IMG/VR virus record: IMGVR_UViG_3300035659_000035
Span: 1 to 43,925 of that record
Length of the DNA stretch: 43,925 bases
Source: a virus
Reading direction: 5' to 3' (one strand)
Shown: positions 1-43,925 of the stretch, one piece after another
How positions within the stretch are numbered: the first letter of the stretch is position 1
How the letters are laid out: each line of letters opens with the position of its first letter
Made by a program: the position numbers and the translations under genes
Notes under the pieces: model-generated
Told to the model about the DNA's origin: nothing
Seen by the model: the letters and a program-made list of their open reading frames with translations, nothing else
Database searches by the model: none

Positions 1-343
1 CTCCGAGGTCAAGGACGTTGGCCCCGTTGAACTCAGTGTTGTTGACCGGGATGTTCCAGTCATTTACCCTCGCCAGCAGGGGCGGGACACCGATGAAGTT
101 CGGAGACACAGACGAGAGGAAGATGCCAGCAGAGGGATCAGAGGCATCGAGGAAACTGGAGCTGAGCCAGCCCGAGGGGGAGACACGGAGGCGGGTGAGT
201 CTGCGAGTGTCTGTAGCTAGGTCCTCCTGGAGGTTCAATTCCTGGCTCAAAACCGGCTTACCAGCCTGAAAGACAGTTGTCTCCCACGAACGCCCATCCG
301 GGTCCAGGTATGAGGTCAGAGGCCCATAGTTCTTGGTGCTCAT
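1..343 (-). CDS. Virion structural (baseplate/fibre-type) protein, N-terminal part
   Basis: An ATG-started frame runs off the left edge, so only about 114 N-terminal residues are visible and the C-terminus is missing. The segment near residue 12 (SYLDPDGRSWETTVFQAGKP), followed by VLSQELNLQEDL, resembles the start of large phage baseplate or fibre proteins (the DUF4815-like type), which open with a statement of a 'product' surface followed by an ELNL motif. That resemblance is from memory and untested. The ATG directly abuts the TAA of the upstream 63-residue gene (TAAATG), in the same frame, so translation is probably coupled. It lies at the distal end of the baseplate gene run, which fits a peripheral baseplate or fibre role. 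Confidence 0.7.
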   Translation of the reverse strand, partial: MSTKNYGPLTSYLDPDGRSWETTVFQAGKPVLSQELNLQEDLATDTRRLTRLRVSPSGWLSSSFLDASDPSAGIFLSSVSPNFIGVPPLLARVNDWNIPVNNTEFNGANVLDLG

Positions 344-535
344 TTAGGCTGCTTCCTTACACTTAGCAGTGTATGAAGGAATACCATGCCTGTTCCTGAT
401 CTCCGCCACGTACTTGTAGTCCAGACCTACAATCTTAGCGAGTTGGGGATCTGGGTAGGCCAGCTCACAGGCATGGCACTGCCTGTGTCCCTTTCGGGAC
501 TCACCGGACTCTCCGCACTTGGTGCAGGTTTTCAT
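344..535 (-). CDS. Small zinc-ribbon protein (63 aa)
   Basis: The 63-residue product opens with two CxxC knuckles (Cys4/Cys7 and Cys20/Cys23), spaced as in a zinc ribbon. A short helix-turn-helix-like stretch follows (LAKIVGLDYKYVAEIRNR, then HGIPS), which looks like a small DNA-recognition helix pair. The frame is also open from a TTG at 538, but the ATG at 535 is the more likely start. No strong ribosome site is seen; a GGA lies upstream. The gene sits between two structural genes and does not look structural itself, so it may be an inserted small regulator or nucleic-acid binder. Function is unknown. It could instead be a remnant of a larger zinc-ribbon/HTH protein. Confidence 0.65.
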   Translation of the reverse strand: MKTCTKCGESGESRKGHRQCHACELAYPDPQLAKIVGLDYKYVAEIRNRHGIPSYTAKCKEAA

Positions 536-551
536 CAATGATTCCGAGGAC

Positions 552-1193
552 TTAGAAGGTCAAGCGCCACACTATCGTCAAGGTCGATGTTGCGGGCTTA
601 TTGACCACTGGAAAACTTAAAAAATTGCAGAGGGTGTCGAAGTTCGTGAGGTCCACCGAAGGGCTGTACGGCCCGTTTGGTGGGGTCACCGGGTTCTGGA
701 TGGACATGTTCGAGTTCACGTTGCCACCCAGGATGCCCATCTCTACCAGAGGACCGACTGCTTCCGATTCCGTGTAGGTGGTCGTGAAGTCCACCACGTT
801 CGTCGGGATGGCCGTGGGAGCCCCACCAGCATCCACGAACTGCGTCAAGGCGAACGTCTTGCGGGTCAGCTCCGCGTAGAGCGACCTCTGGGTGTTCGTG
901 GGAGCCGGGGGGTTCATGGGATCCCAGCCCGTGTCCCCGGTGCCTACTGCCAGAGCGAAGCACCCGTGCGGGGCCTCCTGGCTGTCCTTCATCAGACGAG
1001 CAATGAGGATGGAAGCGTCCAGGGTGACGATGTTCCGGTGTTCACGCTCCCACTCAAGCTCTCCTGTCCGAGCATTGTGGAGCTTGAAGAACACATCCCC
1101 ACGGATCTTGTAGCCCAGGTTCTCCTCGTACCGGCCATTGAGGGCTGCAACGAAGGTGGACTTGGCCTGGCGGAACGCTTCGACAATTTTCAT
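552..1193 (-). CDS. Tail/baseplate surface protein (213 aa)
   Basis: The predicted product is 213 residues: a short helical N-terminus, a region containing RNIVTLDASILIARLM near residue 54, then a beta-rich body. It ends in STLTIVWRLTF. The pattern of 'no-value' segment, AVGTGDTGWDP, and a terminal TLTIVWRLTF strand is typical of small phage tail or fibre-associated structural proteins that I know only as hypothetical virion proteins. An AGAGAAG purine stretch lies upstream of the ATG in a 53-base gap, which also contains a short GATCA direct repeat. Position after the 414- and 1931-residue proteins supports a peripheral baseplate or fibre role. No catalytic motif is visible. Confidence 0.65.
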   Translation of the reverse strand: MKIVEAFRQAKSTFVAALNGRYEENLGYKIRGDVFFKLHNARTGELEWEREHRNIVTLDASILIARLMKDSQEAPHGCFALAVGTGDTGWDPMNPPAPTNTQRSLYAELTRKTFALTQFVDAGGAPTAIPTNVVDFTTTYTESEAVGPLVEMGILGGNVNSNMSIQNPVTPPNGPYSPSVDLTNFDTLCNFLSFPVVNKPATSTLTIVWRLTF

Positions 1194-1246
1194 CTGATCT
1201 GATCTTCTCTCGTAGACAACCAGTAGGGTTGAAAAGAGGGTTATGG

Positions 1247-2491
1247 CTAGCCCCAGGCCGAGCCGCCCCAGGGGTCTCCCCCGAAGCTGTCAGGGCCGAA
1301 GCTCACAGGGCTGCCTTGAAGGGTGATTACGACGGTGGGTCCAGGGGGGATGGGTCCGAGGTTGTTGGCGGTGATGAACGCGACGGTACCAGGGTAGGTG
1401 TTCCAATAAGGATTATTCAACAGTGAAACGTAGGCCGGATCAAAGGGCTGGGCGAGGATCGCCACTGCCGGACCGTCCACGTAGGGTCCGAGAGCATCCG
1501 AAGGCTTGATATTGAGGTCCAGCCTGGCCCCCAGGAGTCGGTCAAACGTCGTGAAGAGGACGATTCCTGCCCCGAGATTGCCCGCTGGGCCGTTGTTGGA
1601 CCACGTGTAGAGGGGATTCGGGTCCAGGGGGGCTGGAGGCGTGTAAACGTCAAAGGCCCTGGTACAGACCGAGACAGAATCGACTTGGATGGCCGAGTTC
1701 GGGGCAGCTACGTCCAGGGAGGGGCTGAAGAACACCAGGCCAAGGGGCTCCCCAAGAAGACCCCCTGTGACCTCTCCAGAGAAATCGGAAATCTTGAGGT
1801 CAAATCGGTTGACCGGCTGAAAATCCGTCCACTGGAACAGGTCCGTGGTGACGGCGAATGTCAGCAGAATGGCTGACACTATCGGAGGGGAGGCTACTGT
1901 GGCGACGTAGTATCCCCCTGGGGTCAGAGAGGTTCCCAGGATCAAATCTACCCGTCGATTCGGCCCTGGTCCCACGGGGACAACCGAAACGATGGGAAAG
2001 TTCATCCCATTGAGGTCCATGACCGAGTAGTTGGCTGGATTCGTGTACGCGAGATCCTGGAGCATCGCTACTGAGAAGGTGAGCTGTACCTTGGTACTGC
2101 TCTGAGCGGTGGCGAAGAACGTCCGAGCTGCGGTGAAGAAGCCCGCAAAAATAGCGGAATCAAACAGGGGATCGATGGGGAGTCCACCATCATCCTTGGC
2201 ATCTAATACTTGGACTGTGTAGAGGATACCGAACTGTTCATCCGTGGTCAGGTAAACAGAGTAAGCATTCGGCCCGGGACCAACTGCTGAGATGATTAGT
2301 CCCGGGATGTCATAACTGGCCGGGAGATAGTTGGGGACGTAGAGAGGATCCAGGGCATGGTTGAACGTCACCAATACCTGAAATGGGTTGTCCGCTAGGG
2401 CTGATACAACCTGGAAGCTGCTGGCCTCAAGGGACGCACCGCCCCATGGGCCACCGCCCCAGGGTTCTGATCCAAAGCCGCCGCTAGGCAT
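1247..2491 (-). CDS. Ig-like (SbsA/Big_5-type) virion surface protein (414 aa)
   Basis: A beta-rich 414-residue protein with at least two repeats that look like SbsA Ig-like (Big_5) domains: roughly residues 25-120 (VLVTFNHALDP, then YTVQVLDAKDDGG) and 125-215 (VQLTFSVAMLQD, then PANYSVMDL). Both termini are Gly/Trp-rich: GFGSEPWGGGPWGG at the start and FGGDPWGGSAWG at the very end. The segment LPIDPLFDSAIFAGF closely matches NPIDPTFNQAIFSGF in the 1931-residue protein just upstream. The ATG lies inside the last codons of that protein (ATGCCTAG, 8-base overlap), so the two are translationally coupled. A decoration, adhesion or fibre role is inferred. Confidence 0.7.
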   Translation of the reverse strand: MPSGGFGSEPWGGGPWGGASLEASSFQVVSALADNPFQVLVTFNHALDPLYVPNYLPASYDIPGLIISAVGPGPNAYSVYLTTDEQFGILYTVQVLDAKDDGGLPIDPLFDSAIFAGFFTAARTFFATAQSSTKVQLTFSVAMLQDLAYTNPANYSVMDLNGMNFPIVSVVPVGPGPNRRVDLILGTSLTPGGYYVATVASPPIVSAILLTFAVTTDLFQWTDFQPVNRFDLKISDFSGEVTGGLLGEPLGLVFFSPSLDVAAPNSAIQVDSVSVCTRAFDVYTPPAPLDPNPLYTWSNNGPAGNLGAGIVLFTTFDRLLGARLDLNIKPSDALGPYVDGPAVAILAQPFDPAYVSLLNNPYWNTYPGTVAFITANNLGPIPPGPTVVITLQGSPVSFGPDSFGGDPWGGSAWG

Positions 2492-5400
2492 CTATGAAAA
2501 TTTGGACGGTACCCAACGCGGGGTCTCGTACAATCCTGTAGTCATGGTAGTTTCCATCCAAGTAGTCAAAAACCATAGCCCCCACGATGGCATTGGTGTT
2601 CATGTCCAAAGCCAGGACGTACCTCTCTGCCAATGGTGTGGTCACAAAAGCAAGGCCCAAGGTCATCCCCGGTGCTGAAAGCCCGAACCTGACCTGACTG
2701 TCCCCAGTACCCCCGGTGCTGTCGTTCAGGAGCTTGATTCGGAACTTGGCCTCGGTTTGGAGGCCCGGAGCATCTGGAAGGGGAGTGTTGTTCCGGTAGA
2801 CCGTCCTGGTCCCTGTGACGCCAGTGGAGTACGTCAGGATGCCCGCAAAGGCCGAGGTGCTCACCTGAGCGGGAGTGTCACTGACCAGCTCCCACGGAGT
2901 CGGTCCAACGGTATCCTCCGGCAAGAGCACGCCGTCGTAGGTGAGGCAGACCTCTTTCGTGTACTCCAGGGCAAAGGAGAGGAGCCCACAATCATCACAG
3001 AACGGGGTCAGGAGAGATATTTCACCTGTCGTCCGCTCGATGACATCCAGGGACGTGTAGAGCACGTCATCAGGGACTATGAGCTGGTACCTCTTGGAAC
3101 CATCGTTCAGGATGAAGTCCCCGTCGTTATTCAGAACGTCCTCAGGGCGATTCAAGGCCGAAACGAATGTCTGAGTAGCGAAGGGAGCCCTGACCTCGAA
3201 AGTCTGGGTGCTCGGAACCAGCGGCGTACCCTCGTTCAGGAGAGTGTACGCGATGAGATTTGCATTCCTCAAGAAGTCCGGCTCAACCCTCGGAGGAATA
3301 CCTGTCGAGGAGGACCAGTAGTCCGTGTGGGGATGAACGATGGATGCCCGAAGGTGCTCGGGTGAGGCCATCACATTCCGCTGATTCAAGACCTGGTGCT
3401 CCGGCACAATCCGAAGTTCATTCAGAGCCTTGGTGATCCCGTACCGAACGTAGTCCCAGGAGGACTGAGAAAGGTCCGTTGGCTCGAACGACCCGAAGGC
3501 AATCCCCGCAACACCCCCTGTAAGGGTGTGAACCACCCCATCAAGCGAGGCCGGAAGAGTCACGCTGCTGTAGTCCGTCGAAATAATGGGGAGTGGGTCA
3601 GCATCGATCAGGACGTTGATGTCCCCCTGAGGGTTCTTCAGGAGGCGGTACTTGTGCTGCGTCGTCCAGTCCGTTTCGTTGACGATGCGGTAGTTTACCG
3701 TTGAGGGTGAGGCAGGCCATATTCCAACTATGGTCAAAGATGTAGGGGTCGAAACCGCTGCAACCTTGTAGACTCCCTTGTTTGACCCAACATCCACTAC
3801 AAGGGCATCCCCAGGGGCGACACCTTCAACGAAGTAGTCAGCCTCGGGGTCGCTGAGAGAGTTGCCTATGACCTGAGCATCCCGTCCAGAGACTTTCAGG
3901 GGCAGGTGGTAGCCAGTGAGATTATTCCTGTCTCCCCCGTTCCACAGGCCAACGTAGTGCTTCTGGTCAGACACCACTCGCCAGACGTTACAGTAATGCC
4001 AGTCCACCACAGAGAGGGTCCCAAAGCCGCCTCCACCGAGGAACCTAGATCCGAAAGTGATGGTCCCTGTTGGGCTGTAGATGGGCAAGGGAGTGAAAGC
4101 GGAGTACATCCTGGAACCCAGGAACACGTTGTCCACGAACAAGCTGACGAGATCCCCTACGGTGGTCTTTCTTACACGATAGGTGTGTTCCTGACCATCC
4201 CCCCAGTTGAAGGCAAACTGGTTGTATAGCGTTCCGTCAGAGGTAAAGGCAACGTACTTGGTGCCCGCCACTTCACGGAACATGATGCCCACGTCCGTGG
4301 TGCCGTCGAAGACCTGTGCAAAGACACCCGCGAACCCTGCCCCGTCTACTGTATAGGAGATGACCTTGACACGGAACTCCAGCATGTAGTCAGTGTTGGC
4401 CGCGACTACTCGGTTGGGGTCTGGGCTGAGCAGGTCAGGGGCATTATCGTTGATGGAGTAGATCCTACCATCGACCAAGGAGGCATCACTGATCCGCAAC
4501 ACCCTTCCGACCATGTCCGCCGAAGCCACACCCGCTGGAGTCCAGAAGTAGGGGGAGAAGTTCTCTGGGAGGCTCCTGCCACCGTAGCTCTTCTTCGGAG
4601 TTGGCTTGTCAGGGAAGAAACAGAGCTGCATCAGGCGGTCGCCATTGTCGATGGCCGCCATGAGCCCATCTGGGGTCACGCCGAACGTGTGCGTCCTGAG
4701 GTCCAGGCCCACATCCAGGACAACCTCAGAAGCCGCTGTCAGAAGGGGCTCGAATCGGACGAACCCTCGGAAGTCGGCTCCTACAAGTCCGACCGGGTAC
4801 TCTGACCAATTCAGGCTCCCACTGTTCGCATCGGGGAACACCCCCACAGTGTTCTGATACTTCACAGATGAGGGGGACAAATACTCCGTGATAGTGAAGC
4901 TGCCGTTGTTGCTTTGGCTGTCAGCACCAGTGATCTTGAGGATTCTCCCTACGGACCCAAGGGTCATGCCAGACAGTCCAGTAATGGTCACTATCCCGGA
5001 GGCTACTGCTGTGATACTGGCCGTTGCTCCACCGAACACCTCCGTGGCACTGGTGGAGTCCAGCAGGAGGTAATCCGTAGCGATGATCGTCTCGGTCCCA
5101 TGGTAGCCCACAGGAGTCCAAGGCTTGGTGTCCAGCTCCGGCAGGACATTGGCCTCGTAGCTGGTGAACAGGGACGGTGCGAGCTGCTGGGGATTGAGCG
5201 GGAGGGAGAGATACCGAATGAAGTCCCACTTGGAGATGCTCTCAGCCGGACGAGAGACAGACCCGAAGAACACATCCTGAATCTCATCGAAGGGAGCGTT
5301 TAGTTCCTCAAGAAACGGGAGGTCTTGCGGGAGGATCTTGGCTATCTCGTTCACCTCTCCGTCGATGTATAGTCGGACCACCCCCAATGGATCTCTGTAG

Positions 5401-8279
5401 ATTCTGTAGGAGTGCAGGACTGTCCAGTCAAAGTCCACCGGCTGGTAGGTTGAATTCCCTAAGGAATCAAAGCTGCCTACCCAAGAGGACATGAGCGAGG
5501 GGTCGTCCGTGGTGCCCCTCCGTGCAAAGCCGATCTTACGGTTCCCCTTCCAAGAGATTGTCCCGTTGGCCAGATCAGGCGCAACACCGATGGCATTAGC
5601 GATCTTCACAGACGAGGACGAGACGTACTCTGTGATGACAAAACTACCGTTGTTGATCAGGGAGTTCGCTCCCGAGATGACCAGGGTTTGACCCACGGCC
5701 CCTGGGGCCATGTTTGAGAGACCAGTGAGAGTTACGATTCCTGAAACAACACTCACGATGCTGGCTGTCGTGCCGGAGTTCTCCAAGTAGCCGACGATGA
5801 CGGAGAGCTGTTCGTCAGAGTATCCAGCGGCAAGCCCCGTGAACACCCCGTCAAGGATAGACCCAGTTGTCTGAATCTCACACCTCCACGCCATCGCAAA
5901 GACGTGAGGGAAAGTGAGGTCCACACCTCTGATCCAGAAAGCCGGTTGACCCGTCGGGAAGATCCCCGTGGAGTTGTCCTGAAGGGTGAGCACCCCCGCC
6001 GAGACGGAAGCCAGCCCAGTCCCTTGACGCTTCCAAGGGACTACAGGGTCACTCTCGGGAAGCGTGAGAGCTTCGTATCGGACGAACGCCTCGGCAAGCT
6101 GCCTCTGCATCGGGGGGTAAGCAATCCGATGGATGGGCGTGTTGAGGACTAGGAGGTTGGGGTCATTCAAAACAGCCGTGTAGGCCCGCTCGTAAGCCCT
6201 GTACTTCAAGTCCCTGAGGAGAGGTTGATCCAGGAACGCCTGCATGTCATCGGGGACATACAGCCCTGGTTTCGTCAGGGTGTTGTTGTACCTGTACTTG
6301 TGCTGCGAGGAATCGTTTGGATACCCAACGTCACGGTTCCAAGAGTTGAGCCGGAACTCCCTGCTGTTCAGCCTCCGAATTTCTACCGCCGGATTGCAGA
6401 TCCAGTTGTAGCCCACCTTCACATCGTCCGTCGGGAGGGGTGCTGTGTTGAGCACAATCTGGCCCAGGAGTCCGATGACCGCATCCGGAGTGACCGGGAT
6501 GGTCAGAGTGCCTCCGCTCATACCAGTCACCAAGAAACCAGCATTAGCCACGGTTTCGGTGATGGTGACGTTTCCGCCCAGTCCTGGGAGGTCGTTGACC
6601 AGGTCTACAAGCCCCGAACCTCCGATGGAGGCTGTGATGCCTACGGTGGATCCGTTGACGGCAAAGACGATGAAGTTCCGTACTTGGTCAGCCGTATCCA
6701 GCGCAGTAAAGACCACGGGGACGTTGCCAGGGGTAATGATGGAGTTGTTGTCGAACTCGAACACAACAGGTGGATTGACCCCATCGTCCAAGGTGAAGGT
6801 TTCACCATCAACCAGGAGAGATCCCACAACCGTTGTGATGGACCCTGTTGCCGCAGAGGTGATCTGCACCGTCACATCGGCGGGGTCATCCGCAATCTGC
6901 CCGTTCCTCGGGTCTACCAGCTCCCAGTCAAGGAAACCACTGGAAGCGTCAGGCAGGGTGAAGCTTGCCTGGAGAGTGGCCCGGTCTGGGGCAGGATGGG
7001 CCAGGGTGGCCGGGATGACCGCCAGGATGCGGAAGGTGCCCCCGTTGATGATGCCCCCACTGAGGGTCACGTAGAGCCCTACGTGGTCAGGGGTGAGGAT
7101 AGCTCCTGGTAGGGTCACATCGGTGAAGCTGTTGATGCTGGCCTGGATTGTCCAGTCGATAGCTCCGCTGTTAGCATCAGGGAAGAAGCCAACGGGATTG
7201 GCGTACTTGACGGACGTAGCTGAGATGACCTGGGTGATGACGAAGCTACCGTTGTTCGCCGGGGTAGCAGCCCCAGTGATGCTGATAGTCAGACCTATCC
7301 CCGTCAGGGGTATGCCTGACAGGCCCGTGATGGTGATCTCTGGAGTTGAGAACGCTGTGATGTTTCCAGCCAGCCCTTGCAGTGTGGACTGCAACGTCAG
7401 GGAGGGCTTGGTGATCGGTCCCTTGTCAGTGTAGATGCTCCTCGGAGTCAGGGGGGAGAAACCTGAAAAGATGGCCTGGTTGAAGGTCGGGTCAATGGGG
7501 TTGCCAGCGATGTCCTTCGGAGTGCCTGTCGCATTGACAGTCAGGGTGTATGAACCTACGTCCATACCTCTTGTGAAGATGGCCACATGCTGGGGGTCCG
7601 TCTGAGTGACCCTTGTAACGTCTACAGTTGAGGGTCCAGTGATGGTGTACTCTAGGCTGCTTGTGAGGACATTGTCCCCCCGCATGGGCTCCCCAAAGTC
7701 CGCAATGATAACCCCGTCCTCCAGAATCTCAACCAGAGGGTCTAGCTGGGGCTTGGCTGCATTCGAGACGAAGGTGCTGTCTAGGAGGAATGGGTTGAGG
7801 AACTTGTCCAGCAGATTTCTGGTTCGGACCCTGTAGGTCGCTCCCCGAGTGGTCTTGGTGGTTCTGAGGATGAGCCCCGTGACTGCGCTGTAGTGGGTCC
7901 AGGGAATCGAGCCTTCTTCAGGATCCCCGAAGTTGAAGTTGGTATCGAGGTACACCAGGGTTGGAGAGGAGACGCTCCTGATACGAAGGTCATCTGGGAC
8001 TTCTGACTCAGGAAGCCCGAGGTAGTTTCCAACATCACCAGGGACAAAAACCCCTGTGGGGCTCTCGAATACCGAAACCCCATCATCCAGCCCATAAGCC
8101 CCATCCGAACCGCCACCCAGCGTATCGAACAATGGATCGATAGCTTCGATGGTGATTCTGACTCCATCCGAAGAAGTGATCTCCCAGTTGGAAAAGTCTA
8201 CGATGCCAACCCGAGCGAGCGGATTCGAGAACACTACCTGAATCGTGTAGCCATCAAGGGGGATGATCTGGTCGGGCAT
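2484..8279 (-). CDS. Giant modular virion protein with LamG-like and Ig-like repeats (1931 aa)
   Basis: The 1931-residue product is beta-rich and clearly modular. Residues about 190-285 resemble an SbsA-type Ig-like domain. About 80-residue modules with the pattern NNGSFxITE, SSVKYAN and DANSGxxxW occur near residues 296-379, 833-913 and 1083-1161, with a divergent copy at 376-453. LamG/ConA-like segments (HxYRxxRDPxGxxxxxID) lie near 946-1023, 1355-1436, 1533-1616 and, incomplete, 1903-1931. LamG-like folds commonly bind glycans, so a receptor-binding or baseplate-fibre role is inferred. The protein ends at IFIDA, in the middle of its last LamG-like copy. AGGA lies seven bases before the ATG. 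Confidence 0.75.
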   Translation of the reverse strand: MPDQIIPLDGYTIQVVFSNPLARVGIVDFSNWEITSSDGVRITIEAIDPLFDTLGGGSDGAYGLDDGVSVFESPTGVFVPGDVGNYLGLPESEVPDDLRIRSVSSPTLVYLDTNFNFGDPEEGSIPWTHYSAVTGLILRTTKTTRGATYRVRTRNLLDKFLNPFLLDSTFVSNAAKPQLDPLVEILEDGVIIADFGEPMRGDNVLTSSLEYTITGPSTVDVTRVTQTDPQHVAIFTRGMDVGSYTLTVNATGTPKDIAGNPIDPTFNQAIFSGFSPLTPRSIYTDKGPITKPSLTLQSTLQGLAGNITAFSTPEITITGLSGIPLTGIGLTISITGAATPANNGSFVITQVISATSVKYANPVGFFPDANSGAIDWTIQASINSFTDVTLPGAILTPDHVGLYVTLSGGIINGGTFRILAVIPATLAHPAPDRATLQASFTLPDASSGFLDWELVDPRNGQIADDPADVTVQITSAATGSITTVVGSLLVDGETFTLDDGVNPPVVFEFDNNSIITPGNVPVVFTALDTADQVRNFIVFAVNGSTVGITASIGGSGLVDLVNDLPGLGGNVTITETVANAGFLVTGMSGGTLTIPVTPDAVIGLLGQIVLNTAPLPTDDVKVGYNWICNPAVEIRRLNSREFRLNSWNRDVGYPNDSSQHKYRYNNTLTKPGLYVPDDMQAFLDQPLLRDLKYRAYERAYTAVLNDPNLLVLNTPIHRIAYPPMQRQLAEAFVRYEALTLPESDPVVPWKRQGTGLASVSAGVLTLQDNSTGIFPTGQPAFWIRGVDLTFPHVFAMAWRCEIQTTGSILDGVFTGLAAGYSDEQLSVIVGYLENSGTTASIVSVVSGIVTLTGLSNMAPGAVGQTLVISGANSLINNGSFVITEYVSSSSVKIANAIGVAPDLANGTISWKGNRKIGFARRGTTDDPSLMSSWVGSFDSLGNSTYQPVDFDWTVLHSYRIYRDPLGVVRLYIDGEVNEIAKILPQDLPFLEELNAPFDEIQDVFFGSVSRPAESISKWDFIRYLSLPLNPQQLAPSLFTSYEANVLPELDTKPWTPVGYHGTETIIATDYLLLDSTSATEVFGGATASITAVASGIVTITGLSGMTLGSVGRILKITGADSQSNNGSFTITEYLSPSSVKYQNTVGVFPDANSGSLNWSEYPVGLVGADFRGFVRFEPLLTAASEVVLDVGLDLRTHTFGVTPDGLMAAIDNGDRLMQLCFFPDKPTPKKSYGGRSLPENFSPYFWTPAGVASADMVGRVLRISDASLVDGRIYSINDNAPDLLSPDPNRVVAANTDYMLEFRVKVISYTVDGAGFAGVFAQVFDGTTDVGIMFREVAGTKYVAFTSDGTLYNQFAFNWGDGQEHTYRVRKTTVGDLVSLFVDNVFLGSRMYSAFTPLPIYSPTGTITFGSRFLGGGGFGTLSVVDWHYCNVWRVVSDQKHYVGLWNGGDRNNLTGYHLPLKVSGRDAQVIGNSLSDPEADYFVEGVAPGDALVVDVGSNKGVYKVAAVSTPTSLTIVGIWPASPSTVNYRIVNETDWTTQHKYRLLKNPQGDINVLIDADPLPIISTDYSSVTLPASLDGVVHTLTGGVAGIAFGSFEPTDLSQSSWDYVRYGITKALNELRIVPEHQVLNQRNVMASPEHLRASIVHPHTDYWSSSTGIPPRVEPDFLRNANLIAYTLLNEGTPLVPSTQTFEVRAPFATQTFVSALNRPEDVLNNDGDFILNDGSKRYQLIVPDDVLYTSLDVIERTTGEISLLTPFCDDCGLLSFALEYTKEVCLTYDGVLLPEDTVGPTPWELVSDTPAQVSTSAFAGILTYSTGVTGTRTVYRNNTPLPDAPGLQTEAKFRIKLLNDSTGGTGDSQVRFGLSAPGMTLGLAFVTTPLAERYVLALDMNTNAIVGAMVFDYLDGNYHDYRIVRDPALGTVQIFIDA

Positions 8280-8285
8280 GGGTTC

Positions 8286-9095
8286 CTAGAAGTCTGCGGA
8301 GTGGTCCTCATTGGCCACAGATTCGTTCACCTTGTGCCCAAGCCTGTCCCTGTCTCGGATACCTCCACAGTAAACACGGAAATCCTCGTAGTAGTAGCTG
8401 GCCATTCTCCACCGCATGGCATCCAGGACGTGCCCTCCTGGCGGATTGGGGGTGTAACGATCCGTGAAAATGTACCGGATGCGGAAGAGGGTGTGTGCCG
8501 GACGGATGAGATCCAGGATGATGCGGAGAGCGGAGTCGAGAGAAAAGAGGTCTGTGGGGAAAACGTTGTTGGTGAAGATGTCGATCTGGAATCCGAATTG
8601 GTCTGAGATGTCTAGCCCAGAAGCTCCCGCACGGGTGAGGAGGAAGTTCTCCAGCACCTCGAATTCCTGGGTAAAAAACAACGCCACCGCATCGTGGATA
8701 GATTTCGGGATGGACCCCTGGAAGTAAATTTTGATGAGGGAGATGAAGAACCGGCGGAACTCCTCGTCATTGTAGTCCAGGGGAGGGATGCGCCCGTTCA
8801 AGAAGAGCAGATAGCCGATGATGGACTGAAGAAACTCACTCCGGGTATGCTCGAAGTCACGGTCGAAGTCCACGTCCTCCAGAGCCAGTTCGATCTTGGC
8901 TAGCTCTACAGCGATGGCCTTCAGTTCCGTTGTGTAGTTCGGTCCCTGGATGGCCGAAATGTAGTTCGACGGGAGCAGGTTCAGTAGGTTCGTGAAGATG
9001 ACCTGAGCCCGCTGAAGGACACGGAGGTTGTACTCCTTCCCCGATCTTTCGATGGTGAAGTTGCGGCGATTAGGGTCTATGACGAACCTGGCCAT
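8286..9095 (-). CDS. Baseplate protein in the gpI/tail-protein-I position (269 aa)
   Basis: A 269-residue, largely helical protein with an acidic-aromatic middle (EDVDFDRDFEHTRSEFLQSI) and a C-terminal beta section (HTLFRIRYIFTDRY). It lies directly downstream of the baseplate J gene, separated only by a 43-residue ORF. In P2-like phages this is where gpI, the partner of gpJ in the baseplate wedge, is found. Sequence similarity to gpI was not tested and the call rests mainly on position, size and helical look. Its ATG overlaps the stop of the 43-residue gene (TAATG). The LIRPAHTLFRIRY segment resembles the pattern seen near the end of many tail-protein-I-like sequences. Confidence 0.6.
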   Translation of the reverse strand: MARFVIDPNRRNFTIERSGKEYNLRVLQRAQVIFTNLLNLLPSNYISAIQGPNYTTELKAIAVELAKIELALEDVDFDRDFEHTRSEFLQSIIGYLLFLNGRIPPLDYNDEEFRRFFISLIKIYFQGSIPKSIHDAVALFFTQEFEVLENFLLTRAGASGLDISDQFGFQIDIFTNNVFPTDLFSLDSALRIILDLIRPAHTLFRIRYIFTDRYTPNPPGGHVLDAMRWRMASYYYEDFRVYCGGIRDRDRLGHKVNESVANEDHSADF

Positions 9096-9226
9096 TAGGG
9101 TGGTTCACCCGCCCCCTCGTGGAGGCGGTCAGCCAGCTCCACCAGAGAAAGAACACCGGATGCCCACAAGACTCCACAAATGGGGTGGACCACGACGTTG
9201 TGAAAGAGGAACTTCCAGCGGCTCAT
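9095..9226 (-). CDS. 43-residue phage protein with HNxxxHP motif
   Basis: A short frame fits exactly between the J protein and the 269-residue protein. Its ATG overlaps the J stop as ATGA (9223-9226) and its TAA overlaps the next ATG as TAATG. The product begins MSRWKFLFHNVVVHPICGVL, continues WASGVLSLVELADRLHEGAG and ends EPP. I recall small phage proteins of this type (Phe-His-Asn, then His-Pro, a Gly-x-x-x-Trp stretch and an ADRLH end), though their function is unknown. The middle is hydrophobic enough for one short membrane-associated helix. A hairpin with an ACGA loop lies near its 3' end, just before the next start. Double overlap and family-like motifs make it a real gene despite its size. 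Confidence 0.65.
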   Translation of the reverse strand: MSRWKFLFHNVVVHPICGVLWASGVLSLVELADRLHEGAGEPP

Positions 9227-12200
9227 GGGGTGGCATTCCTGAACGTGAGCGTCAAATCACCGAGTTCGATGAACTCGACAGCAGTAGCCACAATGTCGTG
9301 AGGGCCTACGTCCCCACGGATGACGTAGGAGGCGGTGTAAACATGGTTCAGGGGGCTGTCTGGTGGCAGACCTGCTCCAGAGAGAGCCACAATCACATGG
9401 TTCGCTGTCCGTCGAAGCCTCTCAGCCTCAATGGCCGCCGCAGTCGTGAACCCATCGGCAATGAGCGTGGTGTCGTCCGAGTACCCCGCGATGACAGCCC
9501 CACCATTCCCGATGATGTAGGCCCCGTTGGTACTGGTCGCTACCGAGGCCAAAGAGGAGGAGAGGACCATGGCCTCGTCATCCTGGAAGACTCCCTTGTG
9601 CTCGGTTACTAGCCCTCCACCATCCGTGGTGGGGTTCAGGAGGGCATCCGTGAGGATGTAGACGAGGTTGCCCCCAATATCGAGGGAGGTGGGCCGTGGT
9701 TCAACGAAGGTCGAGGAGATGCTCTCCCGAATCTTCCTGGACCCATCCTGATACCCCATCTTGGCCAACGGGATGACCTGGAAGTCCACACCGTCCGTGG
9801 AATCCACAGCGTTGATGATGTCCGATTGGGCCGACCCCTGACCGATGAGCTTCTGGTTCAGCTCCAGACTCACATTGGTTCGCACAGCGGGATCAGCCTT
9901 GTCCTTGGATGCCCCCTGCTTGAGCTGAATCGTTGTTTCAATTGCGATGGGGTTCTCGACGGACTGCTTCGCAAGCACGTCAGCGGTCACGTGACGCCTT
10001 ACATTGATCGTCCTCTGAAGCTGCTGTAGCAGGTCGTTGATGACATAGGTGACCGTGAAGTTCTCGTCATGGTTGTAATCCACGCTCACGGTTTGCCCAC
10101 TCAGGATATCCGACGGATTCACCCTGACGATCTTCGCTGGGGTCGTAGGCGTTCCTGGGATGATGTCGAAGTCAGGGGATACTGATCCCGGCCCGTCATA
10201 CTCCACAGAGCGATCTTGGCTGAACACTCTGAGAGTCGCCGTGTTGATGCCGATGGAGTTCAGCGGTTCCTCGAAGAACCCAATGAGGACATGCTGCTCG
10301 TCAGTCACCGTGATGGTCGCACCGCTCGGCACGTTGCCAATCTGTGTGATGACCATGTGGTCCTTCGCGATGGTGGACTCCCCATTCTCCAGGGGATCCT
10401 CAGTCTTGTACAAAGCATACCCTGCTGTGGTTAGAGCCCCAGAGATTTCACCAACGACAGAGATAACTCGTCGTACCGGCTGTAGGGTGAAGGTGAACTG
10501 ATTCACTGAACGGAAGCGGTAGTCCGCCGTGATTATGTCATCAATGGCTGTGAGGGGCTGAGGGATAGACGTGTTGATCTTGAACGTGTTGTACGTGAGG
10601 ATGGCTACCCCGAGTAGGTCGTAGTTCAACCCGGAGGTGTCGTTTCGCACACCAAATCCGAGGGGGAGGTTGTCCAGAATTTCGATGACTGGTGTGTTCA
10701 CGGTCACACGAGAGTCCAGAACCCTGAAGATGAGGTTCGGGAGATCCAGGATCTCAATGCGAATGTCTCGGGCCACGTCAAACGTGAAGGCGAACGTCTC
10801 TGAGAGAGTTCGCTCACGGAGGCCCTGGATGAAGATGTCCACCTTACCACCGATGTGCTTGTGACGAACCGGATCGTAGTCCCTCATCATGAGGGGGTCG
10901 CCGGACTTGATGATCTTGGCCTTGACCACCCCGATCTGCTCGGCTGCCGTGGAGGCGTATCCTCCCTCGGTACCAGTGTCCACGCTCACGAAGCCAAGGG
11001 TTGCTCTGGCTGCCAGGTCTGCATTGGACTCTCGGCTGGTACCGAACACGGTGGACTCGGTGTTCGTGACAGAGACTCCAGTGAGGCCCTGGACGTTAAC
11101 GATGGTTCCGGCAGGACGGTTGCCGTTTTCTCCCACACTCTGAGCTACAACGTCTGCGGTGATCTCATACCGCTTCGTGTTGAAGTTGTAGAAGGCGTCT
11201 GCATCCGCAGCGGGGAGTACGAAGGTACCCCCCACCCTGTAACGTTGAGCGGATATGTTTGCGCTAATCGTATCAGCATCCGACGATACGATGGTCCCTG
11301 TTGGGATCAGGATATCTATCGTCGGACGGGTAGGGGTGTAGAACACCACCTGACCCACGGAGGGCCTCCCAGGGAGGCGAGTTTTGTTGAAGTTCTTGGC
11401 CAGCTTCTCGAACTGTGTGTCGATGAGCTGTTGAACCGCTGTGTCTGTCGTGTACCCAAGTGCCGAACGGAGTGCTTGCTTGTAGGCACTAGCGGCTACG
11501 GGGTCAGAAATCCCATCCCCGTTTGTGTCATCGATCTGGAGGAGGGTGACGAAGCTCTGGCTCCGGTGAATGAAGTCAACAAGGAACCAGAGCCTCTCGG
11601 CCTCTGACGAGAAGGGGTCAATGTTCACATCCCGTGTTGTGGACCCAGGGATGATGCTGATCTCTTGGTTGACCCGTTCGATGGCCGTCACGAAGTCGAT
11701 GACGATCTGTGTCTGATTCCGACCTGGCAGATCCCGAACGTTCGTGTCGATGATGAGGGGAGAGCCTAAGACTTCCTGTGAGTAGGGAGACTCAATCTCT
11801 TGGCTCAGAACGGTGTCGTAGTAGATACCCGTGGCCACGTAGTAGAGGGGAGCTGTAGGTTGCACCCCATTGAACCGATCTGAGTTGATCTGGTCTGGAT
11901 TGGTGGTGGACCGGGTATGTGTGAAGGTAATGAATGGGGACAGCGTGTACGGGAGTACCTCGTAGTTGTAACGAATGTTCGAGGAGAGGTCGAGGATGTC
12001 GTACTTGGTGTCAATGTTCCGTGCGATTTCATTCCCGAACACATCCTCCTGGGTCACCTGAACACGGAGATACCTGGCGGATGCTGGTAACGAAGCGGAC
12101 AGCTCATCCAGAGTAAAGTCCGCCTCATCGTAACTCACAGGTCCCGTCAAGGGTGTGGGATTGACCTTGAAGTACCCTGACACACCCGCTGGGGTGGTGG

Positions 12201-12690
12201 AGGCATACACGTTGAAACCCCGGAACTGGAAGTCCCCGGAAGTTGTACTCAGATCACCGTTGTTGGGGACATTCGGGAACGTGGGGTTGTAGACCAAGAT
12301 ATTCACGGAGTTTCTGTTCCGCTCAACCTTGATCCCTGTTGGGGTCAACTGTGTGTTGTCGGCTGACAGAATCCTGGTGACACTCACCGTAGCCGGAGGG
12401 CTCACTCCACCCAGGATGTCCACTGCCCGGATGAGGATGGTGTTGACCCCTACGTCCAGGGGTAGTCCATCCGGCATGGCGGACAGGGTAGGAACTGTGA
12501 AGTTCGTGAAGTCGAGGAACACCAAGCTAGGGTCTGAACTATACGGAGACCCATTCACCGACACCTGGAGGGCGATGATGTTGGTGGCGATGGTCCCTAC
12601 AATCGTCACCAACTCCTGATTGGTCGTGAAGACGATGGTAGAGGCGAATCCACTACCGTCTCTTAGAGCTATTTGAGGCGTTGCGGCCAT
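9223..12690 (-). CDS. Baseplate J-like wedge protein (1155 aa)
   Basis: The core resembles the baseplate J family (P2 gpJ; T4 gp6-like): GRPSVGQVVFYTPTRPT near residue 430, IPTGTIVSSD, a GENGNRPAGTI loop near 525, and the long GGYASTAAEQIGVVKAKI stretch near 580. J proteins form the wedge that joins baseplate to sheath and triggers contraction. This copy is about twice or more the usual gpJ length. About 400 N-terminal residues precede the core and look like FN3 or Ig-type beta domains, with segments such as FQFRGFNVYAST and ARYLRVQVTQEDVFGNE. It follows the gp25-like gene by six bases and overlaps the 43-residue gene, so it belongs to the baseplate operon. Confidence 0.85.
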   Translation of the reverse strand: MAATPQIALRDGSGFASTIVFTTNQELVTIVGTIATNIIALQVSVNGSPYSSDPSLVFLDFTNFTVPTLSAMPDGLPLDVGVNTILIRAVDILGGVSPPATVSVTRILSADNTQLTPTGIKVERNRNSVNILVYNPTFPNVPNNGDLSTTSGDFQFRGFNVYASTTPAGVSGYFKVNPTPLTGPVSYDEADFTLDELSASLPASARYLRVQVTQEDVFGNEIARNIDTKYDILDLSSNIRYNYEVLPYTLSPFITFTHTRSTTNPDQINSDRFNGVQPTAPLYYVATGIYYDTVLSQEIESPYSQEVLGSPLIIDTNVRDLPGRNQTQIVIDFVTAIERVNQEISIIPGSTTRDVNIDPFSSEAERLWFLVDFIHRSQSFVTLLQIDDTNGDGISDPVAASAYKQALRSALGYTTDTAVQQLIDTQFEKLAKNFNKTRLPGRPSVGQVVFYTPTRPTIDILIPTGTIVSSDADTISANISAQRYRVGGTFVLPAADADAFYNFNTKRYEITADVVAQSVGENGNRPAGTIVNVQGLTGVSVTNTESTVFGTSRESNADLAARATLGFVSVDTGTEGGYASTAAEQIGVVKAKIIKSGDPLMMRDYDPVRHKHIGGKVDIFIQGLRERTLSETFAFTFDVARDIRIEILDLPNLIFRVLDSRVTVNTPVIEILDNLPLGFGVRNDTSGLNYDLLGVAILTYNTFKINTSIPQPLTAIDDIITADYRFRSVNQFTFTLQPVRRVISVVGEISGALTTAGYALYKTEDPLENGESTIAKDHMVITQIGNVPSGATITVTDEQHVLIGFFEEPLNSIGINTATLRVFSQDRSVEYDGPGSVSPDFDIIPGTPTTPAKIVRVNPSDILSGQTVSVDYNHDENFTVTYVINDLLQQLQRTINVRRHVTADVLAKQSVENPIAIETTIQLKQGASKDKADPAVRTNVSLELNQKLIGQGSAQSDIINAVDSTDGVDFQVIPLAKMGYQDGSRKIRESISSTFVEPRPTSLDIGGNLVYILTDALLNPTTDGGGLVTEHKGVFQDDEAMVLSSSLASVATSTNGAYIIGNGGAVIAGYSDDTTLIADGFTTAAAIEAERLRRTANHVIVALSGAGLPPDSPLNHVYTASYVIRGDVGPHDIVATAVEFIELGDLTLTFRNATP

Positions 12691-12696
12691 GTAGGA

Positions 12697-13830
12697 CTAT
12701 CCGACCTGCGAGAAGGAGTTGAGGGACTGTCTGAAGGCTCCCTGGGCTGCTGTGGCCGCCAGGAGGTCTGAAGGCTCAGGAAGCCTGATTCCCCTTTCGA
12801 TGTCGATGGGGGAACCGGATCTGCTCTGTACGGTGGCTGACACGAAGATCACTGTAGGGTCTTGGGAGCTTTGCTCTACCCTCACATTGAGAAGTTGAAA
12901 AGGAAACTCTCGGTCCGAGACAAACTGACCCACGGCTTCCTCTTGCTGCTTCTTGATGGACTGCCACCGACTGAAAGCCGTGCTGATTTCGGTCACGATG
13001 AGGTTCTGGACCATCCCCACAAGCTTGCTACCAATGGAATCCGTGAGCCCAGTGCCGTACCAGGTGTGGAACGGGTTAGATCCCTGGACTGTGAACATGA
13101 TCTTGAGGATTTCCTGGAGGAGTAGAGCCTCGTCACGGACCTCAATGGTGTCTCCCCTTCGCCCGTAAACCCAGTCGTTTTCGACCCCGATGCCACCGCA
13201 CCTCCGGCATTCCTGCCGGACAGTGACATAGTTCAGCTCCACGTAGTCCGAGAAGCCCTTGAGGGGTGAGTCGAAAACCACAAGCCGTGTAGGGCGGTCA
13301 TCCAGGGTGGAGGGGTCACGAACGATGCTCCAGCCAGGAACCGACTTCAGGCCCCTGAACACGCGGTCCTCAATCAGTCCAAGGATCGGAGCAATCGTGC
13401 TCCCTGGCTTCACGTGAAGGAATGCAAATTTCCCTGTCCGCCCAGTCCTGAGGCGGATCCGGCCTTCGACTTCCTCAAAGGAACCGTCAGAGACAGCTTG
13501 ATTCAAGTCACGTACCACATCTCGCGTGGCAATCTTCTTCCCGCTCCGGACGGTGATCGTCTGGTCCTCACCCCCATCAATGTTGAGGACCAGCTTGTCG
13601 TTGACCCCCTGGGTGATGCTATATGGCCCCGCCTTACCACTCACCATTTCAGCGGGAAGGACGATGCCCTGGGAGGGCACATAGGACACACCGTCAATAC
13701 GGACCTGAGTGGAGACAGCCGAAGCGATAGGCCGCTGGGGTTTTGCCGTTTGCATGTCCGTGTCCAGGAACAGAGCCTCCTCGACTACCCTATGGGTGCA
13801 AACCTGATCAATTTTGCGATCAAAGCTCAT
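12697..13830 (-). CDS. Baseplate wedge protein with gp25/gpW-like domain (377 aa)
   Basis: The last 140 or so residues look like the gp25/gpW lysozyme-like family of baseplate wedge proteins: LLLQEILKIMFTVQGSNPF, a GTGLTDSIGSKL segment, then FPFQLLNVRVEQSS and VIFVSATVQSRSG. Such proteins initiate sheath assembly on the wedge. P2 gpW and T4 gp25 are only about 110-140 residues, so roughly 230 extra N-terminal residues are present, including a single CxxC (ECRRCGG near residue 212). No second CxxC is seen. Its ATG overlaps the stop of the 267-residue gene (ATGA) and the J gene follows six bases after its stop. The gp25-J order matches the standard contractile baseplate order. Confidence 0.75.
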   Translation of the reverse strand: MSFDRKIDQVCTHRVVEEALFLDTDMQTAKPQRPIASAVSTQVRIDGVSYVPSQGIVLPAEMVSGKAGPYSITQGVNDKLVLNIDGGEDQTITVRSGKKIATRDVVRDLNQAVSDGSFEEVEGRIRLRTGRTGKFAFLHVKPGSTIAPILGLIEDRVFRGLKSVPGWSIVRDPSTLDDRPTRLVVFDSPLKGFSDYVELNYVTVRQECRRCGGIGVENDWVYGRRGDTIEVRDEALLLQEILKIMFTVQGSNPFHTWYGTGLTDSIGSKLVGMVQNLIVTEISTAFSRWQSIKKQQEEAVGQFVSDREFPFQLLNVRVEQSSQDPTVIFVSATVQSRSGSPIDIERGIRLPEPSDLLAATAAQGAFRQSLNSFSQVG

Positions 13831-14630
13831 GTGGACCTCTGGCCCGGCTTTACTGGAGCTGTGTTGCCAGCCTGCCTCTGAGGACTGGTAGCCTCCCTGC
13901 CTGGGAGATTGAGCGGTGGTGCGCCTTGAGGCACATCGTAGGAGGAGAACGGGGCGTAAACGTCCAGCCCGAGTTCCGCATTCTTGGACGTGTCCGGAGT
14001 GATGGCTCGATACGTCGGGTCACTGAGAAGTTGGCTGATTTGGGAGTAGAGACTAGCCAATGAACCCGTGGGCTGGGGTTCTTGAGACTGAGACAGAGAA
14101 CCAGCCGTCAACTGAGTCTGGGTAGCCAGGGCTTGGAGCTGAGTGATCTCATTCTGCAACTGGTCAGCGTAGTCTACAGCTCTACGAATCTTTCTCTCCA
14201 GGTAGTCAAACCGTCTCTGAATGGTTGCATCAAAGGTAACCCTGAGCTGCCGGATGAGCTTTGCGGAGGTGCCATCGTTCAGCCCCTTGGCTCCGATGAC
14301 CTCCCCATTACTCATGGTATGCGGGCCTACATCCGCACTGCCGGTGAGAATGAACACTGGATCTTTGGTGAGACGGATCCGGAGATCCACCAATGGGTTG
14401 CCCCCTAACACCTCGTAGGCTGCTAGGAGTTTTCCAAGGTAGGAGTCCTTGTTGGACACGGCTCCCAACGGGATGCCATGCTCGTACTTGAACGAGATGA
14501 CCCCAATCCTGTCGGACTCCGCTTTTAGGTGAGCGATCCTGGAATCGATGAGGGGTGCCTGCGACGAAATGAAGGTACGCAGGCGATCAAACATCGCCTG
14601 ATTGAAAGTACCGTTGAAGTCGAAGGCCAT
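13827..14630 (-). CDS. Baseplate-cluster protein, unrecognised (267 aa)
   Basis: The product has a helical N-terminus (FNQAMFDRLRTFISSQAP), a mixed middle that includes GVISFKYEHGIPLG and a beta segment DPVFILTGSADVGPHTM, then a coiled-coil-like helix near residues 135-175 (RRFDYLERKIRRAVDYADQL). A Pro/Ser/Gln-rich tail closes it. I do not recognise the family. It sits between the 737-residue protein and the gp25-like gene and ends in an ATGA overlap, so it is very probably a baseplate component or assembly factor. The low-complexity tail (residues 225-267) suggests a flexible or virion-surface end. No enzymatic motif is visible. Confidence 0.6.
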   Translation of the reverse strand: MAFDFNGTFNQAMFDRLRTFISSQAPLIDSRIAHLKAESDRIGVISFKYEHGIPLGAVSNKDSYLGKLLAAYEVLGGNPLVDLRIRLTKDPVFILTGSADVGPHTMSNGEVIGAKGLNDGTSAKLIRQLRVTFDATIQRRFDYLERKIRRAVDYADQLQNEITQLQALATQTQLTAGSLSQSQEPQPTGSLASLYSQISQLLSDPTYRAITPDTSKNAELGLDVYAPFSSYDVPQGAPPLNLPGREATSPQRQAGNTAPVKPGQRST

Positions 14631-14648
14631 GGGTCTACTAGGGAGTGC

Positions 14649-16862
14649 TCAAAAGATCAATTTGAACGCCGCTTCGAAGGCAGCCGCATTTGTGGCTACA
14701 TAGGCCAAACCGACGCCCGCAGAGTACCCTCCCGGCCGCTTGGGGGGAGGGTTTCCAGCCGTATCAATGATATTGGCCCAGTCCCCAGCGTTCCCTGAGA
14801 TCCCCGAGGCATTCAGGATGTAGGCTCCCACCTGGAGGCCGTCGATGAAGTTGAGGATCTGAATGATGAACTCGATGAACCTCTCCATGGCATCGATTTT
14901 CCGGATCAGGAGGTCAATGAAAGCCTTGATCTCGTCGATGACCCCTTGGAAAGCAGCCAGTAGCTTTTGGATAGCGTCCAACAGTTCATAGATGATCTGC
15001 CCGGACCAAGGGATGATATCTCTCAACGGAACGATAGCGATCCAGTCCACTTTCTTACCAACCCCTGTCAGGTTGAGGAGGAAGCGGATGGCGACCAGGA
15101 CATTCTGCCGAACTGTGAGGTCGAGGTAGCCGTCATCCCACCGCTTCACTCCAGCCGTATCCACCGGAGTCTTGGTCATGTAAAAAACCAAGTTCTCCAG
15201 AGTGGGGGGTCCTGCGGGATCCAGGAACTTTGAGGCGGGGAACCCAGCTTGGAAAGGCCCCTGCATGATGTCCCGAAAGTCCACCAGCACATTCTCCCCA
15301 GCATCCAGCATAGCGGAGGCCAAGGCCAAGGTAAGCCTCGATGACTGTCTCCGTACCGAGAACTTCTCCCATGGCATCTGGATAGGTTCCCCAGTGATGG
15401 GGTTGCCCGTTGTAGAACTCTGCCCAGCCGCTTCCAGGGCAGCGATCTCTCCCAGAATAGGAAACGCCTGAAAAGCTGCTAGCGCACTGGCGATGTTCGT
15501 GAGGGATGACCTCCCCACCTGGATTGGGGAAGTGTCGTTGATGGGGTTACCATCCTGATCAAACTCAGCCTCCGTGCTCAAGGGGATCTGGAAGTCCAGA
15601 GAGAAAGCAGTCTGGAACAGCCTTCGTAGAACCTCTATCACATCGAAATTTGGGATGGTCTTGGGAACGGTCACTTGCAGTATGGCCGTTGGAGTCCCCA
15701 TGATCATGGGGTCGGAATCCTTGCTAGGCCATGACATGGTGTAGCTGGACTGCTCGGGATTGCGGCCTGGGGGGATGGCTGATTTCCAGTTGACATAGGA
15801 GGAATCGGTCCCGGAATTCTGGACATCCAGTTCCCCGCTGTAGGCTCGCACCCTGTAGTAGTACGTCTTCCCAAGCTCCACGTCGGTATCGAGAAATCGG
15901 AACGTCCCTAGCTGACCTAAGATGTTGGTGACGTTCAGCCCATCAATAACTGTGTACCTCTGAAACTTGATGAGGGGCTCACCCTGGTCATCCAGGAGCC
16001 TATCCTTCACCGATAGGCGGTCTCCGGGGGAGCCTTGCCTCGTAAAGTCTGTGAGTAGGTCGTACTCTGGTAACCCCGTAGTCGTGGGGTCATGGAGTAC
16101 CGAGAGGCTTACGGGGTCCGTGGTGTTCCCCGAGGAAGCCTCCAGGGGGACTGTGGGGGCAATGTCGGATCTCTCGATGAGAAACGCGGGGGGCACGAAC
16201 TCGTCTGCAACCTTGGTCACGACGTCCGTGAACCCAGGGTCCGGAGTTTCCATGTTTGTCGGCAAAGTCCAGGAAATTTGAACCGCCTTGATCTCAGTTG
16301 AGAAGAGGGAGGCCACCGCCAGGATAGGATCCCCCTTGTCCCCGACGTGAACCAGCTTGAAGTTAGCGGGAGCCGCATACTTCGGGGCTGTGAAGTCTTT
16401 GCCGAAGAACCTCATGAGCTGCCGGATCAGCTTCAGTAAGCCAAAGATCGTTTCTGCCTCGACCACGAGGAGAACAAAGCCACTCTGTGTGGACCCAGTT
16501 CTCGGTTGCGGGCGGTTCATGTCCTGAGAGTCGTACAGAGATGCTTTGAATCTCTCCGTGAAGGCTGAGGTACCTCCAAAGAACGAGTCAAAGTTCGGGT
16601 CATCTATGAGAGGTTCTGGTATGTCAAAGTAGCCGAAAAACCCGGATACTCTCAGGGAGTTCAGCAACTCGATGATCAAAGCCAGGAGGGATTCGACCAG
16701 GGCCTTGATAGGGTTCCCAAAATCGATGAGGAACACCTTGATGGTGTCCAGCAGCGTCTTGAGCACCTCCAGGTACACGAGCAGCGTCTCAAGGACTTCT
16801 CGAACAGGTTCAAGGAGGTCCTTGCCGGGTACCTGAATTGCAAAACTCTGCCAGTCAGCCAT
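14649..16862 (-). CDS. Virion protein with FN3-like middle and helical ends (737 aa)
   Basis: Residues 1-75 form long amphipathic helices (VREVLETLLVYLEVLKTLLD). The middle, about 185-360, has FN3-like strands: AVQISWTLPTNMETPD, then GKTYYYRVRAYSGELD, a characteristic pairing of a tryptophan strand with a Tyr-rich one. Another helical bundle runs about 620-680 (LLDAIQKLLAAFQGVIDEIK), ending with GGYSAGVGLAYVATNAA. Such helix-beta-helix layout suits a baseplate or tail-fibre adaptor, but I do not recognise the family. The ATG is three bases from the stop of the 48-residue gene. The hydrophobic helices near both ends could mediate oligomerisation; I see no clear signal peptide. Confidence 0.65.
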   Translation of the reverse strand: MADWQSFAIQVPGKDLLEPVREVLETLLVYLEVLKTLLDTIKVFLIDFGNPIKALVESLLALIIELLNSLRVSGFFGYFDIPEPLIDDPNFDSFFGGTSAFTERFKASLYDSQDMNRPQPRTGSTQSGFVLLVVEAETIFGLLKLIRQLMRFFGKDFTAPKYAAPANFKLVHVGDKGDPILAVASLFSTEIKAVQISWTLPTNMETPDPGFTDVVTKVADEFVPPAFLIERSDIAPTVPLEASSGNTTDPVSLSVLHDPTTTGLPEYDLLTDFTRQGSPGDRLSVKDRLLDDQGEPLIKFQRYTVIDGLNVTNILGQLGTFRFLDTDVELGKTYYYRVRAYSGELDVQNSGTDSSYVNWKSAIPPGRNPEQSSYTMSWPSKDSDPMIMGTPTAILQVTVPKTIPNFDVIEVLRRLFQTAFSLDFQIPLSTEAEFDQDGNPINDTSPIQVGRSSLTNIASALAAFQAFPILGEIAALEAAGQSSTTGNPITGEPIQMPWEKFSVRRQSSRLTLALASAMLDAGENVLVDFRDIMQGPFQAGFPASKFLDPAGPPTLENLVFYMTKTPVDTAGVKRWDDGYLDLTVRQNVLVAIRFLLNLTGVGKKVDWIAIVPLRDIIPWSGQIIYELLDAIQKLLAAFQGVIDEIKAFIDLLIRKIDAMERFIEFIIQILNFIDGLQVGAYILNASGISGNAGDWANIIDTAGNPPPKRPGGYSAGVGLAYVATNAAAFEAAFKLIF

Positions 16863-16865
16863 GTA

Positions 16866-17012
16866 TTATCCGCCGTACTGGAGCTTATCCAGCTTCTTCT
16901 TCAAGCGATCCCTCTCAGCCTGGGCAGCCGTGAGAGTCATCTTGAGTATCTCTTTCATCTTGGTGTTGATGCCGAACTCCGTCTTGTACTCCCAATTCAC
17001 CTTGGGCTTCAC
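16866..17012 (-). CDS. Small coiled-coil protein (48 aa, GTG start)
   Basis: The product, beginning with GTG at 17012, is KPKVNWEYKTEFGINTKMKE followed by a charged helix ending AERDRLKKKLDKLQYGG. The GTG overlaps the TGA of the 1994-residue gene as GTGA, the same coupling used throughout this cluster. A longer version from an ATG at 17135 (89 residues) is possible and has AGAGG five bases upstream. However, its added N-terminus lies inside the end of the upstream gene and is low-complexity Gln/Gly/Ala, which looks like an out-of-frame reading. I prefer the short start but cannot exclude the long one. A chaperone, plug or small baseplate subunit is possible. Confidence 0.6.
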   Translation of the reverse strand: MKPKVNWEYKTEFGINTKMKEILKMTLTAAQAERDRLKKKLDKLQYGG

Positions 17013-20000
17013 GGGGCCGTCAGCAACTTCGTTAGCTGCTTCAGGATGTCCTCCTGGGCCTTGAGCCTGTTCACCACCGCCCTGCTTTGCTTGACTATGA
17101 TCCCCGTCTGCCTGTTGATCCTCGCGTCGATCCATGTGAACCTCTGGTCGTAAATTCTGTCCCCTGAGGACAGGACGGATGAAACGGTGTCTGCGTCTGA
17201 GCCTGGTGAGGTGGCGTCCACGGCCGTTATCCTGGCTAGCACGTCTGTTTCTCTGGAATTCAGGTCTGCTGTGAGCCAGCCTAGGGCTACTATGTTGGGG
17301 TCTGGACTGAATGATGCGGTGAACACAGGAACTAGGGTGGTAGCCTTGAACTTGAACAGGAGGGTGAGGACAACCCAGGTATCAATGGCTTGCAGCACCG
17401 TGAACAGAGCGGTGAGTGATTGCTCTGTTACTCCCGTGGCCTTCACAACCCGATAGGTGATCCCTGTGAGGGTAGCCGGAAATGTGGCTTCAATATCCAA
17501 AGTAGTCAGGGAAGTGGCCATCAGCACCTTGTAGATGCCCGCCACAGGATCATCCCCTGGATTCGCAGGGCCTCCCCGAATGTACACATAATCCCCAGGG
17601 AGCACCTCGGAAAAGTTGGCCGTGGCATCTGTCAGCGTAGGTAACCCAATCGTTGTCGCCCCCGCTGTCCCTGTAGCCACTGGCAAACGTACATCGGTAA
17701 AGACCGTGTTGTAGAAGTCCTCTATGGCTGGGCGCTCAGCAACGATTGGGAATATATTGACTGCAAGGATACCCAACTCAGCCGAGATGGCCGTCGTTAG
17801 CTGATCCCAAATGGAGCCCACACCGTAGAAGGTACCTAACGGGTTGTCCACCCGGTATCCTTGGAGAGAGGCGGTTGTGCTGAAGGCTGTACTCACTGTG
17901 ATCACTGTGGTGGTTACAGTGAGTACCTGCCGACGTTCCCCCGCTGATGGCCCTGTTGTGAGCACAACAGTGTGCCCTGGTAAAACTCCAGAGGTGAGGA
18001 AGTTGGGAGGGGGTCCAGTGGAGACCACAGTAGTTGTCGTACTAGTCACGGCTGCTGTGCTGGTCACCAAGCTCGCACTAGCTGTTACTGTGATGGTCCT
18101 TGGTGTTGCGTCCGGAATCAGAGGTCCCGTGACGGTAAGGGTGTTGCCTACGGGGGCAAGGTCAATCTGATAGAAATTCCCAGCATTAGGGCCGGATAGG
18201 AAGCTTACCAAATCCCATTGTTTCACGGTTCCCGGGAAAGCCAATGCTGCCGTTAAGACCGTAGCAGTACAGGTCGTTCCCGTATCCATGTACGGGGCTG
18301 TAGTGGCAGATCGGAGTGTACCTGTCGGGCCGGACGTTCGGATGATCGTCAGCTCAGTCCCAAGATGCCCCAGGGCAATCGGAGAGGGAGAACCATTCAG
18401 AAGGGGAGCCTCACTGTTGAGGTAGGGGGTCAGAACAGGAAGCTGTCTATCCCCATCGTCATCTGTCGTGAGCCCGTCTAGAGCGGGGAAACGGTCAGGA
18501 GCGATGTTCAGGGGAGTGATCTGTGCTGTGAGGTCAAGAGCCTCGCCATTCGCCGGATTGTTGGTAGGGGGTACCCAAGGGAACGTTGGCACCACATGTG
18601 TGAGTTGCCCAGCCTTCAGGTCTACGCCTACGTCAATCCCAAGTCGGTAAAACTGGTGGAAGGGGTCCGTGGCATTCAGGAAGACCGTAGCACCCGCTGG
18701 GATACTAACCCCCACAGGAGCAGAGAGGGTAATCTGTGTGGGTGTCACGCCGGATACGGTTGCCGAGGCAACGTAAACTACCGCGTTGCTGTCCTCGATC
18801 CTGACGTCCATAGCTGGGGCACTCGTGAATGCGGGCCTCAGGAGATACTCATTTCCTTGAGCGTAATCTACCTCCAGAATTGTCGCTGTCGCTGTTCGAG
18901 CCAACGTGAGAACAGCCCAAGGAACACGGTTTTGGATCCCTGACACCAGGGTGAGATTCGTGGACTTGGTGTCGAGGATAGGATCCCCATCGTTCAAGCC
19001 AGCGGGGGGAACAGTTGCGTTATACCTGGCCCGTTGGGTCGGGAAGAACCGACTCACAGCGGACTCCAAGTAGACTGGGATGTAGGTACCAACAGAGGTC
19101 ACGATCCACGGAGGTCCAGTCACCGTGTACGGAGCCGGGCTCACCTTGAGAAGGTCATCGATCTGGTTCGTGACCGTAGCGAAGGTCGTCCTGGGAGGGT
19201 TGTCGATGAGTCCGTCGAACAGGAACCGCCCATCCCGGTCGCCTACCACTCGACCGTCCATGTCTTGGAGGACGTCCTCCAAGAGGTTCACGGCGTCGTT
19301 GTAGAACTTGAGGGTGGCCCTGGCCACGATGTCCTCATTGGCCAGGTGACCCTCCTGGAAAAACAGAGACTCCCTCCCTTGCTCGTAGAGCTTGGGAGCG
19401 GACATGTTCGAGAGGATGGGTCCACCCGACGGGATACTGGCTTGGGCATCCTTCTGCCACTGTACTGCTAGCTCACCTCGGAAGTTCGTGAACGTCTCGA
19501 CACGGTAGAAGAACGTGTCAGGGGCGTAGGTCGTGTAGTCCGCAACCAGCGTGCTACCTAAGAGGCCGTTGGCTTCCGAGGGGACAATATGGAACGTGTA
19601 GGAGGCTTGAATCCTCCGGCCAGCTTGGATGGTCGTGTACCCCGTGTAGAGGATGTCCCAGCTCTCCCTGTCCTGGAGGGCCGTAGCGAAGGTGACCGCT
19701 CCCGAGTCATTGATCTGATAGCCGTCAGGCTGAGACAGCAGCACGCCCACCTGACCCTCAACCCGACGATAGACCGTGTAAGGGAGCGTCAGGACCGGCG
19801 TGTGGGAGGTCTGGGCTACCTTGGTCGAGGACTCCAAGATGGACCGTACAGACCGCTTCAGGGTCACTGGCGGGCCACTTGGTGGGGGGTACTGCCTCTG
19901 GGTGTTGGCCGTGATCTGGACCTCGGTGAAGCCAGAGCTTTCACTGAAGGTCGAACCGTTCACCTGGTAGAAGTCCGTGTAGACCCCGTCCGTGAACAGG

Positions 20001-22993
20001 AGGACCTTTCCAAGGGTGTACGTCCCCGTCAGGTCACCGGTCAGGCGGATCTTATTCGAGCCCCGTGGGACAGACTGGAAGACGGCTGCCTCAGTGACGA
20101 AGTAGGCTGGCTGAGGGAACGCTGCTACCAGCCTAGTAGGCCCAGAGGTGACGAACAGGTTGGGCACGCTGTTGTCAGACTGGAACTCTTGGGGGGTGGC
20201 CAGAACAACTGTGGTGTTGTTGGGTCCAGCATTGAAGGTAGAAGAACCTATCAGGTAGAGTTCCTGACGGTCCCCGTTGACCCTCAAGAGGGATTCAGCC
20301 AGGAAATCTGCTGTGCGGTCGCCTGGAATGGTGAACTGAGTACCCCCGGAAGCGATCCCATTCCCGAGTAGGACCAGGGGTATCCCCCCATAGGTCTGAA
20401 TCACCCCAGTTGCCATGGGAGGCTGGAGCACCGTGATGTTGCTCTCACCACCGATGGCCTTGGTCACGTAGTAGTCGATGTAGACATTCTCGGTGGGGTT
20501 GACGGTAGGCCCATGGGGCAAGGCATTCGTCACTGTGCCATCTGATAGGAACGTGATTGTGCTGGCCACCGTGTTGACGATGCACTGGACGCCGTTCACC
20601 TGTGGCCTCCCACCCCTGAATACTCTCGGGGGTGGATTGGTCGCCACTGGCCGACCCAGGGGGTTGAAGGTCAACACACTGGTCGGAGCTGGATGTGGAG
20701 CCGTCGTCTCCTTGCGAACGAGAAAGGTGGCCTGCTCCACAATGAGGGTGTCGGGAGCGTTCGAGTTCTTGTAGGTAATGATCGCTTCTTCCTCAGCCAG
20801 GAAGCGGTCATTGAACTGGATGAATCCTAGTGGAGGCTGGATCGTGTATTCCGTCCCGAGAGCAAGGGTACGAACCCAGTAGACCGTGAGGGCAGCGGTC
20901 ACGTCAGCCGAAGAGAAGTTCAACTCACCAGTGGTATCCTTGATCTCAACCACCCCTTGGGCGGGAGACCCGAAGGATGGAACGACGTTGACAGCCGTGG
21001 AGAAGGTCGAGGGACCGAACCGGAACCTCGTCTTGGTCGAGCTGGCATAGCTCAGAGGGACAGAGTACCTGGGAGAATTGGTGGTCACCCCAAGAGCCAC
21101 TATCCTCTCGACCTTGGTGTTGGGGTCCAGGGGTGAGATGGGCTTGAAGAACCTGTCGGCCAGGATCTCCTCCCCACGCCGGATCTCATAGGTCAGATTG
21201 GAGCCTGAGATGCCAGGGATGTCCGTGGTGAGAGCAGTGTCAGAGCCAACACTGGCTACCGTATAAACCCCCACAGAGAGGCCGTTGGTGACCAGTAGGG
21301 TGTCACCCGTCAGTACCCCCGGAAGCCAGTCAGCCCCGGCATCAGTGAAGGCCGTGCCTGCGAAAGTACCCCCGGAACCGGAAGTGACGAGTGTGCCGTC
21401 CGTCTCGACCAGGCTCACGGTGCCTGAGCCGGTGTCGATGAGGTAGTCCTCTCCAAGGGTCAGGGCCGGGTAGATGCCGCTGTTGGGTGCAGTCTCTAAC
21501 CCCACAACAAGATTCTGTGTGAAGACCAGAGGGTCGGGTAAGCTCACAGCCCCATAGGGAAGGGGCGTAGGAATCACCACCAGGGCTTTTCGCTGGGCAT
21601 AGAGCAGAGCCCTGGACTCCGAGTCGATGACGCAACCTAGACCCACGGGAGGCACCGGAACGTCCAGTCTGGGGAGGACTGAGGTGGTTCCTGACTTAGA
21701 GATGACGCTGACTACGATCTGCGGGGCATCTACCGGAGTGGCTGGCAGCAGGACCGTGGGGGAAGCGATGATCGGGTCTGCGAGAATTGCACCGGAAGTA
21801 GCGTAGAATGCCGAGACATCCTTCGTGGTTGGGTCTGTAGCTGCCGGGTCTATGGGAGTGCGGAACAGCTCCAGGGAGATGCCACGCTCGATATCCAGGT
21901 TGGGGATGAAAGCTTGGGCACTTACTGCCCCGTAGGCATCCTGATCTGCCTGGGAGAACTGAACCTGACCGGTAGTCCGCTCAATCTCTACAATGCCCCG
22001 CTTCCCGTTGGATAGCTCACCTAGAGGAACGAACTTGGTCTGGGGGAACTGAACTGTGCCTACGACTCGGAAGAAAACATCGGACTCCTCAGGCGGGAGT
22101 GGGAGAGGCAGTACCCCCGGAGCGGTCAACGTGCCGACTGAGATAGGGGTGAAAGTCCGGTCCCCCTCCATCAGCACTCCGTCGTAGTAGATGGCCTTGC
22201 CAGTGTTCCCAGACACATCCACAGCCTGGTTGAAGGCTAGTCTCCCTGTCGTCATAGACCACTTGACGGAACCAGATGCAGGAAGGGGTAAGAGGCCCGC
22301 ATCGTTCGCAACCTCGACGGGAGTCAGGTACGGCCCGAAGGCGATACGAAGCAGGGGGTACTGACCTGTGGCCGGGAGGGGGTTCAGAAACAGGATGTCG
22401 TCGATGACCCCGATCTTGCCGTTTGACTCAGCGTAGGCGAAGAACGTCTGCCTCTGGAACCGGACTTCCTGAGCATTGAAACTCACAAGATCAGCCGCGT
22501 TCCAGTTCAGTTCTCCGGTGGACTCCAGGATCTCGACAGCACCCACACCCGGGCTACCGAAAGACAGCACCACCGTGGGAGTGAACGTCGTGCCAGATCC
22601 AGTGGACCCCACTGAGACTCGGAGGGGGTAGGTTGCCAGGTCATCGTCGAGAGGCTTGAAGGCTATCAGACGGTTCGTGTTAGAGGTCGGCCCTAGTTGA
22701 CCTAAGACCTCCAAGCCCTTGCCAGGGAGGGTCTTGAACCGCTGTTCACTGCCCGCATAGTCGAAACGGGCGATGACTTCATTCTTGGTCCAGCCGAAGA
22801 TCGCATCGGGCAGATCCCCGTCCTGCATGACCTGGACGAGGTACTGCGTAGGTGGGTTGGCTTCTGTGTTCGGGTACGCTGCGTCGAAGGCAGCCTGGTC
22901 CGAGATGAAGTCGTTGGGCGTGAAGGTGAAGGGGCTATTTGCCTGGCCCACACGAGGGGGCTCCAAAATGTAGCCTTTTAGGGAGAATCCCAT
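17009..22993 (-). CDS. Giant beta-rich virion/baseplate protein (1994 aa)
   Basis: One of two proteins near 1950 residues. The N-terminus (MGFSLKGYILEPPRVGQANS) is structural in look. Recurrent short beta modules follow the pattern VEIxxTTGELNFSxAD near residues 150, 340 and 685. Others follow a GDxxxxxxG-x-G-x-Y-x-V pattern near 548-603, 1664-1714 and 1789-1846, with Thr/Ser/Val-rich linkers between them. The C-terminus (about 1937-1994) is helical and charged. A single-copy fibre-like or baseplate scaffold role is inferred from size, repeats and position downstream of the hub and spike genes. I recognise no enzymatic motif. A GGGGG run lies about four bases before the ATG. Confidence 0.7.
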   Translation of the reverse strand: MGFSLKGYILEPPRVGQANSPFTFTPNDFISDQAAFDAAYPNTEANPPTQYLVQVMQDGDLPDAIFGWTKNEVIARFDYAGSEQRFKTLPGKGLEVLGQLGPTSNTNRLIAFKPLDDDLATYPLRVSVGSTGSGTTFTPTVVLSFGSPGVGAVEILESTGELNWNAADLVSFNAQEVRFQRQTFFAYAESNGKIGVIDDILFLNPLPATGQYPLLRIAFGPYLTPVEVANDAGLLPLPASGSVKWSMTTGRLAFNQAVDVSGNTGKAIYYDGVLMEGDRTFTPISVGTLTAPGVLPLPLPPEESDVFFRVVGTVQFPQTKFVPLGELSNGKRGIVEIERTTGQVQFSQADQDAYGAVSAQAFIPNLDIERGISLELFRTPIDPAATDPTTKDVSAFYATSGAILADPIIASPTVLLPATPVDAPQIVVSVISKSGTTSVLPRLDVPVPPVGLGCVIDSESRALLYAQRKALVVIPTPLPYGAVSLPDPLVFTQNLVVGLETAPNSGIYPALTLGEDYLIDTGSGTVSLVETDGTLVTSGSGGTFAGTAFTDAGADWLPGVLTGDTLLVTNGLSVGVYTVASVGSDTALTTDIPGISGSNLTYEIRRGEEILADRFFKPISPLDPNTKVERIVALGVTTNSPRYSVPLSYASSTKTRFRFGPSTFSTAVNVVPSFGSPAQGVVEIKDTTGELNFSSADVTAALTVYWVRTLALGTEYTIQPPLGFIQFNDRFLAEEEAIITYKNSNAPDTLIVEQATFLVRKETTAPHPAPTSVLTFNPLGRPVATNPPPRVFRGGRPQVNGVQCIVNTVASTITFLSDGTVTNALPHGPTVNPTENVYIDYYVTKAIGGESNITVLQPPMATGVIQTYGGIPLVLLGNGIASGGTQFTIPGDRTADFLAESLLRVNGDRQELYLIGSSTFNAGPNNTTVVLATPQEFQSDNSVPNLFVTSGPTRLVAAFPQPAYFVTEAAVFQSVPRGSNKIRLTGDLTGTYTLGKVLLFTDGVYTDFYQVNGSTFSESSGFTEVQITANTQRQYPPPSGPPVTLKRSVRSILESSTKVAQTSHTPVLTLPYTVYRRVEGQVGVLLSQPDGYQINDSGAVTFATALQDRESWDILYTGYTTIQAGRRIQASYTFHIVPSEANGLLGSTLVADYTTYAPDTFFYRVETFTNFRGELAVQWQKDAQASIPSGGPILSNMSAPKLYEQGRESLFFQEGHLANEDIVARATLKFYNDAVNLLEDVLQDMDGRVVGDRDGRFLFDGLIDNPPRTTFATVTNQIDDLLKVSPAPYTVTGPPWIVTSVGTYIPVYLESAVSRFFPTQRARYNATVPPAGLNDGDPILDTKSTNLTLVSGIQNRVPWAVLTLARTATATILEVDYAQGNEYLLRPAFTSAPAMDVRIEDSNAVVYVASATVSGVTPTQITLSAPVGVSIPAGATVFLNATDPFHQFYRLGIDVGVDLKAGQLTHVVPTFPWVPPTNNPANGEALDLTAQITPLNIAPDRFPALDGLTTDDDGDRQLPVLTPYLNSEAPLLNGSPSPIALGHLGTELTIIRTSGPTGTLRSATTAPYMDTGTTCTATVLTAALAFPGTVKQWDLVSFLSGPNAGNFYQIDLAPVGNTLTVTGPLIPDATPRTITVTASASLVTSTAAVTSTTTTVVSTGPPPNFLTSGVLPGHTVVLTTGPSAGERRQVLTVTTTVITVSTAFSTTASLQGYRVDNPLGTFYGVGSIWDQLTTAISAELGILAVNIFPIVAERPAIEDFYNTVFTDVRLPVATGTAGATTIGLPTLTDATANFSEVLPGDYVYIRGGPANPGDDPVAGIYKVLMATSLTTLDIEATFPATLTGITYRVVKATGVTEQSLTALFTVLQAIDTWVVLTLLFKFKATTLVPVFTASFSPDPNIVALGWLTADLNSRETDVLARITAVDATSPGSDADTVSSVLSSGDRIYDQRFTWIDARINRQTGIIVKQSRAVVNRLKAQEDILKQLTKLLTAP

Positions 22994-23029
22994 TAGGCCC
23001 CCTTTCCGGCAAGGTCATGCCAGGGACGA

Positions 23030-23051
23030 TGCCCTTTGATCTGAAAGGGCA
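23030..23051 (-). other. Perfect 8-bp stem-loop between two genes
   Basis: The 22 bases are an exact inverted repeat, TGCCCTTT, a six-base loop, then AAAGGGCA. It sits in the 62-base gap between the 80-residue gene and the giant 1994-residue gene, one of the few real gaps in the cluster. On the minus strand no T-run follows, so it is not a classical intrinsic terminator. It could cap or stabilise an mRNA end, or be chance. Confidence 0.4.
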
Positions 23052-23055
23052 CGTC

Positions 23056-23298
23056 TTACCTCGCTCGAAGGCTCTTCGAGGGCTTCCTGGTTGGCTTCAG
23101 GGGAGGAACCCGAGCGTAGAACGCCCGAGCTTCAGGAGGGAGAGGAAACCGAACGAGCTTCTTCTCCCCCAACATGTTGACCATGAGGACATCCAGGTAA
23201 GAGGCCGTGTCACCGGCAATCAGTCGATTGCGCTTATCGTGGTAGACAGGCCGAGTATCCCCGATGGCAACGACTGTCCCAAGGCTCAGATTTTTCAT
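23056..23298 (-). CDS. Small basic protein after the spike module (80 aa)
   Basis: An 80-residue protein beginning MKNLSLGTVVAIGDTRPVYH. The middle has a hydrophobic strand run (TASYLDVLMVNML) and the C-terminus is very basic (KPTRKPSKSLRAR). A good GGAG ribosome site precedes the ATG by seven bases. The small-protein layout (a short beta barrel-like N-terminus with a basic tail) is compatible with a tail or baseplate minor subunit, but I do not recognise it. It follows the hydrophobic 190-residue gene after 15 bases and precedes the 62-base gap with the stem-loop. No conserved cysteines or catalytic residues are seen. Confidence 0.6.
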   Translation of the reverse strand: MKNLSLGTVVAIGDTRPVYHDKRNRLIAGDTASYLDVLMVNMLGEKKLVRFPLPPEARAFYARVPPLKPTRKPSKSLRAR

Positions 23299-23313
23299 CT
23301 TGCATCTCCATTT

Positions 23314-23886
23314 TCATAGGATCTTGCCAAACCCGACTCCCGTAGCAGCCGACGGAGTGGGAGGGCCTACAATGACCACTGGTAACAGAAGAGTAGCGAA
23401 AGTCTGATCCAGCCCGATTGCCAGGGCAGCGGCCTTCCGAGCTGCCGCAATCCCGATCATTCCTGCCGTTGCAAACCCAGCAATGATGGACGGGAAGGCC
23501 GGAGGAGCACGGAAGGATGCTACACCGGCCCCGGATCCTACTCCGGCATGTTGGGTTACCACAAGAGTCTGAAGGAACACGGCCGTCAAGCCGTTGGATA
23601 AGCCCAAGAGGAACAGCGGAGCCATGAGGCCCATGAGCCCCTGTGAGGCCATTCCGCTCGTCAGATTGGCCAGCAGGATGGGAGTGGGAACCAGGACGGG
23701 TAAGGGAACTCCGACTCCCGTACCCCCGGTACCTACATCGTTGGTCAAGACCGTGATCTGGGGGACCCAGATGGTCAGACCGGCAATCACCCCCGAAGCG
23801 TACTTCGGCACCCCTACCCCCAGCATGGACGTAGCTGCGAGGTTGGCTGCAAGAGTCGGTACAGCTACAGCCGAGACGATAGGCAT
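23314..23886 (-). CDS. Hydrophobic Gly/Pro-rich protein coupled to the spike (190 aa)
   Basis: The ATG at 23886 overlaps the spike stop (TGATG), giving 190 residues; the longer frame upstream would only repeat spike coding sequence in another frame. The protein is strongly hydrophobic, with segments such as GVIAGLTIWVPQITVL, LMGLMAPLFLLGLSNGLTAV and SIIAGFATAGMIGIAAA. Short polar turns rich in Gly and Pro (GTGGTGVGVPLPVLVPTP) separate them. It has no signal peptide of usual form. Its position immediately after a gp5-like spike suggests a spike-tip, hub-bound or membrane-interacting component. PAAR proteins often occupy this place, but no PAAR motif is clear to me. Alternatives are a holin-like membrane protein or a tail subunit. 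Confidence 0.6.
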   Translation of the reverse strand: MPIVSAVAVPTLAANLAATSMLGVGVPKYASGVIAGLTIWVPQITVLTNDVGTGGTGVGVPLPVLVPTPILLANLTSGMASQGLMGLMAPLFLLGLSNGLTAVFLQTLVVTQHAGVGSGAGVASFRAPPAFPSIIAGFATAGMIGIAAARKAAALAIGLDQTFATLLLPVVIVGPPTPSAATGVGFGKIL

Positions 23887-26060
23887 CAGATTGACCGAAT
23901 CAAGGCGCTTCCGAGCAAAGGCAAGTTTGTTATGTAGTCGAGCGTTGGTGTTCCGGGGGGCAGGGCCGGGACACCTCGGCATACCCCCAGGGCTGCTGCG
24001 GGGCCTCCCAGGAGCACCTGAGGGGCCGTGAGCGTGATGGCGGTAGCAGCCGTCAGGGTGATGGCCAGGCCCGCTGTCAGGCTGATAGCCCCGGCCGCAG
24101 CCCCTAGGGAGAGTGCCCCCGCAGCCGTGGACAACGTGACCGCTCCCGCTCCAGTGGTCATGGAGATGACCCCGGTACCCACCGTGGTGGTGAAACCCCC
24201 CGCAGCGATGTTGTTGGCTATCCCCCCAGCCGTGATGTTGTGGACCTCCCCACCCGACAGGATGTTTTGAATCAGCCCACCCGCAAGGATGGTCGAAATC
24301 TTACCACCTACGAAGATCGTCTCCAGTACCGTGAGGGCATAGTTGTACTGGCTCTTGCCAGACACCATCCAGGCAATCTCCCCGAAGTTGCCGCCGAACC
24401 CTTGGAAGGAGTTGATGTTGAGGCGGTCAGCGTGGATCTGGAAACCCCCATCGATGAGCATCTCCTTAGAGGCCGCTTGCTCTTGATCGACCCCCGTGAC
24501 GATCTTACGGGTCTTACCCTTGATGACAGACTCGTAAGCCATGTCATTGTCGTTCGGCGTCGTGGTCCCATACTGGACTTTGACGCTGGACCGATAGGTG
24601 ATGTCAAGAGCGTTGCCATCCGAATTGTGCCCTATGATGGCCTTGATGCCTCCAGCCAGGACAGCGTTGATCGAGTTCCTGTCTGGAGAAGACGCACCAA
24701 TGTACGCCTTGATTGCTCCTTGCATGTTGATCTCGGCCGAGACATTCTTGGCTGCGTAATCCTCCACCTTGGATCCAGGGACGTTAAGGAGGATCTTCCC
24801 CTCCTTGGTGATGGCATGGGCGTAGTCGTTATCCCCGGTGCTCCTGGGCGGGCGGATCCGAAACAAGTAGGCTGCGGCACTCGTGACGGCTTCGAGGTCC
24901 TTCGTAGGGAGACGAACGGCTGTCTCCAACACGAACTTCCCTGGTGACGTGGTTTGAAAATCGGAAAAGATCCTAGGCTTGAGCACCTGAGCATACTGTC
25001 TCTCGCCCCGCACCGTGTTGAAGTCGTTACCCACCACGGTACCGTAGACCTGCTCGATATAGGGTATCCGGCGATCCATCTCGAATCCGTCGATTTCCTC
25101 CATGACCTCCATGTTGAGATCAGACGAATGTGAGAGTTCCATCCGGTGCTCAACGAAAGCATCCGCAGCGGATTCCACGTCTTCAACACTGACAGCAGGA
25201 GAAGTAGGCGGGTAGTGAACCCTACGTCCATTACTGTAGGTGACAGCGGGGAATGCGTTGAAGTCGTTGAACAGGTCGAGGACATTGCCGTTCGTCAGAG
25301 CATACTTGGGGGCCACACCGGGGTTGATTCCTGGTCCAGCTTCCTGAAGTTCGTCCCTACCGTAGTAGCTCGTGTCTGTGTCCCTGAGCGTCCGGGTTCC
25401 AGTCTGGAGGATATCCTCAGGGAGAAAGAACTTGCTCCGGCGGATTGGGCCTGAGATACGTCGCACACCGGACTCCGCCTCCACACGGTGAACAGCCGAG
25501 GCTACCCAGCTCCGTTCTGCGTCCCTCAGCTCCAGGAAGTCCCCCGCTCGATTGGTCATCCGAACATCCTTGGACAGGACGAACTCGGCACCGCTGGAGG
25601 ACATCCCTCCCACGTCCCCCTGCTTCATCACAAGCCGCTTGTATCGAGTGGTCGTACCAAGCACCTGGTCAGCCAGGGCCTTGTCTTGTGGGGAAATTGT
25701 GGATGGGTCGTGGGACGAGGTGGGGTCAAATCTGAGACCGCTTCGATTGCCAGTGGGGATGTACCCTAGTATCACAGCATCCCATAGCTGCTTGTGAACT
25801 CGTCGGTACCCGATGATGACCATCGAGTTCACCTCAGGCACGCCTCCCCAGAAGCTTCGGGGTCCAGCCATACCCTGCGTCAGGTCCACCTCGAAACGGT
25901 ATCCCCCACCTGTGAGAATCTGAATGTCCGCCTTCAGGTTCAGCTCATCCACGCGGATGATGATGCCTACCTTAGTCGCATAGAAGGAATTGGCTCCCTC
26001 TACGAAGTCCTTGTTAGGGGTATACCCAACCGGACGCTTGGGGGTTTTGTCAAATGGCAT
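23886..26060 (-). CDS. Baseplate spike, gp5/gpV/VgrG-type (724 aa)
   Basis: Residues 25-110 look like the OB-fold domain of central spikes: YATKVGIIIRVDELNLKADI, then FWGGVPEVNSMVIIGYRR and AVILGYIPTG. The C-terminal part from about residue 577 is a short-period repeat (GGKISTILAGGLIQNILSGG, and similar), the mark of a triple-stranded beta-helix or needle. It ends with the hydrophobic PAAALGVCRGVPALPPG tail. Such trimers puncture the outer envelope under the baseplate. The middle carries many aromatic-polar strands and no T4-type lysozyme domain is evident. Start and stop both overlap neighbours (TAATG with the hub, TGATG with the 190-residue gene), so hub, spike and tip candidate form one translational unit. 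Confidence 0.82.
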   Translation of the reverse strand: MPFDKTPKRPVGYTPNKDFVEGANSFYATKVGIIIRVDELNLKADIQILTGGGYRFEVDLTQGMAGPRSFWGGVPEVNSMVIIGYRRVHKQLWDAVILGYIPTGNRSGLRFDPTSSHDPSTISPQDKALADQVLGTTTRYKRLVMKQGDVGGMSSSGAEFVLSKDVRMTNRAGDFLELRDAERSWVASAVHRVEAESGVRRISGPIRRSKFFLPEDILQTGTRTLRDTDTSYYGRDELQEAGPGINPGVAPKYALTNGNVLDLFNDFNAFPAVTYSNGRRVHYPPTSPAVSVEDVESAADAFVEHRMELSHSSDLNMEVMEEIDGFEMDRRIPYIEQVYGTVVGNDFNTVRGERQYAQVLKPRIFSDFQTTSPGKFVLETAVRLPTKDLEAVTSAAAYLFRIRPPRSTGDNDYAHAITKEGKILLNVPGSKVEDYAAKNVSAEINMQGAIKAYIGASSPDRNSINAVLAGGIKAIIGHNSDGNALDITYRSSVKVQYGTTTPNDNDMAYESVIKGKTRKIVTGVDQEQAASKEMLIDGGFQIHADRLNINSFQGFGGNFGEIAWMVSGKSQYNYALTVLETIFVGGKISTILAGGLIQNILSGGEVHNITAGGIANNIAAGGFTTTVGTGVISMTTGAGAVTLSTAAGALSLGAAAGAISLTAGLAITLTAATAITLTAPQVLLGGPAAALGVCRGVPALPPGTPTLDYITNLPLLGSALIRSI

Positions 26061-29000
26061 TAGGAGGTGGGCACCTGTGATGCTTGGAGTCGCTTGATGC
26101 TGACCTCTTGCTCAAGGCGAGAGATTTCCTGGTTGACCTGATCCAACTGCTTCTGTGGGTCAACCCCAATAATCTTGGAACCCGGGGAGTTGAGCACACC
26201 TGTCAGTTCCTTCTGGGCTACTTTCAATGTATCCACCTTCTTCTGAAGGATGTTAGCCTCAGACTCCAGCTTGGTTCGCTGCGTATTGGCGTTCAACTTG
26301 TCGCCAAACTGAGTCCATGTCTTCTGGATGTTCCCCAGTGCGGAGCTGGCCGTGAGGGCCAGAGCCTCTGGATCCCCTCCGACAGCTCGACTGGGGGCAT
26401 CAAATGGGGGAGTGAAACCACCTCTGGTCGGGGACCCTAGGTTTCTTGGGAGGGGAGAACCATCCTCGGCAACCCCTGGGGGTAAGAGGGGGTCATTCAC
26501 GTTCACTCCAGCGGGAGGACCCAGACGGATGTCACTGGCCATGGGGCCTCTAGGCAGCAGCTCCCCTCGAATGGTTTTCTCAAACTGTTGGTGAGGTGTG
26601 TCCAGGGCCTTGTACAGGTTCACCAGGTAAGTTTCAATCCTATCTGTGAGCGGTAGGAATGGGGCAACAACGCGATTCAGGTTGTCCGCTCCAGACGCCT
26701 CGGTAGGTAGGGTGGAGACGTCTCCGGCTGTCGAGGAAGTCTTCAACGTCTTGAGCTGGTACCCAGAGTTGATGAAGGCCAGGTCGGTACGTCCTAGCAG
26801 ACAGGCACACTCATCCCCAGGTACAGACTTGTCCTTGACTCCCATCTCGGCAAGAGTCAGTGCCCGACTGAGTTGAGATGCTTCAACAGAGGACGGCAAT
26901 CCCTTCTGTGCGGTGGAGCCGAGGGGTGCTGTGTCCGCAATGAGGATTTTATCCTGCTCAGTGAACTCCAGAGCCTTCGTTTCAGGAACTCTGCGACCCG
27001 CAGTCTGAAGTTCCTCGGGCTGGAGTCTGGAAAGAGTAGCCGCTGTGTTGGCGAACGCACCTGTCACGGCACTGATCCCCTGAGACTGTGCCGATAGTGT
27101 CTCGAAGAGTCCCCCAGCTAGGGCTACCTGAGCATCAATCCTGGCAGCACTGTTGGGTTTGTTCTCGTTCAGGACGAGAGAGCCGTCCCGTAGATGAATG
27201 CCTCGGCCATACCGGAAGTGCCCAATCACCTCAAAGCCCCGTTGATCCGACACGGGCCGGATCATTGCCGACCCGTTGCCCAAGAATGCGGGGTCCGTCT
27301 TATCATTGACGATAGTGGTGATCTTTGCCTTGTCCGGAAATATGACCTCCTCGATCTGCTTCGAGCTATCGTAGCAGTAAGTGTAGACGCCAGCGGAGTT
27401 CATACCATACGAGTACCTGTGGTTGAGGTGCTCGTCCCTTAGCCTGTCCGCAGCTTGGTAGGTATGCATGGCCTGGTCGATGTCTGCCAACTGAGCCTTG
27501 GCTCCATCCTCGAACTCCTTCTTCGCCTGAGCAACTCGCGATGTGACTTGAGCATTTTGCCCTGTATTGGCCCTCAGTTCCTCTGGCGTAGGAGTGAATG
27601 GCCTCGTATATGCCATCACCACGTTAGGATAGCCGACGATGCGCCCTGTCTTAGGATGCCTCAGGATGAGGGGCTCGTAAGGGTTGTCTCCAGAGGCAGC
27701 CTGCTGTTGTCCAGGAATCGATGGTGGGAGCTGAGCAGCCTCACCCACTCTCAGTTCGAAGGAAGCCAAGTTCGTGAGGTCACGGCTGGATATCTTCCCC
27801 CCTTGAGAGAGCGGGGTTTCAGGCACACTCTGGTTGTCCGGGGGTGGAGTGTTGGCTACTCCCGTGACGCTCATAGTCCCTATGCCCTTTGGGGCAATGA
27901 ACTTCTGCCTCTTGGCCGTGAGGGTCAGGGACGTTGTGGCTCTACCCCCAAACGAGATGTTGTGGGAGATGCCTGACACGTACCAAATCTGGTCCTTGGA
28001 CGCCACGTACACTGGGAACCCCATCCTCAACTCAGGTCGGCAAGGGATCGTGACTGTCCCCCTGTGTCTCTTGGAGTTCAGGCGGTCAAGCATGTCCATG
28101 CCGACGTAGAACATCAACTGGGTGTCCCCCAGGAACTCAGAGCTGAACGGGTGCTGCCTCCACCCGTACTTCCTGAGAAGGTGGTAGTCCGTGACAGACG
28201 TGAAGGGGGTGAGGTCTTCTCCTAGACTATAGTCCACGTTCCCAGCAAACCCTCCTTGGATGGTGATCTGCGTCACTACCTCGGCTTCGGATTCGGAGAA
28301 GTCCCAGTCTATGACGTCGATGTCCTGTATCCAGGACACAGGCTTGTTGGGTAGAACGTCAAGGTTGTAGAACGGGGGCTTGAAGACGATGGACCCATCC
28401 ACGTCCATAAAGAACTCGAATCCGATAGCGTTTTTGGCCGTGTTGGCTGCCTCGATTTTGGTCTGGTATTCTGACTGCCAGAGATTGATCTGACCCGCGT
28501 TCATGAACTGCGTTCGCATCGAGGTCACCTGAGGGTCCGTTGGGTCGAAAGCCATCTGGCCAGCGGTCTGACCCCCATTAGCTGCCCTCACCACTTGAGA
28601 AGCGAATGGCTTACCATTCTCTTGCTTCGTCGAGTTGTAGATGTCGTACAGGGTGTCCCCACGAACAGCCGTGCCCTGAGTCCCATATAGAAGGAGGTTG
28701 GATCTGATCCGAGAAAACCGCTTTTGCCAATAGAGCATGATGTCAGACAAGGCGGCATTGAAAGTCTCCTTCTGACCCTCCTCCTTGTTCATGCTCACCA
28801 GAGAACCAGAGCCTACGACCACGTCTCCGAAGGACTGCTGTGCCAAAGTCCAGATCACGTCATAGGGATTGGAACCGGAGAACACACTGCCGAACAGGTT
28901 ACGACCCTGCTGCCCAGCGGGTTGGGTGAACGCGGGGTTGACATTCATCTGGCAAATTTCCCACCACTTGAGAATATCGGCACAGTTGATAGCGATGGTG

Positions 29001-29389
29001 TGCTCCCCGCCGGAGTAGCTGTCACTGACGTCAGTGATCATCCCCCAGAAGATTGGGTAATACTGAGGGATGCCCTCAATGAGGTAGTACCCCTTGCAGT
29101 AGATTTCCACCTCCATCATGGGGGTGAGGAGAAGATTTCCGTCGAAGTAGAGGTCGTCTATGGTGTGACGAGGGACAGCCAGGGAGATGTTCGCTGACCC
29201 CGGAGGGCTATCTACATTGAGGTCTACGGTAACACTCGTGACGAACTTGTTGAGATCGAACTTCCTGTTGCACTGAGGGCATCCAATGAGGTCTGACTCC
29301 CCGTTGATGTAGACCATGGCATCTGGAGCCGTCACGACCGTTGGACGGACGCCAGGACGATAATTGCCTTGGAAAGGACTTCGGGCCAT
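26060..29389 (-). CDS. Baseplate hub protein, gp27/gpD-like (1109 aa)
   Basis: Residues 40-420 look like the gpD/gp27 hub family: SVTVDLNVDSPPGSANISLA, then VEIYCKGYYLIEG, IFWGMITDVSDSY, HTIAINCADILKWWEI, and later ITIQGGFAGNVDYSLGED. A CxxC (Cys37/Cys40) is present near the N-terminus. The family forms the ring that binds the spike and joins the tube. The protein is far longer than P2 gpD (about 390 residues); the extra C-terminal half is Pro/Gly-rich and ends in a coiled coil of about 60 residues (QKQLDQVNQEISRLEQEV). It overlaps the spike start (TAATG) and the peptidase-bearing gene upstream (TAATG). Confidence 0.8.
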   Translation of the reverse strand: MARSPFQGNYRPGVRPTVVTAPDAMVYINGESDLIGCPQCNRKFDLNKFVTSVTVDLNVDSPPGSANISLAVPRHTIDDLYFDGNLLLTPMMEVEIYCKGYYLIEGIPQYYPIFWGMITDVSDSYSGGEHTIAINCADILKWWEICQMNVNPAFTQPAGQQGRNLFGSVFSGSNPYDVIWTLAQQSFGDVVVGSGSLVSMNKEEGQKETFNAALSDIMLYWQKRFSRIRSNLLLYGTQGTAVRGDTLYDIYNSTKQENGKPFASQVVRAANGGQTAGQMAFDPTDPQVTSMRTQFMNAGQINLWQSEYQTKIEAANTAKNAIGFEFFMDVDGSIVFKPPFYNLDVLPNKPVSWIQDIDVIDWDFSESEAEVVTQITIQGGFAGNVDYSLGEDLTPFTSVTDYHLLRKYGWRQHPFSSEFLGDTQLMFYVGMDMLDRLNSKRHRGTVTIPCRPELRMGFPVYVASKDQIWYVSGISHNISFGGRATTSLTLTAKRQKFIAPKGIGTMSVTGVANTPPPDNQSVPETPLSQGGKISSRDLTNLASFELRVGEAAQLPPSIPGQQQAASGDNPYEPLILRHPKTGRIVGYPNVVMAYTRPFTPTPEELRANTGQNAQVTSRVAQAKKEFEDGAKAQLADIDQAMHTYQAADRLRDEHLNHRYSYGMNSAGVYTYCYDSSKQIEEVIFPDKAKITTIVNDKTDPAFLGNGSAMIRPVSDQRGFEVIGHFRYGRGIHLRDGSLVLNENKPNSAARIDAQVALAGGLFETLSAQSQGISAVTGAFANTAATLSRLQPEELQTAGRRVPETKALEFTEQDKILIADTAPLGSTAQKGLPSSVEASQLSRALTLAEMGVKDKSVPGDECACLLGRTDLAFINSGYQLKTLKTSSTAGDVSTLPTEASGADNLNRVVAPFLPLTDRIETYLVNLYKALDTPHQQFEKTIRGELLPRGPMASDIRLGPPAGVNVNDPLLPPGVAEDGSPLPRNLGSPTRGGFTPPFDAPSRAVGGDPEALALTASSALGNIQKTWTQFGDKLNANTQRTKLESEANILQKKVDTLKVAQKELTGVLNSPGSKIIGVDPQKQLDQVNQEISRLEQEVSIKRLQASQVPTS

Positions 29390-31353
29390 TAGAGTGCCAA
29401 CGCCAACTCACCTTGCAGTCGGCTGAGTTCCTGGTGATAGGTAGCGGTATCTATCTCACCACTCTTGTACTTCTGAGTCGTGAGGTTGATGTTTGCTTGG
29501 ATCCGAGCCTGTGCCAATTTGGCTCCAGCCTCACCCCCTGGCTTCTGTGGTGAGGTGGCTACCAAAGCATCGATGTCTCCCAGGTCGATGATATTGGAGG
29601 TAGGTTGGTCATCGATGTCTCCCAGGTCGATGATATTGGAGGTGACCTCATCAGAGAACGTGGTCTTACCTCCGAAGATGTCCCCATCCCCTGAGGGGAG
29701 TACGTCCGCCTGAACCTGCTGGTTTCTGCGAATCTGCTCGGGAGGATTGTCGAGGAGAAAGGTAGCTCGCACGGTGAAGTCGAAACTGTACTCCAAGGTG
29801 AACGGCTTCGTGTCATCCTCTGTGACGTTGAAACTGTCGAACGACCCCAGGTAGAGGATGTTATCGTAGTAGATATAGACGGTCCCCACCACAGAGAGGT
29901 TGAGCCTCTTCTCCACACCAAAGTCCGCAAGGTACAGCCCAGCGTTGTTCCGGTACAGGAGATACAGAGCCAAGAAGTTTTGGTACCCTTTGGAGAAATT
30001 CCGGGCCATCCGGGTCAGTCCAGGACTTCCTGCTGGAGCATTGGTTACATTGCTGGAGATCATGGAGTAGAACCCAGCAACCTGGCCTGAGCCAGAAATC
30101 TTGTCCTGCTGATTCCCCCAGTGTTCGATGATGGGACCATTGCGCCCCCAGTTGCCGTCTGAGGTGATCTTCTCCCCAGAAACAGTGAACGATCTGGGGT
30201 TCACGAGCATGCGTAACGGAGGGGTGTTCCGCATGTTCTCCAAAGCCCTCTGGGTGGCAATGATCTGAGCCCTCTGGGCATCTTGAAACCGTTTGCCGAG
30301 GTCTGTCGTTACGGTGATTTGAGTCGTGGCTATCTTATCGAGCTGTTTTCTGCTCTCCATAGCGGCCGGAGCACCGTTGGTCTGCCATGTTGTGGAGGGC
30401 TGGTTGTCGGGTACTATGGCTGTGCCTACTGGAGGTGGAGGCTGTGGTCTTTGGTTGTTCGGAGGCAGAATTTGGTATTGCTTCAACCCCCCAAGCCACT
30501 GGAAGTGAGGTTTGTCCTTCTTTTTCCAGTCCCCACCCCATTCTAATCCGAGACTCTTACCTAGGGCACCTATCTTCTGGAGAATGTCCTCGGGAGGGTC
30601 AGGTTGAGCGAAAGCAACCTTCGGCTTACCCTTCTTCGGAGTGGTCTCTGAAACCACCAGAACGTCGAATGCCCAGCCTGCCTGATGCAAGCTCGTAGGG
30701 GGTGTTCCACGGGCATCGGTGACAATCTGGTTTCCTGGTTGTCCTAAGGCGGGGGGACCAGGGAAGTTTCTCCCTTTGGAGTAGTTTAGGTCCTGTTCCG
30801 CTGAGCTTCTCGGACCGGAGGACACAGCAATGGTGATCCCCTCCGCAGCACAAAGTTCGATCAGCTTCTTTGCGTGGGGTTGAATCTCGGGTTGGAGGCC
30901 GTTGATGAAGTTGTTGGAAGCACTCACCATCCATGGTGGAGGCACAGCGTTGAATTTGCCGTTCGCAGTCTTGGCTATTAGCGGCAAGTCCTGCCCACCA
31001 ACTGTCTGGAGAGGTACTAGGTCTGGTTGACTCTCTTCTACCGGTACTTCACCTGAACCTGGAATTTGTGTAGTTGTGGTAGTGGTCACCACTCCAGTAG
31101 TCCCACTGGTAGCCGACCTGTCCAGCAAGATTCCGGTGACACCTACTGACGGGGGTAAGACGCCAACCACAAACAGCTTGGGGTTCCTTGCCCTCTTGTC
31201 CACTGCCGACAGTGGAATGAACTCGGAATCAAGCGAGTCCCTTTCAAGAGACAGGTTCGAGAAGAACGTCAACAGACCAGCGTAGACGTTCGGAGCATAG
31301 TAGTCCGCCTGTGTCTCGATTTGCCCGAGGATGGAACCGTTGGTGTCCGCCAT
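29389..31353 (-). CDS. Tail protein with M15-type peptidase and a tail-protein domain (654 aa)
   Basis: Three parts are visible. Residues 1-145 form a structural N-terminus with a Thr-rich linker. Residues about 150-290 match M15 peptidases of the VanY/T5-endolysin type: SLHQAGWAFD gives His223 and Asp230, and DKPHFQW gives Asp280 and His283. The 7-residue H-to-D spacing and the D-x-x-H pair are as in the family, whose zinc ligands and catalytic acid these would be. Residues about 379-535 form a domain homologous to the 219-residue neighbour (LVNPRSF, EHWG, GTVYIYYDNILYLGSFDSF). Two 14-residue repeats and a helical tail follow. It is probably a virion-associated cell-wall hydrolase that opens peptidoglycan during infection. 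Confidence 0.82.
   Translation of the reverse strand: MADTNGSILGQIETQADYYAPNVYAGLLTFFSNLSLERDSLDSEFIPLSAVDKRARNPKLFVVGVLPPSVGVTGILLDRSATSGTTGVVTTTTTTQIPGSGEVPVEESQPDLVPLQTVGGQDLPLIAKTANGKFNAVPPPWMVSASNNFINGLQPEIQPHAKKLIELCAAEGITIAVSSGPRSSAEQDLNYSKGRNFPGPPALGQPGNQIVTDARGTPPTSLHQAGWAFDVLVVSETTPKKGKPKVAFAQPDPPEDILQKIGALGKSLGLEWGGDWKKKDKPHFQWLGGLKQYQILPPNNQRPQPPPPVGTAIVPDNQPSTTWQTNGAPAAMESRKQLDKIATTQITVTTDLGKRFQDAQRAQIIATQRALENMRNTPPLRMLVNPRSFTVSGEKITSDGNWGRNGPIIEHWGNQQDKISGSGQVAGFYSMISSNVTNAPAGSPGLTRMARNFSKGYQNFLALYLLYRNNAGLYLADFGVEKRLNLSVVGTVYIYYDNILYLGSFDSFNVTEDDTKPFTLEYSFDFTVRATFLLDNPPEQIRRNQQVQADVLPSGDGDIFGGKTTFSDEVTSNIIDLGDIDDQPTSNIIDLGDIDALVATSPQKPGGEAGAKLAQARIQANINLTTQKYKSGEIDTATYHQELSRLQGELALAL
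29568..29643. repeat. Two-copy direct repeat inside the peptidase-bearing gene
   Basis: A 34-base sequence occurs twice without mismatch, at 29568-29601 and 29610-29643, with a 42-base period. On the coding strand it gives SNIIDLGDID twice, so the period is exactly 14 codons and the frame is kept. This looks like a recent in-frame duplication in a linker. Confidence 0.9.
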
Positions 31354-31357
31354 TGGT

Positions 31358-32017
31358 CTACCCCCGAGTGATAGGAGCCGTGAGGTTGACGTTCTGGCTC
31401 TGGAACTGTGGTGCCCCTCGGCTAACTTGCCCGAAAGCGTACTGTGTGATGGTCTCCTCTACCTTGAATGTCCAGTTCAAGTTGAATGCGAAGGGAGATG
31501 CGTCTGTCTCCTCCACCTCGAACGTCCTGAACGTGCCGATGTACGTCCCCCTGTCGTACATGAGCATCAGATTCCCGTGAAGTACGATGGCACCGCTGGG
31601 GTCAAAGAGAGCCCCGTTGTTCAGGAACAGATCGTGCAAATCCCTGTAACGGTCCCAGGCAATGGTCCTCTGCCGCATGATAGCAGAGAGGCCGTTGAAG
31701 ATGTTCATGAAGGAACCAGTTGACCCCGAAGCCGTGATAGTTGTCAGCTCGTGTCCCCAGTGCTGCTCTACGAATCCTCCACGAGTCTGGATGCGCTCAA
31801 CCTTCTGATTGAATCCCTCCTGGAAGTTACTGGGGTTGACGTGGAGCACCAGGGCATGGGGCATCAGTACCCTGTGGTTGTCAAAAGGGCTCGTGACCTG
31901 GAACGCCATAGCAATCCCGCTAGGCTTCCGTGTCGCAGCGGGATGGGTATACCCAGTGTCCTTTGACGGCGCTTCGGTCCTGAAGACCTGCTCGTTTGGT
32001 GAGGGAATTCTAGGCAT
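31358..32017 (-). CDS. Tail/baseplate protein paralogous to the 654-residue protein (219 aa)
   Basis: A 219-residue protein whose residues 52-192 align by eye with residues 379-535 of the downstream 654-residue protein. Shared landmarks are a VNPxxF strand, an E-x-HWG motif, a mid-segment SGS, and GTYIGTFRTFEVEETDASPF against YLGSFDSFNVTEDDTKPF. In many phages the genes just after the tape measure encode baseplate-hub or tail-tube-initiator factors, some with LysM-like folds; that is the likely role here. Its ATG overlaps the tape measure stop (TGATG) and its stop is four bases from the next ATG. No enzymatic residues are seen. Confidence 0.72.
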   Translation of the reverse strand: MPRIPSPNEQVFRTEAPSKDTGYTHPAATRKPSGIAMAFQVTSPFDNHRVLMPHALVLHVNPSNFQEGFNQKVERIQTRGGFVEQHWGHELTTITASGSTGSFMNIFNGLSAIMRQRTIAWDRYRDLHDLFLNNGALFDPSGAIVLHGNLMLMYDRGTYIGTFRTFEVEETDASPFAFNLNWTFKVEETITQYAFGQVSRGAPQFQSQNVNLTAPITRG

Positions 32018-35000
32018 CAGTTCAAGTGCTCACGACGCTTGTACTCATAGATGGCGTTTGTGGCAGCTACCTTGACCATGTTTGCCAGGTCGTTCCCGCC
32101 GATACCGTTGACTGTCACGCTGATATTGGTGCCACCTCCACCAGCCCCACTGGGAGCGATTGTCTCCCCTGGGCCAATCGATGTGGGCATCTCTCCTGCG
32201 GGAGCCTTCAGGACCTTGGCTGAGCCATCGGGGTTCTGGCCTACGACGAAGCCACCCTCGGCATGAGCAGTCATCGGAGTAGCGACCTTATTCAGGAGGT
32301 CCGAGCCGAACGTTTTGGCATTGAATCCAGGGCCAGCCGCCTGCGTTTGAATCTGTGCCGCAGACATGTCCTTGTATAGGGAATACTCAACCAGAGCAAC
32401 TCGGACGGCTTCCAGAACGGACTTCTCCACCATCGGCCCAAGTTCGTTGTTCACGAAGCTCTTGTCGAGCTTCACATCCCTCCTGAGAATGCCCGCGAGA
32501 ACCCCGAAACCATCAGTGAGGGTTATCTCATTCTGATCCCGGATGGTCTTGGTTACCTCAGCGATCCCTGTGTCCTTGGTTCCCTGGATGACGTTGTCCA
32601 TCCCCGTCTTGATCGCATCGAGAGCTTGTCCTTTGACCTCAATGGGGGCTGGATTTACCGGTGCTGTTGGAGCTGCACCTGGAGTTGTTGGAGCTGCACC
32701 TGGAGTTGTTGGAGCTGCACCTGGAGTTGTTGAAGCTGCACCTGGTGGTTTTTGAGCGGCAGCAAGCTCTGCTGTTTTCTTTGCTCGTGCTGCTGCCATC
32801 TCGGCATCAGTAGTGCGATGGTCCCCACCGGTAGTCTCAACGTGAGTTTCCTGCCACAACTTATAGAGATTGTATCCAACAGCACCTACTGCCGCCCCTG
32901 CTGCCACACCTGCTGCTGCTACTGCGGCTCCTGCCGCTACGCCAGCACCCGTCAGGGCAGTAGCAGCAGTAGCAGCAGCGGGAACAACAGCAGCCTCTAC
33001 AGCGGGAACAACAGCAGCCTCTACAGCGGGAACAACAGCAGCCTCTATAGCGGGTCCAGCAAGTGCCTTGGCCCCGGCCGCCAATGCTTTGGTTGCGACG
33101 ACCTGGGCCAAGGCCATCTTGGCTACCCCGCCACCAACCTCGACTGCACCCCCAAGAGCCCCCGCTGCGGCGGGGCCTATCTTGTCTGCAATCCAATTCT
33201 TCACACTACCTGCGATGATGTCCAGATTCTTCGCCATACTCACAGTGTCTTTGGCTATCGCAGCCTGAACATTGTAGACGTCCTTGATGCCCTGAACTGT
33301 GTCCTGCTGAAGTGTAGACATCGCCCCCCAAACTGAATCTGTGTCCTTAGCATCAAGTTGGGCAGCAGCATTACCGTCCTTGGCATCGATTCCCAATTTC
33401 TTCAGAAGAGCCTGATCCTCGGCCGTCAAGTCAGCATTAGCCTTGAGCTTGTTGACTAGTTCTTGCTTCATCTGGTCCGTACCAGACATCATCTTTTTGT
33501 ACCCGTCGATTACTTCCTCTGTAAGTCCGAATACACTTGTGGCGATGTAGTCTGTGCCTGTCAAGGTATCTATACTCTTACCTTTTAGGCCAGGCATTTT
33601 GGATAGACCCTTGTTAATCAGGTCTGCACCCGCCTTAGGACCAAGGTTCTTCGCCGCACTGGCAATGTTAACCAGATCCCCACTGAGGTACTTACTGGTA
33701 TCTAAGGCAGCCTGAGTGACGTTACCCTTCTGGGCTGCGGTGAGTTTGGTGTTCTTTGCCAACCATGTGTTGGTCTCCGACATACCCTTATGAATAGCCT
33801 GGGTCATCTCAGCGGTCTCGGCTGCACTCAATTGGAAATCCTTGGCCATATCCGCAATTCTGCGATCTGTGTCCTTCATACCAATCTGCTGAGCTTCATC
33901 CTTGCCAGCAAAAAGAGTCAACTTGAGCCGACTCTGTAAGTCCTGACCCCCTACCAAGCTGGTCAGGGACTTCATGAACTTAGCGGCATCCTTCGGAGCC
34001 ATCGCCTTCCCTAGCATCTTCAGCAACCTCGCGGAATCCTCCATGCGGTTGTTGAAGAGGTTCATGTCGTCGCTGGACGACCTGATGATGTTGAAGAACT
34101 TGTTGGTTGCCATTCCAGACTCAGCAGCAGTCATACTGAGCATCGCTAACTGCTTGTCTGTCTGGTCAAGGCTAACCCCAATGTCCGTAGCCATCTGGGA
34201 TTGCAACTGAGTGATTTCAGCGACACTCACTCCCATGTGCCGACCGAAGGCAACAGAGGCTTTCACCAGTGAGTTGGATAACTCCTCGACAGGAATATTA
34301 GCCTTCTTGGCCGCCTCACTAATTTCAAACATGCCCTGACCCTCCTGGCCAAGGGCATTCAACGTCTGTGCATGTTGTTCCGGCGTGATCCCTAATTCCA
34401 GATTTTCCAGGGAGTGGGCCTTGTTCCGCACTTTCTCCAACTGGTTTGAGACATCCTTGTAGGCTGCACTGGCATCGCCCCCTCGTGCTGCTAAGAACTT
34501 AGCGGAATCACTACCCTCTGTTATGGAGGCATTGAAATCCTTCACCATGGAGTCCAGCTTGAGGAAGATTTGCAGTGCTTCCTTGAGACCATCGACGATG
34601 ACGCTAAACATGGGTGCTAACCTGCCAAACGATGCCGCAGCACCCTCCAGCTTACCCGCAGCAGCTTTCATCAGCTTCCCACCACCCTTACCATCATCGG
34701 CCTTCTCTCCACGACCGCGAAGAAACTTGGCCCCAAGCTTCATCCCCCCAATCATCCCCTGCCCTATCAGCTTAGCAGTGGCCTCCGCAGCCTCCGGGAG
34801 GTCATTGTTGAGCAGAGCCTTCAGTGGAGCACGGAGTCGCTCTCCACCCTCTTTGAGCCCCTCGGCCATCTCCTTCATATCCAGACCCTCTTCGAGCTTC
34901 TCCCTCATCTCAGAGGTGTACTTATCAGCGTCCTTTAGCGCAGTCTTGTACTCCTCCGCTTCCTTGCTCAGCTTCGAGAAGATGTCCTCTTGCTTGCTCA

Positions 35001-35487
35001 TACCATCATTCACCCGCCCCAGCATCTTCTGTTCAGCTTGACGACCCGCCACAAGCTCCTTTAACTCAGCACGCCCGCTCGCCAGAGCATCTTTATCCTT
35101 GGTGTCCGTTTTAAGGATAGCCTTCCCGAGCTTGTCCTCCTGCTTGCGGAAATTCCGGATGCTTTTCTCAAGGTCTTGTCTCTTCTGGAGTCCCTTGACG
35201 TACTTGGTTTGTGCCTTGCGCTGATTCTCAGCAATACGAGTAAGGTCAACCCCAAAAGTCTTCTGTGCTTCCGTCGATTCTTTAATTGCAACCTGGTAAG
35301 TCTTGTTAACGTCGGAAGCCATCCCCTTCCAAATCTTGCCCGAGACCTTCCCTAAACGCTGAGACTCCTTGTCAATACGCTGTAGGTGATTAGTGATCCC
35401 CTTCTGAATTTTGGCAAATGCAGCAATAGCATCCCGGGGATTGACCTCAACACCAAATTGAAGGATCTCCTCGTTTGTCTTAGCCAC
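32017..35487 (-). CDS. Tail tape measure protein (1156 aa)
   Basis: The product is long and mostly helical. The N-terminus (FGVEVNPRDAIAAFAKIQKG) and the following coiled coils (about residues 60-230, rich in Lys, Glu and Leu) are typical of tape measures. So is the middle section, which has an alternating Ala/Gly hydrophobic stretch near residues 770-880 (AAGVAAGAAVGAVGYNLYKL) that could insert in a membrane. Two in-frame repeat arrays lie there: AVEAAVVP three times and TTPGAAP about four times. It uses GTG at 35487, two bases after the stop of the 417-residue gene. Length, position after the chaperone genes and before the hub genes all fit. Such proteins set tail length and help DNA passage. 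Confidence 0.85.
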   Translation of the reverse strand: MAKTNEEILQFGVEVNPRDAIAAFAKIQKGITNHLQRIDKESQRLGKVSGKIWKGMASDVNKTYQVAIKESTEAQKTFGVDLTRIAENQRKAQTKYVKGLQKRQDLEKSIRNFRKQEDKLGKAILKTDTKDKDALASGRAELKELVAGRQAEQKMLGRVNDGMSKQEDIFSKLSKEAEEYKTALKDADKYTSEMREKLEEGLDMKEMAEGLKEGGERLRAPLKALLNNDLPEAAEATAKLIGQGMIGGMKLGAKFLRGRGEKADDGKGGGKLMKAAAGKLEGAAASFGRLAPMFSVIVDGLKEALQIFLKLDSMVKDFNASITEGSDSAKFLAARGGDASAAYKDVSNQLEKVRNKAHSLENLELGITPEQHAQTLNALGQEGQGMFEISEAAKKANIPVEELSNSLVKASVAFGRHMGVSVAEITQLQSQMATDIGVSLDQTDKQLAMLSMTAAESGMATNKFFNIIRSSSDDMNLFNNRMEDSARLLKMLGKAMAPKDAAKFMKSLTSLVGGQDLQSRLKLTLFAGKDEAQQIGMKDTDRRIADMAKDFQLSAAETAEMTQAIHKGMSETNTWLAKNTKLTAAQKGNVTQAALDTSKYLSGDLVNIASAAKNLGPKAGADLINKGLSKMPGLKGKSIDTLTGTDYIATSVFGLTEEVIDGYKKMMSGTDQMKQELVNKLKANADLTAEDQALLKKLGIDAKDGNAAAQLDAKDTDSVWGAMSTLQQDTVQGIKDVYNVQAAIAKDTVSMAKNLDIIAGSVKNWIADKIGPAAAGALGGAVEVGGGVAKMALAQVVATKALAAGAKALAGPAIEAAVVPAVEAAVVPAVEAAVVPAAATAATALTGAGVAAGAAVAAAGVAAGAAVGAVGYNLYKLWQETHVETTGGDHRTTDAEMAAARAKKTAELAAAQKPPGAASTTPGAAPTTPGAAPTTPGAAPTAPVNPAPIEVKGQALDAIKTGMDNVIQGTKDTGIAEVTKTIRDQNEITLTDGFGVLAGILRRDVKLDKSFVNNELGPMVEKSVLEAVRVALVEYSLYKDMSAAQIQTQAAGPGFNAKTFGSDLLNKVATPMTAHAEGGFVVGQNPDGSAKVLKAPAGEMPTSIGPGETIAPSGAGGGGTNISVTVNGIGGNDLANMVKVAATNAIYEYKRREHLN
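32669..32746. repeat. 21-bp tandem repeat in the tape measure gene
   Basis: Three copies of a 21-base unit run head to tail at 32669-32689, 32690-32710 and 32711-32731, with a partial diverged copy after them. The unit encodes the heptad TTPGAAP on the minus strand. The frame is kept, so it makes a Pro/Ala linker rather than a break. Confidence 0.9.
32977..33048. repeat. 24-bp tandem repeat in the tape measure gene
   Basis: Three copies of a 24-base unit run head to tail (32977-33000, 33001-33024, 33025-33048; the third has one changed base). They encode AVEAAVVP three times in the hydrophobic part of the tape measure. Confidence 0.9.
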
Positions 35488-35489
35488 GG

Positions 35490-36743
35490 TTACCGACCTC
35501 TCCAGGTGGAGCTACCTGGCTTTGCTGCGGGGAGAGGAACCGCCGTGGACGGGTCACGATCCGTCTTCGTCACGGTTTCAACTCGGGGGAGATTCCACTT
35601 GTCCATGAACTCAGCGTGCCTCTCATCATAGAGTTCAGGATAAACGATCTGCGAGGCCGCTCTCTGGGCATTGAGTTGCCGCTGTCGCAGCAGTCTCTCC
35701 TGGACTTCCTGGGCAGAGAGGCCCTTCGTAAGGTCCGTGCCTCCCAACAGGGGCTTGCCACCAAACTCCTCACGGCGTGCCTCAGCCACCTCACGAAGAT
35801 GCGCTGCCTTGGTCTCATAACCCTGGCGGACTCTCTGCTCGTGAGCCTCAATGACCTGATCGTGCCAGTCCTTCTCACCCCGAAGGTCGGCTTGGAGCTG
35901 CTCGGCTAGCTCAGGTACGGAGTTGGCAACCTGCACCCGAGTCCCAGATTCCTTGGAGGACCCGTCCATCGCCTCCCCAAGAAGCACATGCCTCAGGAGC
36001 TTGTCTTTCCGAGCAATCTTATCTGTGCGTTCCTTTTCTTTCCGGGAGCGGTCACTGGAGTGGACTTTGCTCATCCCCTTGCCAACCATGGCCCCCGCAA
36101 CGAACTTGGCGTTCTCCCAATCAGCCTCGTATTGCCCCCTCAGGTCCTCGAAGTAGTTCAATGCACGCCACATGAGCTGTGACCAGTTCAGTCCCAAGAT
36201 AGCCGACCCTGGGATCCCACTGACGGCCGTGGATGTTAGGTCTACCCCCTGAAGCTGCGCCCACCTAAGCCGGGAGGTGGACTCCATGGCATACGCCTCC
36301 GTCAAGATCACTGACTGGTATGCCCGTCGATTGATCTCTGAGAGATGGCGAATGACCTTCTGCTTGGCTACGTGGGGGAAGGCCCTGAAGAACTCACATA
36401 GCTCTGGTTGCAGCTTGTCCCTGTCACGTAAAACGTTCTGACCGTCCACCATGAGAACCCCGAACGTCAAGAACAAATCGTTGTAGTTCTTGGAATTGGA
36501 CCCTCCAGACATCAACCGTATCAGCTCGAATTCGTGCTGGTTGATGGACTTGAAGACGAACGAGACATCGTTGATCTCCGCAACTTGCGAGAGAAATCCG
36601 CGAAATAGCAGAGGCTCGACGTCTCTGTAGACCTCCGGATTGACCTCCGGAAAGGGTTGTGGAGCGGAGATGTTTACCTCCCCGTCCACCTCTTTCTGAA
36701 GGGCCTCCTGCTCGTCCCCGTAGGTCAGGCCCGTGTCAACCAT
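35490..36743 (-). CDS. Candidate second tail assembly chaperone (417 aa)
   Basis: This 417-residue protein lies directly between the first chaperone candidate and the tape measure. Residues 40-100 read RDVEPLLFRGFLSQVAEI then VSFVFKSINQHEFELIRLM and LFLTFGVLMVDGQNVL. These resemble the VLQSLRPEDYEAI and IVEIDGVDL segments of the upstream 328-residue protein. The second half is long charged helix with repeated Arg/Lys/Glu. In many phages two chaperone products are made from one locus, often by frameshift; here both frames are the same and only one stop and one codon (TGA, TCC) separate them. It may instead be a minor tail or head-tail protein. Confidence 0.5.
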   Translation of the reverse strand: MVDTGLTYGDEQEALQKEVDGEVNISAPQPFPEVNPEVYRDVEPLLFRGFLSQVAEINDVSFVFKSINQHEFELIRLMSGGSNSKNYNDLFLTFGVLMVDGQNVLRDRDKLQPELCEFFRAFPHVAKQKVIRHLSEINRRAYQSVILTEAYAMESTSRLRWAQLQGVDLTSTAVSGIPGSAILGLNWSQLMWRALNYFEDLRGQYEADWENAKFVAGAMVGKGMSKVHSSDRSRKEKERTDKIARKDKLLRHVLLGEAMDGSSKESGTRVQVANSVPELAEQLQADLRGEKDWHDQVIEAHEQRVRQGYETKAAHLREVAEARREEFGGKPLLGGTDLTKGLSAQEVQERLLRQRQLNAQRAASQIVYPELYDERHAEFMDKWNLPRVETVTKTDRDPSTAVPLPAAKPGSSTWRGR

Positions 36744-36746
36744 GGA

Positions 36747-37727
36747 TCAAGCCCGCTGAGGTGGTCGATACCTGGGGTTCACCCCAGCCATGGGAGGACG
36801 GTCCACCGGTACTTGGCCCGGTGCTATGGGTTTCTTCAGCTCCACAGCCTCTACAGCGGGCCTTTGAGGCACCATTGGCACCGGGGGAGGTTCCCCCTCC
36901 AACGCGGCTATCTGAGCGGCTCTGGAGAGATTCTGGACTGGTATAGCCGCCTCCCGGATGGCCGCAGGGACCGGAACCTTCTGAGAGGCCGACACCTGAA
37001 CAGGAGACCCTCCCGAGGGTGGGGTTGGAAGGTCCACAGCCCCCTGGTTCATGGGCGTTCGGTTTCGCATCAGGTCATCGACCGCCTGACCTGAAGTCTG
37101 GGTCGGAGGTTCAACCGGCTGAGCCACCAACTCAATGGCCGCCAGCTTGACCGCAGCCTCGTCTACCTCAGCCTGGGAAACCTTGGGGGCCAGTCCGGAC
37201 TCACTGAGAATCTTGACTACCAGTTCGTTGGATAAAGAAGCCCCCGTCTCCTGAATCTCCCCTAGCAGTCGTCGGAGTTTCTCCTCATCCGTTTCCTCAG
37301 CGACGTCGAAGTGGATGCCCTCCTTCGCTTTCTCCTCAGCCTTGATGAGCAGCTCGGCAAACTTCCGCCACCCTACAGTGATAGCCTCACGTCCCCACGT
37401 CTGGAGGTACGTATCCCTGAGCCAAGCATGCTTCTCTAGCTTGACTACCTGGCCCTCTTCTTCCTCTACCTCGATGTAGTCTACCCCACGGAGGTCTACC
37501 CCATCAATCTCCACGATGGCCCTTGAAAGATGTCCCATCTGGAATCCGTGAAGGTACTCAACGTCCTCCAGTTCCCGAGTCTCGTTGCCGATTGCCTCGT
37601 AATCCTCAGGTCTGAGACTCTGAAGCACGAGCGAGCAACCCGCGATTGTCACGGGTTGCTCAATCAGCCCTACCCTCTTTGCCTTCTCAAGGGCAGCCTT
37701 GAGCTTCTTAGCTTGTAAAATAGCCAT
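36747..37727 (-). CDS. Candidate tail assembly chaperone (326 aa)
   Basis: The ATG at 37727 has AGGAG with six-base spacing; the frame also opens with another ATG at 37733 directly on the AGGAG, which is less likely. The product has a structured N-terminal 150 residues (LVLQSLRPEDYEAIGNETRE, then YLHGFQMGHLSRAIVEIDG and AWLRDTYLQTWGREAITVGW) and a long Pro/Gln/Ala-rich C-terminal half. That two-part shape, and the place between the candidate tube and the tape measure, are those of a tail assembly chaperone, which binds the tape measure during tail assembly. Family membership is inferred, not tested. A stem-loop lies near the 3' end. Confidence 0.6.
   Translation of the reverse strand: MAILQAKKLKAALEKAKRVGLIEQPVTIAGCSLVLQSLRPEDYEAIGNETRELEDVEYLHGFQMGHLSRAIVEIDGVDLRGVDYIEVEEEEGQVVKLEKHAWLRDTYLQTWGREAITVGWRKFAELLIKAEEKAKEGIHFDVAEETDEEKLRRLLGEIQETGASLSNELVVKILSESGLAPKVSQAEVDEAAVKLAAIELVAQPVEPPTQTSGQAVDDLMRNRTPMNQGAVDLPTPPSGGSPVQVSASQKVPVPAAIREAAIPVQNLSRAAQIAALEGEPPPVPMVPQRPAVEAVELKKPIAPGQVPVDRPPMAGVNPRYRPPQRA
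36772..36787 (-). other. Short GC-rich stem-loop near a gene end
   Basis: The 16 bases form CTGGGG, loop TGAA, CCCCAG, an exact six-base stem (seven counting T-A) with a four-base loop. It lies about 25 bases before the stop of the chaperone candidate and about 30 before the next ATG. It might act on translation of the next gene, or be chance in GC-rich DNA. Confidence 0.35.
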
Positions 37728-37733
37728 CTTCAT

Positions 37734-37738
37734 CTCCT
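37734..37738 (-). promoter_or_regulatory. Ribosome binding site deciding the chaperone start
   Basis: AGGAG on the minus strand lies immediately before one ATG (37733) and six bases before a second in-frame ATG (37727). Normal spacing favours the second, so the protein probably starts MAILQAKK. Confidence 0.6.
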
Positions 37739-37758
37739 ATTCATTTGGAGACGACGAT

Positions 37759-37800
37759 GAGCCGGAAGGCAGTATGTTATCTAAATCTGCTCTCCGGCTC
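37759..37800 (-). other. Long imperfect stem-loop after the tube gene
   Basis: Two 14-base arms (37759-37772 and 37787-37800) pair at 12 of 14 positions around a 14-base AT-rich loop. It occupies the 95-base gap between the candidate tube gene and the chaperone, downstream of the tube stop. No T-run follows on the minus strand, so termination in the classical sense is doubtful. An mRNA end-processing or stability role, or partial attenuation after an abundant gene, is plausible. Confidence 0.5.
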
Positions 37801-37828
37801 AAAGCCGTCGAGTCACGAGCTACCCAGA

Positions 37829-38566
37829 TCACGCTGTGACGAGGGTAGCCTGAGCATTCGCAGTGTTGCCACTGGCGAACCTGAGCGAGAAACCAGTACC
37901 GGAGGAACCGTTGGCCGCAATCGGGGCCAGACCGGTATCCACGAACTCCCCGTACTGGTCCGTACCAGAGATGATGTCCGTCACCATCGCTTGAGAGTTC
38001 TCAGAAACGATGGCCGCATCTGACGTGTACGAGGTTCCGTAGCTCGATAGCCAACAACCCTCGAAGAAGGTCAGAAGGGCCTTGACCGTCGTGATCTTGG
38101 CTCCCTCACCACCACCATTCGAAACCTGTTGCTGTGAGGCGTTCTTCACCGACGCACCTTCAAGGTCAAACTTGGAGGCAATCTCGGAGAAGACCAGCTC
38201 TTGCTTGATGTCGAATGGCCACCTGTGATGCCGTAAGGATCTCACGAGACCCTCGACACCACCCTTGTACCCAAGAGCCTGGAAGACGTTCACAGCGTAG
38301 AGCAGAGTCTTGTTGATTGAGAGCGTCATCGGCTCGGTCACACCGGGGACCAACTCGGCCACCATGTCTCCGAAGCCTACGCCACGGACAGGGTCAATCG
38401 TCCGAGACTCATCCGTGGTGAACTCAGAGAGTACGCCGATCTGCTGGAACTGCTGCTTCCCCACCATGTAGCCGAACACTTTGTTCTTTTGGCTGACGGC
38501 TGCCCGTGTGTTCGGGGCCGTACCCATTCGGTAGATATAATTCGAGGTATCTGAGGGCTTAGACAT
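37829..38566 (-). CDS. Candidate tail tube protein (245 aa)
   Basis: A 245-residue protein with segments such as GVGFGDMVAELVPGVTEPMT, LLYAVNVFQALGYKGGVEGL and HHRWPFDIKQELVFSEIASK. A mixed beta/helix body and size near that of phage tube proteins, plus a Gly/Ser-rich end, fit a major tail tube subunit. It lies immediately before the chaperone and tape measure genes, the usual tube position. A strong AGGAG lies six bases before the ATG, as expected for an abundant product, and a long hairpin follows the gene. The call is from position and appearance; a tail-terminator or another tail protein is possible. Confidence 0.55.
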   Translation of the reverse strand: MSKPSDTSNYIYRMGTAPNTRAAVSQKNKVFGYMVGKQQFQQIGVLSEFTTDESRTIDPVRGVGFGDMVAELVPGVTEPMTLSINKTLLYAVNVFQALGYKGGVEGLVRSLRHHRWPFDIKQELVFSEIASKFDLEGASVKNASQQQVSNGGGEGAKITTVKALLTFFEGCWLSSYGTSYTSDAAIVSENSQAMVTDIISGTDQYGEFVDTGLAPIAANGSSGTGFSLRFASGNTANAQATLVTA

Positions 38567-38601
38567 GGTTTGCTCCTATTTGGATACGATCTGATCTCAG
38601 C

Positions 38602-39390
38602 TCAACCGCCCTGCTGGCCCTTGGAGAAAAAGATCCCGTGGATCTCCATCGCCCTGGAGGCAAGTTTGGTCAGGTCCGTCTTTACCCACGACTGGGTGAG
38701 GTCTGCATCCCGAAGGATGCCAGCAACCTTGGTCGAAACCGCGTGAAGGTCTTGCTTGGCACGGGAGGCGTTGAACCTCTTGCCAGCCGTAACCAACGCA
38801 TCAACCCGGTCATTTGTCTCTTCGAGGCAAGCCAGGATTTCTCCGGCTACCGTCGAGTTATCCTGGAGGACATCGTATGCCAGCTTCGCACCAGCCGACT
38901 TTGCCGTAGGTGCCACCTCAACCTGGGGCTCGCCCAAGTTGTAGTAGGTCTGGTTCTTGGACTGGTTCGGAGACTTGATCTTGTTGGCGGCCTTGATGAA
39001 GTCCTGCCGAACAGTGTCGATTCCCCTTGTCTGACCTGAGGCGGCCTGACGAGCAAGAACGCCAAGAATCTTCTCGGCCTGGGAAAGGGATGCTTCGATG
39101 ATCTGGAGTTCGTTCATAGGATTTCCTTGCCTTTGCGGAGCTATAAAAGAACCATCGGCCAGCCGAACCCGGCGGGGTTTCAGCAGCTCAAACATCTGGT
39201 CGGTGTCCACGGAAGCCACCGTTTCTCCGTAGAGGAGGAACGAGTCCAGCGACTTCCTGAGGGGCTGACTGCTCAGGGCTCCTAGGAACCGCGCGACAGA
39301 AACCGCCCCCAGGGTGAATTTCTGCCCATCCGGGGTCTGCACCCAGTCCGTATTCCCGTCCGTACCGACGGTCACCATCACCGTAGCCAT
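38602..39390 (-). CDS. Unrecognised pre-tail protein (262 aa)
   Basis: The frame from ATG 39390 gives 262 residues; no ribosome site is apparent there. Residues 1-85 contain GQKFTLGAVSVARFLGALSS and SLDSFLLYGETVASVD. From about residue 92 an internal ATG at 39117 has AGGA seven bases upstream and starts MNELQIIEASLSQAEKILGV, a long helical section that ends in GIFFSKGQQGG. The frame is open throughout, so this is either one protein or two products with an internal start. I do not recognise a family. It sits 35 bases upstream of the tube gene and is probably a tail- or neck-related protein. Confidence 0.5.
   Translation of the reverse strand: MATVMVTVGTDGNTDWVQTPDGQKFTLGAVSVARFLGALSSQPLRKSLDSFLLYGETVASVDTDQMFELLKPRRVRLADGSFIAPQRQGNPMNELQIIEASLSQAEKILGVLARQAASGQTRGIDTVRQDFIKAANKIKSPNQSKNQTYYNLGEPQVEVAPTAKSAGAKLAYDVLQDNSTVAGEILACLEETNDRVDALVTAGKRFNASRAKQDLHAVSTKVAGILRDADLTQSWVKTDLTKLASRAMEIHGIFFSKGQQGG
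39115..39130 (-). promoter_or_regulatory. Candidate internal translation start
   Basis: AGGA followed seven bases later by ATG (39117) lies inside the 262-residue frame and is a better initiation site than the one at the upstream ATG. It would make an alternative 171-residue product beginning MNELQIIEAS. Confidence 0.4.
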
Positions 39391-39418
39391 TCACTAGGGA
39401 CGGCTGACAAGGGCTCTA

Positions 39419-40243
39419 TCAGACCCGGACCAGAACTTCTGTCACATGGGACGGCAAGAGGGGAGTCCCGTCCTCCGGCCCCCAGAGCCACAAGGACTCT
39501 CCCACCCATCCAGGAAGCTCCCCCATGGCCCGTTCCGCATCGTTCAGGATGCTGGCCGCCTTGGGTAGGTCCAGAGCCACCAAATGGCTCTTACGGGCTC
39601 CTAGGACGGCCCTACGCCCCTGTGGCGAGACTGGCCCAAACAGAAGCCCTCGGAGATGCCCCAGTCGGTAAAGCTCCGTCCAGCCAGCTACCAGATCCCC
39701 TTCGCCCTCGGCCAAGATGAATCCATTGGTACCTACGTCCAGTACCCGAGGTGGGTTGACCTCCCCTGGCATCGAAGGCAGTGCCCCCTCCAGGACGTAC
39801 TGACGGAGCCATTCCACGACCAGCTTGATGCGGTCCCCTCGCCCATCCTTGCCCCCAAGGAACCCACGGGCAAACGAGATCAGCCGAGACAAGTCCCGGT
39901 CAGCATGAGCCAGCCCAGCCGGACCAAACCTCCCCAGATCGCACCCAAACACCACGGCAGACATATTCGGGTGGATAGCCAGCGCCCGGTCCAAGAACAG
40001 GGCCAGGATGAGCACCTCATCGATGTCCTCAATCTCCCGGGCAATCAGCTTCAGGGGTAAAGGACGCCCGAAGATCAGGTCACGGTAGAACTGCTGGAGA
40101 GCCGACTCCCCAAACTTTTCGGGGTCCGATCTGTAAACGAACGTCGTCTCGGAGGGCTCGAAGTCCCCCAGGGCAATGACTGGCTCGGTCTGCCCCCTCG
40201 GCAAAGAGGCGTCAATGACGACCTGGAGCTGCAATTCTTGCAC
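39419..40243 (-). CDS. Unrecognised protein with GTG start (274 aa)
   Basis: The frame starts with GTG at 40243 (a clear ribosome site is not seen) and encodes 274 residues. The first part reads VVIDASLPRGQTEPVIALGD; the middle has EIEDIDEVLILALFLDRAL and AVVFGCDLGRFGPAGLAHAD; the end is RKSHLVALDLPKAASILN. Acidic and aromatic residues are mixed with hydrophobic strands, as in an alpha/beta enzyme fold. The EDIDEV stretch and the later AHAD recall metal-binding acidic motifs, for instance DHH-type phosphoesterases, but I cannot establish this. It faces the RNA ligase across 56 bases, a possible divergent promoter interval, and precedes the tail module, so it may be nucleic-acid or DNA-packaging related. 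Confidence 0.55.
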   Translation of the reverse strand: MQELQLQVVIDASLPRGQTEPVIALGDFEPSETTFVYRSDPEKFGESALQQFYRDLIFGRPLPLKLIAREIEDIDEVLILALFLDRALAIHPNMSAVVFGCDLGRFGPAGLAHADRDLSRLISFARGFLGGKDGRGDRIKLVVEWLRQYVLEGALPSMPGEVNPPRVLDVGTNGFILAEGEGDLVAGWTELYRLGHLRGLLFGPVSPQGRRAVLGARKSHLVALDLPKAASILNDAERAMGELPGWVGESLWLWGPEDGTPLLPSHVTEVLVRV

Positions 40244-40299
40244 GGGAAAAGCCTACACCAGGTTGATCCTAAAGGCCCCTGAAACGTACCTTCTTCGCT

Positions 40300-40956
40300 A
40301 TGTCCCCCAAATACCCTCGAACCCCTCATCTCCCTTGGAGTCCGGGTGGCACGTCGGATGACCGCCGGATCTCTTCGGTCGAGTCATTCCTCTGTACCCC
40401 GGTCGTCCTGACCGAGAAAATGGACGGAAGCAATGTCTGTCTGGAGAGGGACGCCTGCTTTGCCCGGAGCCATGCAACGGCCCCGAATCACCCGAGCTTC
40501 GATGCCTTCAAGGCGTTTCATGCCTCGGTGAAGGGCCAGATCGGTGATGGTATTCAGGTCTTCGGTGAGTGGGTCTATGCCAAGCACAGCATTTCCTACT
40601 CGGACCTCTCGGCCTACTTCCTGACCTTCGGCGTCCGTGACCTCAACAAGGGCCTCTGGGCCTCCTGGGAGGAAGTGGAACTCTGGTCGGAAACCCTCGG
40701 GGTCCCCACGGTCCCGGTCCTGGCTCGTGAGCCTTGGCTCAACCGTGAGCACAAGATTCGTGATCTGGTCGAGACTCACTCCGAGATGCCCTCTCGGCTC
40801 GGTGGCGGTCCTCGTGAGGGAATCGTCCTCCGTGTGGCGGGGGAGTTCAAGGACGAGCAGTTCTCAACCTCCGTGGCTAAATGGGTACGGAAAGATCACG
40901 TCCAGTCCGATGAGCACTGGAAGAACCAGCAGATCGTCCGGAACGCCCTGAGGTAG
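40300..40956 (+). CDS. ATP-dependent RNA ligase (218 aa)
   Basis: The nucleotidyltransferase motifs are readable: motif I TEKMDGSN (Lys40 is the predicted adenylated lysine), motif III FGEWVYAKHSI near residue 88, motif IIIa YFLTFGVRD near 106, motif IV EGIVLR at 173, and motif V VAKWVRKDHV near 193. The opening KYPRTPHLPWSPGGTSDD is a signature I associate with a phage RNA ligase family. At 218 residues it is a compact nucleotidyltransferase domain with no room for a large C-terminal domain. Its likely role is sealing RNA breaks, including those made by host anticodon nucleases. It is the only plus-strand gene, and its stop lies four bases from the end of a minus-strand coding segment. Confidence 0.85.
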   Translation: MSPKYPRTPHLPWSPGGTSDDRRISSVESFLCTPVVLTEKMDGSNVCLERDACFARSHATAPNHPSFDAFKAFHASVKGQIGDGIQVFGEWVYAKHSISYSDLSAYFLTFGVRDLNKGLWASWEEVELWSETLGVPTVPVLAREPWLNREHKIRDLVETHSEMPSRLGGGPREGIVLRVAGEFKDEQFSTSVAKWVRKDHVQSDEHWKNQQIVRNALR

Positions 40957-40960
40957 CCAC

Positions 40961-41131
40961 TCAAAGCCGCTGTACTCGCTCCCGCATGTCCTGGTATTTC
41001 TCGGGAGCCTTGGACTTGAGCGGTGTTAGTTCCGTGAAGAACTGACGGAAGCACTCCGCGAAGTCTTCGACGGCCCGGTCCTGGAAGTAATTGTGCGAAA
41101 AGGGTGGGTTGCCATACGCTCGTTCCCAGCC
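40961..41131 (-). other. Coding-like segment without a canonical start
   Basis: From about 41167 to a TGA at 40961 the minus strand has one frame free of stops. From 41131 it reads GWERAYGNPPFSHNYFQDRA, followed by VEDFAECFRQFFTELTPLKS and a helical end MRERVQRL. Its composition and GC-rich third positions resemble coding sequence; a 36-residue ATG-started frame over the same bases is Ser/Arg/Thr-rich and looks like a shadow. No ATG, GTG or TTG lies at the start; the first in-frame ATG is only eight codons from the end. It begins near the TAG of the 255-residue gene, one frame away. It could be that protein's C-terminus reached by a -1 shift, a gene with a rare start such as ATA, or a remnant. 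Confidence 0.5.
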
Positions 41132-41133
41132 AT

Positions 41134-41901
41134 CTATTTGCTGAGGTCCAGGAGAACTTCTGCTAGCTCAGCGGCTTGCTCAGCAGAGTATCTTCGGCCT
41201 CCACCTCCTCCACCACCCCAGCCCTTGGCCTTGACCATGATGTCGATGACCTGGCTGATGTTCCTCTTGGAGATCCGTGCCAACTCATCCCGTCCAGGGA
41301 CAGTGTTCAACCCTGTGATCCTATCCAGCCCATACTCGTGCCAACCATTGTTGCTGAGCCCTCGAAGAAGTTTCTCTGCAAAACCCACTTGCTTCTCCGT
41401 GGCGTCGTTCGGGCCGGGAGTGAAGACCTTGGGTTCTGCATCCTCTTTTTCGGCCTGTGACCAATCGAGCTTCAGGGGTGGCGGGGTTGCAGGCTGCTGC
41501 TCAACTACAGGCTCATCCCGACGAACCCTCCTTGTAGAAGCCCAATCCTCCCAGAACGTATCGTTGCTCTCATACTTCTCGATGAGGTCTTCGATGCGGT
41601 CCTGGAGTGAGGTCCTCCAACCCTGTGTTCGCTTGACAATGGGGGCCTTCCCCTTCTCCAGTGGCCGACCGTCCTTGGAGCTGAGGAACTGGATCCGGAT
41701 GGCATCGGAACCAACGTCGGCCCCCATCCCAGACCTGAGTGTGACAGAGGACCAGACCCGAATATCTACAGAGGGACCGAGATTCAGGTCATAGTAGTAT
41801 TCGTTACGAGAGGAGCCCTGCTTTGGGTGAAGACTACGGAAAGCCCTATTCAGGAACTTCTCCATGTCCTCCAGTGAGACTTCGGTAAAGGTGGCGGCCA
41901 T
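41134..41901 (-). CDS. Helicase-neighbour protein with TEKQ motif (255 aa)
   Basis: The protein has an N-terminal alpha/beta section with aromatic-rich strands (NEYYYDLNLGPSVDIRVWSS), then a helix, and a Pro/Glu-rich linker (EQQPATPPPLKLDWSQAEKE). The C-terminal section begins DATEKQVGFAEKLLRGL and ends near a poly-Gly run (WGGGGGGGRRYSAEQAAE). The T-x-KQ-x-x-F/Y-x-x-x-L-L pattern is a recurring C-terminal motif in phage and bacterial DNA-metabolism proteins that I know mainly as domains of unknown function, often with a second helix that binds single strands. It follows the helicase by three bases and is in the same frame, so a helicase partner or loader is a reasonable guess. Confidence 0.65.
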   Translation of the reverse strand: MAATFTEVSLEDMEKFLNRAFRSLHPKQGSSRNEYYYDLNLGPSVDIRVWSSVTLRSGMGADVGSDAIRIQFLSSKDGRPLEKGKAPIVKRTQGWRTSLQDRIEDLIEKYESNDTFWEDWASTRRVRRDEPVVEQQPATPPPLKLDWSQAEKEDAEPKVFTPGPNDATEKQVGFAEKLLRGLSNNGWHEYGLDRITGLNTVPGRDELARISKRNISQVIDIMVKAKGWGGGGGGGRRYSAEQAAELAEVLLDLSK

Positions 41902-41904
41902 GAC

Positions 41905-43925
41905 TCAGTTCACCTTCCACGCATCAGGGATGACACCTTCGTATTCGGAAGCTGTCCGCTCTAGATTACCCTGAACTTCAGGGGACAGTTCGATAGGGGG
42001 GTTCGCTCCTGGCTTCTGCACGTTCTCGCCAGCCTTGAGGCCAGCCTCACTCACGAAGGGACTGATTCCAGCCGCTCGGCCACCCACGGACTTGGGGCAA
42101 ACCACCGTGAGGTTCATCGCTGCCCTTGTCAGAGCAACGTAGCCCAAACGGCGGTCAGCCTCCATTTCCTCGGGGTTCGGTGGTGGAGGTGGTTCACCAG
42201 GCTTGGCTGGCTTCTCCATCGGGAACTTGCCCCTGGGCATCTGCACGTAGCAGCTCTTCCACTGGGCTCCCTTGGTGGAATGGCACGTCCCCAGGTATAC
42301 CCCGGGAGGTGGCTTACGGTCCTCTGGGGGAAGGGCATCCTGGTCCTTCTCCCACTTCACGATGTCGATCCGAAGCTCCCGAGCCTTCTTCCCGTAACGC
42401 TCCATCTTGGCCTTGAAGCCCTGGGGCGTGTTAGGGTCTGTCAGGAGGTCAGCCTCGTCAGTGGGATCTTTCTTGGCCAGCTCATAGAGAAACGAGACGT
42501 TACCCAAGCCTTCGGTGTCATCCTCGTCAGGGTCCGCCTCCTCCTCGTCCAGCTTGTCCCGAACATCCGCCTTGAGGCTATCCCGGAAGGACTGCTCGAT
42601 GAACGCTGAGCGGCCAGTGCGAGGGTCTACCGCAGCTACGATGCCCCGCATGGCCAGGATATCATCGAACATGTCCTTGGTCGTGTAGGCTGGATTCTCA
42701 GCGTTCGCCTGCATCTCCCCAATAGCCCGACTGATCTCCTCGATCTTCTCAACAGCCTTATCGAACTTGAATCCACCTCTAACCCTGGTGAGTTTCTCTG
42801 CCAGAATCTTCTGGAAGCTGTAGTCACTCAGAGCAACAAGGGGGTTCACCGTCTTGATGTCCTGTTGGTTCATCCGGGCATAGGCCGAGAGAGACTCCTG
42901 TACCGCTGCAACCCCTGCATCGGGGGCAATGAAGAACCTGTTCGGCTTGTTGATGACCTCCCCAAGAGCATTCTGCATCTTGGTGAAGTCATCCCCTGTA
43001 GCAATCTGCACATAGCTCAAGAACGCCTTCGTCTCAGGAGAGCCCAGGAAGCTTGTCGCTCCCTTACGGGCGTAGGGGACACCCCTGATGATGCAGGCTG
43101 TCTCGTAGGAGTGCTGCTCCTTGTTCGTCCTGGTGAGGATCGCGTAGTCAGAAACCTCAGCACCAGACGAGAGATCGGACTTGATCTCCTCTACAACGTC
43201 CAGAGCTGCGTCCGCCTCGTCTTCAGGAACGAGTACCCTTACGGAGCCCACACCCCTCACCTTGTCAGGTGAAGCTACGGCTTCCATCGGGATCTGCTTC
43301 TCGTTGTGAGCGATCAGCTTGTTCGCACAATCCACGATCTCCGGCTGGCACCGGTAGTTCGTCCGGATGACCCTAGTCTTCCAGCCTTCCTTGTCCTTGA
43401 GCCCCGTGAACAGCTCAGGACGTGCCCCACGGAAGGCGTAAATGCTTTGCTTGTCGTCACCCACGATCCAGAAAGACTTCCCGTCCGAACCATCACCAAC
43501 ATGCTCACTCAACAGATCCAGGATGGACCTCTGGACCTCATTGAGGTCTTGAGCCTCATCCACGATGATGTGGTCGAACATCTTCTGGATGGTCTTCTTG
43601 ACAGCGGGCTCCCTCTTCAGGACATCCAAGAAGATACCGATCTGGTCATCGAAGTCCCCGAGACGCTCCCCGTTGGGCCGATTGCGTGCCATGAAGGACT
43701 CGTAGCCCTTGGAGTCACCACAGGGGGGCTTCCAACCTGGGATAGAACCCTTCAGACCCTCGTACATCGTGTACCAGTCAGCAGCATCAATATCGTCAGG
43801 AGCAGCGGCCATCGCCTTGGCTTCGGCAGGGGAGATGGCATTGCCAGACCACTTGGTCTTAGCCATCATCACGTTCTTGAGCTTTGGGACGGTTCTCTCC
43901 TCAACAGTGTTCGGAGGGAAGCACT
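41905..43925 (-). CDS. UvrD/Rep-type superfamily 1 helicase, N-terminus outside the window
   Basis: The frame is open to the right edge; a GTG followed by two ATGs lies at 43872, but the Walker A motif is absent from what is visible, so the real start lies beyond the window. Counting from that GTG, motif II is IVDEAQDLNE near 103, motif III VGDDKQSIYAFRGA near 137, motif IV RTNYRC near 170, motif V TCHSTKGAQWKS near the C-terminal third, and motif VI EADRRLGYVALTRA. These are typical of 3'-5' DNA helicases of the UvrD/Rep/PcrA group and of RecB-like proteins. The C-terminus ends PDAWKVN. It is probably used in phage replication or repair and leads the 255-residue gene. Confidence 0.88.
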   Translation of the reverse strand, partial: CFPPNTVEERTVPKLKNVMMAKTKWSGNAISPAEAKAMAAAPDDIDAADWYTMYEGLKGSIPGWKPPCGDSKGYESFMARNRPNGERLGDFDDQIGIFLDVLKREPAVKKTIQKMFDHIIVDEAQDLNEVQRSILDLLSEHVGDGSDGKSFWIVGDDKQSIYAFRGARPELFTGLKDKEGWKTRVIRTNYRCQPEIVDCANKLIAHNEKQIPMEAVASPDKVRGVGSVRVLVPEDEADAALDVVEEIKSDLSSGAEVSDYAILTRTNKEQHSYETACIIRGVPYARKGATSFLGSPETKAFLSYVQIATGDDFTKMQNALGEVINKPNRFFIAPDAGVAAVQESLSAYARMNQQDIKTVNPLVALSDYSFQKILAEKLTRVRGGFKFDKAVEKIEEISRAIGEMQANAENPAYTTKDMFDDILAMRGIVAAVDPRTGRSAFIEQSFRDSLKADVRDKLDEEEADPDEDDTEGLGNVSFLYELAKKDPTDEADLLTDPNTPQGFKAKMERYGKKARELRIDIVKWEKDQDALPPEDRKPPPGVYLGTCHSTKGAQWKSCYVQMPRGKFPMEKPAKPGEPPPPPNPEEMEADRRLGYVALTRAAMNLTVVCPKSVGGRAAGISPFVSEAGLKAGENVQKPGANPPIELSPEVQGNLERTASEYEGVIPDAWKVN

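Follow-up and report, generated by a model that had tools for sequence, protein, structure and literature searches.

The window considered here is the whole 43,925-nucleotide stretch of viral DNA in IMG/VR record IMGVR_UViG_3300035659_000035, and the features described below all lie on its minus strand. Two tail genes stand side by side in it. Copy 1 (31358..32017) encodes a 219-residue tail-tube-like protein without a hydrolase, predicted from its open reading frame, its paralogy to the neighbouring gene, an AF2 model and PDB fold matches to be a tail tube initiator or baseplate adaptor. Copy 2 (29389..31353) encodes a 654-residue protein that combines a conserved N-terminal region without family match (residues 1-84; 31102..31353), an exchangeable lysin slot (about residues 85-315; 30409..31101), a tail-tube-like domain paralogous to residues 45-189 of copy 1 (residues 371-535; 29749..30243) and a C-terminal tail. 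The slot is delimited by a fall in DNA identity to the nearest relative, L003, from ~0.75 to ~0.3-0.4. Upstream of the pair lies a long coiled protein, presumed to be the tape measure protein from its position and from the annotation of the syntenic gene in phage Tunturi 5 (32017..35487). Downstream are a presumed baseplate hub of 1109 residues (26060..29389; phrog_52 tail protein, E 0.0026), a presumed central spike of 724 residues (23886..26060; PF10106 DUF2345 below cut-off, and phrog_694, baseplate hub and tail lysozyme, matched at the C-terminal end only) and a Baseplate_J protein of a contractile-type baseplate (9223..12690; PF04865, E 1.9e-12). Gene order, the downstream Baseplate_J gene and synteny with Tunturi 5 thus place the pair between tape measure and hub of a contractile-tail module. 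The arrangement is stable across a clade of large phages: copy 1 immediately precedes copy 2 in all 70 cases of the near clade, and in 66 of the 70 under stricter spacing. A phage collection contained matches to copy 1 in two records, LR745208 and Tunturi 5, with no close relative among them, and a core-profile scan of genome contigs for a host found no relative.

The two proteins are paralogues. BLASTP aligns residues 371-531 of the larger protein with residues 45-189 of the smaller at 25% identity over 163 positions (E 5e-13), and profile-profile comparison, with 10 rows per profile, gives a probability of 99.4 and an E-value of 2.7e-21; the shared domain that a sequence-only reading of this DNA had placed at residues 379-535 and 52-192 is therefore real and has nearly those boundaries. 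Structure prediction agrees with it. The model of copy 1 (pLDDT 81.7, pTM 0.73) has a tail-tube-like fold, for which Foldseek returns the phi812 baseplate chain 9euf_M as the top PDB match (E 6.9e-7), followed by chains of contractile injection systems and phage baseplates, and VIA returns AFP 6rao_G (Z 9.6, 141 residues aligned, rmsd 4.9); TM-scores from Foldseek reach a modest value of about 0.4, and by VIA's own caution a Z near 8 can reflect a common arrangement. The full-length model of copy 2 is poor (mean pLDDT 60.4); in the shared domain its elements follow one another as in copy 1 and match structures of the same type, Foldseek finding 9euf_M again (E 5e-4) as well as Ply500 (E 4e-8). 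The family PF23980, Phage_tail_tube_init, scores 20.7 bits against copy 1 of the window, below the cut-off of 27, and is matched at E<=0.01 by 18 of 88 distinct copy-1 proteins. A search of the PDB with the copy 1 profile gave no convincing sequence relative, the better of two matches (E 0.0047) being a designed protein. The shared domain is described here as a predicted tail-tube-like baseplate initiator fold.

Within the slot of the window lies an M15 peptidase domain (residues 142-290; 30484..30930), recognized as Ply500/LysB4-like by Pfam, PHROGs, PDB and Foldseek searches. It exceeds the Pfam cut-offs of PF13539 (43.3 bits versus 25, E 5.6e-11) and PF02557 VanY (26.1 versus 25), and it matches the solved structures of Ply500 (2vo9, E 2.1e-10) and LysB4 (6akv, E 2.7e-8). 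A search for PF08291 found nothing in the window; since PF08291 is a different M15 family from the one present, its absence is no argument against the assignment. Alignment to Ply500 reveals all of the predicted zinc ligands, H223 (30685..30687), D230 (30664..30666) and H283 (30505..30507), together with D280 (30514..30516), which by analogy with Ply500 we take to be the catalytic acid/base. The four positions are invariant in all eight aligned M15 members of the copy-2 family, and the earlier claim of an M15 domain with intact ligand positions ahead of the shared domain stands. The closest solved relatives are L-Ala-D-Glu peptidases, and the slot enzyme of the window is by this analogy presumably a Ply500-like L-Ala-D-Glu endopeptidase. 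When the 654-residue protein was searched against the phage collection, 126 records were matched, none covering 80% of the query, and among the 40 matches listed all fell within the M15 region.

The occupant of the slot varies widely among relatives. We found 88 distinct copy-2 proteins and counted the 70, window included, that have a match to the N-terminal region; near-identical rows were kept, the 70 representing 66 different cores. The 18 uncounted proteins are those of Tunturi 5 and L167, two 5'-truncated near-clade M15 fragments (L012 and L114) and 14 LR745208-like proteins without the N-terminal-region match; Pfam gave no hit on five of the 18 (L001, L232, L241, L234 and Tunturi 5 gp255). 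Sequence clustering divides the 70 slots into SLT transglycosylase (25), FlgJ-like glucosaminidase (19, as LYZx 18 and LYZy 1), M15 (8, in clusters of 6 and 2), CHAP-like (7, in clusters of 3, 3 and 1), T4-type lysozyme (GH24; 5), M23 (4) and empty (2). Pfam, at E<=0.01 and with multiple families per protein possible, reports SLT in 22 of them, M15_4 in 8, VanY in 6, Phage_lysozyme in 5, M23 in 4, CHAP in 3, Phage_lysozyme2 in 3 and Glucosaminidase in 1. Profile comparison links the LYZx cluster to FlgJ (E 1.4e-7) and the SLT cluster to a lytic transglycosylase (E 1.7e-15). The CHAP-like label is over the cut-off for L013, below it for L004, L006 and L010, and by eye only, from a conserved Cys and His, for L007, L099 and L101; the CHAPb profile had no notable match in the PDB. 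A hydrolase-like middle is thus present in 68 of the 70 near-clade copy-2 proteins, support for the class running from strong down to by eye only. The fusion of a hydrolase to a paralogue of the preceding tail gene, which had been thought unusual, is by these sequence assignments the rule across the near clade.

Slot content and flanking sequence have discordant histories. Parsimony places at least 29 slot-content changes on the copy-2 core tree of 70 rows, against 39.1 after shuffling and a minimum of 6, and again 29 on the copy-1 tree of 70 rows; these trees have firm support for about half of their branches, and the classes M15a/b, CHAPa/b/c and LYZx/y were merged before counting, which lowers the counts. 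The M15 rows alone are scattered, with 7 changes for 8 rows on the flank trees. Comparison of sister phages makes the exchange directly visible. The window and its closest relative L003, which carries an LYZx glucosaminidase, are 81.9% identical in the core, 79.8% in the N-terminal region and 82-85% in the flanking domains, with sharp breakpoints in the DNA near codons 85 and 315; L007 (CHAP-like) and L009 (M15) are 90.7% identical in the core and 86.6% in the N-terminal region. Throughout the sister comparisons, slot flanks and copy 1 are 73-91% identical while the slot middle is unrelated, and the class differs in 49 of 72 copy-2 pairs whose cores are 75-97% identical. Across relatives the slot stays constant in length and position, between conserved ends. 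Given that close relatives carry quite different enzymes at one position, the slot resembles a socket for exchangeable tools. Within one class, slot identity often tracks core identity, which indicates that many cassettes are vertically inherited. The paralogue pair must be older than its M15 domain, because relatives hold the same pair with other slot enzymes. The conserved feature is the slot, of which the window is one example, and not the M15 peptidase.

Alternative placement of the lysin is also observed. In L113 and L157 the copy-2 slot is empty and an M23 peptidase is found on copy 1 (E 1.2e-28 and 2.1e-24), these being the sole hydrolase-family matches among the 88 distinct copy-1 proteins; as the two are sisters, they represent one event in the near clade. 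More distantly, the LR745208 counterpart of the window's 1109-residue hub matches Glucosaminidase (E 1.1e-7), and the hub of L169/L240 matches M23 (E 3.5e-21); a search of 62 distinct complete near-clade hubs gave no such lysin hit. The annotation of Tunturi 5 names two tail proteins as lysin-like, gp256 and gp254. In view of that annotation, and with tail genes checked in part, one lysin per tail does not hold as a strict rule.

Based on this evidence we favour, with a probability of roughly 0.72, the reading that tails of this group carry one virion-associated lysin in an exchangeable cassette and that the pair consists of ancient tube-like baseplate duplicates. Copies 1 and 2, duplicated long ago, would form a stack that joins the hub-spike to the tail tube in a large phage with a contractile tail. 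Copy 2 also has the lysin slot, filled by M15 in the window, with the N-terminal region on one side and the tube-like domain on the other, and is presumed to be a virion-associated lysin from the fusion of a hydrolase domain to a predicted structural tail protein. Upon sheath contraction the tube tip may carry the enzyme into the periplasm or cell wall, in six copies if copy 2 forms a hexameric ring as other tube initiators do, and the active enzyme would open the peptidoglycan locally for passage of the tube. Relatives would swap the catalytic cassette by recombination within the linkers on both sides of the slot, possibly in step with the wall chemistry of their hosts, while keeping one lysin in the central tip assembly, be it on copy 2, copy 1 or the hub. 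A further-reaching version, which we hold tentatively and at somewhat less than even odds, sees a dedicated socket with one hydrolase per tip, at least six families exchanged and a seat mobile among the two paralogues and the hub, such that wall-cutting specificity evolves independently of how the tail is built and may follow the host peptidoglycan or envelope.

Among the alternatives, a role other than entry is unlikely: the slot enzymes would serve tail-protein processing or lysis from within, the tube-like domain merely anchoring or regulating them. M15, SLT, GH24 and CHAP are indeed endolysin domains too, and the closest database matches of the window's M15 domain are endolysins. However, the usual substrate of all six enzyme groups is peptidoglycan and they have no protein substrate in common, while the joining of the enzyme to a tube-like baseplate domain, and the place of its gene between those of tape measure and hub, are consistent with a part of the virion. 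Next in order, and likewise improbable, is ordinary gene replacement, in which tail modules recombine as wholes, the slot being their least constrained part and no functional socket. Mosaicism is general among phage tail modules, and the within-class tracking of slot by core identity is as expected from it; but flanks and copy 1 remain closely similar around an unrelated middle, the slot retains its length and position, and not only are nearly all slots hydrolase-like, both empty ones have a compensating lysin on copy 1. A single duplication with a one-off peptidase insertion into one copy, as the sequence-only reading had it, is right about the paralogy and about a fused M15 between N-terminal region and shared domain, yet as a single acquisition it is very improbable and was rejected, since the nearest relative and others carry different enzymes in the same slot, either flank tree demands many changes, M15 is scattered, and two relatives bear the lysin on copy 1.

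The importance of the preferred reading, that of an exchangeable lysin in a tube-like duplicate, lies in its departure from the usual view of virion lysins as fixed parts of tail proteins. A single slot in a single gene has been filled anew with peptidases and glycosidases whose folds are unrelated, between flanking domains up to 91% identical. Such phages offer natural, nearly isogenic comparisons of which wall bond a contractile tail must cut and whether the choice follows the host, and they mark sites in a baseplate protein at which different catalytic domains have been fused repeatedly in evolution. Caution is advised with automatic annotation, which names the copy-2 gene 'endolysin', 'lysozyme' or 'carboxypeptidase' according to its cassette.

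With regard to known systems, the M15 endolysins Ply500 and LysB4 have fold, ligands and overall sequence in common with the window's domain, but they are free endolysins with a wall-binding domain and not virion proteins. The position proposed for the pair recalls T4 gp48 and gp54, each of which occurs six times between hub and tube and serves as a platform for tube growth (PMC3004832); a hydrolase is unreported there, and the likeness is one of position at the baseplate-tail tube junction, not of family membership. The tube initiators Mu gp43, Milano gp25, A-1(L) gp18 and eCIS AFP 6rao_G have a tube-like beta-barrel domain of the kind found among the best fold matches of copy 1, and Mu gp43 and Milano gp25 bear an additional peptidoglycan-binding LysM domain (PMC11915804). 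These initiators have a binding or adaptor domain instead of a hydrolase, and the available text of the reports describes no swapping of catalytic class; nor was lysin-class exchange in a tube initiator found in a literature search with little reach into subscription journals and none into bioRxiv. The hub is a familiar seat of wall hydrolases in the central tip assembly, with the lysozyme on T4 gp5 (PMC6116005) and the lysozyme, endoglucanase and peptidase domains of A-1(L) gp15 (PMC10966104), and the distant LR745208 and L169 resemble these, whereas the window has its lysin on a tube-like paralogue. Tunturi 5, which has a Tunturiibacter host and is an isolate with a contractile tail (PMC11924767), matches the window in the order of the genes that follow the tape measure (gp256-gp255-gp254), and its gp256, annotated 'lytic tail protein', is homologous to copy 1 (hhalign 97.6%, E 2.8e-12, with a copy-1 profile built without gp256); it differs in that the first copy carries an N-terminal lysin-like part, without Pfam match. 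Enterococcal and other tail-associated lysins (Tal, TMP) carry CHAP, NLPC/P60, M23, lysozyme or SLT domains fused to tail proteins (PMC10194240, PMC6116005), and their types are reported to group by viral genus. In the clade of the window, by contrast, the type switches between sister phages in one fixed slot. Modular virion lysins as a kind are already known.

The sequence-only reading had proposed two paralogous tail proteins, and the domain common to the 219-residue protein (copy 1; 31358-32017, minus strand) and the 654-residue protein (copy 2; 29389-31353, minus strand) is borne out: residues 45-189 of copy 1 align with residues 371-531 of copy 2 at 25% identity (E 5e-13, pairwise alignment), and profiles from 10 relatives each match at E 2.7e-21. 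The M15-type domain with intact ligand positions, claimed for copy 2, is likewise upheld, for it exceeds both Pfam cut-offs, has the four active-site residues (H223, D230, D280 and H283) and matches Ply500 and LysB4 both in sequence and in the predicted model. An AlphaFold2 model of copy 1 (61 sequences, pLDDT 81.7) finds as top PDB matches in Foldseek baseplate chains of phi812, PVC, AFP, phiCD508 and diffocin; VIA-align gives Z 9.6 against AFP chain 6rao_G, and there tail-tube, baseplate and Hcp proteins make up nearly all of the 50 matches listed. Helices and strands follow one another in the copy 2 core as they do in copy 1, and the core matches the same phi812 chain (E 5e-4), but the copy 2 model is poor overall. 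From these models, we read both copies as tube-initiator-like baseplate proteins.

The record of 43,925 bases, classed as virus, has its tail genes on the minus strand, in the order of a long coiled protein (32017-35487, in the place of the tape measure), copy 1, copy 2, a presumed hub of 1109 residues and a presumed spike of 724; both copies overlap or almost touch their neighbours. A Baseplate_J protein (family match, E 1.9e-12) lies further down than the spike, and this gene and the order are as in contractile tails. Two further minus-strand ORFs of the tail region, of 1931 and 1994 residues (2484-8279 and 17009-22993), have no Pfam match, the latter also none in PHROGs. An RNA ligase gene (40300-40956, phrog_24030, E 1.5e-51) stands on the opposite, plus strand, and a DNA helicase gene (41905-43923, minus; phrog_1967, E 2.1e-57) is broken off at the window's end.

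Viral contigs were scanned twice with single proteins and twice with profiles of the two domains, giving loci on contigs up to 529 kb, from which 88 distinct proteins were read for each copy. Seventy copy-2 proteins, the window's included, have its N-terminal region and core and were counted; all 70 have copy 1 as their immediate upstream neighbour (66 under stricter spacing). Between these two conserved flanking parts the middles are wholly different. They cluster as SLT-like (25), an unnamed lysozyme-like group (18 and one outlier), M15 (6 + 2), T4-type lysozyme (5), M23 (4) and CHAP-like (3 + 3 + 1), the last being the weakest of the class labels; in the remaining two the slot is a 41-residue linker only. 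Across all 70, Pfam at E<=0.01 names SLT in 22, M15_4 in 8, Phage_lysozyme in 5, M23 in 4, CHAP and Phage_lysozyme2 in 3 each and Glucosaminidase in 1. For the SLT group the profile match is to a lytic transglycosylase (E 1.7e-15); the unnamed group is called glucosaminidase-like because of its profile match to FlgJ (E 1.4e-7). None of the eight M15 rows is owed to the full-length query alone: one is the window, 4 + 1 came from the domain-profile scans and two from the other single-protein scan. A 4.5-kb contig (IMGVR_UViG_3300031707_001570), almost identical to the window across copy 2 and hub, is a second sampling of the window's phage or a very close one. Two loci carry a 200-aa ORF between copy 1 and copy 2 (L004:8645-9247, plus strand; also L005), located right where copy 2 begins when compared with the close relative L006.

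The copy-2 core tree requires 29 changes of slot content, against a minimum of 6 and a shuffled mean of 39.1; the separate copy 1 tree likewise gives 29 (shuffled 39.2), with M15 requiring 7 changes for 8 rows on both. The window's partner on both trees, L003 (support 98/93 and 100/100), has a glucosaminidase-like middle although paired with the M15-bearing window; their DNA is ~72-91% identical over the flanks in most 90-base steps, against 28-44% between them, and the borders fall near codons 85 and 315. The same pattern appears between L007 (CHAP-like) and L009 (M15), and among 72 pairs whose cores share 75-97% identity, 49 hold different classes. Slot identity within a class often tracks core identity, and cassettes are therefore also inherited. 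What emerges is repeated replacement rather than free shuffling.

The lysin can also sit on neighbouring genes. M23, the only hydrolase family among the 88 copy-1 forms scanned, occurs in L113 and L157, the two near-clade phages with the empty copy 2 slot; since these are sisters, this counts as one event. In the more distant LR745208, no Pfam hydrolase match falls on either copy, and the hub, the next gene, carries a Glucosaminidase domain (E 1.1e-7; own profile 5.6e-18); the hub of L169/L240 carries M23 (E 3.5e-21). No hydrolase match of this hub type was found in 62 distinct complete near-clade hubs. Most of the other LR745208-like hubs are truncated in the sequence analysed. Hubs of another two distant relatives, L239 and L243, show, by eye, an SLT-like stretch at residues ~900-1150 that gives no profile match. 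The isolate Tunturi 5, whose tail is contractile (PMC11924767), has a copy-1 relative that bears the annotation 'lytic tail protein', and lysin activity is noted for another of its tail proteins; one lysin per tail is, because of these two annotations, a tendency and not a law.

Copy 2 may form a ring at the tube base from which the slot domain would project, reaching peptidoglycan upon contraction. It is established for other phages that virion lysins make local cuts in the wall so that the tube can penetrate (PMC6116005), and that hubs such as A-1(L) gp15 bear active wall hydrolases (PMC10966104). Modular virion lysins are already known; in the literature searched, no example turned up of a tube-initiator-like paralogue whose catalytic slot receives unrelated enzymes in closely related phages and can shift to adjoining genes. 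According to PMC11915804, the tube initiators of Mu and Milano have a LysM binding domain. T4, as described in PMC3004832, also has two proteins of the tube-initiator-like kind at its tube-baseplate junction.
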